42,528 nt of DNA, from contig VHCJ01000025.1 of NCBI GenBank assembly GCA_016871755.1, positions 1 to 42,528 on the forward strand, read 5' to 3'. Under the pieces are notes generated by a model. The model was not told where the DNA came from. It did not search any database and saw only the letters and a program-made list of their open reading frames with translations. The translations under genes were made by a program, and so were the position numbers. Below are positions 1-42,528 of this stretch, piece after piece. The DNA is from Verrucomicrobiota bacterium. Its GTDB lineage: Bacteria > Verrucomicrobiota > Verrucomicrobiia > Opitutales > Opitutaceae. How positions within the stretch are numbered: the stretch's first letter is position 1; every line of letters starts with the position of its first letter.

Positions 1-60
1 GCCGTCGGCGACCCGCAAAATGCGGATCTTGTCCTCAGTCGTATGTCGTTTGCCTTTCAT
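1..60 (-). CDS. IS3-type transposase OrfA, N-terminal fragment
   Basis: The minus strand from the ATG at 60-58 encodes MKGKRHTTEDKIRILR and a few more residues before leaving the window. The basic start and the phrase TTEDKIRILR are typical of the helix-turn-helix protein (OrfA, transposase_8 type) of IS3-family elements, which binds the inverted repeats. Only 20 codons are visible, so the subgroup cannot be given. It sits directly inside the inferred inverted repeat at 107-126, as expected for the first gene of such an element. Confidence 0.7.
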   Translation of the reverse strand, partial: MKGKRHTTEDKIRILRVADG

Positions 61-126
61 GGTCTGGATCCTTTCTGGTGGCCCAGACTAACACCCAAGG
101 CGGCTCAAAATTTCGGGGTCAGGTCA
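1..126 (-). mobile_element. End of an IS3-family-like insertion sequence
   Basis: Read on the minus strand, the segment starts with a likely terminal inverted repeat, TGACCTGACCCCGAAATTTT, at 126-107. About 46 bases further on is the start codon of a transposase reading out of the window. IS3-family elements characteristically begin with TGA and end with TCA, and plus-strand TCA at 124-126 fits such an end. Immediately beyond 126 the sequence becomes coding for the interior of a GH106 enzyme, so 126/127 is the inferred insertion boundary. The rest of the element and the opposite end are outside the window. Confidence 0.75.
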
Positions 127-1772
127 CGTGCGAGTCGTTCACCCATCTCTCCGTCAAGCTGGGCAGGGTACGCCGCCCGCACGGCGAGTGGGAGTCCAGT
201 CCTTTCCACCTGCGCGGCGCCGCGAACGAGATTTTCGCAGAAGGAGTGAACCGAATCCAGATGCATAGCTTCAGCTACAGCCCGCCGGAGATCCCGTATC
301 CTGGTTGGCGAATGTATGCGGAACTCCAACTCAACCGGAACTCGCCTTGGTGGCATCACATCAATCCCCTGACGACCTGGCTGGCGCGAAACCACTGGCT
401 TCTGCAAGCAGGAAGACCCGTCGCGGACGCGCTCGTCTACCCGGTGGCTTCGGATCCACCAGACGGGCCTTTCCGCGAACAGGGATCTCAACAGCCGGTC
501 TCCGCAAGGGATGCGGTGGACGGTGCCAATCGCTTCACTCTTCCATTCATCCCGGCGGCTCAGGCCGCGGGAGCCTACGAGGCGAAGACCATCATTCTCA
601 CCGCCCCGCCTGCCAGCACGGAGGAAGTAGAGCACCTTCTGTCCCTCGTTGAGGGCGGCGCCACCCTGCACTCCACTTCCAGCCTGCCCGAGGCGTGGGC
701 GGTCAACTCGCGCCCTCTTCCGTCAGAGACGATCCGCCGTCTGGCGGCAATGACTTCTGCCGGGCGCATCCGGGATGCGCGGTCCGAAGGCTGGGCCTCC
801 GCCCTCGCCGCATCGCGAACCGTACGCTGGACACCGGCAGCGGCGGAACTGAGTTTCCAGCGGAGAAGGGTGGATGGAAGGGACCTGTACTTCGTCGTCA
901 ATCTCGGCGACGATTTCGAGGGAGAAGTCTCGTTTCCTCAGACCGGCGGTCTCTGGGAAGTCTGGGACGCCGACCACGGGTCCATCCGCCCAGCGGCCCA
1001 ACTCTCGGCACGCGGAGGTCGCACGCATCTCCGGCTTTCTCTGCGGCATGCGGAGTCGACTTGGATCAGCTCTTCGTCAGGCGACCAAGGTCCGCCCGTG
1101 CAAGTCGTACGCGCGAGCGGCGGGTCTTTCCACTATTCCGAAACGGGACTTCTTCTGGGCTGTTTCGACCGTGCCGGCCAGCATGAAGTCACTCTCTCGA
1201 ACGGAGAATCCCGCTCCATCGATGTCTCAATACCCGCACCCGTCCTGCTCGACGGACCGTGGTCCCTCAGTGTCCGGTCCGAGCAAGCCCTAAGCCCCCA
1301 GCGGCCAGTCACGCTGCGCTTGGAACGTCTGGTGTCGTGGCGGCAAATCGCTGAACTGAGGCGCTACGCGGGTTCCGCCACGTACACCACCGAGTTCGAT
1401 CTGCCAGAAAAGATGTGTCGGCCCGACGTTGCGGTCGTTCTCGACCTTGGCGAGGTCTATGAGTTGGCAAACGTAGAGGTCAATGGTCACGCCGTCGGGA
1501 CGGTGTGGTGCGGCCCCTTCAGCATCGAGGTCACGGACGCGGTTCGCCCGGGGCGAAACCAACTCCGGCTTGAGGTTCCGAATCAGATGAAGAACAGCCT
1601 CGAGCGCAGCGATGGTTTCGCACGAGCACTGGGCGGCGACGGTAAGCGCTCGCCCGAACCCGATGCGACCGCCGACTTTTACATGCGGCCGTCCGGTCTG
1701 CTGGGGCCAGTGGTGCTGCGGGCGACGGGCCGAGTTGTCATCGCTCCCGCCAACCTGCTGGAACGCAACTAA
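127..1772 (+). pseudogene. GH106 alpha-L-rhamnosidase-like enzyme, 5'-truncated by the insertion sequence
   Basis: The open frame keeps only the C-terminal ~550 residues of a glycoside hydrolase related to GH106, whose members are usually around 900-1100 residues long. Visible family features are an ESFTH motif right after the break, FAEGVNRIQMH, PGWRMYAELQLNRNSPWW, a PVADALVYPV strand, and a C-terminal galactose-binding-like beta domain (VVLDLGEVYELANVEVNGHAVGTVW; split here as VVLDLGEVY and VEVNGHAVGTVW). GH106 enzymes remove alpha-L-rhamnose from plant or microbial polysaccharides and are normally exported, but the signal peptide and the N-terminal part of the catalytic region are gone. 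The frame is open into the insertion sequence (a GTG at 78 lies inside it), so a fused product is formally possible. Loss of function is the more likely outcome. Confidence 0.75.
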
Positions 1773-2032
1773 CCCCGGACTCGGAGGCTGGGAGCCGAGC
1801 TGCCGGGCTCGCGCAGTGCGAGAGTCTTGTGCCCTTCCGCCGACTGAAGTGCGATCGACTCGCCCGGTTCCACGTGCGCCCAGTTGCAATCATCCTCCAC
1901 CCCACCCCATACCACCCGAAAACTTCTGATCCCGACCTGCGTTCCCACCGGTTCTTTCGTCCCTGCCGAGGTGAGCTTCGAGCTGAATTCAATCGTCGTC
2001 AGCGGTGGAGCCCGACAACCGGAACCGCGCAC
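1769..2032 (-). pseudogene. Unrecognised gene remnant, 3' end only
   Basis: The minus strand holds an 87-codon frame, opening at a GTG at 2032, whose last ~75 residues look like real protein: TTIEFSSKLTSAGT, VGTQVGIRSFRVVWGG, WAHVEPGESIALQSAEG. It has an alternating beta-strand pattern and balanced composition, unlike the arginine-rich shadow frames nearby. Its stop (TAG, 1771-1769) overlaps the stop of the GH106 fragment, so the two genes converge. No plausible start or upstream coding sequence exists, because further upstream the frame runs antisense to the next gene. I do not recognise the family. It is probably the surviving 3' end of a gene lost by deletion, though a small intact gene cannot be excluded. 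The rest of the 1773-2167 interval shows nothing else clear. Confidence 0.35.
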
Positions 2033-2167
2033 TGACCCCCGTGAGACGAGCCCCGAGGCCCGACGGTTTATCTTTTCGTGTATGACTCTTGGCAGGATTC
2101 GCAAGGTGGCGGGGTTGCCATCCGCGGGGTCTCCTGCGAGACTTCTCGGTGGTTCGAAGCCCATCCG

Positions 2168-3097
2168 ATGACACCCGCCTCGCCGCCTCCTCCCGCCAAC
2201 GCCGCTCCCGAGGTCGCGACCAGCGCGTCCGGCGGAGCGCTCGGACCGATCGGTCTGATCGGGGTCGGGCTCGTCGGCACCGCGCTCGCCGAACGGCTCC
2301 GCGGCGCCGGCTTCCCGGTCATCGGCTTCGACACCTCCACCGAGGCCATGGACCGCCTGCGCCATCTCGGCGGCATCCCCGCCGACGGACCAGGTGAGGT
2401 GACGCGTCGCTGCCAGCGCACGTTGATCAGCCTGCCCGATAGCGCCATCGTCCACCGCGTCGTGACCGATCTCCAACCGACTCTTGGCGCGGGGAGCATC
2501 CTCGTGGATACGACGACCGGCGACCCCGCGCACGCCGCCGCCCTCGGCGCCGCATTGGCTGGCTACGGAGTGGACTTCCTCGACGCCGCCATCTGCGGCA
2601 ACAGCGAGGAGGTGCGGCGGCGCGAAGTGCTGGTCGTCGCCGGCGGGCCCGCCGGCACCTTCGCACGCTGCAACGAGGTCTTCGCCTCGTTCGCGCGGCG
2701 GAGTTTTCACCTCGGCGCCTGGGGCGCGGGCCTGCATATGAAGCTCACCACCAACCTGGTGCTTGGGCTCCACCGCGCGGTGCTCGCCGAGGGCCTCGCC
2801 TTCGCGGAGTCCGTCGGTCTTTCCCCCGAGGTCGCTCTGGAGGTGCTCCACGCCAGTTCCTCGTACTCGCGCGTGATGGACCTGAAGGGCCGCAAGATGC
2901 TCACGTCGGATTTCTCCCCGCAGGCGCGGCTGAGCCAGCATCTCAAGGACGTGCGCCTCATGCTCGCCACCGGAGCCGACGCCGGCGCGCGCCTGCCGCT
3001 CAGTGACCTCCACCGCCGCCTGCTGGAGGAGGCCGAGGCGGCGGGCCTCGGCGCCTCCGACAACAGCGCGATCATCGAGGTCTTCCGAAAGCACTGA
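2168..3097 (+). CDS. NAD(P)-dependent beta-hydroxyacid dehydrogenase (3-hydroxyisobutyrate dehydrogenase family)
   Basis: The protein has 309 residues. After a Pro/Ala-rich leader it has the Rossmann motif GLIGVGLVG (GxGxxG at residues 32-37), the strand VDTTTGDP that corresponds to the family's substrate loop, DAAICG in place of the usual DAPVSG, and HMKLTTN carrying the conserved catalytic lysine. The C-terminal all-alpha domain includes LSQHLKDVRLML, matching the family's KDL motif. These enzymes oxidise beta-hydroxyacids or reduce semialdehydes using NAD(P) in the cytosol. The ATG at 2168 was preferred to one at 2078 because the earlier 30 residues are not family-like. It is followed six bases later by an AraC regulator and leads a probable sugar-acid catabolic operon. 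The exact substrate is unknown; a tartronate-semialdehyde-like role would suit the context. Confidence 0.85.
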   Translation: MTPASPPPPANAAPEVATSASGGALGPIGLIGVGLVGTALAERLRGAGFPVIGFDTSTEAMDRLRHLGGIPADGPGEVTRRCQRTLISLPDSAIVHRVVTDLQPTLGAGSILVDTTTGDPAHAAALGAALAGYGVDFLDAAICGNSEEVRRREVLVVAGGPAGTFARCNEVFASFARRSFHLGAWGAGLHMKLTTNLVLGLHRAVLAEGLAFAESVGLSPEVALEVLHASSSYSRVMDLKGRKMLTSDFSPQARLSQHLKDVRLMLATGADAGARLPLSDLHRRLLEEAEAAGLGASDNSAIIEVFRKH

Positions 3098-3103
3098 CCG
3101 GCC

Positions 3104-3955
3104 ATGGCCATCTCGTTCGCACGCGTCCATCGTCTCGAGCCGTCGGCGGTCGCCCGCCGTCTGCTCTGGCACGTGCTCTCGGTCGGGGAGGTGGCCCGGG
3201 ACGAGGCGGAGCACCACGATGCCTTCGACAAGCCCGGTGCCTACTTCTTCCGGGTCGTGTCCGGCCGGGGAGCCCTTCGTTACGGAAGGCTTGAACTCCC
3301 CCTCGGTCCGGGACGGCGCTGCTGGCTGCTCGACCTGCAGCGTCCGCGGACCTACCTGCCCGAGCCGGGTGCCACGCTCGTGACCCAAGGCGTCCGCTTT
3401 GCTGGTCCGGGGGTCGCGGCATGGCTCGAGTCACTCGCCACCGAGGAGCCGTTCCTGCTCCCGGCGCAGCAGCAGGCGGCGGTACGCCAGATCCACCGCC
3501 ACCTCGTGGCTCTCGTCACCCGCCAACCCCGCCAGTTCGAATGGCAGGTGCACACGCTGGTGCACCAAGTTTTGGGGCTGCTCCTGTCCGCGCGCGGACT
3601 CCTGACCGAGCGGTCCGCCACCCCGCCTCCTGCGGTGTCCCGCATTCTCGAAGCCGTCGCGGCCAAACCCGAGCACCGCTGGCAAGCCCGCGACCTAGTC
3701 CGCCGCTCCGGGGTCAGCTACTCCAGCCTCCGGACCGTGTTTAAGCAGACGCAGGGCTCCACGCTCAAGGAGTTCCTCACCCGCACCCGCCTCGATGCCG
3801 CGCGCCTGCGGCTGGGCGATCCGCGGCTGACGATCAAGGAGGTCGCCCGCACCCTGGATTTTTCCAGCGAGCACTACTTCAGCCACTTCTTTCGTCGTCA
3901 CACCGGAGTTACCCCGACCCAATATCGCAACCGCGGAGCTGCCGCGCAGGCCTGA
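3104..3955 (+). CDS. AraC-family transcriptional regulator
   Basis: The protein has 283 residues. The first ~170 form a ligand-sensing region with a cupin-like pattern (AYFFRVVSGRGALRY, then a long alpha segment). The last ~100 are the AraC DNA-binding domain with two helix-turn-helix units: WQARDLVRRSGVSYSSLRTVFK, here split as WQARDLVRRSG and SYSSLRTVFK, and IKEVARTLDFSSEHYFSHFF followed by the signature end GVTPTQYR. It starts six bases after the dehydrogenase stop and lies upstream of the oxidoreductase, transporter and oxygenase genes, so it is the obvious local regulator, probably activating them in response to a sugar-derived ligand. No operator could be assigned. Confidence 0.9.
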   Translation: MAISFARVHRLEPSAVARRLLWHVLSVGEVARDEAEHHDAFDKPGAYFFRVVSGRGALRYGRLELPLGPGRRCWLLDLQRPRTYLPEPGATLVTQGVRFAGPGVAAWLESLATEEPFLLPAQQQAAVRQIHRHLVALVTRQPRQFEWQVHTLVHQVLGLLLSARGLLTERSATPPPAVSRILEAVAAKPEHRWQARDLVRRSGVSYSSLRTVFKQTQGSTLKEFLTRTRLDAARLRLGDPRLTIKEVARTLDFSSEHYFSHFFRRHTGVTPTQYRNRGAAAQA

Positions 3956-4064
3956 CCCGGATTGGAACGGCGTCCCGGCGGAATTCACAAGGCTTTTGGC
4001 AGCCTTCGCATTCTTCCTTCCCCACTCCTGTGCTAACCTTCCCTCAACCGGCTTCCCCCGTCCC

Positions 4065-5531
4065 ATGAAGCGTCTCCTGCCCTCCCGCCGCACGTTCCTC
4101 CGTCACGCCGCCACCGCCACGGCCGCGCTCGCCTCCCTTCCGATCCTCGCCCGCGCCGACCGGCGCAACGTGAACGAGGAGATCCGCGTTGGCATCATCG
4201 GCCTCGGCGGCAAGGGCAAGCAGCACGCCGGCCTGTTTTCCTCCCTGCCCGGGACCCGCGTCGTCGCGGTCTGCGACGTCGACCCGGAGCGCCTCGCCGC
4301 CGAGGTCGAGCGCCAGTCCCAGGCCGGGCGATCCGTCTTTGCCACCGCCGACGCGCGCCGGATCATCGACCGGGCCGACGTGGATGCCGTCGTCATCGCC
4401 ACGCCGAATCACTGGCACGTCCTGCTCGCGATCTGGGCCCTGCGCGCGGGCAAGGATGTCTACGTCGAAAAACCGGTCTCGCACACGCTCTGGGAGGGCG
4501 AGCGCCTCGTGACCGAGGCCCGCGCGACGGGAAGGATCGTGCAGGCCGGGCTGCAGTACCGGTCGTGCCCCGGACTGCGTGCCGCCGCCGCGTGGCTGCG
4601 GGAGGGCCACCTCGGCCGCCCGGTCCGCGCCCACATCGTCTGGTACGAACACCGCCCCGCCATCGGCCGGGTTCCGCCTTACACGCCCTCCTCCGTCGAC
4701 TACGATCTCTGGTGCGGCCCCGCCCCGCTCGAGCCGCTCCAGCGTCCGCTCCTGCACTACGACTGGCACTGGGCCTGGGCCACCGGCAACGGCGACATCG
4801 GCAACAGTTCGGTGCACGCCTTCGACGCGTGCCGCATGTTCCTCCCGGGCGCCGCCTTTCCGTCGCGCACCGTCAGCCTCGGCGGGCGCTTCACCTACGA
4901 CGACGCCGCCGAGACGCCGAACACGCAGTTCACCGTACTGGACTACCCCGACCTCCCGGTTCTCATCGAAAACCGGAATCTCTCGATGGTGAAGGACAAG
5001 GTGATCCTCGATCATCTCCGCGGCATCCGCGAGGGCTTCGTGCTCCACTACGAAGGCGGCTACTTCGCCGGCCTGCGCGCCGGGGGCCGGGTCTACGATC
5101 CCCAGGGCCGGGAACTGAAGCGGTTCGACGGGAGCGGCGGTGCGGACCACGCCCCGAACTTCCTCCGCGCCATGCGCAGTCGCCGACCCGAGGACCTGCA
5201 CTGTCCCATCTACGAGGGCCACGTTTCCTCCGGGGTCTGCCACCTCGGCAATCTTTCGTACCGGCTCGGACGCCCCGGCAACCGCCAGGCCGCAACCGCC
5301 GCCCTCGCGAGTCCCGGCTTCGCCACCGACGCGTTCGAGCGGGTCGCCCGCAGCGTCGAGGGGTTGGGCGTCGACTTCAACCGCGAGCCGCTCACCGTCG
5401 GCGCCGTGATCGAGTCGGATCCGGTCTCGGGTCATGTCACCCGTGTCTCGGACGGCGACCCCGACCTCCTCGTCGCCGCGCGCCGTCTTGAGCGCGGCGC
5501 GTACCGCGCTCCGTTCGTCCTGCCCACCTAG
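4065..5531 (+). CDS. Tat-exported Gfo/Idh/MocA-family oxidoreductase
   Basis: The protein has 488 residues. It begins with a twin-arginine signal (SRRTFLRHAATATAALASL) ending at ILARA, so export of the folded, cofactor-loaded enzyme is predicted. The nucleotide-binding motif GIIGLGGKGKQH follows, then the family signature VYVEKPVSH. The segment WAWATGNGDIGNSSVHAFD is typical of the large Verrucomicrobia/Planctomycetes subgroup. Members oxidise or reduce sugars and cyclitols with tightly bound NAD(P). The ATG at 4065 was chosen because the signal peptide starts there; an in-frame ATG at 3996 would bury it. It lies between the AraC gene and an MFS transporter and probably performs the first redox step on the imported sugar. 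The gene ends with TAG, so TAG is a normal stop here. Confidence 0.9.
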   Translation: MKRLLPSRRTFLRHAATATAALASLPILARADRRNVNEEIRVGIIGLGGKGKQHAGLFSSLPGTRVVAVCDVDPERLAAEVERQSQAGRSVFATADARRIIDRADVDAVVIATPNHWHVLLAIWALRAGKDVYVEKPVSHTLWEGERLVTEARATGRIVQAGLQYRSCPGLRAAAAWLREGHLGRPVRAHIVWYEHRPAIGRVPPYTPSSVDYDLWCGPAPLEPLQRPLLHYDWHWAWATGNGDIGNSSVHAFDACRMFLPGAAFPSRTVSLGGRFTYDDAAETPNTQFTVLDYPDLPVLIENRNLSMVKDKVILDHLRGIREGFVLHYEGGYFAGLRAGGRVYDPQGRELKRFDGSGGADHAPNFLRAMRSRRPEDLHCPIYEGHVSSGVCHLGNLSYRLGRPGNRQAATAALASPGFATDAFERVARSVEGLGVDFNREPLTVGAVIESDPVSGHVTRVSDGDPDLLVAARRLERGAYRAPFVLPT

Positions 5532-5566
5532 GCCTCGCCACCCACCGCCCGGTCCGCCCCCCGAAC

Positions 5567-6874
5567 ATGACTTCACCCGCTCCCGCCGCTTCTCCCCTGA
5601 CCCGCCGCGAGCGCTGGGCGGTGCTGACCGCCGCCTTCGCCGGGCTCGCCTTCGTCGGATTCGGGCTGGGCCTGATGCCCGTCGCCTCGCTCTCGGTCTC
5701 ACAAAGCCTGATGGGCGACGGCTACACGCAGGCTCTGGGTGGCTACTGGTTCGCGCGCTACACGGCGATCCTGATGCTGGGAGCGGCGATCGGTGGCTTG
5801 CTGCTCGGCAGTCTGGGCGACCGCCTTGGCCGCACGCGCGCGATGGGCATCAGTATTGTGTGCTATTCGTTCTTCGCCGGATTGGGGGGTTTCGTCCAGA
5901 CGCAGGAGCAGATGCTGGTGCTGCGCTTCTTGGTTGGTCTGGGCGTCGGCGGCATGTGGCCCAACGGCGTCGTGTTGGTCTCCGAGTGCTGGACCAGGGC
6001 TTCGCGACCGGTCGTCGCCGGGGTGATGGGAGCGGGCATCAACGTCGGCATCCTCCTGCTGTCCCAATTCGTCCACCTGTTCCCGATCACTCCGACCTCA
6101 TGGCGGTGGATCTTCTGGGTGTCCGCCCTGCCGGCGCTCCTTGGCTTGCTGGTGATTCTCCTGCTGCCCGAGTCCCCGGCGTGGCTCGCCCGCCGCGCCC
6201 GCCCGTCGCCGGGCGCCGGCGGAGTCGGCACTCCCACCCCCCCATCCTCACCCGGAAAATCCGGGGGTCTGCGCGAACTCTTCCGTCCGCCGCTCCTCCG
6301 GCCCACCCTTGTGGGCATCGCGCTCGCGGCGATCCCGCTCGTGGGCGCATGGGCCGCGAGCAAGTGGACGATTCCGTGGGCCGACAAGGTCGCCTCGGCC
6401 GAACACCCAGGTTACAAGGCCATCGTGCAAGGCTGGTGGGCGCTGGGCGCGACGCTCGGCAGCTTCACCGGGGCTCAGGTGGCCGCCTGGCTGGGGCGGC
6501 GCACCTCTTACTTCCTCATCGCGCTCGGCACCACCCTCCTGACGATCGCGATGTTCCAACTCACCGCGCCGCTGCGACCAAGTTTCCTGCCCGTGGTCTT
6601 TGCCCAGGGCTTCGTCGCCACCCTCTTCTTCGGCTGGCTCGCCCTGTACCTGCCCGAGTTGTTCCCCACGCGGGTGCGCGCCACCGGCGCCGGACTGGCC
6701 ATGAACACCGGGCGATTTGCCACCGCCTTCGGCGTGCTCGCGGCCGGTATCCTCTTTTCCATGACCGGTGGAAGCTACCCGGTGATCGGCACGTACGCGG
6801 CGCTCATCTACGCCCTCGGGATGATCGCGATCGTGTGGGCGCCCGACACCAGCCGGACCAAGATGGAGGACTGA
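5567..6874 (+). CDS. MFS transporter (sugar or organic-acid porter)
   Basis: The protein has 435 residues with about twelve hydrophobic segments. Major facilitator landmarks are GSLGDRLGRTRAMG after transmembrane segment 2 (the GxxxDRxGR loop motif), FLVGLGVGGMWPNGVVLVSE in segment 4, LLPESPAWLARR at the end of segment 6, and LYLPELFPTRVRATGAG in the second half. The last motif is shared with the metabolite:H+ symporter and sugar porter groups. The central cytoplasmic loop is short and Pro/Gly rich. It follows the oxidoreductase by 35 bases in the same operon and is the likely uptake system for the locus's substrate. The 226 bases after it show no gene. Confidence 0.88.
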   Translation: MTSPAPAASPLTRRERWAVLTAAFAGLAFVGFGLGLMPVASLSVSQSLMGDGYTQALGGYWFARYTAILMLGAAIGGLLLGSLGDRLGRTRAMGISIVCYSFFAGLGGFVQTQEQMLVLRFLVGLGVGGMWPNGVVLVSECWTRASRPVVAGVMGAGINVGILLLSQFVHLFPITPTSWRWIFWVSALPALLGLLVILLLPESPAWLARRARPSPGAGGVGTPTPPSSPGKSGGLRELFRPPLLRPTLVGIALAAIPLVGAWAASKWTIPWADKVASAEHPGYKAIVQGWWALGATLGSFTGAQVAAWLGRRTSYFLIALGTTLLTIAMFQLTAPLRPSFLPVVFAQGFVATLFFGWLALYLPELFPTRVRATGAGLAMNTGRFATAFGVLAAGILFSMTGGSYPVIGTYAALIYALGMIAIVWAPDTSRTKMED

Positions 6875-7100
6875 GCAACCGCCGGACCCGGCCGCCGCAT
6901 CGTCCCGCCGCCAGCCCGAACGTCCCGTGCACCGCCCACCCCGCGACCGCACCGCCGCCTGTAGCGCCGACCGCGCCGGCCCGACCGCGCGTCGTCTCCT
7001 GCCCACCGGTCCGCGGCCGCCTCGACTTGCTTCGACCGCCCGCTGCATGACCCGTCTTCCGCTCCCTCCGCCACGCTGATCCGCCGGTTCCACTACGCCC

Positions 7101-8057
7101 ATGATCCTCGTCTCCGTTCGCCTTCGCGGACTGCTCGCCGCGGTCATCGCACTCCTCGCCGCCCCCGCATCGTTCGCGTCAACCCTCGGCTTCACCGTGG
7201 GCGACGGATCGGTGGTGCTCACGGACGCCGGCCGTCCCATCGGCGAGTTCGTGCACCGCGACCCGGGGATTCTCCGGCCTTACGTCACTCATCTCCACGC
7301 GCCCGGCGGCATCCCGGTCACGCGACACCACCCGCCGCGCCCGGGCCAGGATCCGGTCGACCACGATCGGATGCATCCCGGCGTCTGGATGGCCTTCGGC
7401 GATCTCAGCGGTCATGACTTCTGGCGGAACCGCGCGACGATCCGGCACGAGCGCTTCACCGACGGTCCCGCGGTCAGCGACGGAGTCGTGAGCCTCACGA
7501 CCGAGAGCGCCCTCGAACGCGCCGACGGAGCGCCCGTGGGCCGGATGCGGCTCGTGCTCTCACTTGCGTCGCGGCCCGCGGGCTACCTTCTCGTCTGGGA
7601 CGCCACGATCATCGCCAGCGAGCAGGACTTAGTCTTTGGCGATCAGGAGGAGATGGGAATGGGCGTGCGGGTCGCCACGCCGCTCACGGAGACGAACGGC
7701 GGCACGCTCACGGGCAGCACGGGCGAACGGACGGCGAAGGCGACGTGGGGCCGGGCGTTCGACTGGTGCGACTACTCCGGCCGCAGCGGGGAGCGGGTCG
7801 TCGGCATCACGCTCATGCCCGATCCTGCGAACTTCCGCCGGAGCTGGTTTCACAACCGCGCCTATGGGCTGATGGCCGCGAATCCCTTCGGGCGCAAATC
7901 CATGAACCAGGGCGATGTCAGCGCAGTTCGCGTGCCCAAGGGTGAGTCGCTCCGCCTGCGTTTCGGCGTGCTGCTCCATTCCGCCCCCCTCGGTGAGGCG
8001 ACTGATCTCGCCGCAGCGTACCGGGACTTCCTTGCCCAACCCTCGGTCCGTCACTAA
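7101..8057 (+). CDS. Secreted DUF6807 (PmoA-like) protein
   Basis: The protein has 318 residues with an N-terminal signal peptide (LLAAVIALLAAPASFAS). The rest matches the DUF6807 family, often annotated in databases as methane oxygenase PmoA although it is not a membrane monooxygenase. Visible family blocks are HMHPGVW-like DRMHPGVWMAFGDLSGHDFW, the strand HVR-like HNRAYGLMAANPFG, and a preceding SGERVVGITLMPDPANFR. Family members are extracellular beta-sandwich proteins found next to Gfo/Idh/MocA oxidoreductases in polysaccharide-using Verrucomicrobia and Planctomycetes; their reaction is not established. The presence of the family here supports the idea that region 2168-8897 handles a sugar substrate. 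Confidence 0.8.
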   Translation: MILVSVRLRGLLAAVIALLAAPASFASTLGFTVGDGSVVLTDAGRPIGEFVHRDPGILRPYVTHLHAPGGIPVTRHHPPRPGQDPVDHDRMHPGVWMAFGDLSGHDFWRNRATIRHERFTDGPAVSDGVVSLTTESALERADGAPVGRMRLVLSLASRPAGYLLVWDATIIASEQDLVFGDQEEMGMGVRVATPLTETNGGTLTGSTGERTAKATWGRAFDWCDYSGRSGERVVGITLMPDPANFRRSWFHNRAYGLMAANPFGRKSMNQGDVSAVRVPKGESLRLRFGVLLHSAPLGEATDLAAAYRDFLAQPSVRH

Positions 8058-8123
8058 TGGTCCCCGAGGAGGTTCTTTCCGCCCACCCTCCCTCCCTCTC
8101 GCCCGCCCCCTCGCCCCGTCCCC

Positions 8124-8897
8124 ATGAGCACCCTCCTCGATCTTGACGCCCTCAAGCGCGCCTACGATGCCGACGGCTTTGTCGTCATCCGCGGCCTTTT
8201 CTCCCCGGGGTCCTTCCGGGAATTGCAGGCCAACCTCGACCGCTACGTCCGCGAGGTGGTGCCCACCCTGCCGAAGGACCAGGCGTTCTTCGACGATTAC
8301 TCGAAGCCGGAAACGCTCCGCAAGATGCAGCAGCTGAACAAGCACGATGCGTGGTTCGCGCGCTTCATGCAGGAGGGCCCGCAGGTCGCCGTGCAGGGCC
8401 ACCTGATGGGCGACCGCCCCGTGCCGCAGGGTCTGGAATGGTTCGACAAGCTGCCCTACGACACCAACGCGACGCCGGCCCACCAGGATGGCTTCTACTG
8501 GAACCGCAAACCCGACATCGCCTGCGGCGTCTGGATCGCGTTGGATCCGGTCGATCAGGAGAACGGCTGCCTGTGGTACGCGCGCGGCTCCCAGCGCCAA
8601 GGCATCCAGCCGCACGGCGCCAGCGGCGTCCTCGGTTTCAGCCAGGGCCTGCTCGGCTTCGACAAGAGCAAGCTGGACCCCGTGCCGATCGAGCTGCAGC
8701 CCGGCGACGCCGTGGCCCACTCCAGCGCCACAATCCATTGGACGGATACGAACCGCACCCCCCGCCACCGCCGCGCCGTCGCCTCGTTCTGCTTCGGCGC
8801 CTCCACCGTGCGCGATGAAGAAGGCCACGCCCGCTACCTCGCCAGCCTCAAGGCCCAGCTCGAGAAACGCGGCATCGCCGCGACCACGAAGTCCTGA
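8124..8897 (+). CDS. Phytanoyl-CoA dioxygenase-family Fe(II)/2-oxoglutarate oxygenase
   Basis: The protein has 257 residues. The double-stranded beta-helix iron site is visible: His120-Gln-Asp122 in PAHQDGFYW, and the distal histidine in AHSSATIHWTDTN (His205, or His199), followed by the arginines that hold 2-oxoglutarate (RTPRHRRAV). DGFVVIRGLFSP near the start is the usual N-terminal strand of the family. Such enzymes hydroxylate small molecules in the cytosol, with CO2 and succinate as co-products; the substrate here is unknown. It closes the plus-strand operon. The last twelve codons (LEKRGIAATTKS and stop) recur in altered form at 9711-9747, beyond the toxin-antitoxin genes. Confidence 0.88.
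   Translation: MSTLLDLDALKRAYDADGFVVIRGLFSPGSFRELQANLDRYVREVVPTLPKDQAFFDDYSKPETLRKMQQLNKHDAWFARFMQEGPQVAVQGHLMGDRPVPQGLEWFDKLPYDTNATPAHQDGFYWNRKPDIACGVWIALDPVDQENGCLWYARGSQRQGIQPHGASGVLGFSQGLLGFDKSKLDPVPIELQPGDAVAHSSATIHWTDTNRTPRHRRAVASFCFGASTVRDEEGHARYLASLKAQLEKRGIAATTKS
8861..8897 (+). repeat. Direct repeat, copy 1 (3' end of the dioxygenase gene)
   Basis: These 37 bases, ending at the dioxygenase stop codon, match 9711-9747 at 33 positions, with an uninterrupted identical core of 23 bases (8868-8890 against 9718-9740). Both copies encode KRGIAATTK then Ser or Pro and a stop in the same frame. This copy belongs to the intact gene. Confidence 0.9.
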
Positions 8898-8936
8898 CCC
8901 GCTCTCCGGGAGCTCGCCCGATCGAGGGACTTTCGT

Positions 8937-9359
8937 TCAGCGCCCCACTTCGAGCCCCTCGATCTCCGCCGCGTCGGCCAGCCGAAGGTCGGCCGTCAGA
9001 AAGACGAGATCCGCCACTCCTCCTTGGACCAAGCTGAGGGCCGCCGCGAGTTGCAGCGCATCAGCCGCCCGCAGGGGATGCGTGCGGAGCAGCCGCACCG
9101 CCAGCGTGCGCACGAACGCCGACGCGGGCACCTCGCGCCACGCGGCCGCAAGTCGCATGAGGTTCTCACGGGCCAGCCGGGCTCCCTCCGCGTTCAGCGC
9201 ACCCTCCCGCAGCCGACGTTGCAGCGCGGACTCACACTCCACCGGGGTGCCCCACCACACCAGGACGGCGGGGTCTGCCTTCAGTTCCTGAAGGCGCCCG
9301 GCCGAACCCGGTTCCTCCACGAGCAGCGGCACGAGCGCAGAGCTGTCCCAGAATCTCAC
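8937..9359 (-). CDS. VapC-like PIN-domain toxin
   Basis: The protein has 140 residues with the PIN-domain nuclease pattern: Asp5 in FWDSSALVPLL, Glu41/Glu43 in PVECESALQRR, Asp100 in LRAADALQLAAAL and Asp124 in LTADLRLADAA. These acidic residues bind Mg2+ in VapC ribonucleases, which cut tRNA or rRNA and stop translation. Its start codon overlaps the stop of the upstream antitoxin by four bases (ATGA), so the two are translationally coupled in the usual antitoxin-first order. All four acidic positions are present, so the toxin looks functional. The pair sits between two copies of the oxygenase gene's end, suggesting it arrived as a unit. Confidence 0.88.
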   Translation of the reverse strand: MRFWDSSALVPLLVEEPGSAGRLQELKADPAVLVWWGTPVECESALQRRLREGALNAEGARLARENLMRLAAAWREVPASAFVRTLAVRLLRTHPLRAADALQLAAALSLVQGGVADLVFLTADLRLADAAEIEGLEVGR

Positions 9360-9655
9360 GGCGAATCCTCGCGTTCCTGCAGGACTGCGGCGGTCAGGCT
9401 GCGGTCCCCGGCCAGGCGGGGACGGCGGGCCGCGACGAAGCCCGCGACATCCAGCGCCCCTGAGGCGGGAGGGGTGAGAAGGCCCGCGTCATACAGCCGC
9501 TCAAACCGCCCGTCTGCGGGACCTTCACCCTTGAACGGCTGGAGCTGAGCCACCGGCTGGCTGCGTTCGGTGATCACCACCGTTTCCCCCCGCTTGACGC
9601 GGCGCAGCAGCCGCGAAAGCTGATTCTTTGCTGTGGCTACGTTTGCCGTCTTCAT
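9356..9655 (-). CDS. Phd/YefM-type antitoxin
   Basis: The protein has 99 residues. The N-terminal half (VATAKNQLSRLLRRVKRGETVVITERSQPVAQLQP) has the Phd/YefM fold signature: a short strand, then an AKNQLSRLL helix, then a strand pair ending in PVAQL. The C-terminal half, rich in charged residues and Pro, would wrap around the toxin. The family binds DNA at its own promoter and neutralises the PIN nuclease made from the next gene. Directly upstream of its ATG are three TAGC(TA) repeats overlapping a good promoter, consistent with autoregulation. The -10 hexamer ends six bases before the ATG, so the transcript is probably leaderless. Confidence 0.88.
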   Translation of the reverse strand: MKTANVATAKNQLSRLLRRVKRGETVVITERSQPVAQLQPFKGEGPADGRFERLYDAGLLTPPASGALDVAGFVAARRPRLAGDRSLTAAVLQEREDSP

Positions 9656-9656
9656 G

Positions 9657-9677
9657 TAGCTATGTTAGCTAGTTAGC
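9657..9677 (-). promoter_or_regulatory. Probable antitoxin operator: TAGCTA repeats
   Basis: Two self-complementary TAGCTA hexamers (9657-9662 and 9666-9671) and a partial third (TAGC, 9674-9677) are spaced by 9 and 8 bases. They cover the -10 region of the toxin-antitoxin promoter and begin one base from the antitoxin start codon. Phd-type antitoxins usually bind short palindromes in exactly this place. This is inferred from position and symmetry. Confidence 0.55.
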
Positions 9678-9689
9678 CTGCTCCGTCAA
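9662..9689 (-). promoter_or_regulatory. Promoter of the toxin-antitoxin operon
   Basis: On the minus strand TTGACG (9689-9684) is followed after 16 bases by TAACAT (9667-9662), close to the sigma-70 consensus. The antitoxin ATG lies only six bases after the -10 hexamer, so the predicted transcription start falls on or next to the start codon, implying a leaderless message. Confidence 0.55.
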
Positions 9690-9710
9690 CTGCCGTTCGC
9701 TCAAGCCAGT

Positions 9711-9747
9711 CGGGAAGCGCGGCATCGCCGCGACCACGAAACCCTGA
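9711..9747 (+). repeat. Direct repeat, copy 2 (orphan 3' end of a dioxygenase-like gene)
   Basis: This is the second copy of the 37-base sequence at 8861-8897, with four substitutions. In frame it reads SLKPVGKRGIAATTKP and stop, against SLKAQLEKRGIAATTKS and stop in the intact gene, so similarity extends slightly upstream with a small deletion. Nothing further upstream resembles the oxygenase. It marks the far side of the toxin-antitoxin insertion or of a decayed gene duplication. Confidence 0.8.
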
Positions 9748-9753
9748 CGCGCG

Positions 9754-11211
9754 CTAGCGGAAGCGCAGCGAATACAGGTCCGCATCCCGGAGCACGAACC
9801 GCAGGCGGATGCTCCTACCCCGCAGGGAGCCGAGGTCCGGGCTTCCCCGCCACGACACGATCCGCTCGATCTCGTCTCCAATCATTTCCTCGCTGTCCGC
9901 CAAGGCGAAGCCCGAAATCGGAGTGCCGTCGGCGTCCTGCACTTCCACTCGCAGACTGCCCGCCGCGCTGGTCGCCAGATTGACCTCGAGGGCGCGACCT
10001 TCGAAACGCAGCGGCTTGGTCAGCAGTTCCCCGCCTCCGTAGCCGGCCCGGACCGACGCGAAGCCGTCGGTCCGCAGGGTCAGTCGCTCGAGAAATGCGG
10101 AACGCTGTCCGTAGTTGCGTTGCACGTACACCGAGATCTCGGCCGGACCAGTCGACACGACTCCCAGCGCCGCATAGTTGGAACGCGAAACCCAGTGACT
10201 GGCTCCGATACCCGGTCGGATGAAGCTCTCCCGCCGAAGGAAGTCGTAGGTCGCCGAACCCGCCCGACTCGTCAGCAGAACCGTGTCCGAAATGTCGTCC
10301 GCCGCACCGGTAACGGCGGTCAAGCCAAGCCGGGCCGCCTGCTCTTCGCCAAGGGCGCGACGGCCGCGCTGGAAACGCGCCGCCAGCGAGAGATACAAGT
10401 GGGGCGCGCGGAAGTAGGGCGTCGTCTGGTTGACGTACAGGTGCTGCGACGGCCGGGTCGACGCGGTGTCGCCATAAGTCATCGGTACCGGCAGACTCCA
10501 TGACCGGAAGTCCGGCGAGGTCGCGCGCGCCGTGGCCCGTATCCCGCCGGCGCGTTCACTGTCGCCTCCGGCCATGTACCGGGCCAGCAGCACGTAGCGG
10601 CCCTCGGCGCCCGACCAGAAGATCACGTTCTGCGAGTCGAAGTGATTCGGAAGGCTGCGCGGCACAAGTATTCCCGGCAACCGACGCCAGCGAATGCCGT
10701 CGGAAGACACCAACCCCACCAGACCTTCCTTCACCTCGATGTTCGCCTTGTACCGCTCCTCCGCCGGCACGCCGGGACGGTCATCGATGAACGGACAGAA
10801 AGTGTCCCCCTCGAAGAGAATCACGTTGTTACGCGACGATCCGTTAACCTCCACGAGACCGAGTTCCGGCTTTACCCAGACGATGCCATCCTCGCTCTCG
10901 GCATAGCAGGTCATCGCGTGATGCTCCGCCGGTCTCGCCCCCCGGTAGTACATGCGGAACCGGTCGCCGTCCTTGAGGATCGTGGTGAAGAAGCAGGCAA
11001 GCGGATCCTCGTGCGGCAGATCGTAACGAACGGCGACGCCCGCAGGACGCGGCTCGTGCGACTGCACCGTCAGGTCGGACAGACGGTCGATCAGGAAGTT
11101 GTCGACGAAGAGCTCGCGGCGGGTGCCTACGTCGACGATTTCCGCCGAGGCCAGCCCGGTCATGATCAGTCCCGTGCCTGCTGCGAGCAGCAGTCTGCCT
11201 ATCGCCTTCAC
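9754..11211 (-). CDS. Secreted beta-propeller glycosidase-like protein
   Basis: The protein has 485 residues with a signal peptide (LLLAAGTGLIMTGLASA). The mature part has recurring features of five-bladed propeller glycosidases (GH32/GH43/GH130-like): RRELFVDNFLID, then RFRMYYRG, CYAESEDGIVWVKPELGL, VGLVSSDGIRWRRLPG, and a C-terminal beta-sandwich (LRVEVQDADGTPISGFAL) similar to the accessory domain of GH32 enzymes. Proteins of this kind are frequent in Verrucomicrobia polysaccharide loci and are often annotated only as hypothetical. The catalytic acids cannot be assigned with certainty by eye, so activity is not claimed. It is transcribed away from the terpenoid-cyclase-like gene across a 282-base interval. 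Confidence 0.7.
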   Translation of the reverse strand: MKAIGRLLLAAGTGLIMTGLASAEIVDVGTRRELFVDNFLIDRLSDLTVQSHEPRPAGVAVRYDLPHEDPLACFFTTILKDGDRFRMYYRGARPAEHHAMTCYAESEDGIVWVKPELGLVEVNGSSRNNVILFEGDTFCPFIDDRPGVPAEERYKANIEVKEGLVGLVSSDGIRWRRLPGILVPRSLPNHFDSQNVIFWSGAEGRYVLLARYMAGGDSERAGGIRATARATSPDFRSWSLPVPMTYGDTASTRPSQHLYVNQTTPYFRAPHLYLSLAARFQRGRRALGEEQAARLGLTAVTGAADDISDTVLLTSRAGSATYDFLRRESFIRPGIGASHWVSRSNYAALGVVSTGPAEISVYVQRNYGQRSAFLERLTLRTDGFASVRAGYGGGELLTKPLRFEGRALEVNLATSAAGSLRVEVQDADGTPISGFALADSEEMIGDEIERIVSWRGSPDLGSLRGRSIRLRFVLRDADLYSLRFR

Positions 11212-11493
11212 TCATCCAGACGCTGCTCCCACTGCGGGCCAGCGCAAGAGCAAAAATGGGGGAACCGGGGATCGCCACCCGTCACCGGCGATCTCTCGGG
11301 ACGCTACGGGCGGCGGCCCCTTCGAACCCAGCTTCGCTGAAGGGACACCGGGCCTCCGCAAAGCGGGATGCGCTGGCCGGTCCCTGCCCAGTCCGCTCGG
11401 GGCTTGCCGCCCAACTCCCCATCGGTCAATGATGCCGGCGCTCCGAATCCGGATGCCGAGCGTCCGGCTCCCGACTTCGTCCCCTCTCGCATC
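11212..11493. other. Divergent intergenic interval
   Basis: This lies between the leftward propeller gene and the rightward heme-motif gene and should contain both promoters, although no convincing -35/-10 pair was found. A GC-rich inverted repeat with CCCTTC and GAAGGG arms and an inner AGC-TTC-GCT hairpin lies at 11318-11344. Its role is unknown. Confidence 0.3.
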
Positions 11494-12705
11494 ATGAGCG
11501 TGTCTCCGATCCGCCGGCTCCCTGCGTCGTTTGCGGGCTTCGGTCTGCTCCTGGCGCTCGCGGCCGCCCCAGTCTCGCTGCGGGCTGACGCCTATCCGGA
11601 GCCCAAGGCCCCGTCTCCGCAGTATCGGCATGGCGACATCGTGGTGCCGGAGTTCGTCGCGGATGAGCCCGTGCGCGCCGCGTGGTCGGCCGAGGCGGCG
11701 GAACACTTCCTCGATCGCGGCGCCCTCGCCTGGGCGCGGTCGAAGAGCTGCGTTTCCTGCCACACCACCGGCACCTACCTCGTCACCCGCCCGGCGCTCT
11801 CCGCCACCCTTGGCCGCCCGCGCGACGAGATCCGCAACGTCTTCGTCGAGCAACTCCGGGCCCGCCAAGGCACGCCGCGCGAACAGTTCGGCAAGGGCAC
11901 GCGCTCCGGCGAGGTCGTCTACATCGCCGCCGGCCTCGCCGAGTGGGACCGTTGGGTCAGCGGTCGCCTCTCGGCGGAGACGGCCGAGGCGCTCGAGTTG
12001 ATGTTCGCGATTCAGCTTCCGGGCGGCGACTGGTACAATCCGGGTTGCTGGCCGCCGCTGGAATCGGATGGCTTCCATCTCGCCACCCAAGCCGCCATGG
12101 CCGTCGCTGCGGTGCCCGCGTGGGAGGCGTCCGCCAGCTCACAGGCTCGGGCCGGCCTCGCCAAGCTGCGCGAGTTCCTCCGCACCACCCCGCCTCCGCA
12201 CGACTACGGCGGCACGCTGCTGCTGTGGGCGGCCGCGCGGATGCCGGACCTGCTGCCCGCGGATCGGCGGCAGCGCTTGGCCGAACGGATCTGGAGTCAG
12301 CAGCAGCCCGACGGCGGTTGGTCGATCCGGAGCTTCGCCGCACCGGAAGCGTGGGGTGATGGTTCCCGAGCGGAGCGCTTGCGCTCGGAACCCGACTTCG
12401 CCCGGCCGCCCAGCGACGGCCATCAAACCGGCCTCGCGATCGTCGTTCTGCGCGAATCGGGCGTCCCCGCCGACGACCCCCGCCTGCAGCGCGGCGTGGC
12501 ATGGCTGGAACGCAACCAGCGCGAGTCGGGCCGCTGGTGGACCCGTTCGCTGAACACCGACCGCGGCCACTTCGTCACCTACAGCGGCACCGCCTACCCA
12601 CTCCTCGCCCTCGCCCTGAGCGGGCGCGTCGACGCAACCACCGCCGCGCGGGACCCCGCGCGCGGCCAAGTTCTCGCCTTCAGCGAACCCGCCGCCGGGC
12701 GCTGA
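11494..12705 (+). CDS. Secreted terpenoid-cyclase-fold protein with a c-type heme motif
   Basis: The protein has 403 residues with a signal peptide (FAGFGLLLALAAAPVSLRA). Near residue 85 it has CVSCH, a covalent heme attachment motif, in SKSCVSCHTTGTYLVTRPAL. The rest has alpha-alpha barrel repeats of the prenyltransferase/squalene-oxidase type, for example IWSQQQPDGGWSIRSF and GVAWLERNQRESGRWWTRSL followed by SGTAYPLLAL. Such heme-tagged proteins occur in Verrucomicrobia and Planctomycetes in the periplasm; no reaction has been assigned to them and cyclase activity should not be assumed. The ATG at 11494 was chosen for the signal peptide. A small propeller protein gene follows after 20 bases, suggesting one transcript. 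Confidence 0.78.
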   Translation: MSVSPIRRLPASFAGFGLLLALAAAPVSLRADAYPEPKAPSPQYRHGDIVVPEFVADEPVRAAWSAEAAEHFLDRGALAWARSKSCVSCHTTGTYLVTRPALSATLGRPRDEIRNVFVEQLRARQGTPREQFGKGTRSGEVVYIAAGLAEWDRWVSGRLSAETAEALELMFAIQLPGGDWYNPGCWPPLESDGFHLATQAAMAVAAVPAWEASASSQARAGLAKLREFLRTTPPPHDYGGTLLLWAAARMPDLLPADRRQRLAERIWSQQQPDGGWSIRSFAAPEAWGDGSRAERLRSEPDFARPPSDGHQTGLAIVVLRESGVPADDPRLQRGVAWLERNQRESGRWWTRSLNTDRGHFVTYSGTAYPLLALALSGRVDATTAARDPARGQVLAFSEPAAGR

Positions 12706-12725
12706 TCTCAGGGCGCCCTCGGCGC

Positions 12726-13583
12726 GTGCTCCATGCAGCCCGGACCGACTCCCTGAACGTGCTCGCTCTGAGCTTCTTCCTCCTGCTTGGGACGGCTGCC
12801 GTGGCCAGCCCGGCCGGGTCCTCCCCCGCCGCCGATCTCGAATTCTCCGTGGCTCGTCGGTTTCCGGCGCCCGAGGCACGTCAGGGGGTGGCCGCTGACC
12901 CCGAGTTTCTCTACGTGATCCCGAACCACGCCCTCGGCAAGTACCGCCGCGACGGCGGCGAGCGCATGGCCGGCTGGGAATGTCCGGAAGGGCAACCTCT
13001 CACCCATCTGAACGCCGGCATCGTCTTCGAGGGGCGTCTCTACTGCGCCCATTCCAATTTCCCCGGGGTGCCCCACGTGTCCTCCGTCGAGATCTGGGAC
13101 ACGGGGACCCTCCGGCACATCGGCTCCCATCCGCTGGGGCGCACGGATGGCTCCCTGACCTGGATCGATCGCCGCGACGGCCGCTGGATCGCCGCGTTCG
13201 TTCACTACGGCCGCCGCGGGGGCGAGCCGGGACGCGGGCCCGAGTGGAGCCGGATCGTCGAATTCGACGACCAATGGCGACAGACGGGCGGCTGGACCCT
13301 GCCACCCGACCTCATTGCCCGGCTCGGCGTCGGCGGCTACAGCATGTCCGGCGGTGCCGTCGGCTCGGACGGACGTCTCTACCTGACCGGCCACGACGCG
13401 CCGGAACTCTACGTGCTGACCTTCCCGGAAGCCGGTTCCGTCCTTCAGTGGGTCACTACGATCCCGATTCCCGTCGAGGGTCAGGCCTTCTGCTGGGATC
13501 CCTCCGAGCCGGGGGTCGCGCACTTCATCCTCAAGCGCACCCGCGAGGTCGTCACCGCGCGCCTCGGTGCCTCCGGACGCTGA
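12726..13583 (+). CDS. Secreted beta-propeller protein of unknown function
   Basis: The protein has about 285 residues if it starts at the GTG at 12726; another GTG at 12759 is possible. Either gives a signal peptide ending near LLLGTAAVASPA. The mature part contains propeller-like strands: EFLYVIPNHALGKYRRDG, LNAGIVFEGRLYCAHSN, VEIWDTGTLRHIGSHPLG, LYLTGHDAPELYVLTFP. It has no recognisable catalytic motif. Close linkage behind the heme-motif protein suggests a periplasmic partner, perhaps as a binding or scaffold protein. I do not recognise a named family beyond the fold. Confidence 0.7.
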   Translation: MLHAARTDSLNVLALSFFLLLGTAAVASPAGSSPAADLEFSVARRFPAPEARQGVAADPEFLYVIPNHALGKYRRDGGERMAGWECPEGQPLTHLNAGIVFEGRLYCAHSNFPGVPHVSSVEIWDTGTLRHIGSHPLGRTDGSLTWIDRRDGRWIAAFVHYGRRGGEPGRGPEWSRIVEFDDQWRQTGGWTLPPDLIARLGVGGYSMSGGAVGSDGRLYLTGHDAPELYVLTFPEAGSVLQWVTTIPIPVEGQAFCWDPSEPGVAHFILKRTREVVTARLGASGR

Positions 13584-13846
13584 GGGAGCCGGCTGGCGCG
13601 GCCCCGTGGTGTGAGCGGACCGCCGCGCCCGCCCAGCCTCGGGAAGCGCAAACGGAGCGGCCCCGGCCACGCGCGCCTCGCGGTCCGGTAACGGTGGCGT
13701 CGGATGGCGCAGGCTCAGGCACCGACCCCGGCGCAGGACTCGCGGCAAGGAGCCCGAACCGCACCTCCCACTCCGCCGAACCGCCCGAGTGAACGTGACG
13801 GAAACGTGACTGCGGGGGGCAAGGCCACGCTCGACGTCAAGCGTGA

Positions 13847-14695
13847 ATGCCTCTACCTCAACCTCATGCCCAAGGCCAAATCATCTCCCTTCTCAACATG
13901 AAGGGAGGCGTCGGCAAGACGACGTGCGCGGTCAATCTTGCCACGCGTCTCGCGCGGGACCACGGAAAGCGGGTTCTGCTGGTGGACTTCGATTCGCAAA
14001 CCAACGCCTCGCTCTCCGTGATGAGCGAATCCGCGTGGGACAAATGGTCCGCTGAACACGGGACGATGGCGGACGTGCTGGAGGTTCGCGGACGGAAAGA
14101 GCGCGGCGAGCCGCGCAAGCTGGCGGACTGCATCATCCACAACGTGCTCCCCGAGGTGCCGGGCCTCGATCTCATCCCCTCGCACCTCGCCCTCACGTTC
14201 ATCGACCTCGATCTCGCGGCCCGGCCGGGCCGCGAGCGCATCTTCGCCCGCAAGATCGCCAAAGTCCGTGACGAGTACGACGTCATTCTATGCGACTGTC
14301 CGCCGAATCTCATGACGGCGACTCAGAACGCCTTGTACGCAAGCGACGCGTACTTGATCCCGATGCAGCCGGACTACCTCTCCACGCTTGGATTGAGGCT
14401 CCTTCAGGATCGTCTCGGTTACCTCAAGCGGGAGCTGGAATTCAAGATCACCTGCCTCGGCGTCATCTTCACCCGCGTCCGCGCCTGGATCCGCTACCAC
14501 GCCGAGACGATGGAGCGACTGCGCACCGACAAGGAGTTCAAGCGGCTGCATTTCTTCGAGACGGTGATTCCCGAAAACATCAAGCTAGCCGAGGCACCGA
14601 TGGAGGCGAAGCCCATCGAGCTGCATGACAGCAGCGCATCCGGCGCGGAGGCGTTCCGGGCCTTGACGCGGGAAGTGGTTGCGCGGCTGGGCTGA
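13847..14695 (+). CDS. ParA/MinD-type ATPase without ParB
   Basis: The protein has 282 residues. The deviant Walker A box KGGVGKTT is at residues 19-26, Walker A' is LLVDFDSQTNASLS, and Walker B is YDVILCDCPPNL. ParA-family ATPases form ATP-dependent dimers on DNA and position plasmids, chromosomes or protein complexes. No parB-like gene or parS-like repeats are seen nearby, so this is an orphan. Its neighbours are a secreted protein gene and a convergent esterase gene, giving no partner. The interval 13584-13846 upstream holds no gene; two AACGTGAC direct repeats occur at 13792-13814. Possible origins include a lost plasmid or mobile element, or a role in positioning something other than DNA. 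Confidence 0.88.
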   Translation: MPLPQPHAQGQIISLLNMKGGVGKTTCAVNLATRLARDHGKRVLLVDFDSQTNASLSVMSESAWDKWSAEHGTMADVLEVRGRKERGEPRKLADCIIHNVLPEVPGLDLIPSHLALTFIDLDLAARPGRERIFARKIAKVRDEYDVILCDCPPNLMTATQNALYASDAYLIPMQPDYLSTLGLRLLQDRLGYLKRELEFKITCLGVIFTRVRAWIRYHAETMERLRTDKEFKRLHFFETVIPENIKLAEAPMEAKPIELHDSSASGAEAFRALTREVVARLG

Positions 14696-14715
14696 GTGCT
14701 CGCTCTGCCTGCCGA

Positions 14716-15909
14716 TCAACGCGTGGCTGGCAGTTGGAGCAGCAGCACCTCGGACCACAAACGCGCCGCGTTGCGCTGGCCCAGCGCCGAGAAATGCCGG
14801 CGCGACTGGGGACCGCCGCGGTTCTCACCTTGCAACTGGTCCGTGTCCGGCCCGAGCACGAAGCCCGGTCTCCGGCACACTTCCATAATGGCGATTCGGA
14901 TACGCTCCTCCGCGTCTGGCTTGCGGTAAACAGTCGGGTGGTGGGTGGACAGGGCGCAAATCCAAGGCGGAGCGAATCCCCACGCCTCCACGGCCGACGC
15001 CCGAATCCGCTCGAGGCGGCTGACGTACTCCGCCGTGGGCGTATCCGCCAGCACGTCCGACTCGCCCTGCTGCCACAGCACCGCCCGTAAACGGCCGAGG
15101 TCGCGCCCGGCTTGCTGCAGCCGCGCCGACAGGGGCTCCTCGGGCATCCACTGGGCGCTGGACGTGCCACCGACCGCGACATTCGCGAAACCGATCGGGA
15201 CATCCAGAGCGCGCGCCAGCGCATCGCCGACCGGTGGCCAGATTGATCCGTGCTCGCTGCGATCCCCCGCCGGCTGCGGATCGTCGGCCAAACGCCACGT
15301 CCGCGTCGCAACATCGTACGCCGCCACGCGCTGCCGTGCGTCCGTGACGCTCAGGCGTTCGTCGTTGGTGTTGGTGGCGTAGCTCTGACCGGCGACGAGG
15401 AAGACCTCCCCGACGCCGAACGGCTCGACCGCCGCCTCGCGCCGGATCGTCCCGTCCCGCCCTCGCTCCCGCACCTCCAAGCGATACCACCCACCGGCTG
15501 GCACCACGACATCGGCAACAACCGTCCCGGGTTGCGCCGGCGACTCCCGCACGCCCGCAAGAGTCAGGTCTCGCCAAGGCTCGGGGGAAAGCCGCGCTCC
15601 CTCCGCCGAGGCTGCTCGTACCCGCGCCTCCCAAGTCACAGGCTGCGCCGCTGAGTCCACGCCGACGAGCATCACGCGGACCCGTGCAGAGCCACGCGAG
15701 CCGTGTCCGGACTCCCCTGATCCGCCGGCGTCGCTGCGCTGGATCACCTGCCACGGTTGCGGCGACTCGACCCGGAGTTCCTGCCCGCGCCCCACGGTCG
15801 CGAAGACGGCCACCACTCCAAGCGAAGCGAGGCATCGCCCCAAACGCAGGCCCCACGCACTCGGTGGGAAGGCTCGGAGGTTGAAACCGATGGGATCGGT
15901 AAGCAGCAT
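14716..15909 (-). CDS. Secreted sialate O-acetylesterase-like SGNH hydrolase
   Basis: The protein has 397 residues from the ATG at 15909, which gives a signal peptide (CLASLGVVAVFATVGRGQ); an upstream in-frame ATG at 15954 is less likely. The N-terminal ~140 residues form a beta domain (VVPAGGWYRLEVRERG). SGNH blocks follow: GEVFLVAGQSYATNTND (catalytic Ser in GQS), VAVGGTSSAQW, LWQQGESD, and near the end HFSALGQRNAARLW. This is the carbohydrate esterase pattern of the SASA family, which deacetylates sialic acid or other acetylated sugars. The terminal block has HFS where many members have DxxH, so the exact acid-base pair needs alignment. It converges with the parA gene. Confidence 0.85.
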   Translation of the reverse strand: MLLTDPIGFNLRAFPPSAWGLRLGRCLASLGVVAVFATVGRGQELRVESPQPWQVIQRSDAGGSGESGHGSRGSARVRVMLVGVDSAAQPVTWEARVRAASAEGARLSPEPWRDLTLAGVRESPAQPGTVVADVVVPAGGWYRLEVRERGRDGTIRREAAVEPFGVGEVFLVAGQSYATNTNDERLSVTDARQRVAAYDVATRTWRLADDPQPAGDRSEHGSIWPPVGDALARALDVPIGFANVAVGGTSSAQWMPEEPLSARLQQAGRDLGRLRAVLWQQGESDVLADTPTAEYVSRLERIRASAVEAWGFAPPWICALSTHHPTVYRKPDAEERIRIAIMEVCRRPGFVLGPDTDQLQGENRGGPQSRRHFSALGQRNAARLWSEVLLLQLPATR

Positions 15910-16129
15910 GGAGGGGAGTTCCGGCACGGCCTGACGCCGACCGGCGCTGGCCAATCACTAGGCAATCAAACGCTACGGGAAGCAACCCCAAGCGTTCCGC
16001 AAACGCTCTTCCGAAGTCATACTCCATGCTCACGCTCCGAGTTCCGGTCGGACAGCCGAAGCAGCCCAAGCATCGACACGCACCACGAAGACGAGCAACA
16101 TAACACCGTCTTCCGGCCATGCGCACCGC

Positions 16130-17083
16130 ATGATACAACCCGTCGCACTCCCGGAGTTTCTCCGCTCCGCCCCACGCCTCTTGGGCGAGGGGGCGATCAT
16201 CGAGCGACTGCGCCGCAACCCGGCGACTCCGTTCGACGGGACCTTGCTGAACAGCGCATTCGTCTACGACCCGCTGAAGCGCGAGGCCTTGGCCTCCCTT
16301 TACCGAGGCTACATCGCGATCGGCCGCACGCACCGCCCGCCGATGCTGCTCACTGCCGCGACGTGGCGCGCCAACGCGGAAAACATCGCTTCCACCGGTT
16401 AGTCCCATCGCTCCGTAAACGCCGATAACGTCCGACTTCTCCAGGAACTGCGCGCGGAAACCAGCGACTACGCTGCGAGCCTGCTCGTCGGCGGACTGAT
16501 CGGCCCACGCGGCGACGCCTACCGGCCCGAGCAGGCGCTCTCCGAGGCAGACGCTCGTGGCTTCCACGCGTGGCAGGCGAATCAACCCGCCGACGCCGGC
16601 GCTGACTTCCTCCTCGGGATCACGCTGCCTGCGGTGAGCGAAGCAGTGGGAATGGCCGTCGCGCTCGCCGCCACCGGGCGACCCTACCTGCTGAGCTTCG
16701 TCATCCGTCCCGACGGGACCCTTCTGGACGGCACCCCGCTTGGGGAGGCGTTCGCCCGGATCGATGCGCGCGCGGAGCCGTCACCGACCGCGTACCTGAT
16801 CAACTGTACTCACCCCCAATTTGTCCGCTCCGCCCTGGCTTCGGAAAACCAAGCCCCGTCGGCGGTCCGCGCGCGCCTCCTCGGCGCCCTCGGCAACACC
16901 GCCGCCCTCTCACCGGAGGCCCTCGACGGACTTGATCACCTCGTCGAGGAGGAGCCCGCCCGCTTCGCCCAAGCCATGATCGACCTGCAGCGAGACTTCG
17001 GACTAGCCCTCCTCGGCGGCTGCTGCGGCACCGATGACCGGCACATTCGTGCCCTCGCGGAACGACTGACGCAAACGCCATGA
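16130..17083 (+). pseudogene. Homocysteine S-methyltransferase with one in-frame stop codon
   Basis: A continuous frame of 318 codons encodes a homocysteine S-methyltransferase, interrupted only by TAG at 16400-16402. The first part has LLNSAFVYDPL and PPMLLTAATWRANAENI. After the stop come VNADNVRLLQELR, SLLVGGLIGPRGDAY, the zinc-ligand region YLINCTHPQF and the twin-cysteine motif GGCCGT near the C-terminus. Family enzymes move a methyl group from S-methylmethionine or SAM to homocysteine in the cytosol. All zinc cysteines lie after the stop, so the 90-residue product cannot be active. No other damage is visible, so the stop is recent, a sequencing error, or tolerated by restart at a downstream start such as 16634, which would lack the N-terminal barrel. 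TAG is a normal stop elsewhere in the window. Confidence 0.8.
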
Positions 17084-17469
17084 ACGACGCCCGCGCGAAC
17101 GACCTGATCGGAACCTGGAAGCTCGAACGGTTCCGCGTTTGGGACAAGCACGGCAACGTCAGCGAACCAAGGGGCTCGTCCCCTTACGGCTACGCGCTGT
17201 TCGACGCCTCAGGGATCGCATTCATCCAACTCGCCAATCCGGATGAAGCGCTGTCTCCGGCCGAGCGCGCCGCGTCCTACTTCGCCTACACCGGACCATT
17301 CCGCACTGAACCCGCGGAGGGACTCCTCAGCGTCACCGTCGTCGCCAGCAACCAAGCCGACTACCTCGGCACCACCCAGGTCCGCCGCTATGCGCGGGAC
17401 GGCCAGCGCCTCCGCCTCGGCACGCCGGGTCAGTATGAAGCTTTACTGGTCCGCGTCACGGCGGACTGA
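17080..17469 (+). CDS. Lipocalin-like domain protein
   Basis: The protein has 129 residues. It opens with DLIGTWKLERFRVWDKHGNV and continues with YGYALFDASGIAFIQLAN, the pattern of the bacterial lipocalin-like family (lipocalin_5 type), which forms a small beta barrel for a hydrophobic ligand. No signal peptide is visible, so it is probably cytosolic. Its ATG overlaps the stop of the homocysteine methyltransferase frame by four bases (ATGA). It was therefore translated by coupling to a gene that now ends early, and its expression may be reduced. The ligand is unknown. Confidence 0.75.
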   Translation: MNDARANDLIGTWKLERFRVWDKHGNVSEPRGSSPYGYALFDASGIAFIQLANPDEALSPAERAASYFAYTGPFRTEPAEGLLSVTVVASNQADYLGTTQVRRYARDGQRLRLGTPGQYEALLVRVTAD

Positions 17470-17766
17470 GCTGACGGAAGGCCGGGCCCGCCGGACACGG
17501 CACCACGGCGCCCGGGGGGCTCGCCATGCGTGACGAGGGCCACTCCTCCCGGCCCTGCCGAGATGGATCGATGACCGGGGCTGCGGGAGATTGGATGACG
17601 CACCGCTCCCGGCTCGACTCACGGTCGACGGCAGCCTAATCACTGTGGAGAGGGGCTCGATTCGTTTGTCAGCGCACCCTTGTACACCGATGATGAGCCG
17701 ACTTGAAACTCAGCCGAACACCGCTGCGCCTCACCGCGTGACACCCCCCGACACCAAGGCCTCCGC
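17470..17766. other. Intergenic interval with a GC-rich inverted repeat
   Basis: No gene is supported here. Just after the lipocalin-like stop, CCGGGC (17482-17487) and GCCCGG (17510-17515) could form a hairpin. It lacks a T-run, so it is at best a weak terminator candidate. Confidence 0.25.
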
Positions 17767-18123
17767 GTGCTCGTGCTGACTCCCTTGGCGGTGTTCGTGG
17801 GCGCTTCGTTCCTCGCCTATGGGGTGAGTTGCCTCACCTCCCGCTGGATGAAAGCCGAGTTTGAACGCTTCGGGCTCGCGCGTCTTCGGACCTTGGTCGG
17901 CGCACTGGAGATTGCGGGAGCCGTCGGCGTGCTCGTGGGTCTCGCCGTTCCCGGTGTCGGGCTTCTCGCCTCAGCCGGCCTCACCCTTGTCATGGTGGCG
18001 GCCATCGTGGCACGCCGCCGGGTCAAAGACGGCTTGCTCCCCACGCTGCCATCGGTGATCTATTTCCTGCTGACCGGCATCCTCGCGTTTCTCTTCGCGC
18101 TCCGGTTTTCCGCGGCTTTCTGA
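17767..18123 (+). CDS. DoxX-like membrane protein
   Basis: The protein has 118 residues starting at a GTG; there is another GTG two codons later. There are four hydrophobic segments: LAVFVGASFLAYGVSCL, TLVGALEIAGAVGVLVGLAV, LLASAGLTLVMVAAIVA and PSVIYFLLTGILAFLFAL. The short charged loops and the FERFGLARLR stretch before helix 2 match the DoxX-like family. These small inner-membrane proteins are poorly understood; DoxX proper is a subunit of a thiosulfate:quinone oxidoreductase. It is followed 32 bases later by a second, divergent DoxX-like gene, and the two may form one complex. Confidence 0.7.
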   Translation: MLVLTPLAVFVGASFLAYGVSCLTSRWMKAEFERFGLARLRTLVGALEIAGAVGVLVGLAVPGVGLLASAGLTLVMVAAIVARRRVKDGLLPTLPSVIYFLLTGILAFLFALRFSAAF

Positions 18124-18155
18124 ACGGGCTTCAGCCGTCAACCCAACCCCCAGCC

Positions 18156-18524
18156 ATGCACTCCGTCCTCCTCGCTGTCCAAGTGGTCATCGCTCTCAGC
18201 ATCCTCAATGTTTGGCTCCTCCGTCGCAGCCAGCCCAGCCCTTGGCGAGGCGGCAACTCCGCCACCCTCCGAGAGGAGTTCGCCGTGTACGGGCTTGGTC
18301 CGGTTGTGATGACCGCCGTCGGGGTGCTGAAGGTCACCGCCGCAGTGGCCCTTCTGGCCGGCGTCTGGATGAAGGACCTCGCCCGGCCGGCGGCCTTCGT
18401 TCTCGCCCTGTTCATGCTGGCGGCCGTCGTGATGCACGTCCGCGTCGGCGACCCGGCGAAGAAGTCGCTCCCAGCCGCGACCCTGCTGACGCTGTGCGTT
18501 TGCGTGGGCTGGCTTTCGTCCTAG
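18156..18524 (+). CDS. DoxX-like membrane protein, second copy
   Basis: The protein has 122 residues with four predicted transmembrane segments: LLAVQVVIALSILNVWLL, VVMTAVGVLKVTAAVALLAG, PAAFVLALFMLAAVVMHV and LPAATLLTLCVCVGWL. The order and the loop REEFAVYGLGP before helix 2 parallel the preceding DoxX-like protein (FERFGLARLR in the same place), so the two are homologous although their sequences differ. It lies between that gene and an SDR reductase in the same direction, with a 61-base gap to the SDR. A membrane redox role is possible but not shown. Confidence 0.7.
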   Translation: MHSVLLAVQVVIALSILNVWLLRRSQPSPWRGGNSATLREEFAVYGLGPVVMTAVGVLKVTAAVALLAGVWMKDLARPAAFVLALFMLAAVVMHVRVGDPAKKSLPAATLLTLCVCVGWLSS

Positions 18525-18585
18525 TCCGGCGCAGCCGAAGGAGCGCACTCCGACTCCGCTCCCTAAGCCTCTCCCAGCTCTCCCC

Positions 18586-19338
18586 ATGAAAACCTTCTCG
18601 CTCGCCGGCAGCGCGGGCCTCGTCACCGGATCCTCCAAGGGCATCGGTCTCGCCATCGCCCAAGGACTCCGCGAAGCCGGGGCCGAGGTCGTCTTTCATG
18701 GCAACACGTCGCGCCCGCCGGACCTTCCCGCTGACAGCGGCTTCGTCGCCGGCAACCTGCTCGATCCGGATACCCCGTCAAAGCTCATCGCCGGCGCGTT
18801 CGCGGCCAAGCCGCAACTCGACCTGCTGGTCTGCAACGCGGGCAGCTTCTTCGATCGCGACTTCCTCAGCATGGGTGCCGCCGAATGGGAGCGCACCATG
18901 AACCTGAACGTCCGCGCCGCCTACTTCACCGTGCAAGCCTTCGCCCGCGAACTCGTCGCGCGCCAGCGGCCCGGCGCCGTCGTGATCGTTTCCTCGACGA
19001 ATGGTTTCCAGTCCGAGGACGAATCCACCGCCTATGACACGTCGAAGGGCGCGCTCGTGATGATGACGCGCACGCTCGCGCAGGCGCTGGCGCCTCATCG
19101 CATCCGCGTCAACGGCATGGCCCCAGGCCTGATTCGCACGCCGCTGACCAAGTGGATCGACGAGCAGCACGAGAAACGCCACCACTACGAGAGGAAGATC
19201 TTCCTCGCCCGGATCGGCGAGGCGGAGGACTGCGCCGGTCCGACCGCATTCCTGCTCTCACCCGCCGCCGCCTACATCACCGGGCAGGTCATCGTCGTCG
19301 ACGGTGGTCTCACCGTGGGCCAGATCGGCAAGATGTAG
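18586..19338 (+). CDS. Short-chain dehydrogenase/reductase
   Basis: The protein has 250 residues and is a classical SDR. The cofactor motif is GLVTGSSKGIG (TGxxxGIG), followed by LLVCNAG (NNAG-type), the catalytic serine in VIVSSTNGFQ, and the YxxxK pair in AYDTSKGALVMMTRTLA. The C-terminus GQVIVVDGGLTVG is typical of the family. It reduces or oxidises a small alcohol or ketone with NAD(P) in the cytosol; substrate unknown. All catalytic residues are present. The gene ends 75 bases before the convergent cytochrome c gene. Confidence 0.92.
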   Translation: MKTFSLAGSAGLVTGSSKGIGLAIAQGLREAGAEVVFHGNTSRPPDLPADSGFVAGNLLDPDTPSKLIAGAFAAKPQLDLLVCNAGSFFDRDFLSMGAAEWERTMNLNVRAAYFTVQAFARELVARQRPGAVVIVSSTNGFQSEDESTAYDTSKGALVMMTRTLAQALAPHRIRVNGMAPGLIRTPLTKWIDEQHEKRHHYERKIFLARIGEAEDCAGPTAFLLSPAAAYITGQVIVVDGGLTVGQIGKM

Positions 19339-19413
19339 GCTCAGAGGGCCGTGGTGCCGGTCCGGCCAGGATGTCGCCACGCGCAACGGCCGCGCTCCTC
19401 AAGCCGGGACTTC

Positions 19414-20322
19414 TCAGGGAGGCGCGCCCAGCGAAACGAACGCCACCAACGCGTCCAGCTGAGCCGTCGTATAGTGCGGATGTGCCTCCATCTTGGCGGT
19501 CGGCACCATTCCCTTCGGATTCGTGACATACCGTCGGAAATAGTCCGGAGCGTAACGGGCCAGCGCGGCCAGCGCCGCGAAAGGACGGTCACCTTTCGTT
19601 CCACCGAAGGTATCCTCAGGTCCGCGATGACAACTGGTGCAGGAATGGATCCAAATCTCGCGTCCCTGGCTCACCAACTCGGCCGGCGCTGACCATGGTC
19701 CGCGATAAAGCGCGCCGAACGCACGCTCGGCGGGGGCGAAGTTGAGGGTCGTCACCCCCCACGGACGTTTGTGACCCGCATCGACCAGTTCGGCGACGGC
19801 GGGAACCACCGAGGCGGCCACGCTGATTACATAGGGGCCCGGGTTGAACCGGAGCCCGGGCGGGGGCCAATTTCCCGGCCCCTGTCCGTTGATTTCGAGG
19901 ATCAGGAACGGCCGGTAGTCGCGGATGAACGTGGTCGGATAGACCCCGGCGTAGCCATCGGTGCACGTCGCCAGCAGCGTGTCAGCATCCGGAAGGACGG
20001 GCAGCGCCGCCCAGAGATCGGAAAGGAAGACCACCGTCACCTCCTGCTCCCCCGGACCGAATTCGCCCGTGAGCTGGAGTTTCGCCTGCGGCAACCGCGC
20101 GACATCAGCCCAGCGAACGTAGCGCGTGACTCCAGGCTCAGCGCCGGCGAGCAGGCCCGTGACCGCAAGATCGAGAGTCGAAGCCCGGTCAGCATGAAGC
20201 GGCAACTCGGGGGCGTTGGCGCCTCGCACCAGAGAGGGCAGCGTCAAGGCCAGAGCGAGGGCGCACGCTCGCAACCCCGATGAACCCCCAGCGATCAAGA
20301 CCGTCATGGAGAGCTGGCGCAT
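19414..20322 (-). CDS. Exported mono-heme cytochrome c with an N-terminal beta domain
   Basis: From the ATG at 20322 the protein has 302 residues and a signal peptide (LRACALALALTLPSLVRGA). An upstream ATG at 20454, three bases after the preceding gene, would add 44 basic residues. The middle part (DLAVTGLLAGAEPGVTRYV to FLILEINGQGPGNWPP) resembles a molybdopterin-oxidoreductase-like beta domain without recognisable cofactor cysteines. The C-terminal third is a cytochrome c domain with IHSCTSCHRG as heme site and MVPTAKMEAHPHYT, where a methionine may be the second ligand. It would shuttle electrons in the periplasm. It is the last gene of the leftward operon carrying the FAD oxidase and Rieske genes, whose electron acceptor it may be. 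Confidence 0.75.
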   Translation of the reverse strand: MRQLSMTVLIAGGSSGLRACALALALTLPSLVRGANAPELPLHADRASTLDLAVTGLLAGAEPGVTRYVRWADVARLPQAKLQLTGEFGPGEQEVTVVFLSDLWAALPVLPDADTLLATCTDGYAGVYPTTFIRDYRPFLILEINGQGPGNWPPPGLRFNPGPYVISVAASVVPAVAELVDAGHKRPWGVTTLNFAPAERAFGALYRGPWSAPAELVSQGREIWIHSCTSCHRGPEDTFGGTKGDRPFAALAALARYAPDYFRRYVTNPKGMVPTAKMEAHPHYTTAQLDALVAFVSLGAPP

Positions 20323-20457
20323 GAGCGTCGACCCGATGAAAATCGTCCGTCGAGCAAACGCGGTGGGCGAAGGGTTCGAGCCAGAGTGCGATCTGAATCG
20401 ACGAAAACGCCCCACGAGGAATTTCCCAAACGACGGTAGAGGTGCCGCATTCATGGG

Positions 20458-21039
20458 TCAGGGCCGACGGATGATCTCGATGGCGCTGATCGCCGGATTC
20501 CCGGACTGACTCGCGAAGGTGATGGTCAACTCGCCATCGCGGACCTCCACCGGAACGGTCTCGACGTAGGCCTTTTGCACGCCACCGGCCTTGACGTAGA
20601 GATCGAAGTCGTTGACGGCGACACCCTCAACATCGTAGCTGAACACGCATTGGCTGGGTCCATCGATTCCTTCATAGGTGATCGCAAAGTGCAGCTTAAC
20701 CGTGTACCTGCCGTTCGAAACCTCCCGTACGAAACGGGTCATGCCAAACCGCTCCGAGCAATACACGGAGGGGATCCGGGTGGTCTCAATCTTGAGACCC
20801 GGACGACTCATCGTGTCACCGCCCGCAAAGCCGGAGGCGGGAAGCCACTTCCCGCCCGTCTCGTCGGTCAGCGGCTCCCAGAGGCCAGCCACGATGCGAA
20901 CCACGTCATCGGTCGGGGGAGCAGCACCCGTGGCTCCCGCGGCCGTGCCATCGGGAGCAGCGATCGGCAGCGTGAGAAGGATGAGGGCGACAAGGTTGAG
21001 ACGCAGCGAGGATCCGCGGAGCTTGGGGATGGCTTTCAT
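20458..21039 (-). CDS. Secreted malectin-like domain protein
   Basis: The protein has 193 residues with a signal peptide (LNLVALILLTLPIAAPDGTAAG). The rest is a single malectin-like beta-sandwich: VVRIVAGLWEPLTDETGGKWLP, split here as VRIVAGLWEPL and TGGKWLP, then VYCSERFGMTRFVREV, GRYTVKLHFAITYE, and the C-terminal strand SGNPAISAIEIIRRP. Malectin domains bind glucose-type sugars and are usually joined to enzymes or cytochromes; here the domain stands alone, six bases after the amidohydrolase gene and just before the cytochrome c gene. It may be a periplasmic carbohydrate-binding partner of that cytochrome. Confidence 0.8.
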   Translation of the reverse strand: MKAIPKLRGSSLRLNLVALILLTLPIAAPDGTAAGATGAAPPTDDVVRIVAGLWEPLTDETGGKWLPASGFAGGDTMSRPGLKIETTRIPSVYCSERFGMTRFVREVSNGRYTVKLHFAITYEGIDGPSQCVFSYDVEGVAVNDFDLYVKAGGVQKAYVETVPVEVRDGELTITFASQSGNPAISAIEIIRRP

Positions 21040-21045
21040 GGGAAA

Positions 21046-22179
21046 TCACGGCGACGGGGACGGCCTCGACGCGGACCCTGAATCCGCCGGTTCGGTCAAG
21101 CCGTAGAGCGTGGCCGCATTGTCATGAAAGATGCGCTGCTTCCATTCCTTCGGGAGGAACTGGAGGGTCATCCGCGGATTATCAAAGTCCCAGTGGGGAT
21201 AATCGCTGGAATACATGACGTTGCCCGGCGCGTTGATCATCTCGAGGATCTGCAGGAAGTGCTGGGGCTGCTCCGGTTCCTCGACGGGCTGCGTCGTCAC
21301 GAAGACATGATCGCGGATGTACTGGCTGGGAAGCTGACGCAGCCACGGCACCTCGGAACGCAGCGCCTTGTAGTTCTTGTCCATCCGCCACATCAGCTGG
21401 GGCAGCCACGCGAGGCCTCCCTCGACGGCGACGAACTTCAGCGGGGGGAACTTCTCGAAGGCACCCTCGCAGACGAGCGAGTTGACGTGTCCCATGAAAT
21501 TCAGCGGGACGATATTGTGCCATTCAAAGTATCGGGTCGGAGGCCCCGCCGGCGTCGGCGGGCCAGCAGTGCCGGCCCCCTCCGTTCCGGGATGCACTGC
21601 CACCGGCAGGTTGAACTCGCACGCGGCCTCGAAGATCGGATGAAAGAAGCGCTGCCCGAACAACCGGGACGAACCACTCGCCATCAACACCTGGACAAAA
21701 CGTTTGTCGGGTGCACAGCGCCGGATTTCGCGTGCGGCGGCCTCAGGGTCCGAGTGGTTCACCACGATCGAGCCGCGAAAGCGCGGCGACCGACTGAGCC
21801 AACGGTCAGCGAGATTGCGATTGTAGGCCGTCGCGAGCGCATTGCCCCAGTCGGGATCCGTGTGCACGGAAATCCCGAGCACGTGCGATCCGGTCAGGAT
21901 CGCGAAGTCGATCCCGAAGCGATCGAGGTGGTCGGCGATCATGAAGTCGGGATCACTGCCGGCCATGCCTCCGGAGGGGGTGCGCGCGTCCTGTCGCTGT
22001 ACACCGACTGACGAGTTGTAGCCGGTTCCCGGCATCACGATCCCGTGGTGGTCAGCATAGGCCTGCCAGGCCCGCGACAAATAGGGTTTAAGTTCCGCGC
22101 GCACATCCGCGAAGGCATTGTGCACATCGGTGTCGATGATGCTCGGTCGAGCGGAGACGGATGGGGTATCGTCCGGCAT
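21046..22179 (-). CDS. Amidohydrolase-2 family metal hydrolase or decarboxylase
   Basis: The protein has 377 residues with the TIM-barrel pattern of amidohydrolase_2 (ACMSD-like) proteins: IIDTDVHN at the start (DxH in place of HxH, common in this branch), VAVHPG with the barrel histidine, NSLVCEGAFEKFPPLKFVAVEGG and the metal-binding aspartate in MYSSDYPHWD. The family includes decarboxylases and hydrolases of ring-derived metabolites. It follows the Rieske gene by 11 bases and precedes the malectin gene by six. It is probably a ring-cleavage-product enzyme in the pathway of this operon. No signal peptide is present, so it is cytosolic. Confidence 0.88.
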   Translation of the reverse strand: MPDDTPSVSARPSIIDTDVHNAFADVRAELKPYLSRAWQAYADHHGIVMPGTGYNSSVGVQRQDARTPSGGMAGSDPDFMIADHLDRFGIDFAILTGSHVLGISVHTDPDWGNALATAYNRNLADRWLSRSPRFRGSIVVNHSDPEAAAREIRRCAPDKRFVQVLMASGSSRLFGQRFFHPIFEAACEFNLPVAVHPGTEGAGTAGPPTPAGPPTRYFEWHNIVPLNFMGHVNSLVCEGAFEKFPPLKFVAVEGGLAWLPQLMWRMDKNYKALRSEVPWLRQLPSQYIRDHVFVTTQPVEEPEQPQHFLQILEMINAPGNVMYSSDYPHWDFDNPRMTLQFLPKEWKQRIFHDNAATLYGLTEPADSGSASRPSPSP

Positions 22180-22190
22180 GGGGATCAGGG

Positions 22191-22622
22191 TCAGGGTTGC
22201 TTTCCGCCAGGGGCTCCGGGCAGCACGACGCAGAGGAAGTCTCCCTCCGACTCGACCGGAAACCGATCCAGATTCTCGGTGCCGGTCGCCGGGTCGCCGT
22301 CGGACTCGACGCGAATCTTCTTCAGCCTCGTCTCAGGATCCACGAGGTGTTCTCCGGTGCGGAGATCAAACTCCCAGCCGTGCCACGGACAGCGCAGGAT
22401 GCAGCCGTCGAGCCCGTAGTCGTACTCGTAGACCCGCGAGGGCAAGGTGGTGCCGGTCACCTTCCCGACGCAGACGGGCGCACCGCCATGCGGGCAGACG
22501 TTGCGGTAGGCGTGGACCTGGCCGGCCACGTTGAAGAGGCCGATCTCAATCCCCGCCACCTTCACGATTTTACGCGAGCCAGGAGGCAGATCGCTGAGTT
22601 TCAGGACCGGATGGCGGACCAT
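22191..22622 (-). CDS. Single-domain Rieske [2Fe-2S] protein
   Basis: The protein has 143 residues. The cluster ligands are clear: Cys43-Pro-His45 in NVCPHGGAP and Cys78-Pro-Trp-His81 in LRCPWHGWEFD. There is no oxygenase catalytic domain, so it is either a ferredoxin for an oxygenase encoded elsewhere or an electron carrier for a neighbour. It is directly followed by the amidohydrolase gene (11 bases), a Rieske-amidohydrolase pairing I associate with aromatic or heterocycle gene clusters of soil bacteria. It lies 96 bases after the ABC solute-binding gene, so an internal promoter is possible. Confidence 0.92.
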   Translation of the reverse strand: MVRHPVLKLSDLPPGSRKIVKVAGIEIGLFNVAGQVHAYRNVCPHGGAPVCVGKVTGTTLPSRVYEYDYGLDGCILRCPWHGWEFDLRTGEHLVDPETRLKKIRVESDGDPATGTENLDRFPVESEGDFLCVVLPGAPGGKQP

Positions 22623-22718
22623 GGCGGGGGCGGTGCGCGGCGCAAGTGAACCGGGGGTAAGCCGACGAACGGGATGGGTTGGGAAGCGGTGAGGAGAAGA
22701 CGACGACGGCGGTCGCGA

Positions 22719-23750
22719 TCACTTGCCCTCCCGAACCGCCCTCACGTCCTCCGGCAGGAATTTCTCATCGAAGACGTCGGCGAGCGCCACGGCACGGTCC
22801 AGCACGCCGATCGCGGACAGCCGTTGGATCTCCGCGCCGAGGCGCGCCGGGTCGATCCGGCCGAGGAGTTCTCCCTTCGCCGGATCACCGTGCACGAGCC
22901 GATTGGCTCGCATCGCATCCACGCTGAAGGCGATGAACTCGGGCGTCATCTTTTGGTTCAGCTGGCTGATCCGCAGGTCGGCGTCTTGGCGATCGCCGTC
23001 GATGTACTCGCGCCAGCCACGGATCGACGCCGCCGTGAAGGCGCGCACCACCTCCGGGCGCCGCGCCGCGTAGTCGCGGCTCGTGAACCAGATGCGGTAA
23101 GGGTCAATGCCGGCCTCGGACAGGAGGAGGACCCCGACATCAACGCCTTGCTGGCGGATGTAAAAGGGCTCGTTCGTGACGAAGCACTGCTGGACGAGAC
23201 GCTTGTCGGCGAGGAACCGGCTCAGTCCGAAGTCGAGCGGCGTGACCGAAAGCTTGATCCCGAACTTGAGCTGGACGAGCGTCAGCCAAGCCGCCCCGGG
23301 CACCGCCATCACGTTGCGACCCTCAAGGTCCTTGAAGTCTCGGATGCCGGACTCCGGATGAAACATCACGCCTTGGGGATCGCGCTGCATGAGCGCCGCC
23401 AACGCGACCACGGGGATGCCTCGGCCCGCGGCGATGATTAACTCGTCCGTGCGTCCCACGGCAAACTGCGCGGTCCCGAGCGCCACCTTCTGGGTGGGGA
23501 TGGCGTTGGGCCCACCCTGCAGGATCTCCACGTCGAGACCCACGTCGCGGTAATAGCCCTCGACCAGGGCTTGGTAGAATCCGCCGTGCTCCGGCTGCGC
23601 GTACCAGTCCGTTTGCAGAATGATCTTTTCCAACTTCGCCGGCGCGGGACCAGGCGCCGCGGAGCGCTGCTCACCACAGCCGGAGAGAACGAGTGCTGCC
23701 AACGCGCCGAGGACGACCTGGGCGTAACGGGGGGTGCGTGAGGGAGTCAT
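22719..23750 (-). CDS. NMT1/SsuA-type ABC substrate-binding lipoprotein
   Basis: The protein has 343 residues. A lipoprotein signal (VVLGALAALVLSGC) predicts a lipid-anchored protein. The mature part has the NMT1/THI5-like fold: LEKIILQTDWYAQPEHGGFY, YYRDVGLDVEILQGGP, and GIPVVALAALMQRDPQGVMF. This group binds pyrimidine precursors, nitrate, taurine, sulfonates or other small compounds for NitT/TauT-type importers; the TDWYAQPEHGGFYQA start is close to the formylaminopyrimidine/THI5-like branch. Its ATG overlaps the permease stop by four bases, so the importer is translationally coupled. Together with the enzymes of the operon, this supports uptake of a small nitrogen-containing ring compound, but the ligand is not certain. 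Confidence 0.9.
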   Translation of the reverse strand: MTPSRTPRYAQVVLGALAALVLSGCGEQRSAAPGPAPAKLEKIILQTDWYAQPEHGGFYQALVEGYYRDVGLDVEILQGGPNAIPTQKVALGTAQFAVGRTDELIIAAGRGIPVVALAALMQRDPQGVMFHPESGIRDFKDLEGRNVMAVPGAAWLTLVQLKFGIKLSVTPLDFGLSRFLADKRLVQQCFVTNEPFYIRQQGVDVGVLLLSEAGIDPYRIWFTSRDYAARRPEVVRAFTAASIRGWREYIDGDRQDADLRISQLNQKMTPEFIAFSVDAMRANRLVHGDPAKGELLGRIDPARLGAEIQRLSAIGVLDRAVALADVFDEKFLPEDVRAVREGK

Positions 23751-24544
23751 TCTTTTTTGACCATTGAATCGTGCCACAGGTGAAGCAGGCGCCAGTGCAG
23801 CCAATTGACCCCGCCGACGAAGACGAAACCCATCACGCACGCGACCAGACCGGTCGCGAAGAGAGCGGGCGTCTTGAGCTGCGAGAAGTACGAGATTGTC
23901 ATGTAGCCGATTCCCCCCACCCCGCCCTGTGCGCTGCCGGCAAGGAAATCGCCGACGATCGCTCCGATGGGCGCCAGCGTGCCGGCGATCTTCATGCCGG
24001 TGAGGAAATACGGCATGGCCCCGGGAATCCGCAGGTAGCGCGCCTCCTGCGCCCGGGTGGCGTTGCACATGACGAACAGCTCCCGGAGATTCCGGTCGAC
24101 GGAGATGAAACCCATCGTGGTATTCGCCACGACCGGGAAGAAACCGATCATGAAGGTGATCGCGACGATGCTTGGCAGCCCCTGCCCCAGCCACAGGACG
24201 AAGATGGGGGCGAGGATGGTGACGGGCATCATCTGCAGCACGAGGATCAGCGGATAGAGCGATGCCTTGACGCGCGGCGAGAATCCGAGCGCCATGGCCA
24301 GAAGGAAGCCGACCCCCACCGCGGCGGAAAACCCGAGCAGCGCGCCGCGGACGGTGACGAGCGCCGCCGGCCAGAGAAACGACCGCTCCTCCCATGCGGC
24401 CACGAGAATCTCGTGGGGAGCCGGGAGAACGAAGGACGGCACCTGAAAGACCGCCTTGAGCACGTACCAGAGGACGATCAGCGCCGCCGCAGTGGCTGCG
24501 GGCAGCAGATAGGTGCTGAGACGAGAGCGGAGGGAGGGGCTCAT
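23747..24544 (-). CDS. ABC transporter permease (NitT/TauT type)
   Basis: The protein has 265 residues with six or so transmembrane segments and the binding-protein-dependent permease signature: MMPVTILAPIFVLWLGQGLPS, shown here as PVTILAPIFVLWLGQG, then the EAA-like loop ATRAQEARYLRIPGAMPYFL, which contacts the ATPase, and LAPIGAIVGDFLAG. The start LLPAATAAALIVLWYVLKA is the first membrane helix. The ATG at 24544 lies four bases after the ATPase stop; an earlier in-frame ATG would run antisense-like through the ATPase end. It forms the importer together with the adjoining ATPase and lipoprotein. Confidence 0.92.
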   Translation of the reverse strand: MSPSLRSRLSTYLLPAATAAALIVLWYVLKAVFQVPSFVLPAPHEILVAAWEERSFLWPAALVTVRGALLGFSAAVGVGFLLAMALGFSPRVKASLYPLILVLQMMPVTILAPIFVLWLGQGLPSIVAITFMIGFFPVVANTTMGFISVDRNLRELFVMCNATRAQEARYLRIPGAMPYFLTGMKIAGTLAPIGAIVGDFLAGSAQGGVGGIGYMTISYFSQLKTPALFATGLVACVMGFVFVGGVNWLHWRLLHLWHDSMVKKE

Positions 24545-24548
24545 GCGT

Positions 24549-25310
24549 TCAGGAACGGACGGCGCGCAGCGCTTGCGCGGTCGTGGCCAGCAGACGCAGG
24601 AACGCCGGGGTCTCCCGCAATTCCGGCTGCCGCGGATAGGGAAACGGAACATCAATCACCGCCGTGACGCGACCGGGATTCACCCCCAGCACCACGATCC
24701 GCGAGGAAAGGAAGACCGCCTCGGCAACCGAGTGCGTGACGAAGAAACCCGTGAAGGAGTTGCGGCTGCGAATCGCGAGCAAGTCCTCGTTCAGCCGGTC
24801 GCGCGTCATTTCGTCCAGCGCCCCGAAGGGTTCATCGAGCAGGAGAATCTCCGGCGCCACGGTCAGCGCCCGCGCAATCGAAACCCGCATTCTCATTCCG
24901 CCGGAGAGCTGCCAGGGAAACTTCTCCGCCGCACCCGACAGCCCCACGACCTCAAGCATCCGGGCGACGCGCTCGCGGCGGTGCCCGGGCGCGTCCCCGC
25001 GCAGCAGCAGCGGCAGCTCCACGTTCTCCGCCACCCGGCGCCACGGCATGAGCGTGGCGTCTTGAAAGACGAAGAACATCTTCTCCCGCGCCTTCTCGGG
25101 CGGCGTTCCATCGACCGTGATCAGGCCGTCGCTGGCGGACGTGAGGCCCGCAATCAGACGAAGGAGGGTCGACTTGCCGCAGCCGCTGGGTCCGATGAAA
25201 CTGACGAACTCCCCCTGGCCCACTTCCAAGTTGATGCCATCCAGCACGAGGGGACCCGCGCCAAAGCGCTTTTGCAGCCCGCGGATCGCAACTAGGGGAG
25301 CAGCGTTCAT
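24549..25310 (-). CDS. ABC transporter ATP-binding protein (NitT/TauT type)
   Basis: From the ATG at 25310 the protein has 253 residues; a GTG at 25337, overlapping the oxidase stop as GTGA, would add nine. Motifs are Walker A GPSGCGKSTLLRL, Q-loop VFQDATLMPW, signature LSGGMRMRVSIARAL, Walker B ILLLDEPFGALDE and the switch histidine in FVTHSVAEAVFLS. The sequence is typical of TauB/SsuB-like ATPases powering import of small organic compounds. It sits between the FAD oxidase and permease genes with almost no spacing. Confidence 0.93.
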   Translation of the reverse strand: MNAAPLVAIRGLQKRFGAGPLVLDGINLEVGQGEFVSFIGPSGCGKSTLLRLIAGLTSASDGLITVDGTPPEKAREKMFFVFQDATLMPWRRVAENVELPLLLRGDAPGHRRERVARMLEVVGLSGAAEKFPWQLSGGMRMRVSIARALTVAPEILLLDEPFGALDEMTRDRLNEDLLAIRSRNSFTGFFVTHSVAEAVFLSSRIVVLGVNPGRVTAVIDVPFPYPRQPELRETPAFLRLLATTAQALRAVRS

Positions 25311-25333
25311 CCCTCGACTTTCGTGCTGAGACG

Positions 25334-26749
25334 TCACCTCAAGGTGGCGGGCTCGAACGGATTGTGCGGGAAGGATTTCATCTTCCCCGGGTTCAGCAGC
25401 CCGGCGGGGTCCACTTCGGCCTTCAACGCCCGCTTCTCCGCGATGTTCGGATGCCGCCCTCCCTCCTCCAGGAAGAAGGTGTGGGGATTGGCGATACCCA
25501 CTCCGATCTCACCGCAAACCCGGATGATCTCCTGCAGGCGTTCTTCCGACTTGAAAAAGACCAACGGAATCCCTCCGACGACGACGTGGCTGCCGCCACC
25601 GCTCGAACCACCGGCGCCGCCCGCCACGAACTTGATGCCACCCGCCATCCACTCGAGGTGGAAGAGGATCTCACCGGGAAAACGGCGGTGCAGTTCCGCG
25701 AACTGCTCACGGAAATTGGTCCCGAATCCGGACTGGAGGTAGGTGATGGAGGGATCAGTCTTCAGCGCCCACAGCGTGGTGTGATTCCACGTGTAGTCCG
25801 TGATGAAGGGAGGTCTCGGCGGATCCGACAGCGGCTGACGGTAGACGCAGGCCAGTCCCGCCGCCGCGGCCGAGGCGACCACCGCATCCGCCTGATCGCG
25901 AGCCACGAGGAGAAAGGAGACGTGCTCGCCGGTCTTGAGATGCTTCGCCAGCGGCTTGAAGTACGAGGGAATGGGCCACTCAAACTGGGTGACGAGCCGC
26001 TTGTGCCAACCGTCGTTCCGAGCCGCGCCGTCGCTCCAATCCAAGAGGCGATCCCAGTCGGACGAACTGAGGATCAGCTGCTCATAGTCGGCTTTGGGCG
26101 CGAGTCGCATCTCGACCTCGACCATGAAACCCGTGGTGCCGTAGGTGTGGAGCGCCCGGATCGAGTCGCGCTCCTCCAGTCGAATCAGCCGCGGCTCCTC
26201 CTCGCAGGTCATCAGCGTGACCGACTTGACGTTGTCACCGGCGTTGATGCCGCCCCAGGTGATGGATCCGATGCCACCGGATCCGCCGCAGAAGAAGCCT
26301 CCAATCGTGCTCTTGACCCACGTCGACGGAATGCACCGCAACTCCCACCCCGCCGCCCGGGCCACGGTCTCAATCGCCCCGAGCCGCGCTCCCGCCTCGG
26401 CCCGCACCACCCCGCCGTCCACCGAGTGGATGCGATCGAGTCGGGCGAAGTCGACGACCACGCCGCCATAAAGCGGAACGCACTGGCCGTAGTTCCCCGT
26501 GCCCGCACCCCGTGGCACAATCGGCACCCCGAGTCGAAAGCAGGCCTTGATGACCGCCCGCAACTCGTCGATCGAACCCGGGCGGACCGCCAGGTCGGCC
26601 CGCTTGTCATTCAACTGGCGCTGCAGGACCGGGGAATACCAGAAAAAATCCTTCGAGAGCCCCTCCAGCGCCTCACCACCATCGATCACATGTTGAGCGC
26701 CAAGCAGGACGCGCAACTCGGCAAGCAGGGATTCGGGAAGAGCGGTCAT
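25334..26749 (-). CDS. FAD-dependent oxidase/dehydrogenase (GlcD/VAO type)
   Basis: The protein has 471 residues. The N-terminal PCMH-type FAD domain shows ADLAVRPGSIDELRAVIKAC, PIVPRGAGTGNYGQCVPLYG, and STIGGFFCGGSGGIGSITWG, the pyrophosphate-binding region. The C-terminal part ends with DPAGLLNPGKMKSFP, typical of the FAD-oxidase C-terminal domain. Members oxidise hydroxyacids, aromatic alcohols or amines with transfer to O2, cytochromes or ETF. There is no signal peptide. As first gene of the leftward operon, with its ATG about 180 bases from the LacI-type palindrome, it probably catalyses an oxidation step on the imported compound. The gene has no obvious defects. Confidence 0.88.
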   Translation of the reverse strand: MTALPESLLAELRVLLGAQHVIDGGEALEGLSKDFFWYSPVLQRQLNDKRADLAVRPGSIDELRAVIKACFRLGVPIVPRGAGTGNYGQCVPLYGGVVVDFARLDRIHSVDGGVVRAEAGARLGAIETVARAAGWELRCIPSTWVKSTIGGFFCGGSGGIGSITWGGINAGDNVKSVTLMTCEEEPRLIRLEERDSIRALHTYGTTGFMVEVEMRLAPKADYEQLILSSSDWDRLLDWSDGAARNDGWHKRLVTQFEWPIPSYFKPLAKHLKTGEHVSFLLVARDQADAVVASAAAAGLACVYRQPLSDPPRPPFITDYTWNHTTLWALKTDPSITYLQSGFGTNFREQFAELHRRFPGEILFHLEWMAGGIKFVAGGAGGSSGGGSHVVVGGIPLVFFKSEERLQEIIRVCGEIGVGIANPHTFFLEEGGRHPNIAEKRALKAEVDPAGLLNPGKMKSFPHNPFEPATLR

Positions 26750-27014
26750 GAGGACGGTGTGTCGGAGGACTGAGGTTCCAAGAAAGAGAAATCATTAACC
26801 GCACGTCTGATGCCAAAACTCAAAATCCTTCTGAAAACCCGGAGGAATTGCGGAGACGACAGTACGACAGCGACTTTGATCGGAGTGCTTGTCCAAAAGC
26901 GATGGAAAGCGGAAAAGTGAAGACTGTACAAAAACGTTTTTGTCAAGCAGCCTTCCGCCGCTCAATCTTAGCTACGATCGACGGCGTGGCATTCGCGCTG
27001 CTACACTCACCCCA
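26750..27014. promoter_or_regulatory. Divergent control region of the catabolic module
   Basis: This 265-base interval separates the leftward FAD-oxidase/ABC operon from the rightward deaminase operon. It is richer in A and T than its surroundings and contains the perfect 16-base palindrome at 26928-26943. On the minus strand TTGACA (26946-26941) overlaps the palindrome and is a candidate -35 element for the leftward operon; no good -10 was seen at 17 bases. No small gene is supported here. Confidence 0.55.
26928..26943. promoter_or_regulatory. LacI-type operator, perfect palindrome
   Basis: ACAAAAACGTTTTTGT is an exact 16-base palindrome with the central CG typical of LacI/GalR-family sites. 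It lies between the divergent catabolic operons, 87 bases before the deaminase ATG. A near-identical copy upstream of the lacI gene (32600-32615) also shares flanking bases (GTCAAGCA), which argues against chance. Confidence 0.7.
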
Positions 27015-28313
27015 ATGCTCATTGTCCGCCGCGCCCGCGTTCCCGTTTCCTTGCTTCCGGTTCGTCCGGTCGGCGCGCAGATCGACGCGTTGGAACCGGC
27101 GGTGCTCTGCGACCTCGCCATTGATGGGGACCGGATCGCGGCCGTCGTTCCGGGTGGGCAACTCGACTCCCACCCCGCCGCCCGGGAATTCGACGCGGGC
27201 GGTTCACTGGTGTTTCCCGGCTTCGTCGACGCCCACGTTCACCTAGACAAGACCCATACGTGGCATCGTGCGCCCAACCGGTCCGGCACCTTCATGGGCG
27301 CGCTGCAGGCCTTGGCGGACGACAAGGTGCACTGGAGCGAAGCCGATCTGCATCGTCGCGCCGGCTTCGCCCTGCGCTGCGCGTGGGCACACGGTACGCG
27401 GGCGATCCGGACGCATGTCGACACCGGTCCGGAATGGGGTGAGCGCAGTCACGCCGTGATGGCGGCGCTGCGGAGGGAGTGGGCCGGTCGCATCACTCTG
27501 CAAGCCGTCCCGCTCTGCGGCGGCAGCGACTACCTCTCGGCCGCCGGCGAAAGGCTGGCGGACCTCGCGCTGCGCCACGGCGCCAGCGCGCTGGGAGGGT
27601 TTCTCATCATGTCCGGCGAACTGCCCGCCCAGCTGGACCGGATGCTCGCCATCGCGTTCGAGCGCGGCGTCGGGGTCGATCTGCACGTGGACGAAAGCGG
27701 CAACCCACAGGCGGAATGCCTCCGGCTGGTGGCCGAGGCCGTGTTGCGGGCGGGTTTCAGTCTGCCCGTGGTGTGCGGTCATTGCTGCAGCCTGGCGGTT
27801 CAGGATCACGCCCGCGCCCAGTCCACGATCGCGCTGGTCCGGGAGGCGCGCATCGGCATCATCTCATTGCCGGAATGCAATCTCTACCTCCAGGATCGAC
27901 GGGGCGCCGACGCACCCTTTCCCCGCACCCCGCTCTGGCGCGGGATCACGCTGGTGCATGACCTCATGGATGCTGGAATCCCCGTCGCCTGCGCCAGCGA
28001 CAACGTGCGCGACGCCTTGCACGCGTTCGGCGACTACAACCTCGCGGAGGTGTACGCGCAAAGCGTGCGACTCGCTCATCTCGATGCGCGTCTGGAGGAC
28101 TCCGTTCGCGTCGTCACCCGCACCGCGGCGGATCTGATCGGTCTTCCCGACCGAGGCCGGATCGCGCCGGGGGCGGCGGCGCACTTGGTCGTGCTCGAGG
28201 CCCACCGCTTCAGCGAACTCCTGAGTCGCCCTAGTGCCTCCCCCCTCTGCATCGACGCGGAGGAGATTCACCGTCCATCGGTCCCCCCCTTCGCCGAGCT
28301 CAACGATCGTTAA
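27015..28313 (+). CDS. Cytosine-deaminase-like metal-dependent amidohydrolase
   Basis: The protein has 432 residues. It matches the CodA branch of the amidohydrolase superfamily: His74-x-His76 in DAHVHLDKTH, His224 and Glu227 in LHVDESG, His256 in CGHCCSL and the metal/catalytic Asp329 in ASDNVRDAL. A C-terminal strand IAPGAAAHLVVLEAH completes the small beta domain. This branch deaminates or opens cytosine, isocytosine, creatinine and related rings, so the substrate cannot be given from sequence. The ATG at 27015 is preferred; an ATG at 26889 would run through the operator. It leads the rightward operon with DUF2165, RidA and creatininase genes 12 to 40 bases apart or overlapping. Confidence 0.87.
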   Translation: MLIVRRARVPVSLLPVRPVGAQIDALEPAVLCDLAIDGDRIAAVVPGGQLDSHPAAREFDAGGSLVFPGFVDAHVHLDKTHTWHRAPNRSGTFMGALQALADDKVHWSEADLHRRAGFALRCAWAHGTRAIRTHVDTGPEWGERSHAVMAALRREWAGRITLQAVPLCGGSDYLSAAGERLADLALRHGASALGGFLIMSGELPAQLDRMLAIAFERGVGVDLHVDESGNPQAECLRLVAEAVLRAGFSLPVVCGHCCSLAVQDHARAQSTIALVREARIGIISLPECNLYLQDRRGADAPFPRTPLWRGITLVHDLMDAGIPVACASDNVRDALHAFGDYNLAEVYAQSVRLAHLDARLEDSVRVVTRTAADLIGLPDRGRIAPGAAAHLVVLEAHRFSELLSRPSASPLCIDAEEIHRPSVPPFAELNDR

Positions 28314-28325
28314 CCCCCTCCGCCC

Positions 28326-28820
28326 ATGCTCACCCGTCTCGCCAAGATTTCACTGGTGGCTTCCGCAGCCTTGTTCCTGCTGATTGTCGTCTTCAATAAC
28401 CTCACCGACTACGGTTCGAACTTCGAGTTCGTGCGACACGTGCTTTCCATGGACACGACCTTCCCGGGCAACCGCGGGATGTGGCGCGCGATGACCTCGC
28501 CGATCATCCATCACATCTTCTACGCCCTGATCATCGTCTGGGAGTGGGTGGCCGGAGTCATGCTGGCGGTTGCCGCGGGTCGCATGTGGAATGCGCGCGC
28601 CCAGTCGACGGACGCTTGGCGCAAAGCGACCTCCCTTGCCGTGGCGGGCCTCACGGTGAGCCTTCTCCAGTGGTTGATCGCCTTCATCATCGTCGGCGGC
28701 GAATGGTTTCTCATGTGGCAGTCGACCACCTGGAACGGGCAAACCGCCGCGGCCCGGATGTTCGTCGTCTTTGCCCTGATCTTGATCTTTCTGAATCAGC
28801 GCGACGACGAGGTTGCCTGA
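28326..28820 (+). CDS. DUF2165 small membrane protein
   Basis: The protein has 164 residues with four transmembrane segments, the first being ISLVASAALFLLIVVFNNLTD. The FNNLTDYGSNFEFVRHVLSMD loop, shown here as NFEFVRHVLSMD, and FIIVGGEWFLMWQS are the conserved parts of DUF2165. Its function is unknown; the conserved polar residues next to membrane helices could bind a ligand or cofactor. It lies 12 bases after the deaminase gene, so a link with the pathway, for instance in transport or membrane redox, is inferred from position only. Confidence 0.82.
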   Translation: MLTRLAKISLVASAALFLLIVVFNNLTDYGSNFEFVRHVLSMDTTFPGNRGMWRAMTSPIIHHIFYALIIVWEWVAGVMLAVAAGRMWNARAQSTDAWRKATSLAVAGLTVSLLQWLIAFIIVGGEWFLMWQSTTWNGQTAAARMFVVFALILIFLNQRDDEVA

Positions 28821-28857
28821 CGACGCGATTCATTCAGCCGACCCGACACGCTCCACC

Positions 28858-29256
28858 ATGCTGAAGAAGACCCTCGTCTACCCCACCGGTTTCGCCAAGC
28901 CTCGCGGCGCCTACAGCCCTGGCATCCTGCTGGAGACGGCGGGGGTGAAAACGCTGTACGCGACCGGGCAACTCGCAGTTGACCCCTCTGGCAACGTCAT
29001 CTCCCCCGGCGACGCGACCGAGCAGAGCGAGTACGTTTTCAAGTTGCTGGGCGAAATTCTCCAAGCGGCAGGAATGACGTTTGATCACGTCGTGCGCGCG
29101 CAGACCTACCTCACGAACATGGACGATTTCCCCCGGTTCTCGGAGGTGCGCAACCGGTACCTCGGAGGATCCATGGCCGCGAGCACCCTCATCGAAGTCA
29201 AGGGACTCGCCCGCCCCGGCTGCTGCGTGGAGATCGAAATCACCGCCGTCGCATGA
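28858..29256 (+). CDS. RidA-family (YjgF/YER057c/UK114) protein
   Basis: The protein has 132 residues. Family landmarks are AYSPGILLE near the start (the active-site loop), YATGQLAVDPSGNV, QAAGMTFDHVVRAQTYLTNM, and the C-terminal ARPGCCVEIEITAVA, in which the usual arginine of the R-P-x-A/G-x-V-E-I-E motif is present. RidA proteins hydrolyse reactive enamine/imine intermediates; several paralogues act inside pyrimidine and other nitrogen-compound pathways. The ATG at 28858 fits the family start. Its stop overlaps the start of the next gene (ATGA), giving tight coupling to the creatininase-like protein. Confidence 0.92.
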   Translation: MLKKTLVYPTGFAKPRGAYSPGILLETAGVKTLYATGQLAVDPSGNVISPGDATEQSEYVFKLLGEILQAAGMTFDHVVRAQTYLTNMDDFPRFSEVRNRYLGGSMAASTLIEVKGLARPGCCVEIEITAVA

Positions 29257-30026
29257 GCACGCCCGCCCCTGTCACGCCGCTCTGCATTGCCGACGACACG
29301 ACCTTCTGGCCGTGGCATCGCTGGCCCGAGTTTCACCGCTGGCCCGATCGCGAGCGCACCCTCGTCGTCGTTCCTCTGGCCGGCAGCGCCGACTGGGGTC
29401 TCGGCCATCCCCTGGACGCCGAGGAGACCGTGCTGATGAGCGTGCTGCGCGAAGCGTCCTTGCAACGGCCCGCTCATCTCAAGTTGCTGGTGCTGCCGCC
29501 GGTGCGATTTGTGCTCGGGCCGGATGCCGGCTGCGCGTTCGCCGTGGATCCGCCCCTCGCCCACGGCCTCTTGGCGGAGCTTCTCGCCTCCGTCTCGGCC
29601 TCTGGATTTAGGAAAGTTGTTCTGTACAACTCCAGCCCTTGGAATGAGGAGCTCATCGCCGCCGTCGCGCGCGACAACCGCATTGCGTTGGGCCTGCAGA
29701 TCTTCCGCATCAGCCTCAGCGGACTGGGTCTCGACCTCCACCCGACGCGCAGCCAGTCCCGCAGCCAGTTTCAGACCCTCGTTACCGCCCTGACTGGCCG
29801 CGAGCCCGAGGCCGCCGGAGTGGGCGCAACCGCTCAGGCCATGCGCGGCTGGGGTGACGAGTCGGTACGGCCGCTCTTGGATCCCCCATTGCCAGTCGCG
29901 GCCGCGCGTGCCGCAGGGACACCGCTCCTTGCCGCAGCAGCCGGAAAACTGCTCCGGCTGCTGGGCGAGATCGATGCCCGCGCTCCCCTCGCCAACGGGG
30001 GCAAGATCCTTCCCGCCCAGATCTGA
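29253..30026 (+). CDS. Creatininase-fold protein lacking the metal ligands
   Basis: The protein has 257 residues. Its overall pattern follows creatininase, but the key sites are altered. The stretch GSADWGLGHPLD (44-55) stands where active members have G-[ST]-x-E-Q-H-G-x-H-L-P, and NSSPWNEE (126-133) stands where they have N-x-H-G-G-N. The first metal-binding Glu and His and the His of the second motif are therefore missing; LDAEE retains a possible Asp. It is followed 13 bases later by a full creatininase with all ligands. The likely reading is a non-catalytic or re-purposed partner subunit. I rate the fold assignment as good but not certain. Confidence 0.65.
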   Translation: MSTPAPVTPLCIADDTTFWPWHRWPEFHRWPDRERTLVVVPLAGSADWGLGHPLDAEETVLMSVLREASLQRPAHLKLLVLPPVRFVLGPDAGCAFAVDPPLAHGLLAELLASVSASGFRKVVLYNSSPWNEELIAAVARDNRIALGLQIFRISLSGLGLDLHPTRSQSRSQFQTLVTALTGREPEAAGVGATAQAMRGWGDESVRPLLDPPLPVAAARAAGTPLLAAAAGKLLRLLGEIDARAPLANGGKILPAQI

Positions 30027-30039
30027 GGGTGCTGCCACC

Positions 30040-30852
30040 ATGAGTTCGAACCCCCTCCCGCCTTTCCCCTCCTACCGGTCGCGCTACCTGACCGCCATGA
30101 CACCGCGCGAGATCGCGGGTCTTCCCGACAAGGCCTGGGCTCCGGTGATCATCGTCACCGGCGCGATCGAGCAGCACGGACCACACCTCCCCGTGGCCGT
30201 CGACTCCTTCCTTGGCCAAGTCTGGCTGGAGAGAGCGCTTCCCCTGTTGGCCAGCGACACACCCTGCTACGTCGCTCCCCCCATCACCGTCGGCAAGAGC
30301 AATGAGCACACGGGGTTTCCCGGAACGCTTTCGATCTCAAAGGATACCCTGCGCAGACTCCTCCTCGCGCAGGCGCGCCAGCTTGGCGCGTGGGGTTTCC
30401 GCCATGTCGCGATCATCAACACGCATGGGGGAAACTCGGCCGTGATCACCTACACCCTTCGCGAAATCTCGGCCACGCTGGGCCTCCGTTGCGGAATGCT
30501 CGCCCCGAAGGTCGATCACGGTTTGGGCGCGCAGGAACTGACCTACGGCTACCATGCCAATACGGTGGAAACCGCCCTGATGCAGGCTGAGGCCGGACGC
30601 TACGTCGACATGGCATTGGCCGTGAGTGAGTACTGCGGTCAGGTCGAGTCGTCAGGAGACCTCCGCCCCGAGCGCGCGCCCGCCACGATGGCGTGGATCA
30701 CCTCTGATCTCTCCCGCACCGGCGTGATGGGTGACGCCCTCGCCGGCACCGCGGACAAAGGGCACCTGTGGCGCGACCAGATCGCGTCAGCCTACGCCGC
30801 CGCCATCACCGACCTGGCCCGCGCCGCCAAAGCCGACGCACCGCCCGCTTGA
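30040..30852 (+). CDS. Creatininase-family amidohydrolase
   Basis: The protein has 270 residues. The two-metal site is complete: Glu44, His46 and His49 in GAIEQHGPHLPVAVD with Asp55, His129 in INTHGGN, and Glu177 in YHANTVETALM. Also typical is GKSNEHTGFPGTLSIS, which carries the substrate lid region. Creatininase-family enzymes open amide rings (creatinine to creatine) or hydrolyse formamides, as in the deazaflavin pathway. Being last in the operon behind the deaminase-like enzyme and RidA suggests a ring or amide hydrolysis step of the same pathway. True creatinine use is not shown; no creatinase or sarcosine oxidase is nearby. Confidence 0.9.
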   Translation: MSSNPLPPFPSYRSRYLTAMTPREIAGLPDKAWAPVIIVTGAIEQHGPHLPVAVDSFLGQVWLERALPLLASDTPCYVAPPITVGKSNEHTGFPGTLSISKDTLRRLLLAQARQLGAWGFRHVAIINTHGGNSAVITYTLREISATLGLRCGMLAPKVDHGLGAQELTYGYHANTVETALMQAEAGRYVDMALAVSEYCGQVESSGDLRPERAPATMAWITSDLSRTGVMGDALAGTADKGHLWRDQIASAYAAAITDLARAAKADAPPA

Positions 30853-30917
30853 TCGGCGCCTCGTCGTGGCGGAGACACGTTCTCCCGCCCGCCGAAAGTC
30901 CGCCGCGCCACTCCGCG

Positions 30918-32237
30918 TCAAAACGCGTCCGGATTGCGCTGAAAGTCGAGGGCCAAGGCGGCGCTCCACGAAAACTCATCGGTGCCGAGGCCAAGCGCTG
31001 ATGGGTCGATGCCGGGCCGCGGGTCAAAGTATTCCCAGCGCCCCGCAGCGCCAAGGACCCGCAGCGTGTCGGACCGCACGCGTTCGGCCAGATCGTCCAA
31101 GCCGGCCTGGCGCAGGCCATGATGGAGCATCCAGTTCACATTCACCCAGACGGGGCCGCGCCAGTATCTGACCGGGTCAAACGTCGGCTCGTCCGTCGCC
31201 ACGGAAGGACAAAGCAGCCAGTCCGCGCTCGGCGCGAACGAGGACGTAAGGTGACGGGCCAGCGCCCGCTGCTGCGCGTCATCGCAGACTCGGGCGAACA
31301 GAGGCATGAAGCCGGAGGAGGTCTTGATTTCGATCCGGCGATCCGCGCGGAGGTCGTACGGAAAGTAGAAGCCCCGCTCGGCATCCCAGAATTTCCGGTT
31401 GATTGCGGCGGACGTCTTTTCACACCACCCCTCGATTTCGCCCACCGTTGCCGCATCGGCGTTCAGGTCGCGCGCCAGCGAAAGCAGCGCAAGGTTCGAA
31501 CGCGCCAACACGGCGTTGAAGAGCACATCCTGGATCAGGAACGGGGAACGTTCCGCAATCTCCGCGTCCCGGTAGCCACACGCATTGAAGAGATCAACCA
31601 ACGCCAGACAGCGGCGATAGTTGACGTCGGTGGGACGGTGGGCGGCCGCGACCGTCTGGTTGTCGCGCCGCAGGCCCGAGACGTCCCGCGCCCGCGTCAG
31701 GTCGATTGCCTCCAGCGCCGCATCGTAAACGGGAGAATTGTCGGTCCCGGCCTCCCAGTTGTGCTGAATGTAGACCAAGCCTTCGCCGAGGGGATCGCGG
31801 TTCCGGTAGAGGTGACGATGTTGGGCCACCAGTGACGGAAAAATCTCGCGCCGGAATGCCTCCCACTCCGACGTCCGCCCCAGGGGCAGCGAAGAAATCC
31901 GTTCGACAATGAAGGCGAAGACCGGCGGCTGGGTAATCCCCGACGTGCGAACCCCGGCGGGCCGCCACGGGACCTGATCCGTGCCCCACGCGTCAGGGCC
32001 GGGAAAGTAGTTGTCGGCCGGACGGTGAAACACGATGTGCGGCACCATCCCATTGCGCCACTGCCCGCGGAACACGCTGCGGAGCTCCGAAATGGCGCGT
32101 TCAGGCCGAACGTACGCCAGACCGAGCGCGATGAATCCGGCGTCCCAATTCCACTGAAAGGGATACAGGCGCGGCGACGGCAGGGTGTAGCCGTCGCGCC
32201 AGTTGCGATCGAGCGTGGCAGTGGCAGCGGCGAACAT
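30918..32237 (-). CDS. GH63-like (trehalase/mannosylglycerate hydrolase type) glycosidase
   Basis: The protein has 439 residues with an alpha-alpha barrel pattern similar to GH63-related mannosylglycerate and glucosylglycerate hydrolases: RLYPFQWNWDAGFIALGLAY near the start, shown as FQWNWDAGFIALG, then VYIQHNWEAGTDNSPVYDAA with the probable catalytic aspartate in GTDNSP, RGPVWVNVNWMLHHGL, and GTDEFSWSAALALDF at the end. No signal peptide is seen, so it is cytosolic and would act on imported small glycosides or compatible solutes. It is transcribed away from the lacI gene, and its upstream interval carries the second LacI-type palindrome, so it may belong to the same regulon as the catabolic module. 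Confidence 0.82.
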   Translation of the reverse strand: MFAAATATLDRNWRDGYTLPSPRLYPFQWNWDAGFIALGLAYVRPERAISELRSVFRGQWRNGMVPHIVFHRPADNYFPGPDAWGTDQVPWRPAGVRTSGITQPPVFAFIVERISSLPLGRTSEWEAFRREIFPSLVAQHRHLYRNRDPLGEGLVYIQHNWEAGTDNSPVYDAALEAIDLTRARDVSGLRRDNQTVAAAHRPTDVNYRRCLALVDLFNACGYRDAEIAERSPFLIQDVLFNAVLARSNLALLSLARDLNADAATVGEIEGWCEKTSAAINRKFWDAERGFYFPYDLRADRRIEIKTSSGFMPLFARVCDDAQQRALARHLTSSFAPSADWLLCPSVATDEPTFDPVRYWRGPVWVNVNWMLHHGLRQAGLDDLAERVRSDTLRVLGAAGRWEYFDPRPGIDPSALGLGTDEFSWSAALALDFQRNPDAF

Positions 32238-32253
32238 GGCGGGAGACGTGACG

Positions 32254-32268
32254 CAAACTAATTGTTTG
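32254..32268. promoter_or_regulatory. Inverted repeat upstream of the GH63-like gene
   Basis: CAAAC-TAATT-GTTTG has five-base arms around an AT-rich centre, 17 bases upstream of the glycosidase ATG on the minus strand. It could be a regulator site or an element of the transcript leader. It resembles the LacI-type site only loosely and lacks the central CG. Confidence 0.3.
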
Positions 32269-32599
32269 AGCTGGCGCTGACGCGCGCCCGGTTCAACTCA
32301 GGGCATCCACGACTGATCCGCAGCGCGATGCAGGAACGCGCGGCGGTCGACCCTTTCGGAACCCGATTTCGCGCTCTTTTCCACCCGCTGCTCCGTTGCC
32401 GGGCATCATCTCGGAACGTCCCGGATCCAACGGAAAGGATGCGCGGAGGGGACCACGGGCAGCACGAGAGTTCGGTCGAACCAGAAAAGCACACAGCGAG
32501 GTAGTTTTTGGCGCTCGCGCGCCGCTCCCAAGACAAGGCCCCTGCCGGCGCGGCAAGAACTGGGAAAACCGGCACGGAAGCCGCGGAGATGAAGGCTAG

Positions 32600-32615
32600 A
32601 CAGAAACGTTTTTGT
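32600..32615. promoter_or_regulatory. LacI-type operator, near-palindrome
   Basis: ACAGAAACGTTTTTGT differs from the perfect palindrome at 26928-26943 by one base. It lies 91 bases before the lacI start and far upstream of the GH63-like gene. Bases on both sides are also shared with the other copy: GTCAAGCA to the right, and CTTCA in the minus-strand reading. Autoregulation of lacI and control of the glycosidase are inferred. Confidence 0.65.
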
Positions 32616-32706
32616 CAAGCAACGTCTCCGACCGGCAACTCGCGGATTTGGTCATGGGTTCTTTACCCGCCCCGTGTTTCCGGTATTCGGAGATTCCTCT
32701 CGTATC

Positions 32707-33741
32707 ATGTCGATCGTGCTCCTCGCCAAGGATCTCGGCCTGTCGATCTCAACGGTGTCGCGCGCGCTCAATGGCTACGAAGACGTTTCCGCCGCGACGC
32801 GCGAGCGAGTCATCCAGCGCGCCAAGGCCATTGGGTACCGGCCCAACCCCAGCGCGCGGCGTCTCGGCGCGGGCAAGACATCGGCCATCGGGGTCATCCT
32901 GCCCGCGGCCGGCAGCACGGGGCAGGCCGTTGACTCGATGTATTCAAGCCTGCTCGGCGGCGTGGTGACCGAGATCGAGCCCGCCGGTTACCACCTCCTC
33001 GCCTCAATGCAGGCAAAGCACGACGCCGCCCGCGAGGCCGCGCTTTTCGAGAACTTCATCCGCGGAGGCTGGGTCGACGCGCTGCTGATCGTGCGCACGC
33101 GGGTACACGACGCACGTCTCGAACTCGCTCGCGCGGCAAAAATGCCCTTCGTCACGTACGGACGGACGGAATCGGACCAACCCTACGCCTGGGTCGACAC
33201 GGACAACGAAAAAGCGTTTCATCTCGCGACGACCCGGCTGCTCGATCTCGGGCACCGACGGATCGCGCTGATCAACGGACCCGACGAGTACTCGTTCGCC
33301 CAGTTCCGCCGCCGGGGCTACCTTCGGGCGCTCGCGAGCCGCAAGTTGAAGCCGGATCCAGCGTGGATTCTCCACGGTGAGTTGACGGAGACCGCCGGGC
33401 ACGAACTCTGCCGCTCGCTCCTGATTCGTCGCCCCGCGCCCACCGCCTTCGTCTGCGCGACCGATTCCATGGCCTTCGGTGCGATCGCGGCCTGCCGGGA
33501 GGCGGGTCTGGCAATTGGTACGGACGTCTCCGTCATCGGCTACGGGAACTCCAGCCTTTCGGCGTTCTGCGACCCTCCGCTCACCACCATGGAGCATCAG
33601 GTTTTCGAGAATGGTCGGTACGTGGGACGCGCCCTGCTCCAGTTGCTCCGCAAGGAGATCGAGCCGGCGGAGGTCCACTACCTTGAACCCGTGGTTCTCG
33701 TACCACGCAAGTCCGACGGCCCCGCACCGCTGGAGGCGTGA
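32707..33741 (+). CDS. LacI/GalR-family transcriptional regulator
   Basis: The protein has 344 residues. The helix-turn-helix LLAKDLGLSISTVSRALNGY with hinge helix NPSARRLGAGKTSAIG is classical; the periplasmic-binding-like core follows (VWVDTDN-like YAWVDTDNEKAFHLATTRL, then LGHRRIALINGPDEYSFAQ, split here, and CATDSMAFGAIAACREAG). The ATG at 32707 places the HTH at the very N-terminus, as in the family. Ligands are usually sugars or nucleosides. A near-palindromic site upstream of its own gene is repeated as a perfect one between the divergent catabolic operons, so it probably represses both sets in the absence of inducer. Confidence 0.93.
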   Translation: MSIVLLAKDLGLSISTVSRALNGYEDVSAATRERVIQRAKAIGYRPNPSARRLGAGKTSAIGVILPAAGSTGQAVDSMYSSLLGGVVTEIEPAGYHLLASMQAKHDAAREAALFENFIRGGWVDALLIVRTRVHDARLELARAAKMPFVTYGRTESDQPYAWVDTDNEKAFHLATTRLLDLGHRRIALINGPDEYSFAQFRRRGYLRALASRKLKPDPAWILHGELTETAGHELCRSLLIRRPAPTAFVCATDSMAFGAIAACREAGLAIGTDVSVIGYGNSSLSAFCDPPLTTMEHQVFENGRYVGRALLQLLRKEIEPAEVHYLEPVVLVPRKSDGPAPLEA

Positions 33742-33915
33742 TTCTGCCGCGAACGCCCGACTGCTCCGCGCGAAGCCGGCGCTGGCGTCAGGAATCGACC
33801 GATGCTCCGGCTGGAGCAAACGCAGCTGCACCCGCCAAGCGCAGCAATGCCGATTGCCGAGCCTCCGCGCCGGAGACCCGCCGGGGATCCCGTCCCGCGC
33901 CCAGTCGGCTCGGGC

Positions 33916-34872
33916 TCACCCGCGGGCAAGCAACGTGCGCGGCGCATCCACCAGCATCAGCCGGATCTGCTCGTCGGTGACTCCCCAACGCCGCAGTCGC
34001 GGCAGAAACGAGTTCCAAAGGTAATCGTAGCCCCGACCGCCGTTGCGCCGGAACTGCGACAGGCGGCAGGTGTCCGTCGAGAGCGTGATTTTTCGCGCAT
34101 GGCCGAGCCGGACGAGCGTGGCAATGCGCTCGGCGCGCGCTTCGTCGGGTGCCAGCATTTCCCAGCCGATCATGTCGAACTGGCAGTAGGCGCCGCGCTC
34201 CAGGATCGGCAGGTAGTAGGCCAGGTCCAATGCGATGTCATCGTGCACGTGCGCATCGCAGTGACCGATCACGACGCGTGTGAGGTCAGCGCCGGACCGC
34301 TCGAACACCTCCAACTGTGCATGTCCGGCCCGCCCAAGGGAGGCGTGCGTGGAGATCGCGGCGCCGGTCCGCCGCTGCGCCTGCGCCGCAGCGACGAACA
34401 CGCGGTGCTCCAAGGGCTCCAAGCGATAACCCGCCGCGTTCGCCACCGGCTCGTTGTGGCTCATCACTTCACCAATCAGTCCGGCGCGCACCCCCTCCTC
34501 ACCCTCCTCCAGGAGCCGCACGAAGTAGTCCGCGATCGCCTCCACCGAGGCGGAACGGACCCACTCGGGGTAGGTGCTCTGATCGTAGAAGGCGATCCCG
34601 CTCACGACCTGCACACCCGACGCCATACTGATCTCCCGCAGCTTCGCCGCATCCCGGCCAATCCCCTCGGGCGTCACTTCAACGACGCTGCGCCCACCCG
34701 CGTGCCTAAACCACTCCATTTCCCCGACCACCGCCGCCACGTCCGTGAGACGGTTGTCCGCGCGCCCTGAGTGCACCGAGATGTCGCAGTACAGGTGCTC
34801 ATGCGCAAGCGTCTCGCCGAGCTCGGACGCCGGGATGTCGCCAGTCACGGTGGTGATGATGCGCTCGGCCAT
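33916..34872 (-). CDS. Phosphotriesterase-homology (Php-type) metal hydrolase
   Basis: The protein has 318 residues from the ATG at 34872. It has the phosphotriesterase-family barrel: LAHEHLYCD (HxH), AGLIGEVMSHNEP with Glu in the position that is carboxylated Lys in true phosphotriesterases, ISTHASLG, VVIGHCDAH and LSTDTCRLSQFRRNGGRGYD. The Glu bridge and the QFDMIGWE segment agree with the E. coli Php (YhfV) branch rather than the phosphotriesterase-like lactonases. The natural substrate of this branch is not established. It is separated from the convergent lacI gene by 174 bases and from the upstream hydrolase gene by 82 bases. Confidence 0.88.
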   Translation of the reverse strand: MAERIITTVTGDIPASELGETLAHEHLYCDISVHSGRADNRLTDVAAVVGEMEWFRHAGGRSVVEVTPEGIGRDAAKLREISMASGVQVVSGIAFYDQSTYPEWVRSASVEAIADYFVRLLEEGEEGVRAGLIGEVMSHNEPVANAAGYRLEPLEHRVFVAAAQAQRRTGAAISTHASLGRAGHAQLEVFERSGADLTRVVIGHCDAHVHDDIALDLAYYLPILERGAYCQFDMIGWEMLAPDEARAERIATLVRLGHARKITLSTDTCRLSQFRRNGGRGYDYLWNSFLPRLRRWGVTDEQIRLMLVDAPRTLLARG

Positions 34873-34954
34873 GGGGAAGAAAGCAGGTTCGGGATGCGGA
34901 CGTTCCACTACCTACCGTTCCGCTACTTACGCAGGCCCCGTGGGTCAAGGGGCA

Positions 34955-36946
34955 TCACGGCTGCACCGCCCGCGCCACCACGGCCTCGAGAACCGCATCC
35001 GCCAAGCGCTCCGCAGCGTCCGACTGACCCGTGTTGGTCAGGATGACCACGCCCGCCGCCGGGGTCGTCGTGAAGCGGACGTGACTCGTGAATCCGGGTG
35101 TGCCACCGCTCTTGGAGAAGTAGGTGCGGCCGTTCCGGGTCTCGACCGAGAAACCGAGCGCCATCCTCCGTCCACCGAGGTCAAACTGGACCGTCTGGGA
35201 AAGCGCCACGGCATCCGCCAGCGTCGCAGGAGGAGCGAGGTTCGCAGCGAGGAACGCCAGCATGTCGGCACCGGTTGACCGGAGCGCTCCGCTGGCCTCC
35301 AGCGTGTCAATTTGCGAGGGCACAACTAACCGCCCCTGCCGCGAGCCGCGGGCGAGGCGGGCCGCGCTCGAGGCCGGGACGTTGACCCGCGTGTCCTTCA
35401 TCCCGAGCGGGTCCCCAAGGACCTCCGCGAAGAGCGCGTCGTAGCTGGCGGCCCCGGCGGTATCCTGCAGCGCCACGCCCAGCAGGCCGAAGCCAAGGTT
35501 CGAATAAGCAATGGCCGCACCCGGTCGCGTCCGGAGCGTCGCGCGGCTGAGATACTCGAACAGCAGGGCCCGCGTGTATCCGGCCGCTGGATTCGGCGGC
35601 GCACCGACCAGATTGTCCGGAAAGTCCGCCAAGCCTCCGGTGTGCGTCGCGAGGTGAACCAGCTGCAAGGGCGATCCCGCAGACGACGGCAGCGTTGCGT
35701 TGGGGAAGAAACGACTCACCGGATCATCGAGCCGCAAGCGTCCCTTGATGACGCGGTCAGCGAGGATCAAACCCGTCATCGGCTTGGTGTTGGAGCCGAT
35801 TTCAAAGAGCGTGTCGCTGGCGGGGGTGCTGGCCGAGCCCAGCGCGGTCACGCCGTAACCGAGGACGGTGCGCACGTCGGGACCGATGATTCCGACCGCG
35901 GCACCGACCACCTTGCCGCCCGCCCCGGTGGGGTCGATCTCCGGTGCCACCAGCGCGTCGATCTGGGCCCGCAACGCCTCCGATGCCGCCCGGGCGCCCA
36001 TGGGCACGGCCGGCGGCAGCACGTCAGTCAGATCGTACACCTCCACCAGCGCCTCCCCCACGAGCCCTCCGATCCCGCTCACCTGCAGCGTGTATCCGCC
36101 CGGGGGCAGAAGCACGTCGAGCGCCGCGTCGAGGCTGCCCGCCGGCAGGGCGAAGGCTCCGCACCGCTGAAACGTCGTAACCAGCGCCTGGGCCGGCGCC
36201 GCGTACGGACCGGCGGGGACGCCCCAGTTGTCGTTCTCCGCGATCCGGGCCGCGCCTTGAAACAACTCCAGCCTCGGGTCCGCGAGCAGTCCGGTCACTC
36301 CGAACGGTGCCAGACCCGGCCCGACCGCCCGCACCAGCACGCGTCGCGACGTCACGCCCGGCGACAGCACGAGCCCGGGGATCAGGATGGCATCACCGGT
36401 GCCCACCCGCGCCCGCGCCGAGAGGTTCGTCAAAGGGGTGCCCGTCGAGCCCACTTCGTAGACCTCGACCAGCACCGTGCCGCGGGTGCCAACCGCACCG
36501 GTGACGTGGGCCGTGTAGCCGCCGGGCGCGAGCTGAGCAACGAGGGCCGCGTCCTTGGAACCGGCCGGCAGGCCGAAGGCGCCGACCTGTGCGAAGACCG
36601 GGGCGTCGGCGGCCGCGTGGTCGTCGTTCTCCCCGATCCGGACACTTCCCGAGGCATAGAGCTGGACCCGCGGATCGGACAGCGGCCAGCTCACCCCGAA
36701 ACCTGAGAGCGTCGGACCCACGGCCCGAATCAACACCGTCTTTTCCGCCCCCACGCCGACGTTGAAGCCAACGATCAGCGGCTCGCCCGCCGCAGCCTCC
36801 GCCCGGATCGCGAGGTTCGCCAAACGCGACTCCTGCGCCCGAGTCCCGGAGAGCGTCGCCGCGACAAGCATCAGCCCCACGATCACGGCACGAAGGCAGG
36901 AGGGCACCCAGGGCGAGGCACCCGGACGGCTGAGGAAGCGGGTCAT
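34955..36946 (-). CDS. Secreted serine hydrolase (beta-lactamase fold) with two N-terminal Verrucomicrobial repeats
   Basis: The protein has 663 residues. After a signal peptide (AVIVGLMLVAATLSGTRAQ) come two ~120-residue beta repeats, each with LIVGFNVG or LIPGLVLS, VLIRAVGPTLSGFGV or VLVRAVGPGLAPFGV, DPR.QLY/ELF, GAFGLPAGS or GAFALPAGS, and PGGYTAHVTG or PGGYTLQVSG. These repeats are very common in Opitutaceae exported proteins. The catalytic domain is class C beta-lactamase/D-aminopeptidase-like: Ser-x-x-Lys in EIGSNTKPMTG, YSN in IAYSNLGFG, HTGG in ATHTGGLADF, and KSGGTPG near the end. All catalytic elements are present. It is probably a peptidase or esterase acting outside the cell. Confidence 0.9.
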   Translation of the reverse strand: MTRFLSRPGASPWVPSCLRAVIVGLMLVAATLSGTRAQESRLANLAIRAEAAAGEPLIVGFNVGVGAEKTVLIRAVGPTLSGFGVSWPLSDPRVQLYASGSVRIGENDDHAAADAPVFAQVGAFGLPAGSKDAALVAQLAPGGYTAHVTGAVGTRGTVLVEVYEVGSTGTPLTNLSARARVGTGDAILIPGLVLSPGVTSRRVLVRAVGPGLAPFGVTGLLADPRLELFQGAARIAENDNWGVPAGPYAAPAQALVTTFQRCGAFALPAGSLDAALDVLLPPGGYTLQVSGIGGLVGEALVEVYDLTDVLPPAVPMGARAASEALRAQIDALVAPEIDPTGAGGKVVGAAVGIIGPDVRTVLGYGVTALGSASTPASDTLFEIGSNTKPMTGLILADRVIKGRLRLDDPVSRFFPNATLPSSAGSPLQLVHLATHTGGLADFPDNLVGAPPNPAAGYTRALLFEYLSRATLRTRPGAAIAYSNLGFGLLGVALQDTAGAASYDALFAEVLGDPLGMKDTRVNVPASSAARLARGSRQGRLVVPSQIDTLEASGALRSTGADMLAFLAANLAPPATLADAVALSQTVQFDLGGRRMALGFSVETRNGRTYFSKSGGTPGFTSHVRFTTTPAAGVVILTNTGQSDAAERLADAVLEAVVARAVQP

Positions 36947-37159
36947 TTCAGGTCCAAAGAGACGGTGTCGGAGGCCAACCGTTACCGATGATCCACACCT
37001 TCGAACCTCGTCATCGTGAATTCGAACGCAGCATCGGTCGAGGAGATCCGGAACACACTTGCCGTCCGCCGACGGAGCCGGAGTCACACGGCGCGCCGTC
37101 CGAGCCGGAACGAAAGGCAGCGCGCCTTCCGGGCCCGCTCCCCAGAAACGCCTCGCCGC
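36947..37159. other. Intergenic interval upstream of the serine hydrolase
   Basis: No gene, repeat or clear promoter was recognised. It presumably holds the promoter of the serine hydrolase, which reads away from it, and it borders the phage-like gene remnant. Confidence 0.3.
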
Positions 37160-37400
37160 TCAGCGCCCGGGACACCACGCCACTTCTGTCGCCGCGAGGC
37201 TGGCCACCCAGCGGATGCGTTGACCTTCAGCTCCAGTCACCCGAACCCGCAACGCATCGTGTTCATCGTCAGCCTCGATCGCGAGCGACCACCCGATCGC
37301 TCCTTCATCCACAATGTCGGGCGCCAGCGTTTGCACCGCGCCGACGAGACGCGTCGCCCCGCCGGCACTGCAGGTGATCAGCGCGCGGCGGACAAAGCAG
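37160..37400 (-). pseudogene. Phage-protein-like gene remnant, 3' end only
   Basis: The minus-strand frame ending at 37160 encodes about 80 sensible residues: LVGAVQTLAPDIVDEGAIGW, SLAIEADDEHDALRVRVTGA, EGQRIRWVASLAATEV. This strand order, with the VTG..G..I.WVAS...TEV ending, is one I associate with C-termini of phage tail or virion-attached proteins, but no search was possible. Upstream of about 37400 the frame runs antisense to an HPt-domain fragment and loses its protein-like character, so the gene lacks most of its length and its start. The left edge is its stop codon. Confidence 0.45.
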
Positions 37401-37637
37401 ACGCTCCGCGCCCGAATCACCGCGGGAGACGCCGCTGGAGCCGTGCTTACGGCGCACCGCATCCGGGGCGGAGCCGCCACGCTCGGGGGTGAAGCCCTCG
37501 CGGCCATCGCGCACGATCTGGCACGGGCAGGCAACATCGGCGACTTCGAAGCCCTCAACCACGGGCTCGCCGCGCTCCCGGAACGCTACCGACGCCTCCG
37601 CGAGGCCATGCTGGCCGAGATGGAGCGCGAGTCCTGA
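37390..37637 (+). pseudogene. Histidine phosphotransfer (HPt) domain remnant
   Basis: The plus strand ending at the stop at 37635-37637 encodes RARITAGDAAGAVLTAHRIR, GGAATLGGEALAAIAHDLAR and AGNIGDFEALNHGLAALPER, followed by RYRRLREAML. AHRIRGGAATLG matches the phosphorylated-histidine motif of HPt domains (aH.lKGsA..lGa), and the following helices match the rest of the four-helix bundle. HPt domains usually end hybrid sensor kinases. No kinase or receiver sequence precedes it, because the region upstream belongs to the antisense phage-like remnant. An ATG at 37314 would allow a 107-residue protein, so a free-standing HPt protein with an odd leader remains possible. Confidence 0.5.
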
Positions 37638-37893
37638 GTGCCGGGCTCCCGCGGCGACGGGTGCGTCCGCGCTGGCTGCTGTCGTCCACTTTTCCAGCCG
37701 CAACGCTTCCGCGACCTGGCTGGACCCGGCCGGCGCCTGCGGAGGCACTCTCCGACCGAGGCGGCGGCAGCGGTCGGAACCGCCCCTCCACCGCAAGACG
37801 CGCTCGACGCGGGCTCCGGACGCGCCAAGCTGTCACCCAGCCTGCCGTATCCGCGACGGCGGTGATGCCCGCGCGCCCCGTCCGCCACCCCGC
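37638..37893. other. Intergenic interval before the OppA-like gene
   Basis: This GC-rich stretch of 256 bases has no supported gene. It presumably contains the promoter of the OppA-like lipoprotein gene, but no clear elements were identified. Confidence 0.3.
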
Positions 37894-39537
37894 ATGAAGA
37901 CCGGCCCCGTTGCCCTGCTCGCCCTCGCCGCGCTGCTTTCGATCGCACTCCTGCTTTCCGCCTGCAGGCCCCGGCTCTCGTCCGTCGATCAGGGAATCCG
38001 CGAGCAGGTGCTCCACGCCGGCAACGGCGTCGAACCCTCCACGCTCGATCCCCAGCGCAATTCCGGGGCGCCGGAGGCATTCATCATCAACGAACTGTTC
38101 GACGCGCTGGTCGTCGCCGATCCCGACAACATCAACGAGGTCCTGCCGAAGGGCGCGGAAAGCTGGGACATCTCCGCGGATGGGCTGCAGTACACGTTCC
38201 ACCTCCGGCAAGATGGACGCTGGTCGAACGGCGACCCGGTGACGGCGGAGGACTACCGCGCGGCGTTCGTGCGGATCGTCGAACCCGCGCTCGGCGGCAC
38301 GCTCGCCAACCTTGCCTACCCCATCGCCGGAGCCGAGGACTACCACCGCGGGGTGTCCCGCGATCCCGCGACGGTGGGCGTGAGCACGGACGGGCCGTGG
38401 ATCTTCCGCATCCGCCTCCGCGCCCCGCTGCCGCAACTGCTCAATTACCTCGAGACGTATCCCTTCGTGGCCGTGCACCGTCCGTCGATCGAGGCCCACG
38501 GCGGATGGACCAATCCGGCGAGCCCCTGGACCCGGCCCGGCACCCTCGTCAGCAACGGCCCGTACCGGCTCAAGACCTGGACGCCGAACCGCCCGCTCGT
38601 CCTGGAGCGCAATCCTTACTTCCGCGACGCCGCCCGAACCGCGTTGCGCGAGATTCACTTTCACCCGATCGACAGCATCGAGACCGAGGATCGCGCCTAC
38701 CGCACCGGACAACTCCACTACACATCGACCGTTCCGACGACCAAACTCTCGGTGTATCGACGGGAGAGTCCCGACCAGTTGCACATCGCGCCCCGCCTCG
38801 GGCTTCACTACCTGAACGTCAACACCGAGCACCCCGTACTCCGCGACCCGCGCGTGCGGCGCGCCCTTGCCTACGCCATTGATCGCCGCCAATTGGCCGA
38901 CCGGGTTCTCGGTCGCGGTGAACTCCCCGCGCTCTCGCTTGGCCAGCCCGGCATGGGTGGCTACCAGCCGGTCCACCAGATCACCGCCGGCGCGGACGAG
39001 GCACGACGGCTCCTTGCGGACGCGGGATTCCCCGGCGGCGCGGGCTTTCCCCGCGTGACCTACCTCTACAACACCTCCGAGCGGAACCGCGAAGTCGCGG
39101 AGGCGCTGCAGCAGATCTGGCGGCGCGAGTTGGGAATCGACGTGGAACTGCGCAACGAGGAGTGGAAAGTGTTCCTCGATTCGCGGCGCACCGGCCGCTA
39201 CGAGCTGGCGCGGGCCGGATGGAATCCCTTCACCCCGGAATGCGCCGAGCTCTTCCTGCTCTGCCACTCCACCAGCGAGTTCAACGACTCACGCTGGCGC
39301 AACCCGGTTTACGACCGCACCTACGACCGCGCGGCGGCCGAGATGGATCGCACCGCGCGCCACGCGCTCTATCAGGAGTTGGACCGCATGATTTTGGATG
39401 ACATGCCCGTGATCCCGCTCGCCTACAACACGGTCGTCCGCCTCGTGCATCCCTCCGTGCAAGGCTGGCGCGACAACCTGCGCGACTCCCGCCGCCTCGC
39501 GCGGCTGTCCCTCGCCGCGCCGGGGCAGGCACCGTAG
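37894..39537 (+). CDS. Oligopeptide ABC transporter substrate-binding lipoprotein (OppA type)
   Basis: The protein has 547 residues. The signal ALLSIALLLSAC ends in a lipobox cysteine. The mature part follows the OppA/SBP_bac_5 family: PSTLDPQRNSGAPEAFIINE, WDISADGLQYTFHLRQDGRW, DPVTAEDYRAAFVRIVEPAL, and VNTEHPVLRDPRVRRALAYA with IDR, the conserved central motif. These proteins bind oligopeptides outside the membrane for an Opp importer. No permease or ATPase genes are adjacent, so the partner must be elsewhere. It is intact although remnants flank it on both sides, and it may have moved here with one of the rearrangements. Confidence 0.92.
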   Translation: MKTGPVALLALAALLSIALLLSACRPRLSSVDQGIREQVLHAGNGVEPSTLDPQRNSGAPEAFIINELFDALVVADPDNINEVLPKGAESWDISADGLQYTFHLRQDGRWSNGDPVTAEDYRAAFVRIVEPALGGTLANLAYPIAGAEDYHRGVSRDPATVGVSTDGPWIFRIRLRAPLPQLLNYLETYPFVAVHRPSIEAHGGWTNPASPWTRPGTLVSNGPYRLKTWTPNRPLVLERNPYFRDAARTALREIHFHPIDSIETEDRAYRTGQLHYTSTVPTTKLSVYRRESPDQLHIAPRLGLHYLNVNTEHPVLRDPRVRRALAYAIDRRQLADRVLGRGELPALSLGQPGMGGYQPVHQITAGADEARRLLADAGFPGGAGFPRVTYLYNTSERNREVAEALQQIWRRELGIDVELRNEEWKVFLDSRRTGRYELARAGWNPFTPECAELFLLCHSTSEFNDSRWRNPVYDRTYDRAAAEMDRTARHALYQELDRMILDDMPVIPLAYNTVVRLVHPSVQGWRDNLRDSRRLARLSLAAPGQAP

Positions 39538-39613
39538 GCTGCCGACCGCATTCTGTACCGACCCGCCTTCACCCTTCGGCTTGCGGCAGGCAAGATGAGC
39601 ACGGAGCTGCCCG

Positions 39614-39840
39614 TCACTTTGTCCGCTGCAAGGGCGCCCAGCCGAGCCGCGCGCGCTCGGCATTGATCTTGTCGATCGAGCGCTGTTGCAGTGCTTCGTA
39701 GCGGGGCTCTCCGACCAGTGCCTCCAGCATGGGGTCGCGCGGGTCCGGTGCTCCGTAGAGGAGAAGGTGCGGGGTGCGGGCCGCCAGTTGCAGCGCCTCC
39801 TCCCGGCGCCCGCAGGCGGCGAGGTAAGCCAGTTCGCGCC
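39614..39840 (-). pseudogene. 3' end of an unrelated repeat-protein gene
   Basis: The minus strand ending at 39614 encodes RELAYLAACGRREEALQLAA, RTPHLLLYGAPDPRDPMLEA, LVGEPRYEALQQRSIDKI. This resembles the tail of TPR-containing sensory or kinase proteins, which typically end with a last TPR helix pair and a D-P-x-L-x-x-L-x-x-x-P-R-Y/F-x-A-L motif. The frame is shifted relative to the decarboxylase frame upstream and there is no start codon at a sensible place. It is joined to the decarboxylase at about 39835-39840. Confidence 0.6.
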
Positions 39841-40665
39841 GATCGCCCCGTCGACGTGGAACCACAAGTCCTCCTCCCGGCAGACCTCCGCGAGGGCGTC
39901 AAGGTCGTCCACGGCCCCCGTGTTGATCGTACCCGCGTTGCCGATCACGCAGACCGGGCGGTGGCCGGCCGCGCGGTCGGCGGCGATGGCCTCACGCAGA
40001 GCCGCGACATCGAAGGTGTAGTCGCTCCGGACGGGCAGCTTCCGCAGGCTGTCGCTGCCCAGGCCCATCAACTCGAGCGCCTTCTGGCTGCAACTGTGGA
40101 CCTCCGTCGACGCGTAAAACATCAGCCGCGGGGTGTCGCCGCGCAGCCCGTGGGTGCGGACATCGAAGCCGGCGCGCGTCGTGCGCGCCACGGCCAGGCC
40201 GACCAAGTTCGCCATCGATCCCCCGCTCACGAGCAGTCCGCTCGCCTCGGCCGGGAAGCCGAGCATGTCCTTGATCCAGCCGACCACCTGCTCCTCGACG
40301 AGGTTGGCGGCATGATTGCCGCCGCCGAGATTCGAGTTGAGGGTGGAGGCGAGAAGGTCGGCGAGGGCGCCGATCACGGTGCCGGAGCCCATGTACCACC
40401 CCCAGAAACGCGGGTGGGTGGTGCCCATCGGATACGGGAGGATGTTGGCGCGGAATTCCTCGTAGGCGGCCTCGGCGCCGGCGGGCTCGTGGGGCGCGGG
40501 TGACTTGAACGCATCGACGACCCCGGGGGGCATGGGTCGCCATGCCGGGCGGTCGCGCACCGTGCGCACATGGTCGAGCGCATCGTCCACCATGCGGAGA
40601 GCAAGGGCACGCATCGCGTCCCAGTCCTTGGGATCGAGCGTCTCTTGGGAGGTCGGGGTGTCCAT
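39835..40665 (-). pseudogene. PLP-dependent group II decarboxylase, truncated after the Asp motif
   Basis: The frame from the ATG at 40665 encodes a good N-terminal ~275 residues of a group II (aromatic-L-amino-acid/glutamate type) decarboxylase: HPRFWGWYMGSGTVIGALAD, NHAANLVEEQVVGWIKDMLG, SGLLVSGGSMANLVGLAVAR, the ring-stacking histidine in STEVHSCSQKA, and the pyridine-binding aspartate in WFHVDGAIGA. There the similarity stops. The expected PLP-lysine segment (DxHKW) and the remaining ~200 residues are missing, and the following sequence encodes the end of another protein in a different frame. The frame remains open to 39289, but that part is antisense to the OppA gene. Without the lysine the product cannot be an active decarboxylase. 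Confidence 0.75.
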
Positions 40666-40918
40666 GCGGTTGCGGAGGTCGCGAGAGCCAGCCCGCCGCC
40701 CAAGAGCCTCCCCGCGAACGCGGAGGGCGGGCGATGCACCGGTCGCGCGACCCCGGAATGCGAAGCCCAGCCCGGGAACCGGTCAACCGGAAAGCCGCCA
40801 GAGGGCCAGGTCATCCCTCGTGGGCGCCCCGCCCCACGGCGGCCTCAAAACGGGGATTGCTCCGAGCGTTCCGAAGCCCATGTTGACCCGCACACCGTCA
40901 CCGATATCCCCCGACTCC

Positions 40919-42016
40919 ATGAAGTTACCCCTGTCGCGCCGCCGTTTCCTCGCCACTGCCACGACTGCCGCCGCGGCCTTTGCCGCGCCGCGCGTTCTCA
41001 CGGCACAACGGTCCACCCCCAAGCATCCGGTCATCGGCGTCGATGGACATCGCTACGAGGTGATCCACGACTGGGTGCAGCTCCCGGCGAAGTACACGTG
41101 GCAGACCACTCACAATGTGGCGGTCGACCGTGACCAGAATCTCTATGTGATCCACGAGGGACGCGAGAATCTGAAGGATCATCCGTCGATCTTCGTCTTC
41201 GACCGCGACGGGAAATTCATCCGGGCTTTCGGCTCCCAGTTCCAAGGCGGCGGCCACGGGCTGGAGATCCGCAGCGAGGGCAAGGAACAATTCATCTGGG
41301 TCGCGGCCTACCAGCAGGTAAAGACATTCGCCAAGCTGACCCTGACTGGAGAAACCGTCTGGGAGAAGCGCGCCCCGATGCAGTCGTCCCTGTATCCCGA
41401 GGGCGAAGACACCCGGCCCGCGAAGCGCTGGGGGCGCGATGCATTCATGCCCACCAACTTTGCGTTTCTGCCGGACGGCGGCTTCTACCTCGCCGACGGC
41501 TATGGGTCGTTCCGCATCCACCGCTACGATGCCGCGGGCAACTGGGTCTCGATGTTCGGGGGTGCCGGCAAGGAAAACGGTCTCTTCAATACCCCACACG
41601 GGATCTGCCTCGACGACCGCCCCGGACGCACCCCCTCGATCGCGGTCTGCGACCGCGCCAACCAGCGCCTCCAGTGGTTCACGCCGGAGGGCCGGCACCT
41701 CAAGACGCTCGACGGCTTCATCCTGCCGGCCAATCTGGACACCCACGGCGACGTCTTGCTCGTTCCCGATTTGAGCGCCCGCATCACGCTGCTGGGTAAG
41801 GACGATACGGTGATCACGCACCTCGGCGAGGATCCCGAGTGGCGCGCCGCCGTCCTGAAGGACAACATGAAGCTCCGCCGGGCCGAGCAAGGCGAGGGCT
41901 GGGTCTCAGGCAAGTTCCTGCACCCCCACGACGCCTGCTTCGATGCGGAGGGTAACATCTTCGTCGCCGAGTGGGTCAATTCCGGCCGGATCACGAAACT
42001 GCGCAAGGTCGGCTGA
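40919..42016 (+). CDS. Tat-exported NHL-repeat beta-propeller protein
   Basis: The protein has 365 residues with a twin-arginine signal (LSRRRFLATATTAAAAFAAP) ending at VLTA. The mature part consists of NHL-like propeller blades: TTHNVAVDRDQNLYVIHEG, IFVFDRDGKFIRAFGSQFQG, NFAFLPDGGFYLADGYGS, RIHRYDAAGNWVSMFGGAG, FNTPHGICLDD and HPHDACFDAEGNIFVAEWV. Tat export implies folding, perhaps with a cofactor, before secretion; NHL proteins of this type are numerous in Verrucomicrobia and Planctomycetes and their ligands are unknown. The ATG at 40919 gives the signal at the right place. The 253 bases upstream hold no supported gene. Confidence 0.88.
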   Translation: MKLPLSRRRFLATATTAAAAFAAPRVLTAQRSTPKHPVIGVDGHRYEVIHDWVQLPAKYTWQTTHNVAVDRDQNLYVIHEGRENLKDHPSIFVFDRDGKFIRAFGSQFQGGGHGLEIRSEGKEQFIWVAAYQQVKTFAKLTLTGETVWEKRAPMQSSLYPEGEDTRPAKRWGRDAFMPTNFAFLPDGGFYLADGYGSFRIHRYDAAGNWVSMFGGAGKENGLFNTPHGICLDDRPGRTPSIAVCDRANQRLQWFTPEGRHLKTLDGFILPANLDTHGDVLLVPDLSARITLLGKDDTVITHLGEDPEWRAAVLKDNMKLRRAEQGEGWVSGKFLHPHDACFDAEGNIFVAEWVNSGRITKLRKVG

Positions 42017-42236
42017 GTCGGCGACAGATGGGCGGCGGCCCGCGCGGGAACATCGGGACGGGGTTCGGCCTTTGTCCCGAGTTCCCCACTCGCGCGAGGC
42101 CGGCCCCACCCTCCGCGCGGCCGACCGGCGGACGCCCCCCCACGCACTCGCTCCCGGCCGGTCGGGCAGCAAGCGGCCGACTCCGCCCATGCGAAGGCGG
42201 TGGACGACCCTACTCGTGAGACGGGTCCCGTCCCGC

Positions 42237-42528
42237 TCACTCGTTGCGGGGCTTCCGGATCATCACAGCCACGAGGGTCGCGACGGTCAGAGGAAGGACG
42301 AAGCTCATCATGACCATCGAGAAAGTCCCGATGGCCTCGTGATGCTGGGAGGCGAGGATGAGGTAGGCCACGTACGCGGCATAGTGGAGCAGAAACACGC
42401 CGCCCTCCCAGCGCGCGATCTCCCGTCCGCTGAGGAACACGGGTACACAGGCAAAGCTCACGGCCAGCATGACCCACAGGTCAAAGTTCATGACCGACTC
42501 CGGCACGGGGATCCCCCCATGCGCCAGG
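42237..42528 (-). CDS. Na+/Ca2+ exchanger family (CaCA) protein, C-terminal fragment
   Basis: About 96 residues at the window edge read inward from beyond the right end. LAHGGIPVPESVMNFDLWVM is the loop before the penultimate helices, shown here as IPVPESVMNFDLWVM, then FACVPVFLSGREIARWEGGV, LLHYAAYVAYLIL and a final helix VLPLTVATLVAVMIRK. IARWEG followed by a Y-x-x-Y helix is the usual end of bacterial calcium/sodium antiporters such as YrbG. The ion-binding repeats (alpha-1/alpha-2) lie outside the window. The 220 bases between its stop and the NHL gene show no gene. Confidence 0.75.
   Translation of the reverse strand, partial: LAHGGIPVPESVMNFDLWVMLAVSFACVPVFLSGREIARWEGGVFLLHYAAYVAYLILASQHHEAIGTFSMVMMSFVLPLTVATLVAVMIRKPRNE

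Follow-up and report, generated by a model that had tools for sequence, protein, structure and literature searches.

The 16-base palindrome which recurs in two intergenic regions of the window (the whole stretch of DNA analysed, 42,528 nucleotides) is very probably the operator of the LacI-family protein encoded at 32707-33741. Judging from sequence comparison, this protein would act at three places in the genome, controlling lacI itself, the adjoining glycosidase gene, the catabolic gene rows and a receptor gene on contig C6, and the units joined in this way would have moved between genera. The window is contig 25 of the genome under study (G000), and the finding gives an Opitutaceae-type lineage, known here from MAGs, an operator and a regulon that are concrete enough to be tested. 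It also ties a nitrogen-catabolic module to a regulator whose ligand is amenable to screening; the deaminase of the module has a relative in 40 of the 252 genomes of the family. A search of open-licence papers, as far as their titles and the beginnings of their abstracts go, returned nothing on this regulon, which would be a new one of a kind already known. The features of the window are compiled in Table 1.

Table 1 Genes and putative operators of the window
Feature	Position	Strand	Remarks
Cytochrome c-type protein	19414..20454	-	Beside the module also in G124, G263 and G103
Malectin-domain protein	20458..21039	-	Beside the module also in G124, G263 and G103
Amidohydrolase (Amidohydro_2)	21046..22179	-	
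NMT1/THI5-like substrate-binding protein	22719..24395	-	558 aa; match at residues 267-465
ABC transporter ATPase, taurine/nitrate type	24549..25337	-	
FAD-linked (GlcD-type) oxidoreductase	25334..26749	-	First gene of the divergent row
Operator 1 (putative), 22 bp	26925..26946	.	Core 26928-26943; between the divergent FAD-oxidase and cytosine-deaminase-like genes
Cytosine-deaminase-like amidohydrolase	27015..28313	+	NCBIfam PRK07583, 467 bits (cut-off 403); ATG at 27015
DUF2165 membrane protein	28326..28820	+	
RidA-family protein	28813..29256	+	
Creatininase-family protein 1	29253..30026	+	Weak match, 32.5 bits (cut-off 31.3)
Creatininase-family protein 2	30040..30852	+	Open frame begins at 29854; ATG at 30040 is the likely start
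Glycosidase, glucosylglycerate/mannosylglycerate hydrolase type (MGH1-like)	30918..32237	-	
Operator 2 (putative), 22 bp	32597..32618	.	Core 32600-32615; between glycosidase and lacI
LacI-family regulator	32707..33741	+	344 aa; Pfam LacI and Peripla_BP_3; aligned with 9 orthologues

Putative operator sites and their architecture

The original prediction had placed ACAAAAACGTTTTTGT at 26928-26943 and a second copy, ACAGAAACGTTTTTGT, at 32600-32615. Both are found there, 5672 bases apart; the shared flank GTCAAGCA reaches into each core from the right, with the minus strand reading TTGACA there, and the ATG of lacI at 32707 follows the second site by 91 bases. Allowing up to 3 mismatches, the window holds these two palindromes and no more, while 100 shuffled windows gave a mean of 0.03 sites and not a single shuffle with two. 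The genome-wide motif scan, which had been proposed as a check, bore out the rarity of the palindrome: the whole assembly (3.67 Mb, 144 contigs) contains three sites at 0-1 mismatch, none at 2 mismatches and two at 3 mismatches (one each on contigs C35 and C67), and the reversed pattern, used as a control, gave 0 sites. The third strong site lies outside the window, with a perfect core at C6:32967-32982, and forms a perfect 18-bp palindrome. All three 0-1 mismatch sites adjoin genes that sit together in relatives.

Relative to the genes, the centre of operator 1 lies about 80 bp before the ATG of the cytosine-deaminase-like gene and that of operator 2 at -99 from the lacI ATG; the centre of the C6 site is found 351 bp before the receptor ATG, beyond the -140 to -30 range given as usual for LacI-family operators in the accessible text of the family survey (PMC4052901). 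The consensus of 11 sites, TTGACAAAAACGTTTTTGTCAA, represents an extended operator form with CG at the centre in most sites and CC/GG at the lacI-near site of G136, G004, G006 and G007. The bases that the two window sites share beyond the core, GTCAAGCA with TTGACA, correspond to the outer operator arm plus flank; the minus-strand TTGACA is present at both sites as described, and the best reading of it is that of an outer arm in an operator of 22 bp. In the six module genomes the main site of each intergenic region is bordered by GCTTGACA, and so are the C6 site and, in G113, the site near lacI.

Several relatives contain paired operators: a second one (0-4 mismatches) is located 104-121 bp farther from lacI in G263, G103, G113, G007, G004 and G006, and at the deaminase gene a second one with 2-4 mismatches stands 109-112 bp from the first in G026, G136, G263 and G103. 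No second operator is recognisable in G000; to the eye, the stretches where it would be expected there have the look of decayed sequence. Over the 10 intergenic regions concerned (six at lacI, four at the deaminase gene), the spacings of 104-121 bp follow no strict helical phase, and two divergent promoters with one operator apiece explain the pairs as well as DNA looping does. As a separate observation, TGGCATCAGACGTGC at 26801-26815 of the window (minus strand), about 52 bp before the FAD-oxidase start and partly kept in the upstream alignment, resembles the consensus of a sigma-54 (-24/-12) promoter.

Association with the LacI-family regulator

By its domains the regulator belongs to the LacI family (PF00356 at 41 bits, cut-off 27; PF13377 at 115 bits), and its recognition region reads SISTVSRALNG. 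At a threshold of E <= 1e-70, orthologues were found in 10 of the 252 family genomes, namely G000, six genomes at 86-95% identity and three at 62-65%; in a search of 57 relatives, the next-best proteins after the orthologues stood at 36% identity. The recognition stretch SISTVSRALNGY is invariant in all 10 orthologues. Each of the 10 genomes, which are not independent but represent about three lineages (the module, apparently passed on by transfer, is common to six of them, and three others make up a separate clade), carries the palindrome at 0-1 mismatch upstream of lacI, centred 95-155 bp away, and shows the typical picture of a LacI-family operator: an even palindrome, usually with central CG, near the gene of its own regulator. 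Its form also agrees with the LacI-family motif rules given in the accessible parts of PMC4052901 and PMC2978694.

No palindrome at 0-1 mismatch was found in any of the 46 scanned genomes lacking a LacI orthologue (two batches, 16 and 30), some of which are incomplete MAGs (64-78% in G210, G058 and G002). Among these 46 are all 34 genomes that have the deaminase but no LacI orthologue (30 in the second batch; G001, G002, G009 and G014 in the first), the deaminase threshold of E <= 1e-60 being passed in 40 of the 252 family genomes, 6 of them with LacI; these 34, too, contain 0 sites at 0-1 mismatch. Sites with exactly 2 mismatches number 33 in the 46 genomes (15 and 18) and are exceeded by the 55 (28 and 27) which the reversed control yielded there at up to 2 mismatches; in LacI-positive genomes, two such sites occur in G026 and one in G113, all on other contigs. 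The comparison of upstream regions in relatives, likewise suggested beforehand, showed that conservation of the core bases far exceeds that of the remaining sequence in either intergenic region, with 16 of 16 columns of the operator 1 core invariant against 76 of the 214 remaining ones (six aligned genomes), and 14 of 16 columns of the operator 2 core against 30 of 214 (seven aligned genomes, the lacI-side alignment leaving out G004, G006 and G007).

Alternative explanations

Other readings of the shared sequence have to be weighed against the same data. A chance repeat, for which no favourable point was found, can be rejected for all practical purposes: the window shuffles (0.03 sites expected per window) and the assembly scan (three sites, 0 reversed controls) speak against it, as does the conservation across genomes. 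Scarcely more credible is promoter DNA with TTGACA as its -35 element. Most of the 11 sites do carry this hexamer at one edge or at both, yet at the G000 and G026 sites the best -10 candidates 15-19 bp away differ from TATAAT at 3 or more positions in all nine readings, so that a sigma-70 arrangement of -35 and -10 hexamers 15-19 bp apart was not found at these sites and TTGACA was rejected there as a promoter element; moreover, a promoter would account neither for the two-fold symmetry around a central CG nor for the site's dependence on LacI. That another LacI paralogue, or a different regulator, binds the palindrome might be supposed from the 12 LacI-type HTH matches in G000 and from a second LacI gene near the orthologue in G007 and G004. 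We regard it as very unlikely, since the site tracks the orthologue of the neighbouring LacI (10 of 10 genomes with it, 0 of 46 without) and since SISTVSRALNGY occurs in this protein alone and in 0 of the 11 other matches in G000.

Less far-fetched, and still improbable, is the view that the site between lacI and the glycosidase alone is functional, the catabolic and C6 sites having been carried along when promoter DNA was duplicated or transferred. Operator 1 and the C6 site indeed look like copies (33 of 36 bases identical), the C6 site is distant from its receptor gene, and the module exists in other genomes without a LacI orthologue or a 0-1 mismatch operator. On the other hand, operator 1 has all 16 core bases unchanged in six genomes in which other columns are kept at 76 of 214 only, and four of these six carry the second, 2-4 mismatch operator 109-112 bp away.

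Genes under predicted control

Rightward from operator 1 follow the deaminase-like amidohydrolase, the DUF2165 protein, RidA and the two creatininase-family proteins, and leftward the FAD oxidase, the ABC ATPase, the NMT1-like binding protein and the amidohydrolase; both rows are predicted operons. Going by its model score (467 against a cut-off of 403 bits), the first of these proteins would be a member of the cytosine deaminase family PRK07583 (NF005759). The open frames of the two creatininase-family genes (29253-30852) overlap, and the second gene probably starts at 30040.

The glycosidase had been labelled "GH63-like", which can be sharpened: it scores 330 bits with Pfam MGH1-like_GH and 19.7 with the GH63 model, under the cut-off of 22.4. 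It matches the Thermus mannosylglycerate hydrolase (PDB 2z07) at 4e-92 and the mycobacterial glucosylglycerate hydrolase (PDB 5ohc) at 5e-61. For the latter, the catalytic Asp182 and Glu419 as well as the substrate-contact residues are named in the accessible text of PMC6608630; 13 of the 14 active-site residues checked from this list are kept in the window enzyme, both catalytic ones included (D166 and E402), and mycobacterial Q434 is replaced by F, as it is in the Thermus enzyme. With 355 bits against a cut-off of 550 for the glucosylglycerate hydrolase equivalog NF047898, the protein stands outside the equivalog, though by its residues it may work like a glucosylglycerate hydrolase. The related glycosidase of G007 differs from the mycobacterial and Thermus enzymes in being fused to a GH65 protein, and G004 and G006 contain open frames of similar size. 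At L060:12242-15889 we noted a 1215-aa fusion of GH65 and MGH1-like hydrolase, adjoining a LacI orthologue and an SSF symporter.

Proposed regulon and its ligand

A small regulon of lacI, the glycosidase and the divergent catabolic operons had been proposed. The tie of the operator to the neighbouring lacI, which joins these genes, is upheld by the co-occurrence (10 of 10 against 0 of 46) and by the conservation; the proposal proved too small, as the C6 receptor carries a third site. In the mechanism we favour, a LacI dimer would bind TTGACAAAAACGTTTTTGTCAA between glycosidase and lacI, thereby regulating its own gene and, divergently, the glycosidase; it would likewise bind in the interval that separates the divergent catabolic rows and, on C6, upstream of the TonB-dependent receptor, most likely repressing all these targets. 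The operator would be freed by a ligand of the sugar type (glucosylglycerate or mannosylglycerate, perhaps, or a product), whereupon outer-membrane uptake, ABC transport, the glycosidase and the breakdown of a nitrogen compound could start jointly. In the part of the RegPrecise-based family survey accessible to us, carbohydrate metabolism is the target in 96% of the LacI groups with an assigned pathway, a carbohydrate is the effector in 96% of those to which an effector is assigned, and 72% of the regulators are autoregulated (PMC4052901), which makes a repressor with a sugar-type ligand the most likely case.

As far as the same text describes them, local autoregulated LacI sugar regulons (PMC4052901) resemble the present one in the even palindrome with central CG, in sites beside the gene of their own regulator, in glycosidase and transporter targets and in the usual upstream range, within which two of the three sites fall; the difference lies in the present targets, among which are a nitrogen-catabolic module and a receptor encoded on a different contig. 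The best NCBIfam match of the window LacI is CytR, which would suit a nucleoside-like ligand, at 172 bits; the cut-off of the CytR equivalog PRK11041 is 436, and for PurR the score is 141 against 501. CytR and PurR respond to nucleosides or nucleobases, whereas the glycosidase linked here resembles glucosylglycerate/mannosylglycerate hydrolases and not nucleosidases. An inducer common to glycosidase and nitrogen module, as originally suggested, is plausible; the examples given for it, a nucleoside-like or sugar-conjugated substrate, are conjectural. Since the glycosidase has residues of the glucosylglycerate/mannosylglycerate type and the module occurs elsewhere with neither this glycosidase nor LacI nearby and with no palindrome at 0-1 mismatch, a single compound for both activities is not implied, though glycosidase and deaminase may both act on one compound.

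Apparently joined units and their probable transfer

A full or partial module together with LacI and glycosidase is present in G000, G026, G124, G136, G263 (on two contigs) and G103. G113, G007, G004 and G006 have LacI and glycosidase without module genes within the stretch read, and a search at E <= 1e-60 found no deaminase in any of the four; an SSF symporter gene lies nearby in all of them, the genes at this place in G113 including receptor, glycosidase, SSF symporter and PQQ dehydrogenase. At L082, L087 and L088 there are module genes, with neither LacI nor glycosidase within the stretch read (some contigs being short), and the same holds for a more distant, partial module at L083 and L084. 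No palindrome was found at up to 4 mismatches in L082, L083 and L084, and none at 0-1 mismatch in G140 and G142, the genomes of L087 and L088. Because LacI-glycosidase units and the nitrogen module are also found apart, two units seem to have merged under one operator; this looks like a clear case of separately occurring gene units joined in this way, with a receptor gene carrying an operator copy elsewhere. Of eight named records, one bears the label Akkermansia and the other seven Opitutae, Opitutus or Opitutaceae; the names of two point to ponds as their origin, and a freshwater source of the others is our guess.

LacI of G000 shares 92-95% identity with its orthologues in G026, G124, G136, G263 and G103. 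In the same five comparisons CarA reaches 76-81% and RecD2 64-70% (RecD2 was not found in G136), while the near relatives G003 and G005 show 95% for CarA and 92-95% for RecD2 and contain neither LacI (E <= 1e-70) nor the deaminase gene (E <= 1e-60). The identity of LacI, well above the 64-81% of the housekeeping proteins, and its absence in G003 and G005 favour horizontal transfer; measured against the two housekeeping proteins compared, this suggests that the LacI unit has moved across genera. A clean empty site for the whole module was sought in G005 via the right-hand flank, where no clean junction was found: the PTE, Beta-lactamase and SBP genes have relatives there, though rearranged, and within the 40 kb read no deaminase, GH, LacI, FAD, ABC or NMT1 gene was found. 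G003 gave no PTE match.

Receptor on contig C6

The C6 site precedes a TonB-dependent receptor gene, in whose product the Plug domain was matched and the barrel model was not. In G026, G136, G263 and G103 the receptor, with site, is situated between the deaminase gene and the FAD oxidase, and the C6 receptor is 80-83% identical to these module receptors; a second G000 receptor, on C5, shares 41% identity with it. Receptor and operator on C6 lie in a 3.1-kb segment (L018 about 8829-11958) missing from G003 and G005, the flanks abutting exactly in G003 and within 16 bases in G005; no receptor match at E <= 1e-60 was obtained in G003, G005 or G124. The absence of this segment together with the attached operator copy marks receptor and operator as a separate cassette, and its insertion is more parsimonious than a loss, the direction of the event being our deduction.

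As to origin, a LacI-glycosidase unit and an independent nitrogen-catabolic module would have come under one operator and moved between genera, the receptor ending up apart with an operator copy still attached. One may go further and, quite tentatively, imagine that a sensor of a sugar-acid osmolyte of the glucosylglycerate type, inherited with the glycosidase, took over an unrelated nitrogen-heterocycle module and the receptor by operator capture, the unit moving between genera and the receptor cassette relocating yet staying wired in trans. If this were true, a carbon osmolyte of neighbouring organisms would be the cue to scavenge a nitrogen compound from the same source.

Two minor observations concern receptor surroundings. 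At L075:4283-4555, before the receptor, the beginning of the FAD oxidase is present in a second, incomplete copy (52.7%, 91 aa), possibly a scar of receptor insertion or of duplication. On C6, a TPP riboswitch (L018:8657-8770, minus strand, 59.2 bits) stands ahead of a further TonB-dependent receptor, probably one for thiamine, whose gene runs divergently from that of the receptor with the operator.
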